Notes: generated by a model from the letters alone, not told the origin. A stretch of 26,124 bases of DNA from a virus (IMGVR_UViG_3300033986_000319:1-26124), one strand, 5' to 3'; positions 1-26,124 are shown, counted from the stretch's first letter. A program made the numbers and translations.

Positions 1-522
1 GAAATAGACGAGAGCGATTTCTTTGTTGACGGTGATGAGGAAGATGACGACACAGAGGATACTTCAGATGAGCCTGAAATAGACGTGGATGAGGACGAGT
101 TCTTCGTTGACGGCGATGATGAAGTTGACGACTCTGAGGAAGAAGATGAGGGCATTAGTGAAGAGGATTTCTTTGTAGATGGAGATGACAACATAGAGGA
201 AGATGTAGAAGAACCTGTGGATGATGAGATAGACGAGAACGATTTCTTTGTGGACTCTGATGAGGAAGAAGATGACGAAGGAATAGATGTAGACACACTA
301 TTTGGAGATGAGGGTAGTAGTGGAGGATTATTTGTACCTCCAGTAGCTAAAAAGCCTCAATCTCAGCAAGGCGGAAGTACACGGCCTAAAACTGAGGCTA
401 AGTCTGCTAATACCGTCTTCAAAGACCCAAGAGCGCAATCTGTGCTTGACTTTATGCACAGAGGATTAAGCGGAGTAATAGGTCCAAAGAAGCGAAATCC
501 GAATAAAGGTAAAACACGGTGA
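1..522 (+). CDS. Acidic repeat protein with four FFVD motifs (5' end outside window)
   Basis: The reading frame is open from the first base, so the start codon lies upstream; 173 residues are visible. The first ~100 residues are extremely rich in Asp and Glu and carry four copies of a motif close to DFFVDGDE, beginning at bases 16, 97, 166 and 241 (27, 23 and 25 residues apart). Most are preceded by EID or GIS. A Gly/Ser-rich stretch with LFVPP follows, then a basic Lys/Arg tail after residue ~145. No signal peptide or TM helix is visible in this part. I do not recognise a family. An acidic chain with regularly spaced aromatic motifs and a basic tail suggests a flexible scaffold or binding protein with several docking sites, which is inference only. 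The next gene starts 6 bases after the stop, so the two are probably co-transcribed. Confidence 0.8.
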   Translation, partial: EIDESDFFVDGDEEDDDTEDTSDEPEIDVDEDEFFVDGDDEVDDSEEEDEGISEEDFFVDGDDNIEEDVEEPVDDEIDENDFFVDSDEEEDDEGIDVDTLFGDEGSSGGLFVPPVAKKPQSQQGGSTRPKTEAKSANTVFKDPRAQSVLDFMHRGLSGVIGPKKRNPNKGKTR

Positions 523-528
523 TAATAT

Positions 529-1053
529 ATGGGGGCATTATCGGTAAAGCTAGAGATACTTAAGAATGTACCTTTGAACTGTGGCGAGGTAACTATACGT
601 AAGTTCAAGCTCAAAGACATTATAGGCTACTATAACCTCGTCTCGGACGAAAGGGTTTACAAGTTTCTCAGGAGTAGAAATCTCAGGAGTTACCCGGCAG
701 TGGAGACTTTTTTATTGAGCATAATAAACGATTACAGTTTAGCTGCAGAGACCAGATTCGCGGTAGTCCTGAACAGTACAGATGAAATAGTTGGGGCAAT
801 ATCAATGTATATAGACAAGAGGGATAGGGGAGTAGAACTAGGGTATTGGATTGGATATCCTTACTGGAATAGGGGTTACATGACGAGCGTAATAAACGCG
901 TCAGTTAGCATGCTTGAGAAAATAAATGATGTTGACTTTGTGTATGCGAAAATACACAAGGAAAATAAAAGCTCGTTGAGGGTTGTTGAAAAGGCAGGTT
1001 TTAAGCTAGAAAAACTTGAAGGAGATATAATGACCTTTAGGAAAGAATTGTAG
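529..1053 (+). CDS. GNAT-family N-acetyltransferase (RimJ/RimL-like)
   Basis: This 174-aa protein should transfer an acetyl group from acetyl-CoA to an amine substrate; the substrate cannot be read from sequence. After an N-terminal TIRKFKLKDI strand-helix, the central motif A runs through ELGYWIGYPYWNRGYMTSV (residues ~102-120), the acetyl-CoA loop in the RimJ/RimL form. Motif B is seen as NKSSLRVVEKAGFKLE near residue 150, the usual N..S.RV.EK.GF signature. The length is typical for a single-domain GNAT. The ATG at 529 has only a weak GGTGAT ribosome site, which fits translation coupled to the gene ending 6 bases upstream. RimJ/RimL relatives acetylate protein N-termini, but relatives modifying antibiotics or other small molecules share the same signature. 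Confidence 0.88.
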   Translation: MGALSVKLEILKNVPLNCGEVTIRKFKLKDIIGYYNLVSDERVYKFLRSRNLRSYPAVETFLLSIINDYSLAAETRFAVVLNSTDEIVGAISMYIDKRDRGVELGYWIGYPYWNRGYMTSVINASVSMLEKINDVDFVYAKIHKENKSSLRVVEKAGFKLEKLEGDIMTFRKEL

Positions 1054-1122
1054 GCAGACGATTTAAGCTCAAGAGTATATCAGGTAGATAATGTATAATT
1101 GATGAACAAAGGAGGGGTCAAA

Positions 1123-1395
1123 ATGCCGTTTGACTATTTGGATGTACCCCAGCAGGTGGTTAAGGCTATCAAGGAAGAAGCCAGGAAGGTAGGCAACGGT
1201 TACAAGGTTATACTCATATCGAGATACAGTGCTCATCCTGGAGACAGTCATTTGTACATGGTGTTGGCTTTTGGGGGCCCTACACAATCTTATGTAACAT
1301 GGCTGTATAATGCTAGCATAGGCGGTCTTGGGTATGGGCATTACGATATGGACTTCAAGACAGCCTTGTTCGATTTTGTGAACAGGTTAGGATAG
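1123..1395 (+). CDS. Small hypothetical protein, 90 aa
   Basis: I do not recognise this protein. The ATG at 1123 is chosen because a strong AAAGGAGGGG ribosome site sits 5 bases upstream of it; the in-frame TTG at 1099 and ATG at 1102 lie before that site. A TATAAT hexamer at 1094-1099 could be a -10 box, but no good -35 is visible, so a local promoter is only possible. The protein is soluble-looking, with an amphipathic N-terminal helix (VPQQVVKAIKEEARKV), a central hydrophobic strand region, and a Gly/Tyr-rich stretch (GGLGYGHYDMD) near the C-terminus. The dNMP kinase gene follows 14 bases downstream. Confidence 0.75.
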   Translation: MPFDYLDVPQQVVKAIKEEARKVGNGYKVILISRYSAHPGDSHLYMVLAFGGPTQSYVTWLYNASIGGLGYGHYDMDFKTALFDFVNRLG

Positions 1396-1409
1396 CGGGA
1401 GGTACTTAT

Positions 1410-1913
1410 ATGGTGGTTGTTCTCATATCTGGATATGCAACAAGTGGTAAAGATACTTTTTCAGACTTTGTTATAAAGCATTTACCGTGCGCCAAGAAGT
1501 TCCCTTTCGCCTATGAGCTAAAGGAGATAGCATCTAAATACTTTGGATGGGACGGTAATAAGGACGAGAAAGGGCGTAATTTATTAATAGGAATAGGCAG
1601 TGTGGGTAGGGCTTACAATCCATACATCTGGGTGGACAAGACAATAAAAAGAATAAAATCCGAAAGCCCAGCAGTAGCCATAGTCAGCGACTGGAGGTTC
1701 AAGAACGAGTTTATCAGGATGACAGAGGTCTTCGGGAGGGGTAGTGTAATAACAGTCAGAATAAAAAGGAACGTTGGAAGAATATTAGACGATATATCAG
1801 AACATGACCTAGACGACTTCACGGATTACGACTACATAGTAGATAATAACGGCACACTTGAGGGTTTAGAAGGAGCAGCAAGGGATTTTATAGGTAGGCT
1901 GCTGTTGGTGTAG
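1410..1913 (+). CDS. Deoxynucleoside monophosphate kinase-like P-loop protein
   Basis: A 167-aa soluble kinase that should phosphorylate dNMPs to dNDPs for DNA synthesis, as phage T4 gp1-type kinases do. The P-loop is GYATSGKDT at residues 8-16, with the GKDT ending typical of this group. The middle region has the family pattern: FAYELKEIASKYFGW, then RNLLIGIGSVGR, then the DPxxW-like NPYIWVDK, and the second conserved block IVSDWRFKNE near residue 95. The ATG at 1410 has a GGGAGG site at good spacing. Its place between small unknowns in an accessory block fits mobile elements that carry their own nucleotide supply. The substrate range is inferred from the family; a related dephospho-CoA-kinase-like function is less likely because the WRFKNE block matches dNMP kinases better. 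Confidence 0.8.
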   Translation: MVVVLISGYATSGKDTFSDFVIKHLPCAKKFPFAYELKEIASKYFGWDGNKDEKGRNLLIGIGSVGRAYNPYIWVDKTIKRIKSESPAVAIVSDWRFKNEFIRMTEVFGRGSVITVRIKRNVGRILDDISEHDLDDFTDYDYIVDNNGTLEGLEGAARDFIGRLLLV

Positions 1914-1941
1914 CAAGCAGCATGATACGGGAGTGGGGCGA

Positions 1942-3084
1942 ATGAAGAAGTTAGTAAATGGCAGGATAGTAAATATAAACAACATAGAACTATTTGAGAA
2001 GGCTTTTGAGGGTGCAGCCCTGAGAAGGGCTGCCGTTAGCCTTGTTGGCGAGACTGTGCCGGACTCGCCGTTACTGAATGAGTGTATTAAGCATTACGAA
2101 GATACCTACAAGTCGTTACCATTCCCTTTGTATGCCATAGAGGACAATATAAAATATGCTGTAATAGGCATGAACATTAAAGATAGGATGGAACATCCTT
2201 TAAGGATGTGGGCAGACGGAGGGTTATATGTCAAGATAGCGGATAATAAGGCATTAAAGTTCGTAGGCAATACTTGGGGAGTTGTAACCATAACGAGGGA
2301 GCTTCCAGACAATACGGAAATAGCCTTATATGAGGGCGAGATAGGGTATAAGGAGTTCCTTTGGGCTGTAAAGAAGCTTATGAGAGGTGAGTCTCTGCGC
2401 GATTTTTATCAGGTGTTTATGAGAGAGTTTTATGAAGCATGCAATGGTGAGCCAATGCTATTGAAGTGGGAGTTGGCACACATACTAGATTTTGGGTATG
2501 TGCCTAAGCAGTTGAACCTTAAGGATAATAGGATTATTGACCTTAATACTGGTTGCGAGTACTTCTTAGATATATTTTCAGCAGGGAAGAGGGAAGTTAG
2601 CGAAAACATTATAGTTATTAGAGTCGGTGGGGATAAGCCTGGCTACGACATCAAGAAAAAGACCGCCAATGTGTATGATTTTGAGGTATACGAAAAACAG
2701 GCAGGTTCTGAAGATATACTCAGTGAAAAGAATACAAGTAAGTTGAGGAAAGTCAGGATTGAAGGGGCAGGGGCGGTATTCCAAGCAATAGTAAAAGCTG
2801 CAACAGATTATGGAGATATTAACAATGTCATATACAGGGGATTTATTGTAGATGACCTAATAATATTTGAGGTAGCTGACGTGGTGTACATCAGCACAGC
2901 AGGGAAATACAATAAGCCTCAGGAAATAGGACGCGGACTGAAACTGTATAGTTACGAGAACGGGCAGGTGTACATGATTAAAATGACATTGTGCAACGCA
3001 GAGCCAAAGGTTTACAAGGAAGTTATATACTCCTACAACATTGTTAACGGCATCGTGAGGTTGTGTCGTATAGGCTTCGAATAA
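1942..3084 (+). CDS. Hypothetical protein, 380 aa
   Basis: No family recognised. I start at the ATG at 1942 because GGGAG ends 8 bases before it; the in-frame GTG at 1933 would overlap that site. The protein has no signal peptide or TM helix and mixes helices with beta-rich stretches, such as the GGLYVKIADNKALKFVGN region near residue 95. A Lys-rich stretch (YDIKKKTANVYDFEVYEK) lies in the middle. The C-terminal third (residues ~270-380) looks like a compact alpha/beta domain starting with the Gly/Ala-rich EGAGAVFQAIVKAATDYG. The upstream gene ends 28 bases before, and the ArdC-like gene begins 14 bases after the stop. The context suggests an accessory or establishment role, but no activity can be assigned. 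Confidence 0.78.
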   Translation: MKKLVNGRIVNINNIELFEKAFEGAALRRAAVSLVGETVPDSPLLNECIKHYEDTYKSLPFPLYAIEDNIKYAVIGMNIKDRMEHPLRMWADGGLYVKIADNKALKFVGNTWGVVTITRELPDNTEIALYEGEIGYKEFLWAVKKLMRGESLRDFYQVFMREFYEACNGEPMLLKWELAHILDFGYVPKQLNLKDNRIIDLNTGCEYFLDIFSAGKREVSENIIVIRVGGDKPGYDIKKKTANVYDFEVYEKQAGSEDILSEKNTSKLRKVRIEGAGAVFQAIVKAATDYGDINNVIYRGFIVDDLIIFEVADVVYISTAGKYNKPQEIGRGLKLYSYENGQVYMIKMTLCNAEPKVYKEVIYSYNIVNGIVRLCRIGFE

Positions 3085-3098
3085 AGGAGGTGGCAATT

Positions 3099-4151
3099 AT
3101 GCACAGTGCACCACTGTTTAAGCTCATTGAGGATAACATAGAAGATATCTTCGAGGAGCAGAGGTATAAGGAGTTTCTACAGAAGGTAGGTAGGTTTCAC
3201 AATTACAGTTTTTACAACCAGCTATTAATTTTGATGCAACGTCCAAATGCACTCAAGGTGGCTGGCTACAGGGCATGGCAGAAGATGGGCAGATACGTTA
3301 AGCGTGGTGAGAGGGGCATACACATACTAGCTCCAAGGCTTGCTAAAGTGTACATTGACGCAAAAGATGGGCATACACTCAAGAAAGGTGAGCTCAGCAT
3401 ATCAGAGCTCAAGAAGGCAATCGAAAGGAAAGAGGTGCTAGTAAAGAATAGACTTTACGGTTATATTGGCGTAACGGTGTTCGACATAAGCCAGACAGAT
3501 GGCAAGCCAATACATGTAACAATTGACGGTTTGCAAGGGACATATAAGGAGCTTGACAGGCTAATAAAAGTCGTGCAGAATGTTACCCAAGCAAAAGTAA
3601 CGGTAACAGACACATTGGGCATGCTCGATGCGATGGGGTACTTCAACCCAAGTACAAATGAGATAGTCGTAAGGAAGCTCTCGGATGTGCAGATAGCTAA
3701 AACGCTAATACATGAGGCTGGTCATAATTTAGCAAAAAGGCTCAGGAGTACACTTGAGTTTTATGAAGGAGAATACGGAGGTTGGAAAAAAGAAGGAGCA
3801 GAAATGCTTAATCTTACCTACGATGATGAGGAAGTAGTCGTTGAGAGTGCAGCCTACATCGTAATGAGCCAATTGGGCATAGACACAAGCGATTACAGTT
3901 TTACCTATATTCGTAACTGGGCGACGGCTAAAAGGTCCGCTGAGGATGGCAAGAAAGCATTACAATCAATGTTCAGTATCATAGCCAAGATAGCCGATAA
4001 ATTGTTAACAGCCATAGAGAATGAATTTAACATCCAGATTGATGCACCTGAAGAACAAAACACTGAGACAGTTCAAGAGGAAGAAGCCGCAGATTTAATA
4101 CCTATTGTGGAGGCTAATGAGGTACACCAGAGGGTAAAACAAGCCATGTGA
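3099..4151 (+). CDS. ArdC-like antirestriction protein with HEAGH metallopeptidase domain
   Basis: A 350-aa protein of the ArdC build. Residues ~1-80 match the ArdC-type ssDNA-binding N-terminal domain, with YSFYNQLLILMQRP, the VAGYRAWQKMGRYVKRGE block and IHILAP. The C-terminal half is a zinc metallopeptidase-like domain: HEAGH at residues ~205-209 and the downstream EEVVVESAAYIVMSQLG helix, which in the family carries a further metal ligand or supporting acid. Known ArdC proteins bind single-stranded DNA and protect plasmid DNA entering a new host by conjugation from restriction. The ATG at 3099 follows AAAGGAGG at 8 bases; the in-frame GTG at 3063 lies inside the previous gene and has no such site. 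After residue ~300 there is an acidic Glu-rich tail. Whether the peptidase acts, and on what, is unknown. The gene ends block A. Confidence 0.85.
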   Translation: MHSAPLFKLIEDNIEDIFEEQRYKEFLQKVGRFHNYSFYNQLLILMQRPNALKVAGYRAWQKMGRYVKRGERGIHILAPRLAKVYIDAKDGHTLKKGELSISELKKAIERKEVLVKNRLYGYIGVTVFDISQTDGKPIHVTIDGLQGTYKELDRLIKVVQNVTQAKVTVTDTLGMLDAMGYFNPSTNEIVVRKLSDVQIAKTLIHEAGHNLAKRLRSTLEFYEGEYGGWKKEGAEMLNLTYDDEEVVVESAAYIVMSQLGIDTSDYSFTYIRNWATAKRSAEDGKKALQSMFSIIAKIADKLLTAIENEFNIQIDAPEEQNTETVQEEEAADLIPIVEANEVHQRVKQAM

Positions 4152-4231
4152 GTCCAAAAGGACAAGTTGATAAACCTGTATGTAGCGTCAGTAATTAAAT
4201 GAGGGTAACATTGGGTTATTTCAATACTACC

Positions 4232-4259
4232 TTAAACACGACATTAAAATAAATATAGT
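4232..4259 (+). promoter_or_regulatory. Possible sigma-A-type promoter for the 4286 gene
   Basis: TTAAAC at 4232-4237 and TATAGT at 4254-4259, spaced by 16 bases, lie in the 134-base gap before the membrane protein gene. Transcription would begin near 4266, leaving a short leader that still contains the AAAGGGG ribosome site. The -35 is weak, so this is a modest call. The rest of the gap holds only a small GTCC-AAAA-GGAC hairpin (4152-4163) just after the ArdC stop. Confidence 0.4.
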
Positions 4260-4285
4260 GTAGATAAAAGGGGTTGAAAGTCGCT

Positions 4286-4909
4286 ATGGGAGACGACTTC
4301 AATATTGATAAGGGTGTAAATGTGGATGAAGTAATAAACTTCGAGGACGAAGAAGTATTACAAGAACCTCTTGAAGTGAATAAAGGCGACTACAAGAGGA
4401 CAGCAATAATAACCGCTGTAATAGGCTTTATAATAGTTGTAGTAGCATTCGGAGTAACGAATTTTATCGGAAGTAGGTCACATAAGGTGCAGGAGGCACC
4501 TGCGAAAATAGAAGAACAATCAGGAGGTGGTGGTAGTGCTTATGTACAAAAGGCCGAGCCAGGAGGATTGCAGGTTAATCAGGAAAATCCGGTGGCCGGT
4601 CAGGCAGAAAGTGCCTTAACAACACAATGGGAAGAAATTTCGACGGATAGCGGAGTTGATTTCAACAAAGAGCTTAAAGGCACTTTTACAGTTACCAGCA
4701 TTAGGCACTACGCGAAAGTTGCGGTATCGAATAAAGAGGTTGTTTTGAAAAGCGTAGTAACAGGAAGTATAAGCGGATTGAGTGGTACCTATGAAATAGA
4801 ACTACCGTACACAAAGGCACGGTATCTAAAAATAGGCGACACTTTTGAAGTAAAATATCAGTGTGGTATTAAAGAAGGAGTGATGTTTATAGGGGAGATT
4901 AAGTATTGA
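4286..4909 (+). CDS. Single-pass membrane protein with extracytoplasmic C-terminal domain
   Basis: No family recognised. I chose the ATG at 4286, since AAAAGGGG ends 12 bases before it; the in-frame TTG at 4274 directly abuts that site and cannot use it. The 207-aa product begins with an acidic cytoplasmic segment of ~40 residues. One TM helix follows (TAIITAVIGFIIVVVAFGV, ~residues 39-60), then a Gly/Gln-rich linker with GGGGS. The C-terminal domain of ~90 residues looks beta-rich (GTFTVTSIRHYAKVAVSNKE onward, ending near MFIGEIKY). The bitopic layout with an outside domain recalls VirB8-like or accessory proteins of secretion systems in general shape only; no VirB8 signature is seen. It is set apart by gaps on both sides and may be its own transcript. 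Confidence 0.72.
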   Translation: MGDDFNIDKGVNVDEVINFEDEEVLQEPLEVNKGDYKRTAIITAVIGFIIVVVAFGVTNFIGSRSHKVQEAPAKIEEQSGGGGSAYVQKAEPGGLQVNQENPVAGQAESALTTQWEEISTDSGVDFNKELKGTFTVTSIRHYAKVAVSNKEVVLKSVVTGSISGLSGTYEIELPYTKARYLKIGDTFEVKYQCGIKEGVMFIGEIKY

Positions 4910-4945
4910 GGGCGAAAAAAATTTGAGTTTTTACTGTGAAGGGTA

Positions 4946-4974
4946 TTGCACTTCCAGAGTAGGGGCGTTATAAT
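4946..4974 (+). promoter_or_regulatory. Near-consensus sigma-A promoter of the 5036 gene
   Basis: TTGCAC at 4946-4951 and a perfect TATAAT at 4969-4974 are separated by exactly 17 bases. Transcription should start near 4981. The leader then has a short AGGGT-GAAAA-ACCCT hairpin close to its 5' end (about 4985-4999), which might protect the mRNA, and an AAGGAGG ribosome site 10 bases before the ATG at 5036. This is the best promoter visible in the window. Confidence 0.78.
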
Positions 4975-5035
4975 TAGGGTAGTAAGGGTGAAAAACCCTG
5001 CTATAAAAAATAAGATTTAAGGAGGTTTACGCACG

Positions 5036-5854
5036 ATGGAAGATTTTAGCAGATTGGATGCGGTTGAGGAAGTTGGTGGAGAAGTAAAGGCTAAGGGCGG
5101 AGAGAAAGCTGAAATGAAACAGCTTATGGAACTCTTCCGCCAGACGGTGGCCGAAGACCCCACAATTATGCAGAGGCTGAACAGCCTGTCCGACAAGGTC
5201 GTAGTCGTTAATACGCTCGGCTTTGGTGAGGGCGGGAGCCTGATTCAGAAGGAGCTTGCTCCTGGCGAAGAAGTCAAGTACGATGAGAACGGCAAGCCGA
5301 TTAGGGAGCTTGTCCCGACTGCGAAGATTGTTGGTTATGCCATTCAGAACGTTGGCGACACGCCTATCAACTACGTGACCGAGGAGTTCGTGAAGAACGA
5401 ACAGGGTATCTTCGTCGGTCAGAAAGTTGAGAAGGTGCTTGCTCCTGGTGAAAAGACAGCTCTGTCTCGTAAGTACATGACAATTTTCTGCTCCAGACCT
5501 GAGATTGCTTTCACTCTCAAGAACGGTAAGATTGTTCGTAAGCGCCAGAAACAGGGCGAGAAAGCTAAATCTCTCGATGAATACCTTGAATCCCATTACT
5601 TCGTATTTAACGACCCGAACCTCAAGGTCAACAGCGATGCCGTTAAGATTAACATCGGTATCAAGAAGAAGGCTGCTGACGGTACGGTTAAATGGGTCGT
5701 TAAACCCGAGTTCGAGAAGACCTTCGGTTATCTCAACAATCCGAAGACCGCTGGCACCAAAGGCAGAGCCAAGGCTGCTGGCACCAAGGTTACTCCTCAG
5801 CAGTTGGCTGCTAACTACATTAACAAGCTGCTTCAAGAGTCCGGAGTCATTTAA
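5036..5854 (+). CDS. Probable highly expressed unknown protein, 272 aa
   Basis: No family recognised. The gene stands alone, with a near-consensus promoter and AAGGAGG site upstream and tandem hairpins downstream. Its codons differ from the neighbours: CGT/CGC arginine, AAC, ATC, GGT and CTC/CTT are common, whereas neighbouring genes favour AGG, AGA and ATA. Such bias usually marks a protein made in large amounts. The product is soluble, Lys-rich and lacks a signal peptide or TM helix. The N-terminal ~45 residues are helical and charged (EMKQLMELFRQTVAE). A beta-rich core follows with two similar LAPGE motifs (residues ~75 and ~138) and FTLKNGKIVRKRQKQ. A Gly/Lys/Ala-rich linker precedes a C-terminal helix (TPQQLAANYINKLLQESG). 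An abundant DNA-coating or structural protein is plausible but unproven. Confidence 0.85.
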   Translation: MEDFSRLDAVEEVGGEVKAKGGEKAEMKQLMELFRQTVAEDPTIMQRLNSLSDKVVVVNTLGFGEGGSLIQKELAPGEEVKYDENGKPIRELVPTAKIVGYAIQNVGDTPINYVTEEFVKNEQGIFVGQKVEKVLAPGEKTALSRKYMTIFCSRPEIAFTLKNGKIVRKRQKQGEKAKSLDEYLESHYFVFNDPNLKVNSDAVKINIGIKKKAADGTVKWVVKPEFEKTFGYLNNPKTAGTKGRAKAAGTKVTPQQLAANYINKLLQESGVI

Positions 5855-5878
5855 CCTGGCGGCTTGAAGTAGGCTGGC

Positions 5879-5907
5879 AGACGAGCGGTGCTTAGCACCG
5901 CTCGTCT
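5879..5907 (+). terminator. Perfect 13-bp hairpin, first of a tandem 3' pair
   Basis: A 13-bp perfect inverted repeat (arms 5879-5891 and 5895-5907) with a 3-base TTA loop and GC-rich stem lies 24 bases after the stop at 5854. No T run follows, so alone it is not a classical terminator. It may stabilise the 3' end of the abundant transcript or act as a protein-binding site. Confidence 0.6.
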
Positions 5908-5928
5908 TGAGAACAAACCCCCTTTACG

Positions 5929-5968
5929 AAAATCCCCTTAGCTGAACGGCTAAGGGGATTTTTATTTT
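5929..5968 (+). terminator. Strong rho-independent terminator
   Basis: A 14-bp perfect stem (arms 5929-5942 and 5949-5962, loop TGAACG) is followed by a T-rich tract TTTTTATTTT ending at 5968. The A-rich left foot pairs with the T tract, so it could also work for transcription from the other strand. It closes the single-gene unit at 5036-5854. Confidence 0.9.
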
Positions 5969-5972
5969 GGCG

Positions 5973-6000
5973 TTGTGAGGTGACATATAAGGATTATAAA
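5973..6000 (+). promoter_or_regulatory. Possible promoter for the 6030-7895 unit
   Basis: TTGTGA at 5973-5978 and TATAAA at 5995-6000 are spaced by 16 bases, directly after the terminator and before the membrane-protein gene at 6030. Location supports it: a new promoter is expected after such a strong terminator. Match quality is moderate. Confidence 0.48.
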
Positions 6001-6029
6001 CAAAAAAGGAAAGGGGTAGGTGTTGCAGT

Positions 6030-6464
6030 ATGCTGGCGAACTTCCTGGCATTATTTAATGGTTTGGACATCAAATATGTTTATATGGCTGTAGGGATATT
6101 GATTTTGGCAGGTGCGATTTCCTTTATTAAGCGTGCTGTTAAGCTTGGTGCAACAATAATTATACTTGCACTACTCTTGAGTTATGGCGGAAACTACGTG
6201 CATGATTTTCAGCAGAAGTACAACATACATATAACGAAAGACACAGTGTCTATGCGTGTGGACGGTAAGGATTATAGCATTAGCCTTAATAACATTGAGC
6301 GTGTTGAGTATACAATGGCCGGTGCAGGTGTATTCAACGTCAGTGTATATTATAAGAATAATACGGGCAAGACTAGCAAGGCAACATTTAAGGTACCAAC
6401 CTACATGCTGGAGGTAATCAAGCAACAGGCAGAAAAGTTAGGGGTCAAGGCTGTGGAGAAGTAA
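6030..6464 (+). CDS. Small membrane protein with two N-terminal TM helices, 144 aa
   Basis: No family recognised. The ATG at 6030 is preceded by AAAGGGGTAGG. Two hydrophobic segments lie at residues ~16-33 (YVYMAVGILILAGAISF) and ~38-53 (LGATIIILALLLSYGG), separated by a basic KRAVK turn. By the positive-inside rule the turn is cytoplasmic, so both ends face outside. The remaining ~90 residues form an extracytoplasmic, beta-rich domain (KDTVSMRVDGKDYSISL onward) ending in a helix rich in Lys and Glu. The dnaX-like gene starts 30 bases later, probably in the same transcript. A role in the transfer machinery is possible from context only. Confidence 0.75.
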   Translation: MLANFLALFNGLDIKYVYMAVGILILAGAISFIKRAVKLGATIIILALLLSYGGNYVHDFQQKYNIHITKDTVSMRVDGKDYSISLNNIERVEYTMAGAGVFNVSVYYKNNTGKTSKATFKVPTYMLEVIKQQAEKLGVKAVEK

Positions 6465-6494
6465 AAACAGTAAATGTAATAGGGGGTCGTAAGA

Positions 6495-7895
6495 GTGGCG
6501 GATATAGCTTTTCATAGGAAGTATAGACCTTTGACAATAAATGAATACATCGGGGACAGCATGAGGAGCATCCTTCTAAACAGGTTCTCAGATGAGGATA
6601 AACTTCCTCAGACGATTCTCCTCTATGGCATGAGAGGTTGCGGTAAGACTTCAGCAGCTCGTTTAATTGCGAAAGAATATTTATGTTTGAACAAGGTGGA
6701 TGGGCATGCCTGCGGTCAATGCGAAATGTGCCGTGAGGTGGAAGACAAATTAATAAAGGGTGAGGCAGGCGTAGAGGCCTTCGGTGTCCAGGAGCTAGAC
6801 ATCGCATCCGAAAGCGGTAAGGCTGCCATCGACAGCGTTCTCGAAGAAGCATTGATTGAGCCTCTTCCTCCACTTAAGTATAAAATCCTAATCCTTGACG
6901 AGTGTCATATGGCTACAAAGCAGGCTCAGAATAGACTTTTGAAAATAGTAGAGGAGCCTCCAAAGCATCTGGTGTTCATATTTTGCACAACTGACCCAGA
7001 GCAGTTGCTTGATACATTAAAAAGCAGGTGCCAACTTAAGATAGAAGTTAAAAAGCCATCAGTAGAAGACCTCGCTCAGAGGCTTCTACAAGTCTGTCAA
7101 AGTGAGGGCATTACAACTTCATTGGCGGCACTCAGAATTATAGCCAAAAAGGCGGATAGAATTCCAAGGGAAGCTCTAAACATACTAGAAAGCATAGCAA
7201 AAGAGTTTAACGGTGTAGTCACCATCGAGAACGTAAGGAAGAGGACGGGAGAAATTGCTTCGGAGATATACGCCGAGTATTATTCGGCAGCCAATAAGTC
7301 TTTGGAGGACATAATACTATTTGTAAAAAAGCTTAAGGATGGTAATGTAGCACTGAAGGACTTTATCAGAGGGCTTACAAGGTTTACTCTGGACAGCATA
7401 TATATTCGTTATGGCATAAATATAGATGAATATCCAGCAGATTATGTCAAGGCTGTGAAGGAAGTTTTCAAGGTATATACGGCTGATGAGCTAGACTTTA
7501 TACTACAGATTATTGAGCATGCAAATAAATTAATCGACAGTGATGAAACTAAGTCGGAGCTTGTGGTTGTAACTACAGCTATGAGGCTTGGCAAGGTAAA
7601 AATGCTTGAGGGAGGCCTAATAGACGCATTAGAGGCTGCCGAGAAGGAAAACAGAAAATCGTTAGAGAGGTACAGGAACATTGTAAATCAGGAGAGACTA
7701 GAGAGTAGAAGAACTATCAAGAAAGAGGTGGATAGTGCATTACTATTATCGGTGTTCGGCGAGCAGGTGATAGAAGTAAAGCCCGACAAGGATATTGAGC
7801 TACTTAAGAAAAATGAGTCTAAACCTGAGGTTGAAGATGCAGGCATGTTGTCGGATGAGGAGTTATTAGCTAAGTTCAATATAGGTAAATTATGA
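6495..7895 (+). CDS. dnaX: DNA polymerase III gamma/tau-type clamp-loader ATPase (DnaX-like)
   Basis: A 466-aa AAA+ protein of the DnaX type, which loads the sliding clamp onto primed DNA. In order: the N-terminal FHRKYRP block; Walker A GMRGCGKT (45-52); a four-cysteine zinc site (C64, C73, C76, C79); Walker B ILILDECH (131-138); sensor 1 FCTTD; and the SRC arginine finger (R178). The lid and collar regions follow. At 466 aa it is shorter than typical host tau (over 550 aa), and its C-terminal ~100 residues are a charged helix without a recognisable tau polymerase-binding domain, so it resembles a gamma-like form. The start is GTG at 6495, after AGGGGGT. An A AAA AAG heptamer in frame at 7325-7331 could allow a -1 shift. 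It is probably an element-borne copy, since no host replication genes flank it. Confidence 0.92.
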   Translation: MADIAFHRKYRPLTINEYIGDSMRSILLNRFSDEDKLPQTILLYGMRGCGKTSAARLIAKEYLCLNKVDGHACGQCEMCREVEDKLIKGEAGVEAFGVQELDIASESGKAAIDSVLEEALIEPLPPLKYKILILDECHMATKQAQNRLLKIVEEPPKHLVFIFCTTDPEQLLDTLKSRCQLKIEVKKPSVEDLAQRLLQVCQSEGITTSLAALRIIAKKADRIPREALNILESIAKEFNGVVTIENVRKRTGEIASEIYAEYYSAANKSLEDIILFVKKLKDGNVALKDFIRGLTRFTLDSIYIRYGINIDEYPADYVKAVKEVFKVYTADELDFILQIIEHANKLIDSDETKSELVVVTTAMRLGKVKMLEGGLIDALEAAEKENRKSLERYRNIVNQERLESRRTIKKEVDSALLLSVFGEQVIEVKPDKDIELLKKNESKPEVEDAGMLSDEELLAKFNIGKL

Positions 7896-7931
7896 GACAT
7901 GCAATATACAGGTTACATATATTTACTACAC

Positions 7932-7959
7932 AAATGCCCATTTCAAAGGGCATTTTTTT
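7932..7959 (+). terminator. Rho-independent terminator after the dnaX-like gene
   Basis: An 8-bp stem AAATGCCC/GGGCATTT (7932-7939 and 7948-7955) with an 8-base loop runs into seven T residues (7953-7959). It lies 36 bases after the dnaX-like stop and separates that unit from the long string starting at 8026. I find no convincing promoter between 7960 and 8010, though one is expected. Confidence 0.87.
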
Positions 7960-8025
7960 GTACGTGTAAATCAATAAAAGACAAAGCGAAAGATATTTTT
8001 ATTTGTAAAAAGGAGGTACTCGACA

Positions 8026-8898
8026 ATGAGAAAGCTCGTAGCGATTGTCTTATTGGGATTGATGGTGGCATGCTTGGTAGCAGTGCCAGCATTTGCGGAA
8101 GGAGAGGACAAGGCAACAAAGACCCTTGAAGAAGTAGTCAACAAAAATGCACAGGAGGTGCAGTCTCAGACACAGCAAACGACACAACAGCCAGGTCAGC
8201 CGGCAACAAATACAGGCAATACTACCCAGAAGAACAGCATAGATAGCGGTAAGGATATTATAAAGGACCTTGGTAAAGTTACCGATATGACTGAAAAGAT
8301 GCCTGAGGTGGAGAAAGCTGGTAACGGAATAAAGCGTATAGTAACAATACTGGTGCAGATTATATCTTATGTTATTACCTTTGGACTAGCTTTAAAGGTT
8401 GCACTAGACTTAATGTTTATCGGACTACCATTCACGAGAGGGCTTTTAGCTAATGGGTACACTGGAAATCCGCAGGCTGGCGCTGGTGGTATGCCAACCC
8501 CTAGTGGAATGACTCCTGGAATGGGTGTGGGCATGGGCATGCCTGGTATGGGTTACGGTGGATACGGAGGTTACGGATACCACAGGCCATTTGGTTTTTC
8601 ACCTTTTGGAGCTGGTGGAATGACGAATCCTGCAATGCAAGGCTCAGGGTTTTTTGGCAGAATACAGTGGGTTTCTAACGCGGCATTAAATGCTGTAGCA
8701 GCGGAAACTACAATAGGTCCTGACGGTAGGCCGGTCAGTCCTCTAAAAGTATATGCAAAGGACATGATGATTGTGCTCGTATTGACTCCTATACTGCTCG
8801 TGTTAGCAGTAACTGGAGTATTAACACAGCTAGGGTTTATGCTTGGTGAGCTTATATCTAATGCTCTCAGGAGCTTCGGAGGTAGTTTAGGTGCTTAA
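8026..8898 (+). CDS. Exported two-TM protein, paralog 1, with Gly/Met-rich loop
   Basis: A 290-aa protein with a clear signal peptide (cleavage after AFA, residue ~24), a Gln/Thr-rich region, TM1 at ~104-125 and TM2 at ~246-267. Between them is a low-complexity Gly/Met/Tyr-rich loop (~147-205, e.g. GMGVGMGMPGMGYGGYGGYG). Its core LDLMFIGLPF after TM1 and WVSNAALNAV before TM2 recur in the proteins at 10214 and 11070. The strong AAGGAGG site 9 bases before the ATG and its first place in the unit suggest good expression. In layout (signal peptide, two TM helices) it resembles VirB2-type pilins or small inner-membrane channel proteins of type IV systems, but no family signature is recognised. 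The next gene overlaps its end by 8 bases. Confidence 0.85.
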   Translation: MRKLVAIVLLGLMVACLVAVPAFAEGEDKATKTLEEVVNKNAQEVQSQTQQTTQQPGQPATNTGNTTQKNSIDSGKDIIKDLGKVTDMTEKMPEVEKAGNGIKRIVTILVQIISYVITFGLALKVALDLMFIGLPFTRGLLANGYTGNPQAGAGGMPTPSGMTPGMGVGMGMPGMGYGGYGGYGYHRPFGFSPFGAGGMTNPAMQGSGFFGRIQWVSNAALNAVAAETTIGPDGRPVSPLKVYAKDMMIVLVLTPILLVLAVTGVLTQLGFMLGELISNALRSFGGSLGA

Positions 8899-9196
8899 GT
8901 CAATAGAGGCATTGCGAAAGAAAAATGTTATTGAGCATAAGTATAATCTTAAAAGGCGTGAGGAGTTAAGCACGCTTAGGATTGAGTCGGCTTACAGGGC
9001 AAAGCTATACGATGAGATAAAAGTCATTGAGCTGTTGCTCAATGACGATAATGTAAAGTCGGTAGTCATTGAGGTGCCAAAGCAGCACATAACAAAGTTC
9101 TTAAGGGCAATATATGGTGAAGAATTCATGCAGTACAATATAACGCAACTCGATGAATACACCTTCGAAATAGGTAGAAAGATTGTCAACTTCTAA
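8891..9196 (+). CDS. Small hypothetical protein, 101 aa
   Basis: Not recognised. The GTG at 8891 overlaps the previous gene's end by 8 bases and has a GGAGG site 8 bases upstream (8878-8882), so translation is probably coupled. The first half is a highly charged helix (KYNLKRREELSTLRIESAYR onward) with coiled-coil character. The second half looks alpha/beta (VKSVVIEVPKQHITKFLRAI, then YTFEIGRKIVNF). There is no signal or TM segment, so it should be cytoplasmic and may be a partner of the preceding membrane protein. Confidence 0.78.
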   Translation: MLKSIEALRKKNVIEHKYNLKRREELSTLRIESAYRAKLYDEIKVIELLLNDDNVKSVVIEVPKQHITKFLRAIYGEEFMQYNITQLDEYTFEIGRKIVNF

Positions 9197-9216
9197 TACG
9201 GGAGGTGGTACATGAC

Positions 9217-9561
9217 ATGAAAAGCATGACTGTCCAAGAAAGAATCGACGACATAGTAAGGAGAAGCGGTTTCAGTGAGGAGATAGTGCGTCGTGTATTA
9301 AACGCGGAGAGGGAAAGCATATTAGAGTCATTAAAGCATGGTGAGAGGGCAACACTCATAGGGAGATGTACAATAGTACCAGAGTTGAGAAAGTCACTAG
9401 ACATCGGGGGTAAAATAAAGACAGTTATAAAGCTTAAAGCCTCACCAAGTTACTCTCTTGAGTCAGAGCTTGCTGGATTAGAAAGGTTTATCAAAGGAGA
9501 CACGGGCGATGACGATAATGATGAGGGGGTAATGTTAAGGCAATTACCAGGTTTGGTGTAG
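9217..9561 (+). CDS. HU/IHF-like DNA-binding protein
   Basis: A 114-aa protein whose first ~80 residues fit the HU/IHF pattern. An N-terminal helix-turn-helix (TVQERIDDIVRRSGFSEEIV) is followed by VRRVLNAERESILESLKHGE, then a strand pair (RATLIGRCTIVPELR) in the position of HU's 'GE-V-L-GFG-F' stretch. A shortened arm ends in IKLKASPSYSLESEL, similar to HU's C-terminal K-x-S-L end. The long DNA-wrapping beta arm is shorter than in HU. An acidic tail (GDTGDDDNDEG) is added. The ATG at 9217 is used because GGAGGT ends about 10 bases before it; GTG 9205 overlaps that site. It may bend or compact DNA for replication or transfer. Moderately sure. Confidence 0.6.
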   Translation: MKSMTVQERIDDIVRRSGFSEEIVRRVLNAERESILESLKHGERATLIGRCTIVPELRKSLDIGGKIKTVIKLKASPSYSLESELAGLERFIKGDTGDDDNDEGVMLRQLPGLV

Positions 9562-9573
9562 GGGGCATAGTAG

Positions 9574-10206
9574 ATGCTGTATGTTACACATAAGAGGTTC
9601 GCTATATTTTGGGCTTTGCTCGGTGTCATGTATCTGTATTATAAAGGCATGACAGAGATAAATTATTACTTAGCATTAATGCTTGTGGTGCCTTTTTCTA
9701 AAGTTGGAGCAGTGTTTCCTGACCTTGACCATGATTGGGAGAACGTGAAATTCAAAAACATACTTACTTGGGTAGTTAACAAGCTTATACATCTTACTGG
9801 TGGAAGGCACAGGAGTTGGCAGACACACAGCATAGATATAGCTGTTATTTGCACAATATTATCAGTGTACTTACCTGAAAAGCTGTACACTTTGGGTAAG
9901 GTATCACAGGTGAACAGAGAGGTTTTGAGCATTGTAATGATTGGTTTCTCGCTTGGGTGGCTGAGTCACATATTTTCAGATATGCTAACTACAGGTAAAG
10001 TTAAATTACTATGCTTTGCGAACTGGCATGTAGGTTTTGTGCCAAGAAGATTTCTTGGACTCCAGTTCAAGACAGGAGGGCAATGGGAATGGTTTGTTAG
10101 CTCAGTCACGGATAAAATAAACGTGATAATAACAATAGTGGCATTGGCATTCCCAGCTCTCTTAAAGTACAATGTCTTGGGCTTAATCTTAAAGATTAAG
10201 GGGTGA
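9574..10206 (+). CDS. YdjM/DUF457-type membrane-bound metal-dependent hydrolase
   Basis: A 210-aa multi-TM protein with the histidine/aspartate motifs of the YdjM-like (DUF457) family: H6 near the N-terminus, FPDLDH at 48-53, RHRSWQTHS at 78-86, and SHIFSDMLTTGKVKLL at 131-146. These residues are expected to hold metal ions at the membrane face. Family members are called putative inner-membrane hydrolases, and one E. coli member is under LexA control; the true substrate is not settled. Several TM helices surround the motifs (around 8-22, 28-46, 86-100, 117-131, 182-206). The gene follows the HU-like gene by 12 bases and is followed by the second two-TM paralog after 7 bases, so it belongs to the same unit. 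Its link to transfer is unclear; phospholipid or cell-wall precursor processing is possible. Confidence 0.75.
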   Translation: MLYVTHKRFAIFWALLGVMYLYYKGMTEINYYLALMLVVPFSKVGAVFPDLDHDWENVKFKNILTWVVNKLIHLTGGRHRSWQTHSIDIAVICTILSVYLPEKLYTLGKVSQVNREVLSIVMIGFSLGWLSHIFSDMLTTGKVKLLCFANWHVGFVPRRFLGLQFKTGGQWEWFVSSVTDKINVIITIVALAFPALLKYNVLGLILKIKG

Positions 10207-10213
10207 TGTAATC

Positions 10214-11044
10214 GTGAAGAGGTTTCTAACAGCGTACGTAGTAGCTGTATTGCTGACCGTGCTTGTGTTCCCTATTATTGCTTTCGCAGCTGATGGTGAT
10301 AACATATTCGAGAATAGCTACAGTGAAGATAACACTAACGCATACTTATCGGAGATATGTAAGGTAGATAAGTCAAAAGGAGCAATTATCCTCGATAAAA
10401 GAATAGAGGCCATCGTGAAAGAGTCAGATAGGTCCAATGCACCAAAAACCAAGCATTTGACAATTACCAAAGATGGCATTAGCTACACCAAGGATGTAAC
10501 CGATGATGCTTATAGGGAGCTTGTGACACTCGGCAGAGATGTATACGACAGAATGAAGGTTAAACAACGCATAGAGGAAATGGGTAGTAGTGTGAATGTA
10601 GAGGCTGATACCGGTAGAGCTTCTGTGATGCTATCCGGGCTGCAGCCACTCATAAGTTTAATAGTAGGTATTCTAGCATACCTTGTTGTTCTTGGCATGA
10701 CTTTATTTACGGCTATGGATATTTGTTTCATTACAATGCCTGTGTTCAGGAACAGGGTAGAAGAAATGAAGCAGTCGGGTAATGCAGCAATGGTTAAGTA
10801 CGGCAAGGATGGAGAACCAAAATTACGTTGGGTCAGTGATGAGGCACAGTATGCAGTAATTACATGCACAGTAGACTCAGGGAGGAACCCATTAACAGTT
10901 TACCTGCAAAAGAGAATATGGGCACACATCATGGTAGCTATAGTCATTTACATCCTGCTTACCGGTAACATCCAAATGATAGTTAATATAGCAATTAACT
11001 TCGTCAGCGGCATACTTGATATACTCAGCGACCTTGGACGCTAA
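10214..11044 (+). CDS. Exported two-TM protein, paralog 2
   Basis: A 276-aa protein with a signal peptide (cleavage after AFA, residue ~25), a ~115-residue extracytoplasmic domain rich in charged residues, TM1 at ~144-167, a loop, and TM2 at ~237-256, with a further amphipathic or hydrophobic helix to the end. After TM1 comes AMDICFITMPVFRNRVEEM and before TM2 LRWVSDEAQYAV and PLTVYLQKRIW, matching the proteins at 8026 and 11070 in order and spacing. The start is GTG at 10214 after GGGGTGAT. The loop contains the charged KYGKDGEPK. It is probably a pilin-like or channel component in the export apparatus, inferred from position and topology. Confidence 0.85.
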   Translation: MKRFLTAYVVAVLLTVLVFPIIAFAADGDNIFENSYSEDNTNAYLSEICKVDKSKGAIILDKRIEAIVKESDRSNAPKTKHLTITKDGISYTKDVTDDAYRELVTLGRDVYDRMKVKQRIEEMGSSVNVEADTGRASVMLSGLQPLISLIVGILAYLVVLGMTLFTAMDICFITMPVFRNRVEEMKQSGNAAMVKYGKDGEPKLRWVSDEAQYAVITCTVDSGRNPLTVYLQKRIWAHIMVAIVIYILLTGNIQMIVNIAINFVSGILDILSDLGR

Positions 11045-11069
11045 AAGAGAAGCGGGGTAGGTGTTATGA

Positions 11070-11528
11070 ATGAATCCTACAGATATAAAGGAGGGCATTG
11101 CAGAGCAGCTGAATGTTCCTTATGGGATAGACTTTGCAAAACTGGGAGAAATACAATACTTAGTAGATACAGTAGCATCCGTAATCCTTGGTGTGATTGC
11201 CTATTCAATAGTAGCCCTGCTTACAATAGTCACCGCTATAGACATTGCATACATTACTCTGCCAGCGTTCAGGGAAAGAGTACAGGCACTTAAATGGGAT
11301 GGGTCTAAGCATTTTTACTTAAGGGCGGTATCCAGAGATGCCATCCTGGCTGTTGAGGAGGCAGTTCTTTCGGACTCAGGTAAATCAGCAATATCAATTT
11401 ACCTTTGGAGAAGATTGAAGACATATATGATTAGTGTGACAATACTATTTATAATAGTTGGCGGTGGGGTGTTCATAAAGAACTTTATTGTAAATGTGAT
11501 TGTTACCATTTTAAGGGCATTCATGTAG
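11070..11528 (+). CDS. Two-TM protein, paralog 3 (short form)
   Basis: A 152-aa protein that has the same core as the proteins at 8026 and 10214 but lacks a signal peptide and the long N-terminal region. TM1 (residues ~36-57) runs into AIDIAYITLPAFRERVQAL, followed by LRAVSRDAILAV, then ISIYLWRRLK, then TM2 (~118-135) and a hydrophobic end. The ATG at 11070 is chosen to keep this frame; an ATG at 11066 opens a different frame with no homology. The upstream site is GGGGTAGGTG, the same as before the gene at 6030. This may represent the minimal form of the family. Confidence 0.84.
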   Translation: MNPTDIKEGIAEQLNVPYGIDFAKLGEIQYLVDTVASVILGVIAYSIVALLTIVTAIDIAYITLPAFRERVQALKWDGSKHFYLRAVSRDAILAVEEAVLSDSGKSAISIYLWRRLKTYMISVTILFIIVGGGVFIKNFIVNVIVTILRAFM

Positions 11529-11557
11529 CTACACGCAAGTGTAGCTATTATTTTATA
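11526..11557 (+). terminator. Hairpin over the stop codon, possible attenuator
   Basis: A perfect 9-bp stem (11526-11534 and 11539-11547) with a GCAA tetraloop includes the TAG stop of the two-TM paralog 3. A weak T-rich stretch follows (ATTATTTTAT). It could partially end transcription so that the paralogs are made in larger amounts than the large proteins downstream. Because the T tract is broken, full termination is doubtful. Confidence 0.55.
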
Positions 11558-11581
11558 TGGGACCTGGAGGTGGTGCGCTGT

Positions 11582-13840
11582 ATGCTAAAGAGGATAGCTT
11601 TAATCTTATGTATGATGAGCATGTTATTAATATTAACTGGATGTGAGGCCGCATGGGTTAAAAAGACAAACCTAGAGCAGGCTATGGGTAATCGTGCAGC
11701 TCTAAATCTTGAGCTTATAAATAGGCTTGTTAACAGCGGTTTACTTAGTGAGGACGCTGCAAAAGGTATGCGAGAGTCCTTGGAGAGATTAAAGGAGAAC
11801 CCATCGAGCTTAAATCCAAACCAGAGCATTTCGTGGTATCTTAACACAAGTATAGGGGAATGGAGTACTGAGCCAACACAGGATTCGACTTTTCCAAAAA
11901 GCAATGCACCAACTGGAAATAGTGGTAGGGACATACCGGATTCTGAGATTAAGCCATTAGATATTATTGCAGCTAACCAGTGGGCACAGCTTAACGCATT
12001 AATGACTTGCAAGGTATATGTGCTAAAGGAGCAGCCGGGACAGCCAGTAAATACAGACGAGATAAAAGGCCTACTTGAGGCAGCAAAGACGAAGACCGGA
12101 AGTGAGCAAGAAGAAGCATTCAATGCTTTAGTATCTAAGGGATATTTTAAGGATAGTGGGAAATATTTAACAGACCCTAATGACCCCAAGAATCAGATGG
12201 TGATTGTAACAAAACGTATAACAGAGACTGAGAGTGTTCCTGTGAGAGACTCTAAGAACAATATCATAGGACATGTGACAGTTAAGAGGAATTATGTTAA
12301 TGAGATGGGATATGACCTTGTAGTGTGCGACAAGGATAATATTCCAGTTGCTACATTAAGGTTCAGGGAGATAAACAAGGAGGCAGTAGACAAACTGCTT
12401 GGGGCTGGAGATGCTCCGAAAGATAAGTTTTTACTGGATATTAAAAATAAGAGAGCATTCTTACTTGAGTATCCTGCTTATTATATAAGCAGTGTAAGCC
12501 TTGATAAAGATGGCAACTATAAAACAAGTTTTAGTGAGTCAGACCTACTAGTTAATCTGCTATCCGGTAAGATTAAGGATAAAAGCGGGAAAGAACTCAA
12601 GCAATCAGAGAACATACAAGAGGTTTATGGGAGCAACGGAGCATTTGTTATATATGGAACGGGGGACATAAAGAACGTTGGTTTTGAGCAGGCTACTGTA
12701 AAGGGCGGCACTATAGTTCTTAGGGATTACCTTGAGTTGTCATATATGACTGGCGTGGTGAACGGCGAAGATTTTGTAACATTGGGCAGGCGCGTGCGCG
12801 TAAGTGATTTTGAGGGGAGCAAGCAGACTGTATTTGCTAACTTCATAAATAAAAAAGGCGAAGTTATGAAGGACACACCTAATATACTCATAAGCCATCT
12901 TATGGATATAGATTCTGGCGTAGACGGTAAGGCCATTAAGCTTGGAATAGTTACAGATACAGACGAAAAAGAAGGCGGAGGACAGGCTGGAGGCAACCAG
13001 CAAGGTAGCACTGGACAGAGCCAGGGCAACCAGGAGAATAGCAATAATACCGGAGACGAGAACGATACAGGGCTATTATCAGATGCCAACATAAACAGGG
13101 CTTTACTTAAGCCAATATACAAGGAGTCCATAAAGCCGACCACAAGATTCCCAGGCGAAAAGGTCGGTATAGCAAGTATGTCTAATTTAGGTAACAAGAT
13201 GATTTTTTATGGTATGGCAATCGACATGAGTCCTTTCGAGTCAGGTCTATATAACGGGTGGATAATGAGAGATGACTTAGAAGTAGGGAGCTTAACGTGG
13301 TGGAATAGGTGGTTGAACACCAAAGAGTTGGATTATGGTTATTCCATTGACCCTGAAATACTCAGGCAGTTTTTCATGGGAAATTACAGCTTCGACATTA
13401 TGAAAAGGGAAAACACAATTATATTCAATTTAGGCACAATTGCGAAGATACAACAGGGCTATAACGCGGAAGATAGAGCTAGAAATGTAAACTACTTCAG
13501 AACATTATTTGCTGGACTTGGGATACTTCTAATAGCATACGCGATAGTGCTGATGGCTGCATGGGTGTTCGATGTCAACCTGATAACAGGTCCTAAGCTA
13601 ATGAGTGTATTAACATTTGGGAAGTGGGAGGCAATAAGCAGTTATGAGGAGTTGCCTAATATGGAGTTGGGCGAGAAGCACTACATGACTTTTGAAAAGA
13701 CATTAAATAATTGCATTGTCATAATATGTATAGGTGTATTGTTGTTATTTATAGATGTTGTAGCTATAGTGAAACAGCTCATTGAAATATTCGGCGGCGT
13801 TGGAGAATGGATAGGAAAATCAATATTTAATAAAATGTAG
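11582..13840 (+). CDS. Large lipoprotein with C-terminal TM helices
   Basis: Not recognised. The ATG at 11582 gives a classical lipoprotein signal: MLKRIALILCMMSMLLILTGC with lipobox LTGC and Cys at residue 21; GGAGG lies 11 bases upstream. The mature 731-residue protein is mostly extracytoplasmic: a helical N-terminal region, an alpha/beta middle (RITETESVPVRDSKNNIIGH onward), and a Gly/Gln/Asn-rich linker (~465-500). Then comes a domain rich in Trp, with W positions near 560-590. Near the end are two hydrophobic helices (TLFAGLGILLIAYAIVLMAA at ~645 and CIVIICIGVLLLFIDVVAIV at ~715). Being anchored by a lipid and by TM helices is unusual. Next to the giant exported protein and before VirB4, it may be a core channel or cell-wall-spanning component. 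Confidence 0.85.
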   Translation: MLKRIALILCMMSMLLILTGCEAAWVKKTNLEQAMGNRAALNLELINRLVNSGLLSEDAAKGMRESLERLKENPSSLNPNQSISWYLNTSIGEWSTEPTQDSTFPKSNAPTGNSGRDIPDSEIKPLDIIAANQWAQLNALMTCKVYVLKEQPGQPVNTDEIKGLLEAAKTKTGSEQEEAFNALVSKGYFKDSGKYLTDPNDPKNQMVIVTKRITETESVPVRDSKNNIIGHVTVKRNYVNEMGYDLVVCDKDNIPVATLRFREINKEAVDKLLGAGDAPKDKFLLDIKNKRAFLLEYPAYYISSVSLDKDGNYKTSFSESDLLVNLLSGKIKDKSGKELKQSENIQEVYGSNGAFVIYGTGDIKNVGFEQATVKGGTIVLRDYLELSYMTGVVNGEDFVTLGRRVRVSDFEGSKQTVFANFINKKGEVMKDTPNILISHLMDIDSGVDGKAIKLGIVTDTDEKEGGGQAGGNQQGSTGQSQGNQENSNNTGDENDTGLLSDANINRALLKPIYKESIKPTTRFPGEKVGIASMSNLGNKMIFYGMAIDMSPFESGLYNGWIMRDDLEVGSLTWWNRWLNTKELDYGYSIDPEILRQFFMGNYSFDIMKRENTIIFNLGTIAKIQQGYNAEDRARNVNYFRTLFAGLGILLIAYAIVLMAAWVFDVNLITGPKLMSVLTFGKWEAISSYEELPNMELGEKHYMTFEKTLNNCIVIICIGVLLLFIDVVAIVKQLIEIFGGVGEWIGKSIFNKM

Positions 13841-13855
13841 CCGGAGGTGTTGTTA

Positions 13856-16800
13856 GTGAGGTCAAGAAAATTTACGAGGGTAACTTCAGTGGCAATATTA
13901 GCGGTTTTAATCATTACAACCATATCAACGGCTGTGGCTGCTACGGGTACTCCTAAAACTACCATTATTGGTACCAATCTTGCTTTAGGGTCACCACTAC
14001 TAGACACAACGAATTTTGACCCAAAGACCTGGAATAAATGGGAAATGGTTGCATTCGGGGTATTTTTGAGTAACTTTGCATATCCTTTAGTTGACGACTA
14101 TAAAAGTGCATTTACAGCATGTAACGAAGGTACAAAGGGGTCAGGGTTAAAGGCGTTGCAGTTTGGGTCGGGTAACGACCCATCAACAAACGATATACTC
14201 AAGGAAATGGTGAACTATGCCGTAGCGGTGCAGTCATCGACATTAAAGCCTATAAAGTATAGGTCATTAAAAGATGATAACAGCGGGTTGGATGAATATA
14301 AGGACGCAGTGTTTGAGGATTTGTTTCTCTACAATAAGCTTGGATGGCTTGAGAAGCTCGTAAGTGGGCAGGTAATTGCCAAAGTAGGGGACTGGGGCTT
14401 AACTGGACCTAGCAGGTTTATATACAACGAGTTCGTAGTGGAGATTGATGGTGGGACATACCAGAGAGTCTTCAGCTACGATGACGGTTGGGATTTACAG
14501 ATGCTGGCAGCTTGGCTAACCAGGGTATTTAGCGGTGAGTATAGCGGTGTGGCTAAGAGTAACTTCGAGAAGTTTAGAAAAAGCCCTTTGTTCCTCGACG
14601 CTTTCGGGAATATAGTTGTTCTCCATGGAGGTAGGCCATACATTGTGTTCCCTGCTGCGGCAAGTCAATATATAACACAGACAAAGCAATATAACCTGCT
14701 ACAATCAGTGTTGTTTAACGGCAATTATCTTCCAGCATCTGGAGAGAGCATCATAAACAACGGTGTATCTGAAAACACCAGTAGAGGTGGTGGAGGACCT
14801 TTATCTGGAACAACTGATTTTGGGGTTGGCAAGGTTGTAGTGTCTTTCGATACAGATATACTACTTATGGAGAAAGCCAAGCAAAAGGTAAAAATAAGTG
14901 AGTCAGGGGTTCCAGGTAGCTTGGTAAGCTGGTTAGGAATTTCTGTACCTAGTGTAGCTGTAGAAGAAGCCGAATTAGGTAATGCTGTTGACAATGTGAT
15001 GGCAGCCGACATTAACAGCAGCAGAATACCTTTCAGAGTGGAAATTATACGTGGGGAAAAGATGCCTAACTTACCTGACGCTGTGAAATACTTAGCAAAG
15101 TATGTAGATGACCTTGCTTCAATATACCCAGTTGCAAAAGATGTACCGATTCTTAATTATATTAACACTAACAATGGTAAGTTGCAGCTGTTCTCTAATC
15201 CTGTGGTTACATCTGTTACAACCACTAATCCTTTAGAGAAGCGGTATATTAACAAGATGTACGAGTCCATATACGGCGGCGGGTATGTGCAAGCCGGTTC
15301 GGAGCCTATAGATTATGGCATGTTGAGGGCTGGACTGCAAAGGACAAAAACCTGGATGGGCCTTGGAAGATGGGCCTACGTTGGCAAGTACGATAACATT
15401 GAGGCAATAAAAGAGGATTATTACAGTTGGATGTCAATGCCTGCGTCTCCGATTCTTAAGGCATTCTTAGGGAAGGAAGTCGGAGTAAAACAGGGAGTTA
15501 GCGTTCCGTCTGATGTGGCTGTAGCCGACCTTGGCAGGTATTATAACATACTGAGCAAAGACCAGAATAATGTTGTGGCAGGCAAGGTATTTGACCTGAC
15601 AGAGTCAGAGGTGCAACAGTCGTTTAGAAGAATTATCAAGGGATATCCGATATCACGCGAGATAGAAATAGCGAGCAACATACTAGGAGTCAGGCAGGGG
15701 ACAGAATTTGCTTTGTGGTCGCCTTTTATATATGCGACATACTTAAACTGGTACGGCATAACGTCTGACGGTGGTCATAAGTTCAATACCAAATTATTCA
15801 GCGATAAGTCCGACATACTTAAGTTCGACATGGAGAAGGTGTCAAAGGGGTTATACTTGACCGAAGAAGAAAAGAAGAAGGAAGTTCTTAATTACACTTA
15901 CATGATGTTGCACCCAACAGCAGGTAGGGAATATAGGGCAAGGTTAATAATGGATGCCATATCTGACTGGATTTACAGGACATATCAAAACATAGTTTAC
16001 GGCGGTGTTACGCAGTATTACAGTGGCAGTTACGGTAACATTGGGACGAGAAGTGCCAATGGATTCCTGCACATAAACAGTTACAGCGATAATTTCATGA
16101 CGAAATGGTTTATTAACAAGTATGTAGAATATATAGTCATAATTTTGGGTATATGTGCAGTGATGATAATTCTAATAGGCATTCTAACACAGAAGAAACT
16201 CATATGGTTTTTGGCATCGCTATTTATAGTGGTGAACGTTTGCATTTTGATGCCATCAATAGGAGATGTGACTCCTTACGTGGCAGATAGTGCTGTGCAG
16301 AACATGTTTAAGGACAAGATGTCATATTGGGCAATGTCTGAAGCCATAAGGAACAACGAAATAGAGCAGAACGCTAACAATAAAGCATCTGCTGCGGAGG
16401 AACAGGCGCTTGGAAGCGATGTTGACGCCAAGAAGGTAGCCAATCTAGTACGTATGTTGAACATATCTTATTTGGATAGGGCATTAATGCTAAAGCTGGA
16501 CATATCAAAGAAGATAAACGAGACACAACTAGAGAACTTTGACGAAATTCAGAAGTTGCAATCAGCGCGGTGGCTGCTGCCAATACTCATGAGGCAGTTT
16601 ACAGCCAACGACAGGTCGCCAAATTACATTTACGTGCCTCTTGGAGACGAATATATTAACATGTCAAACCTATACTGTCTATATGTGCCAAGCGATATAG
16701 GTAGTAAAAGAGCCGTAGACGCTGCAAATGATGCTGGTGCAGCTGCAGCAACGAATGAGGAAGTAAAGAGCAGAATATTGAGCGATAGCCAGAAAACAGC

Positions 16801-18745
16801 ATTATTCGCCGATTATACAAAGACATCATTTGATTCAGACCTAACCAACGGGCGCTACAATACAATCGTTATATCTTCTAAAGACGAAGATTATCGGAAG
16901 CCTCCAGGGTGGGAGAGCGTATCAAGGATAAAAGACGACAGCCAGCTGGTTCATACGAGCTCTTACTTATTAGCAGACTTGCCTATACCTTCAAGGAAAA
17001 TTACAACAAGCAAGGGCAAGACTGTAGACGGCGATTGGGAACTGTACTTAAAGACATATAAAGATAAAGTAGCCGCAGATTTTGCAAGAAAGGCGAATGA
17101 GCTAGAGGAGATAGCCGGTAGTTATAACTCTTTTGACTCTTCCACAGTTCAAGAGGATTATGGATATTTGTGGACAACTCAAAATCCATTGCATTACTTC
17201 TATCAGGTTATTAAAGACACTATGCGTCCTGACGCTAACGTTGCTCTAATAGCTGGCGAACTTCAAGGAGAGTACAGAACGAGCAGTTTAACAGGAAAAG
17301 AAGAAAGAGTATCATTCATGCATTATAAGGATACCGGGAAAATTCGTGATTTCCTTGATATGGAGGAGCTATTTACAAATGTAATTCCTTATCTATACCA
17401 AGTGCAGATACTTGCGGGAGGATTCGATGGTACATCAGGAGCTTTGGGAGATGCCAAGATAGAAAGGTATACACTCTACAAGAACAATTATAAGTCGTGG
17501 ATGTTCAGGAGCAATTGGGCAACGAAGCTAATGGAGTCTCCTTTACTCACAAGCGGTACCACTGTTCGGGATGGCAAGGGCAATAAGTATTATGTGGAAA
17601 ATCCCATGCTTCCTTCATGCTACCCGAAAGAAAGGCCTATGGTATTTAGTGAAGCTCAGATGTATGCTATGGGGCTTTCAGAAGGGGACCTGAGCATACC
17701 AGAAGTAAAGATTATCAAGGTAGGTAAGGCAGTTGAGCGTAGGTGGACATTGCTGTTAAACTATGTTAACGTTCCAGGAGTCACACCAGACATACTTTAT
17801 AAACAGATGGCACTGGACGCATTACTAGAATTTAACAGGGAATTCTCTTCAGGCAACTTCCTAAATCCTGCATGGAACCTGTATCCAATGAGCATAGACT
17901 TAAGGGCACTTTCATTTGACTCAGTTATGAAGATGCTCATGTTGAATAATACGAAAGACGTAAGGTATATTTATGGAGATACCATGAAGAATATCATAGA
18001 AAGCAGCGATATATTCAGTGCACTACTTCTACTTCTGTCAGCTTTCCTATGCGCATACGTCATACCGTTCGTAAGGGACGTAGCACTTGGTTTGTTGTTC
18101 TACCTTGGGTTCTGGGCTGTAATAACCAATATACTGTCAGCTGGCAAGACAAAGCTAAAGATAACCGCAGCATTTGCAATAAACAACATAGCTTACTTAA
18201 TTATGACACTTGCATATTATCAGGTGTTTGCCGTTTTGATTAATCTGACGTACAGCGATAACATACTGAACGTTAAGGATGTTACCATAAATACAGGTAG
18301 CCCTGTGTGGGTGTTCATTATCATAATTATAGCCAGCGGATTGTACATTTGGGGCACCTGGAGATTAATCAGGATGACCATATTGAATTACAGAGATCTT
18401 GGGTTTGAAGTCTATGCAACATGGGCAGGAGTGCTGGCTACGAAGATACAGGATAAGATAGGCGAAATTGGAAGTACATTCAGAGAGGCATTTGGCGGAT
18501 TCCAAAGTGGCAGTGAAGAGGCTGGCACTGGCAGTACAGTTGGCGAAGGGGCAAGCGTAATCGGTAAAGACGTTAAGGTAAAGGTCGAAGTGGATGGAGA
18601 CACTACCAGGAGTAAGGATAAGCAAGAAGTTAGGAATGAAGTACTTTACAGAGATTCAGGGTACATTGATGATGTCGGCGATGATGATGTAGAGATTCAT
18701 ATAGATATAGACAAGGAAATCGAGAAAGGTAAGCGTATAGAATAG
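13856..18745 (+). CDS. Giant exported multi-TM protein, 1629 aa (VirB6-like by layout)
   Basis: The GTG at 13856 is chosen since GGAGG (13843-13847) lies 8 bases before it; GTG 13847 overlaps that site. A signal peptide or anchor (VAILAVLIITTISTAVA) opens the protein. A ~730-residue region follows, including WEMVAFGVFLSNFAYPLVDD near residue 55. Two TM helices lie at ~757-805 (VEYIVIILGICAVMIILIGI; LIWFLASLFIVVNVCIL). A ~575-residue loop comes next, then four or five TM helices between ~1385 and ~1500, and a C-terminal cytoplasmic-looking tail that is Gly-rich then acidic (DDVGDDDVEIHIDIDKE). Large multi-TM proteins with big soluble parts are typical of Gram-positive VirB6/TcpH-like channel proteins, but I see no clear sequence signature. 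Topology is not settled, because the positive-inside rule gives conflicting answers for the 575-residue loop. Confidence 0.88.
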   Translation: MRSRKFTRVTSVAILAVLIITTISTAVAATGTPKTTIIGTNLALGSPLLDTTNFDPKTWNKWEMVAFGVFLSNFAYPLVDDYKSAFTACNEGTKGSGLKALQFGSGNDPSTNDILKEMVNYAVAVQSSTLKPIKYRSLKDDNSGLDEYKDAVFEDLFLYNKLGWLEKLVSGQVIAKVGDWGLTGPSRFIYNEFVVEIDGGTYQRVFSYDDGWDLQMLAAWLTRVFSGEYSGVAKSNFEKFRKSPLFLDAFGNIVVLHGGRPYIVFPAAASQYITQTKQYNLLQSVLFNGNYLPASGESIINNGVSENTSRGGGGPLSGTTDFGVGKVVVSFDTDILLMEKAKQKVKISESGVPGSLVSWLGISVPSVAVEEAELGNAVDNVMAADINSSRIPFRVEIIRGEKMPNLPDAVKYLAKYVDDLASIYPVAKDVPILNYINTNNGKLQLFSNPVVTSVTTTNPLEKRYINKMYESIYGGGYVQAGSEPIDYGMLRAGLQRTKTWMGLGRWAYVGKYDNIEAIKEDYYSWMSMPASPILKAFLGKEVGVKQGVSVPSDVAVADLGRYYNILSKDQNNVVAGKVFDLTESEVQQSFRRIIKGYPISREIEIASNILGVRQGTEFALWSPFIYATYLNWYGITSDGGHKFNTKLFSDKSDILKFDMEKVSKGLYLTEEEKKKEVLNYTYMMLHPTAGREYRARLIMDAISDWIYRTYQNIVYGGVTQYYSGSYGNIGTRSANGFLHINSYSDNFMTKWFINKYVEYIVIILGICAVMIILIGILTQKKLIWFLASLFIVVNVCILMPSIGDVTPYVADSAVQNMFKDKMSYWAMSEAIRNNEIEQNANNKASAAEEQALGSDVDAKKVANLVRMLNISYLDRALMLKLDISKKINETQLENFDEIQKLQSARWLLPILMRQFTANDRSPNYIYVPLGDEYINMSNLYCLYVPSDIGSKRAVDAANDAGAAAATNEEVKSRILSDSQKTALFADYTKTSFDSDLTNGRYNTIVISSKDEDYRKPPGWESVSRIKDDSQLVHTSSYLLADLPIPSRKITTSKGKTVDGDWELYLKTYKDKVAADFARKANELEEIAGSYNSFDSSTVQEDYGYLWTTQNPLHYFYQVIKDTMRPDANVALIAGELQGEYRTSSLTGKEERVSFMHYKDTGKIRDFLDMEELFTNVIPYLYQVQILAGGFDGTSGALGDAKIERYTLYKNNYKSWMFRSNWATKLMESPLLTSGTTVRDGKGNKYYVENPMLPSCYPKERPMVFSEAQMYAMGLSEGDLSIPEVKIIKVGKAVERRWTLLLNYVNVPGVTPDILYKQMALDALLEFNREFSSGNFLNPAWNLYPMSIDLRALSFDSVMKMLMLNNTKDVRYIYGDTMKNIIESSDIFSALLLLLSAFLCAYVIPFVRDVALGLLFYLGFWAVITNILSAGKTKLKITAAFAINNIAYLIMTLAYYQVFAVLINLTYSDNILNVKDVTINTGSPVWVFIIIIIASGLYIWGTWRLIRMTILNYRDLGFEVYATWAGVLATKIQDKIGEIGSTFREAFGGFQSGSEEAGTGSTVGEGASVIGKDVKVKVEVDGDTTRSKDKQEVRNEVLYRDSGYIDDVGDDDVEIHIDIDKEIEKGKRIE

Positions 18746-18761
18746 GCAAGGGGGAATTAAA

Positions 18762-20156
18762 GTGGCTAGCAGCGATAGATTGGTGAAGAACAGAAGCGGT
18801 CAGATTTTTATACCGATGAATGTTGATGGTGGTGTCATCGAGGAGAGCTTCATGAGCTCGGGAAAAGTAGCACTAATTATAGTGCTACTTTTCTCCACCT
18901 TCATTGCATGGGTTTGGGTAAACGGCTGGAATACTGGCTGGGTAATGAGGTTTGTAGGTCATATTTTCATACTTTATATTGACCAATTAGTAGTAAGGAA
19001 GTTGATTTTAGAAGAAAATTATTTATACAAGATGCACAAGAAAACGCGAGCTCACCGCATTACTACACCTGCTGTATTTTGGGATATAGTCAACATCAAA
19101 GATACAGAGGACGGGGCAGTATTAATATACTCCGATATGAAGATAGGTGTAATACTTAAGGTAGAGAGAGGTACAATTACAGGTAAGTCGGAGGACTTTA
19201 GAGAAAAGCACTATGACGCTCTGTCGGATTTTTACAAGGAACTAAATTTCAGGAAGTACAAGTTTGTTCAGATGAACATCATGGAGCAGGCTGGCAAAGA
19301 CCCAAGACTGCAGAAGCTAGACAATTTGGTGCTCAAGGAGAAAAACGAGAATTTATCTTCGTTGCTTGAGGCGCAGGTCAGCTTTATAAAAAAGATAACA
19401 CGTTCAACTCTGTCGGAGAACGACTATTTCCTGATTTATACAGATAACGTAAGTAGGTCAGACCAAATTATACAAGATGTTATTGATTCTGTTATGATAC
19501 TTATGGACGGCGGGTTCTTAGGGTTCAAGCTGTTATCACTGTCAGAGATAATAGACCTCGTGCATGAAATCTATGGTGTACGTTACTTCGATTATGCGGA
19601 AGCATCATTAAATGTATTCAAGGACGCAAAAGCAGCAGTAGACAATCCTTTTATAGTGAAGGAGATTAAGTTTACTGACGGTACGTCCATAAAGGTGGGG
19701 CAACAGGAGAATAATAGGATTAAAGCATTATCACATTACATCAAGACGAATGACATAGATTATGCAACCTTTAATGCCTTGGAAGCACTTAAGGGTAAGA
19801 TAAGATACTTAAGACCGGCAGGCTCTAAAGATTATATTACGTCGGCGGAGGAAGTTAAGGCTTTCGAGATAGTGGACAAGACTGAAGAAGTTGTTGTAGA
19901 CCTTGATAACTATGCATTTGGTGTTTTAGGCACACCAGCTAACACTTCTAATAGCGTTAACAGTGCTAATAGGCGTGAGGATAATGAGAATGAGGGGTTG
20001 AAAAGGAAAAAATTGGAAGTAAAAATAAGGCTACCGTTGGGCGGGCGTAAGGGTAAAAAAGATAACACCAAAAAAGACGATTTTCAACATAAAAAAGTAG
20101 GTTTTAGTGTTTCGAATGATAATGGTCAGAACGAAGATGAATTTATCGACTTCTGA
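18762..20156 (+). CDS. Two-TM protein with VirB4-N-terminal-like cytoplasmic domain
   Basis: 464 aa, GTG start at 18762 after AAGGGGG. Residues ~36-54 (VALIIVLLFSTFIAWVWVN) and ~61-79 form two TM helices near the N-terminus, like small PrgI/TcpE-type proteins. Residues ~97-285 then resemble the N-terminal half of VirB4/TraC ATPases: VNIKDTEDGAVLIYSDMKIG, a long helix pair, NDYFLIYTDN and LSEIIDLVHEIYG. There is no P-loop, so it is not itself an ATPase. The C-terminal ~70 residues are a basic stretch (KKDNTKKDDFQHKK) ending in acidic DEFIDF. It may be a membrane platform that docks the VirB4-like ATPase encoded at 23551. The similarity is judged by eye and is not certain. Confidence 0.8.
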   Translation: MASSDRLVKNRSGQIFIPMNVDGGVIEESFMSSGKVALIIVLLFSTFIAWVWVNGWNTGWVMRFVGHIFILYIDQLVVRKLILEENYLYKMHKKTRAHRITTPAVFWDIVNIKDTEDGAVLIYSDMKIGVILKVERGTITGKSEDFREKHYDALSDFYKELNFRKYKFVQMNIMEQAGKDPRLQKLDNLVLKEKNENLSSLLEAQVSFIKKITRSTLSENDYFLIYTDNVSRSDQIIQDVIDSVMILMDGGFLGFKLLSLSEIIDLVHEIYGVRYFDYAEASLNVFKDAKAAVDNPFIVKEIKFTDGTSIKVGQQENNRIKALSHYIKTNDIDYATFNALEALKGKIRYLRPAGSKDYITSAEEVKAFEIVDKTEEVVVDLDNYAFGVLGTPANTSNSVNSANRREDNENEGLKRKKLEVKIRLPLGGRKGKKDNTKKDDFQHKKVGFSVSNDNGQNEDEFIDF

Positions 20157-20186
20157 TGAATAATTGGATATTTAGGAGGTATGGGC

Positions 20187-22133
20187 ATGCGTGTTTTAAT
20201 ATGCGGAGGCGTTAAAACTATAAATATTGTACGTGCACTACAGCCAAAGTTCAAAGCCGGAACAGTAGATTTCGTTGTTATAAATAGCATAACCGGAACG
20301 GAAATAAAGAACTGGTTTAGCAGGGGAGAGCAGTTTGATAGAGCAGTTATAATTGAGCAGTCTTGGACGGATGACGGGAACATACAAGATGAATACGAAA
20401 TGCGTAAAGCAATAAACTGGTTTGCCAGTGCATTCAGGCAGCGGGCTGGTGCTGGTGCTACCTGTGTGTTTATAACAACAAATGAAGCTATGGCCACGAT
20501 GGTTGCTGAGGAGACCATTGAAATAAGTAGGAGTTGCAAGGTGCTTATAAAAGAACCACCATATACAGTATCCTTCTTCAATTTGGTGGTGACCTATGAC
20601 CTGAACAGCATGCCTGATATCTATGTATTTGACTTTACCAAGGCATCAAGGAACGAGCAGAGTGAGGCAGATATCGTTATTAAGCAACCTTTGAATAAAG
20701 CCAATGAGGTGGAGGTTAGCATAGACGAGCCCAGCACTAGTTCGAGCAAGCAGGAAGTGGATGACTTAGATAATGACTTCTTCGGTAATTTGCATGAGGA
20801 TTTCGGGGACAACGCTGAATTTGGTATTGAGAGCAAAGACGAAATTGAAAATCAACCAGATTTAGGCGAAGAATACACCGAAGGCAATTTTGAGAAATCA
20901 TTTGACGAAATTGATGATTACACTGAAGATGAAACTGATAATACAGAGACAATTAATATAGAGGACATTGAGGAAGATAGCAGTCCTGCTGATTTACCCG
21001 ATAGCTCCGAAGCGGAGGAAGTGGAGAAGACAGTAGAGGAAGTGGATGCAGCTGAGGAAGAAGATAAAGCAGATGAGGGAGATATTGAGGTACTTGAGGG
21101 CTTTGCAGAACCTGTAGAGGAGCCCAGCAAGCCCAAAGAGCCTAAGGAACAAGAAGGTAATAGCAAGGAGCCTGTAGAACCACATGCCTTTTTTGATGAA
21201 GAAGTATACAAGAGGCCTACAACAAAGGCGAGGAACGAGAGGGTAGAGATAAAGCCTACAGGTGCTCCTCAGGCGGACGCACTAATTACATTGCTTAATA
21301 CATTTAAGAATCGTGGAAGTTCATTAGTGGTTACAGGCGGACCCGCAAGCGGCAAAAGCATACTAGCCTTCAACATAGCCAATGTTGTAGCAAGGCTAGG
21401 ATATCAATGTTTACTTGTAGACTTTGATTTATTTGGAAGGACTCAGGCTTATTTGAGCAAGGAGGCTTATGAGGCGGTACATTCAGGAGATACCGCGAAG
21501 ACCAATTTATTGGCGGCGATAAACAGCTCACATGGCAAGATAGGCAGGTATGTGGATATAATTTCGCCTGGTTTTCATATATTGACGAACGGTTTAGCAG
21601 GTGATGTAATTAAGCCTGAGCAGTTTAGCGATAAGCAGAAGGTAATCAGGTTAGACAATACAGTAAAAAGTAACTACAATTTCATAGTGTACGATATGCC
21701 ATTTGGGTTTGTGGATGGACTATGCTCAGATATAGTGCTTAACGCTGATAATGTAGTTATTACAATAGACGCAAGCACTTGGGGGGTTATGCAGGCACTA
21801 CTTTTGATGGGTAATGTGGACAATATGGAGGTGCAGGAGGCACTGTTCTGCAGGTCTCAAGTGTGCTTTACCAAAGTGCGAGAGTCTATTAATAAGGTTT
21901 TAGGCAGGCAGGTAAGGGATGTATACGATATATTGAGGCTCATGGATACTATTATTGTAGATTTGCTAGGTATTGAGCCAGAGTTTTTATTCAGCGATAT
22001 CAGGGTATGCGGAGTTGTTCCGTATAATGAACAGTTAGAAAATCTGTGGTTTGACAGGAAGCAATATTCGGATACAAGTGAAGGATATGATTTTACGCTG
22101 AGACTACTCGAGAGTATATTGTTAAAGCATTGA
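20187..22133 (+). CDS. MinD/CpaE(TadZ)-like P-loop ATPase with long acidic linker
   Basis: The ATG at 20187 is used because AGGAGG ends 7-8 bases before it; the ATG at 20181 touches that site. The 648-aa protein has three parts. Residues 1-~150 form an alpha/beta domain (RVLICGGVKTINIVRALQ; VIIEQSW; TCVFITTNEA) like the receiver-type N-terminus of CpaE/TadZ. Residues ~155-345 form an acidic, Pro/Ser-rich linker with DNDFFGN and HAFFDEE. The C-terminal ATPase has Walker A GGPASGKS (384-391), CLLVDFDLFG near 410, and FIVYDMPFG then NADNVVITIDAS. The deviant-Walker signature lysine of ParA/MinD is absent. CpaE/TadZ proteins place secretion machines at the membrane; a similar positioning role for the transfer apparatus is inferred. 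Confidence 0.82.
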   Translation: MRVLICGGVKTINIVRALQPKFKAGTVDFVVINSITGTEIKNWFSRGEQFDRAVIIEQSWTDDGNIQDEYEMRKAINWFASAFRQRAGAGATCVFITTNEAMATMVAEETIEISRSCKVLIKEPPYTVSFFNLVVTYDLNSMPDIYVFDFTKASRNEQSEADIVIKQPLNKANEVEVSIDEPSTSSSKQEVDDLDNDFFGNLHEDFGDNAEFGIESKDEIENQPDLGEEYTEGNFEKSFDEIDDYTEDETDNTETINIEDIEEDSSPADLPDSSEAEEVEKTVEEVDAAEEEDKADEGDIEVLEGFAEPVEEPSKPKEPKEQEGNSKEPVEPHAFFDEEVYKRPTTKARNERVEIKPTGAPQADALITLLNTFKNRGSSLVVTGGPASGKSILAFNIANVVARLGYQCLLVDFDLFGRTQAYLSKEAYEAVHSGDTAKTNLLAAINSSHGKIGRYVDIISPGFHILTNGLAGDVIKPEQFSDKQKVIRLDNTVKSNYNFIVYDMPFGFVDGLCSDIVLNADNVVITIDASTWGVMQALLLMGNVDNMEVQEALFCRSQVCFTKVRESINKVLGRQVRDVYDILRLMDTIIVDLLGIEPEFLFSDIRVCGVVPYNEQLENLWFDRKQYSDTSEGYDFTLRLLESILLKH

Positions 22134-22155
22134 GGTATGAGGGAGATGCATTGAA

Positions 22156-23544
22156 ATGACTAAATACGCTGTAGGAAAAAATTTAATAGGTTTTGAGAGT
22201 CTTGCAGTAGACAATGAGAAAGTGGGGACTATACGAGACAGCCAGGTTGTCATCATTCTAAGCGGTGATGACGACAACCTTTACACTGAGTACTACAAGG
22301 CAATTAAAGAATTGATTATTAATAACAACAAAGTAGTGCTAGTGTATGTAAGCGGGAGAAGCATTATCTGGAAGCCTCTAGCCATGCTTATGGCATCATA
22401 CAGGCGGTACGATGTTTACGAGGTTGACGACTACAATGAGATAACCGAGAGCTACGTAATGCAGATGATGTCCAGGACCGCATCGGAAGAGGAGGTAAGG
22501 ACTTTTATATCATCTGAGGTAATCGCTTATGGTGAGCTGGACTCACTGCTGCTGGACGTTAGCTCTGCTATACAGAACGGGGATATAGAGTCGGCAGTTA
22601 ATTTGCTGGCATCCAAGGCGGATATTGTTGAGGCTTCAATAAAAGCGGTAAACTACCTTAGAAAGACCTTGGATACATTGAGCAGCAAGGAGGACGACAG
22701 CAAGCTTAATGAGTTGCAAGAGCTGGTGAATAAACTCAAGAAGGAGCTTGATGAGGCAAGGAATAAAATTGCTGAGCTTAGCGATACCAATAAAACGCTT
22801 GCGGAAGAAAATAAAGGGCTCAAGCAAGAATTGGTCAATACCAATAATAGATTGCGCGAGATTGAGGAGCAGGTGACCAGCGGAGCTCCCGTTATCAGGT
22901 CTTATGCTGAAGTGCAGACATCGCTGGTGAAGTGCAAGGCGAAGTCTATAATCTACTTCAAGGAGATAACATACGTAAGGTATATAAACAGCTTCGTGAC
23001 AAAACTTTTCGAAGTCATATCGAAAATACACAAGTTACGTGTAAAACTTGTTATATACGACAATAGAAATGGGTTCGTGCAGATTTACAAGCCATTAACG
23101 GTTGTTGGTTCGGCGGAGTATGTAGCTAGCCGTGACCTAATTGTAAAAAAGACTGACAAGATTGTAGTTGTAGAGGCCAATACTGCTATCATAGAGGACA
23201 TTATAAAAGCAGACTATGATGTTGTTATAGTGTATGACCGTATGAGGCAGCCAAACGACGTTGTTGCAGGCAACAACGTTTACAAGTATTGGGTCATAAA
23301 CTCTACCACTGAATACAACACAATATCGCAGACGTACAAGATAGATAAGCATCATGTAATAACAAGGCCTGGCATTTTCCCTGAAAGCATACCGTTGCTG
23401 GAAATCAGTGGTTATAGTGAGATGACTGAGTCAGCCCGTATTTCATCATATATAAGGCTTGAGCATCCTGTGATGAAGAAGTCATTATTCGAGTTAATAT
23501 TTGAGAGGACAAATGTTAACTCAATAGCGAAGCTTAGGAGGTAG
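22156..23544 (+). CDS. Coiled-coil protein with possible inactive MinD-like domain
   Basis: 462 aa, ATG at 22156 with GAGGGAGA 9 bases upstream. Residues ~1-100 look alpha/beta (SQVVIILSGDDDNLYTEYYK; KVVLVYVSGRSI). A coiled coil spans ~165-245 (NELQELVNKLKKELDEARNK; LAEENKGLKQELVNTNNRL). The C-terminal part (~260-400) repeats the strand-helix order of the preceding ATPase: KSIIYFKEITYVRYINSF where the P-loop would be, VKLVIYDNRNG in place of LLVDFDLFG, and YDVVIVYDRMRQPNDVV in place of FIVYDMPFGFVD. The GKS nucleotide-binding motif is lost. It could therefore be a catalytically dead partner of the ATPase encoded just upstream. No TM helix or signal is seen. The domain reading is by eye. Confidence 0.8.
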   Translation: MTKYAVGKNLIGFESLAVDNEKVGTIRDSQVVIILSGDDDNLYTEYYKAIKELIINNNKVVLVYVSGRSIIWKPLAMLMASYRRYDVYEVDDYNEITESYVMQMMSRTASEEEVRTFISSEVIAYGELDSLLLDVSSAIQNGDIESAVNLLASKADIVEASIKAVNYLRKTLDTLSSKEDDSKLNELQELVNKLKKELDEARNKIAELSDTNKTLAEENKGLKQELVNTNNRLREIEEQVTSGAPVIRSYAEVQTSLVKCKAKSIIYFKEITYVRYINSFVTKLFEVISKIHKLRVKLVIYDNRNGFVQIYKPLTVVGSAEYVASRDLIVKKTDKIVVVEANTAIIEDIIKADYDVVIVYDRMRQPNDVVAGNNVYKYWVINSTTEYNTISQTYKIDKHHVITRPGIFPESIPLLEISGYSEMTESARISSYIRLEHPVMKKSLFELIFERTNVNSIAKLRR

Positions 23545-23550
23545 TGGAAA

Positions 23551-25626
23551 GTGGCGTTGTTAAAATTGTTCAACATTAAAAAGTTCAAGCAGGACTTTGC
23601 CGAGAAAGTGGAGTTGTACGACACTATATTAGCCAATCTAATAGCCGGAAACTCAGTTATAGAACCAGACATAAACCTGGATAACAGCAGGATATCGATA
23701 GGGTTTAGCAGCATAGCATCTGAGAGCCAGGTCTCCAGATACTTTCTAATTAGAAATTTACCTGATTATTTGCCTGCTAATTCTTTAGATAACCTCAGGG
23801 GTACATGTATACTGCCTGGGGTGAAATTTAATTTTTACCTGTACGCTTCACCTCATATGATACGCTGGGACTCACCAGAAATGAAGAATAGGCTCGATAT
23901 ATGGAAGCAGTACACTGCATCACAGCCAGATAACATTAATGTGTTTGAGTACAGGCAGAAAAGGAGTGCCAGCTTGGCCAAGCAGAGGATTATATATTCA
24001 ACAAAATATTTGAATGAGGCAGAACTTGATTTCAAGAGGTCATTATTTAAGGTGGCTATACTTATAGAAATCACAAGCAGGCGGGATGAGCAATCACTCG
24101 TAAATTTAAGCAGGTCAATCAGTACATTCAAGAATATATGCAGGAATATGGATATAAAGCTTCTGGAAATCAAGATGAACGTTCTTGATTGGCTTGCTTA
24201 TTTTGGCATATTCAGCCTTAAGAACATAAGGGAGGTAGCAAACAAGGTAAGCAGAAGGACTTTGACGGACGATATACTGGCAAGCTTCAACCCTTATAAG
24301 CAAGGAAGGGTTGGGGATGATGGCGTATGCCTTGGCATAGATGTGCTGTCAAAAGTCCCTGTCCTAAAGAAGTTCAAGGCGGACCCTGACGCACCTGAAA
24401 ACTGGCTTATCTGTGCCGAAACAGGCGGAGGTAAATCATTGTTTATCAAGGTGCTATTGACTTACTTGCTTGCAGATGGGTTTGTAGTTACCGTAATGGA
24501 CTACGAGGGCGACGAATACTTCAATCTAGCCAACTACATAAAGGCCGGCAATCCTGATGATGTAAAAATCATATCAATGGGTAAGGGTTCAACTGAGTAT
24601 TTTGACCCAATGGAAATAGCCGACCTTACCGGTGAGGACGATATAGACAACGAGTTAAAGGAAAATGCTATAACCTATACGCTGGCAATTTTTAGAGTAA
24701 TAGTAGGTGGGCTTGAAGGCAACATAAACCAGTGGGAAGAACGGGTCATATCCACAGCAATAAAAAGGGTTTACGAGAAAGCAGGGGTAACCGAGGACAA
24801 GAGCACCTGGCATCGCTCTAAAGGACTTAGAATAAAAATGGTATACGATGAGATAAAGTGCATGGCAGAAACAAAAGAGTTCGTTGACGAGGATGTGGAT
24901 AACGTAAAGCATAAAGCAGCAGTCCGCATAGCAGACTGCGCATCGGTTTATTTTGAGGAAGGGGAGGCTAAGTCAGGAACATTCAAGAACCCGATTTCGG
25001 TCAACGAGCTTTACAAGGCAAGGTTTATAGTATTCTCCTTCGGTATGCGTGGTGCCACATCCTCGCAGATTGACCCTGTAATCCTTGCACTTAAGCAGTT
25101 GTCCGTTGCAAACGTAGCAATACAGATATCAAACTACTGCAAGTATGTTAGGAAATGCTTCAATGTCAAGGTATGGGAAGAGTTCCAGCGTTGGGGTGAA
25201 GTCAGAGGTTCTTCAGAAATCATCCTAAACGCTATGACAGGCGGTCGTAAACGTGGGGACGTGAACTTTATAATCACCAATAAGCTCGGTGCTATACTTG
25301 ATGACGACAATCCAATAGCGGCTGGGCTACGTGAGAATATAACTTCTAAGGCTATAGGGAAAATTAACGACAAGACAATAAGGCATAAGTTCTGCGAAGT
25401 ATTTAGTGTACCTGAGGTTGAAGGTGTACTAGACATGATAGCTAAAGCAAGCATGGCAGACGAGACAAATAATAAGGTAATAGCAAGCAGTTCAGGCAAC
25501 AGGTACAAGTACGCTTTCTGCTTAATGTTGGACAATGGCAAGAAAGCAGTGGTTAAAGTTATGCTACCTCAGGTACTGAGGCAGTCTCAGCTATTTAAGA
25601 CAGGAGTAAATGTAGAAAGCAGGTGA
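23551..25626 (+). CDS. VirB4/TraC-type secretion ATPase with altered motifs
   Basis: 691 aa, GTG at 23551 after AGGAGG, 6 bases from the previous stop. VirB4-type ATPases power assembly and transport in type IV secretion. Residues ~45-250 form the VirB4-like N-terminal region (YFLIRNLPDYLPANSLDNL, and a long helix region with ITSRRDEQSLVNL). The ATPase domain begins at ~260: Walker A is AETGGGKS (289-296), with Ala for the usual first Gly. The VirB4-typical block VMDYEGDEYFNLANYI lies near 315. The Walker B position reads VKVWEEFQRW (~540), where an Asp-Glu pair is expected, and GGRKRGDVNFIITNKLGAIL (~563) matches the RK..G..iiaTQ block with Asn for Gln. The family call is secure from motif order; the catalytic changes are noted separately. 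Confidence 0.88.
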   Translation: MALLKLFNIKKFKQDFAEKVELYDTILANLIAGNSVIEPDINLDNSRISIGFSSIASESQVSRYFLIRNLPDYLPANSLDNLRGTCILPGVKFNFYLYASPHMIRWDSPEMKNRLDIWKQYTASQPDNINVFEYRQKRSASLAKQRIIYSTKYLNEAELDFKRSLFKVAILIEITSRRDEQSLVNLSRSISTFKNICRNMDIKLLEIKMNVLDWLAYFGIFSLKNIREVANKVSRRTLTDDILASFNPYKQGRVGDDGVCLGIDVLSKVPVLKKFKADPDAPENWLICAETGGGKSLFIKVLLTYLLADGFVVTVMDYEGDEYFNLANYIKAGNPDDVKIISMGKGSTEYFDPMEIADLTGEDDIDNELKENAITYTLAIFRVIVGGLEGNINQWEERVISTAIKRVYEKAGVTEDKSTWHRSKGLRIKMVYDEIKCMAETKEFVDEDVDNVKHKAAVRIADCASVYFEEGEAKSGTFKNPISVNELYKARFIVFSFGMRGATSSQIDPVILALKQLSVANVAIQISNYCKYVRKCFNVKVWEEFQRWGEVRGSSEIILNAMTGGRKRGDVNFIITNKLGAILDDDNPIAAGLRENITSKAIGKINDKTIRHKFCEVFSVPEVEGVLDMIAKASMADETNNKVIASSSGNRYKYAFCLMLDNGKKAVVKVMLPQVLRQSQLFKTGVNVESR

Positions 25627-25633
25627 TGTCTGT

Positions 25634-25786
25634 ATGTACCTTTTGCTATTTTTGGCTATTGTGTTCGCAGTATATATAAATACATTTAAGAATGAGTTCG
25701 ACAAAGAGGACATGGGTAAAGCAACATTATTTATAATCTTAAGCGGGTTGACCATAATGTTTGTTGGCATAATATCTAATTTGTAG
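25634..25786 (+). CDS. Small two-TM protein, 50 aa
   Basis: A short gene between the VirB4-like ATPase and the last gene. The ATG at 25634 follows AGGTGAT, which overlaps the VirB4-like stop, so translation is probably coupled. It encodes two hydrophobic helices (LLLFLAIVFAVYI at 3-15 and ATLFIILSGLTIMFVGII at 30-47) joined by a charged turn (KNEFDKEDMGK). No family recognised. The size and place suggest a small membrane subunit, but an unexpressed ORF cannot be excluded. Confidence 0.6.
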   Translation: MYLLLFLAIVFAVYINTFKNEFDKEDMGKATLFIILSGLTIMFVGIISNL

Positions 25787-25804
25787 TCATTGGTGGTGAT
25801 ATAT

Positions 25805-26124
25805 GTGCCTGTAGGTGATTTGAGGAATAAAGTATCTTCTGACGACGTTGAAAAGATAAAGAAAAAGCGTAATCCTCCTGAATATGAGGAAGGGTTTGAG
25901 CCTATGGAAGATGGCGAAATAAGCTTTAGCGATTTATTTGAGGACACTGGAGGAAATAGCGGGTCTTCTGGGAAACCTTTGACAGCAAGTGAGATATTCG
26001 GTGGGCCATTACCATCGGCTCAGAAGCCTGCAGGTCCTGGAGCTCCAGGGCCTGGAGGTTTTGCTACACCTGGAGCCCCACCAGGTTCGCCAGGAGTGCC
26101 TGGGACTACACCAGGGGTGCCTGG
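25805..26124 (+). CDS. Gly/Pro-rich (collagen-like) protein, 3' end outside window
   Basis: A GTG start at 25805 follows a GGTGGTGAT site, and the frame stays open to the last base (106 codons visible). The ATG at 25803 is rejected because that frame stops after three codons. The first ~60 residues are charged, with KKKRNPPEYEEGFEP, ISFSDLFEDTG and TASEIFGGPLP. The rest becomes repetitive: PAGPGAPGPGG, then GAPPGSPGVPGTTPGVP, close to collagen Gly-X-Y spacing in places but irregular. There is no signal peptide. A flexible linker or spacer leading to a C-terminal domain outside the window is likely. Its SDLF and EIFGG elements recall the acidic-aromatic motifs of the first gene in the window, which is only a weak resemblance. 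Confidence 0.7.
   Translation, partial: MPVGDLRNKVSSDDVEKIKKKRNPPEYEEGFEPMEDGEISFSDLFEDTGGNSGSSGKPLTASEIFGGPLPSAQKPAGPGAPGPGGFATPGAPPGSPGVPGTTPGVP

Follow-up and report, generated by a model that had tools for sequence, protein, structure and literature searches.

A rare type IV secretion-type locus of large plasmid-like elements that may be an unrecognized branch of Gram-positive conjugation systems

Organization of the locus

The 26,124-base stretch of DNA analyzed here in its entirety (hereafter the window), an IMG/VR "virus" record, carries a locus of the type IV secretion system (T4SS) type that is real, rare and conserved, and apparently undescribed. We regard it as probable that a large mobile plasmid, or a plasmid-like element, uses these genes for export, as a T4SS through which it hands its own DNA on to other cells; the host most likely belongs to the Clostridia, and the window is probably a fragment of a larger element. 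Judged from sequence, conjugative DNA export is the likeliest function, and the locus may be an unrecognized branch of the Gram-positive conjugation systems. The proposal of the initial annotation, a divergent Gram-positive T4SS, is sustained in part: a VirB4 profile match, structural matches to the VirB4 N-terminal domain and a coupling-type ATPase speak for it, while no relaxase was found in the records searched. No description of this gene set was found in the open-access literature, although absence there is no proof of novelty.

Six export genes, all on the + strand, lie within positions 11570-25626 with intergenic gaps of 6-24 bases, in a window whose coding density is 96% throughout; most of their starts have G-rich ribosome-binding-like stretches just upstream. 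They encode a lipoprotein with two C-terminal transmembrane segments (TMs) (11570-13840; lipobox LTGC, TMs 646-664 and 716-734), a giant exported membrane protein (13847-18745; signal peptide, TMs ~763-803 and 1389-1497), a two-TM, VirB3-like protein with a cytosolic domain resembling the VirB4 N-terminal domain (18762-20156), a CpaE/TadZ-like protein of the ParA/MinD superfamily (20181-22133; Pfam AAA_31, 1.2e-6), a coiled-coil protein with flanking alpha/beta-like regions and homologues in the relatives (22156-23544), and a VirB4-type ATPase (23551-25626). All six were found closely packed, as had been claimed. The boundaries proposed for the locus, 11582-25626, are too narrow: synteny with the closest relative, the IMG/VR contig G001, extends from window position 1933 onward, and two further + strand genes follow VirB4. 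The first encodes a conserved membrane protein of 50 aa (25634-25786) with counterparts of 53-54 aa at the same place in G001 and in the metagenome-assembled genome (MAG) L007; the second, starting at ~25790 and cut by the contig end at 26122, encodes the N-terminus of an FtsK/SpoIIIE-type motor, the putative coupling protein, which is similar to the N-termini of two FtsK proteins, the 781-aa one of L002 (1.1e-6) and that of L007 (1.5e-5). Chance open reading frames are ruled out, since homologues stand in the same order in other records.

The genes upstream of the lipoprotein are on the + strand as well. Synteny with G001 opens with a 383-aa protein of no assigned function (1933-3084; BLASTP 1e-90 to G001 12946-14091 and 1e-15 to the contig G002), followed by an ArdC-N/zincin-like metallopeptidase protein with a G001 homologue (3063-4151; Pfam ArdcN, 1.2e-8) and by a single-TM protein with a small C-terminal domain (4274-4909; TM 43-61), which has homologues in G001 and G002, the latter adjoining a TadA-type ATPase gene. 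This protein is possibly a cell-wall-side subunit, a role proposed by inference. Next come a soluble protein of 272 aa kept in G001 (5036-5854; BLASTP 1.6e-42) and a clamp-loader-type AAA+ ATPase (6495-7895; Pfam DNA_pol3_delta2, 1.5e-30); homologues of the latter stand upstream of the same export module in G001, G003 and plasmid US1. Three related small membrane proteins precede the lipoprotein: an exported protein with a signal peptide and two TMs (8026-8898), similar to the second of the trio (1e-4) and with a G001 homologue, to which we would assign a VirB2-like role; an exported multi-TM protein (10214-11044), also with a G001 homologue and similar to the third (1.6e-16); and a two-TM protein (11070-11528), placed by its similarity within the trio and by comparison with G001. 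Between the first two are proteins of 101 aa (8891-9196) and 118 aa (9205-9561), both conserved in G001, and a YdjM-family membrane protein, a metal-dependent hydrolase (9574-10206; Pfam YdjM, 1.5e-11), possibly an accessory subunit. Similar or same-named genes are seen on the carriers G001, G003, DKU, US1 and the Paenibacillus bovis (P. bovis) plasmid, usually close to the module.

Conservation of the module and nature of its carriers

Relatives of the locus were searched for in plasmids, viral contigs and cellular genomes. A tblastn search of plasmids returned 13 records, among which nine Bacillus plasmids, 136-216 kb in size, had 93-98% of VirB4 matched; in IMG/VR the relatives were G001 (88 kb, VirB4 59% identical), G002 (284 kb, 35%) and G003 (140 kb, 28%). 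A scan of 84,980 species genomes yielded L007, a Lachnospiraceae MAG from water-deer cecum (VirB4 60%), and Bacillus glycinifermentans (L008, the same as G005). When 397 genomes of the family of the L007 MAG and 80 of the Bacillus family were sampled, the system was present only in those same two genomes, and so it is rare and accessory-element-like.

The order two-TM protein, ParA/CpaE-like protein, coiled coil and VirB4, then the FtsK/SpoIIIE-type motor, is common to eight records (the window, G001, L007, G002, G003, US1, DKU and B. glycinifermentans). Co-occurrence of the gene set in other genomes, suggested as a check on the locus, was thus observed in seven further records, including named Bacillus plasmids; the carriers are large plasmids of Bacillus from soil and food as well as Clostridia of the gut. 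By plain BLAST the two-TM proteins, the VirB4s and the motors are connected from group to group, and the same is true, in most groups, of the ParA-like and coiled-coil proteins. Family profiles recover all module proteins in the eight records, most of which also belong to the profile-building set, the independent matches being those to the ParA-like and coiled-coil proteins of B. glycinifermentans. Peptidoglycan hydrolases adjoin the module in US1 (C40, glucosaminidase), G003 (NlpC/P60, SLT), and DKU and the P. bovis plasmid (M23); in the window, Pfam searches recognized no such VirB1-like hydrolase.

Among the carriers, two complete circular plasmids (144 and 216 kb) bear genes for replication and partition (ParB), and capsid or other structural genes are missing from their annotation. 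G001 also carries genes for a DnaB-like helicase and ParB, and US1 encodes its own DNA polymerase, ligase, topoisomerase IV and ribonucleotide reductase. The carriers have the look of large, self-replicating plasmids whose replication genes are phage-like, a trait that would explain the viral label given by IMG/VR.

Several features of the carriers were observed in passing. G001 (L010-L014) bears genes for SmpB, translation initiation factor IF-3, a Clp-type ATPase, an MscS-type channel and topoisomerase II, unusual for a plasmid of such size, and directly after its FtsK gene (L012 1477-4480) it has two adjacent, related endonuclease-like proteins, 34% identical. The B. velezensis plasmid US1 (L030 13358-15851) has a CBASS-like pair consisting of a SAVED-domain protein and a DncV-like nucleotidyltransferase. 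In G003, near position 130582 (L039), tandem iteron-like repeats are arranged around AACCTACATGTACTGACAGTA and are possibly a replication origin.

VirB4 and the relation to known conjugation systems

The presence of a VirB4-like ATPase was borne out by both curated profiles and a solved structure, and this identity is real: the protein matches NCBIfam VirB4_plasma (3.3e-16), CD1110 (8e-13) and DUF87 (1.4e-8), and in the PDB the solved VirB4 domain 4ag5 (4e-12). Its best curated matches are the NCBIfam VirB4 families of mycoplasma ICEs and of CD1110, although the scores are far below their cut-offs, reaching 10-15% of them (58 of 590 and 47 of 325 bits). In a tree of 11 VirB4 rows the eight records form one group (100/99), and P. 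bovis, zrk4 and pLS20 lie outside it; these outgroups are few and long-branched, with pLS20 as the sole MPF_FA/MPF_FATA reference. The pLS20 VirB4, itself on a long branch, was not matched by the family VirB4 profile. By its sequences, the locus is distinct from the pLS20 system, the one compared.

Gram-positive T4SSs are split into MPF_FA and MPF_FATA, with coupling proteins of the VirD4 or TcpA type, and their conserved subunits are VirB1, VirB3, VirB4, VirB6 and VirB8, according to a 2025 review of T4SSs (PMC12857230). The locus has in common with conjugative systems of these classes (pLS20, pCW3 tcp) a VirB4, a two-TM protein that may be VirB3-like, a large multi-TM protein and an ATPase of the FtsK/VirD4 superfamily, and several of its relatives share their wall hydrolases as well. 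In contrast to those systems, its motor is of the FtsK/EssC type and not VirD4, CpaE-like and coiled-coil components are conserved, the protein at the VirB6 position measures 1350-2060 aa in this locus family, and no relaxase was found. The pLS20 VirB4 and its 974-aa TM protein are not recognizably close to the proteins of the locus. As for VirB8 (NTF2-like), no Pfam match was obtained in the window, where the one-TM protein at 4274-4909 is a tentative candidate.

A relaxase and a coupling protein had been suggested as genes to look for in the flanking sequence. The latter was located, as an FtsK/SpoIIIE-type, coupling-type ATPase stands directly downstream of VirB4. Relaxases were searched for with five Pfam models: PF03432, PF03389 and PF02486 were absent from the window, G001, G002, G003, US1 and DKU while control genomes were positive, and PF01076 and PF13814 gave no match in a search where no positive control responded. 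The two complete plasmids were among the records without a relaxase match, which leaves the conjugation reading without its usual signature, and the Bacillus plasmids are typed as non-mobilizable by MOB-suite in PLSDB.

These observations have to be weighed against the explanation that fares best after our own, to which we give a lesser, though real, chance: that the locus is an ordinary, sequence-divergent member of MPF_FA or MPF_FATA whose relaxase was missed by profile searches. The nearest curated VirB4 families, those of mycoplasma ICEs and CD1110, are consistent with it, as are the fragmentary nature of the window and the TcpA-type, FtsK-like coupling proteins described for a subset of MPF_FA in PMC12857230. 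Against it stand the position of the pLS20 VirB4, the two complete plasmids without a relaxase match and the ParA-like subunit, which is not among the conserved subunits given in the consulted passages of the same source.

A second explanation, which we consider improbable, is that the system is the one already described as a novel T4SS at the tip locus of pXO16 from Bacillus thuringiensis israelensis, for which two ATPases and one hydrolase, and no relaxase or oriT, were identified (PMC9673590). The likeness in description covers a large Bacillus plasmid, a T4SS unlike the known ones, two ATPases, a single cell-wall hydrolase, no relaxase or oriT, and few database relatives (PMC9673590). However, tblastn with VirB4 and FtsK matched no B. 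thuringiensis plasmid in a collection that may lack pXO16. Among the systems described so far, the tip locus is the likeliest candidate for a relative of the present one.

The FtsK-type motor and its cargo

An FtsK/SpoIIIE-type motor is encoded downstream of VirB4 in all relatives, the window retaining its N-terminus only. In the PDB, the motor domain matches EssC/EccC with E values of 1e-26 to 1e-29, the DNA translocase FtsK with 1.5e-25 and a "DNA translocase coupling protein" (6o1x) with 6e-9; it also matches the NCBIfam EssC/EccC families. The EssC/EccC matches would agree with a T4SS/T7SS-like hybrid that exports protein and not DNA. We hold this to be more improbable still, as the DNA translocase FtsK is matched almost equally well, the motor homologue of the P. 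bovis plasmid matches FtsK_SpoIIIE (7e-44) and has a winged-helix-like C-terminal region, the carriers are plasmids, VirB4 accompanies the motor, and effector genes were not recognized.

Transfer of DNA by an FtsK-like motor has a precedent in the TraB protein of Streptomyces, which moves double-stranded DNA (PMC12857230) and resembles the present case in being an FtsK-type motor with no relaxase found. Unlike TraB, the motor is here accompanied by VirB4 and channel proteins, and no clustered 8-bp repeats are seen near its gene: in a search for clustered octamers of the TraB-clt kind none were found there, and the clusters present elsewhere were iteron-like (those of G003 mentioned above) or of low complexity. 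Double-stranded, relaxase-free transfer would be a possible and attractive extension of the DNA-export reading.

That the window comes from a tailed phage whose membrane proteins are unusual, as could be suggested by its IMG/VR classification as viral, shared by three relatives, and by the phage-like replication genes of G001 (clamp loader, topoisomerase II, DnaB-like), is very unlikely indeed, given that Terminase_6N (PF03237) is absent from six records with positive controls, that no structural PHROG appears among the matches listed for G001, and that two relatives are the complete circular plasmids described above. A phage structural locus is ruled out where tested, by these terminase and PHROG searches, and the T4SS reading is accordingly not refuted by structural genes nearby.

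Membrane partners of VirB4

We built an AlphaFold2 model of the two-TM protein from six homologues; its overall pLDDT was 51, rising to ~60-85 for the TM hairpin and for much of an alpha/beta domain. In a Foldseek search with this model, the first 12 PDB rows were all chains of the R388 T4SS, with TrwK/VirB4 on top (best E 5e-3), and this uniform identity adds weight to a VirB4 N-terminal reading. VIA aligned residues 105-276 of the model with residues 19-205 of R388 VirB4 at Z 8.3, a value of the order (~8) that models of this kind also give with unrelated proteins; rows ranking lower than VirB4 (RNA polymerase, receptor helices) were attributed to widespread arrangements of helices. The model suggests that a VirB3-like hairpin and a VirB4 N-terminal domain are combined in a single polypeptide, in line with the VirB4-N-like protein claimed initially, the best structural matches of this weak model being VirB4 N-terminal domains. 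The two-TM protein and VirB4 share no profile similarity, and the idea that they are duplicates of one another was discarded.

The exported multi-TM giant was confirmed by its signal peptide and TMs, at a length of 1632 aa. A giant bearing a signal peptide stands ahead of the module in six out of eight records (the window, G001, L007, where its 5' end is open, G002, G003 and US1), and its topology is alike in all six, with two TMs in the middle of the protein and about three to five near the C-terminus (4-5 in the window protein); in DKU-type plasmids no giant was found at the place preceding the module. Sequence similarity unites the giants of the window, G001, L007 and G002 on one side and those of G003 and US1 (37%) on the other, and only weak matches, located within the C-terminal TM region or immediately ahead of it, connect the two groups, which are probably homologous. 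The giant matched no Pfam family, found nothing when used alone against viral contigs, and showed no support for homology to the TM protein pLS20_p028; an AlphaFold model of 921 of its residues had a pLDDT of 34 and was discarded. Its topology, together with weak profile matches, makes it a candidate VirB6-type channel subunit.

The lipoprotein gene is also real, with its lipobox and C-terminal TMs, and the product measures 756 aa by the earliest start. Its role as the mark of a class did not hold, since a homologue was found only in G001 (27%) and the protein therefore does not define the class.

The CpaE-like protein and Tad pili

The CpaE-like protein is present at the locus in eight out of eight records. 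Its Walker-A lysine is kept in the window protein (GGPASGKS) and missing in all six aligned homologues, a loss that points to a structural or positioning role. TadZ-type proteins likewise have no Walker-A lysine. When the profile was compared with structures, BY-kinase and MinD/ParA entries scored best, and 3fkq, which we take to be TadZ, scored lower (3e-6). In the P. bovis plasmid a single protein of 683 aa, encoded directly before VirB4, combines two N-terminal TMs with a ParA-like domain at its other end (hhalign 1.8e-5 for this domain and 0.009 for the N-terminus against the two-TM family); this fusion is indirect evidence that the two-TM and ParA-like proteins may act in one complex.

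The CpaE/TadZ-like ATPase that had been noted within a T4SS is, then, a constant part of the locus, but as a mostly degenerate ParA-like component rather than a stray element of a Tad system. It resembles the CpaE/TadZ proteins of Tad pili in having an extra N-terminal domain beside the ParA-like domain and a Walker A that is degenerate in most homologues, and differs from them in lying between T4SS genes without TadA/B/C beside it. We reject it as a proof that the window has a Tad system, since no TadA is present there: a TadA (T2SSE) search gave no match in the window or G001, both of which may be fragments.

TadA-type ATPases are encoded on three complete plasmids and on G002. On US1, a complete plasmid, a Tad-type operon (SAF, ParA, TadA and followers) lies away from the export module, DKU and G002 have their TadA-type ATPases elsewhere on the record, and in the P. 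bovis plasmid TadA and followers come ~3 kb after the FtsK gene. Beside its T4SS genes, that plasmid (L051 1327-4708 and 20618-22714) also has a pair of CpaE-like proteins and what appears to be a fusion of ParA and TadA. The Mycoplasmatota plasmid zrk4 (L052) encodes a VirB4 (1e-25) and a TrbL-family protein (1e-19); SAF, CpaE-like, CpaF and T2SF genes immediately follow its T4SS genes. The mixture of T4SS and Tad-like elements had been proposed as something that could define a separate class; such a mixture has a precedent, for pLS20, a known Gram-positive conjugative plasmid, carries tadA too. It is a reasonable guess that a Tad pilus serves cell contact across the class.

Proposed mechanism and implications

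Taking the VirB4, ParA-like and FtsK-type identities, the gene order and its conservation as established, we infer the channel roles, cargo, positioning and transfer as follows. VirB4, the two-TM VirB3/VirB4N-like protein and the giant, in a VirB6-like role, would form a membrane channel, into which the FtsK/SpoIIIE-type motor (gene from ~25790), standing in for a VirD4 coupling protein, would feed DNA. The CpaE-like protein, seemingly a scaffold and not an ATPase in most relatives, and the coiled coil may fix the place of the machine at the membrane, and the wall-spanning part of the machine would be made up of the lipoprotein and the trio of small exported membrane proteins.

More tentatively, and as a conjecture that we would not favor at present, the locus could stand for a separate class of Bacillota conjugation, in which an FtsK-type pump sends double-stranded DNA without a relaxase through a VirB3/VirB4/giant-VirB6 channel, with a pseudo-ParA (CpaE-like) scaffold and a Tad pilus from the same plasmid for contact. 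Double-stranded conjugation in Gram-positive bacteria is an open question raised for TcpA of pCW3 in PMC12857230, and the combination of VirB4 and an FtsK-type motor with no relaxase makes it directly testable in Bacillus subtilis. If the plasmid-transfer reading of the locus is true, plasmids typed as "non-mobilizable" (US1, DKU_NT_04, P. bovis BD3526) would carry a full transfer machine, and a path of gene exchange among Bacillota of food, soil and gut would escape relaxase-based typing.
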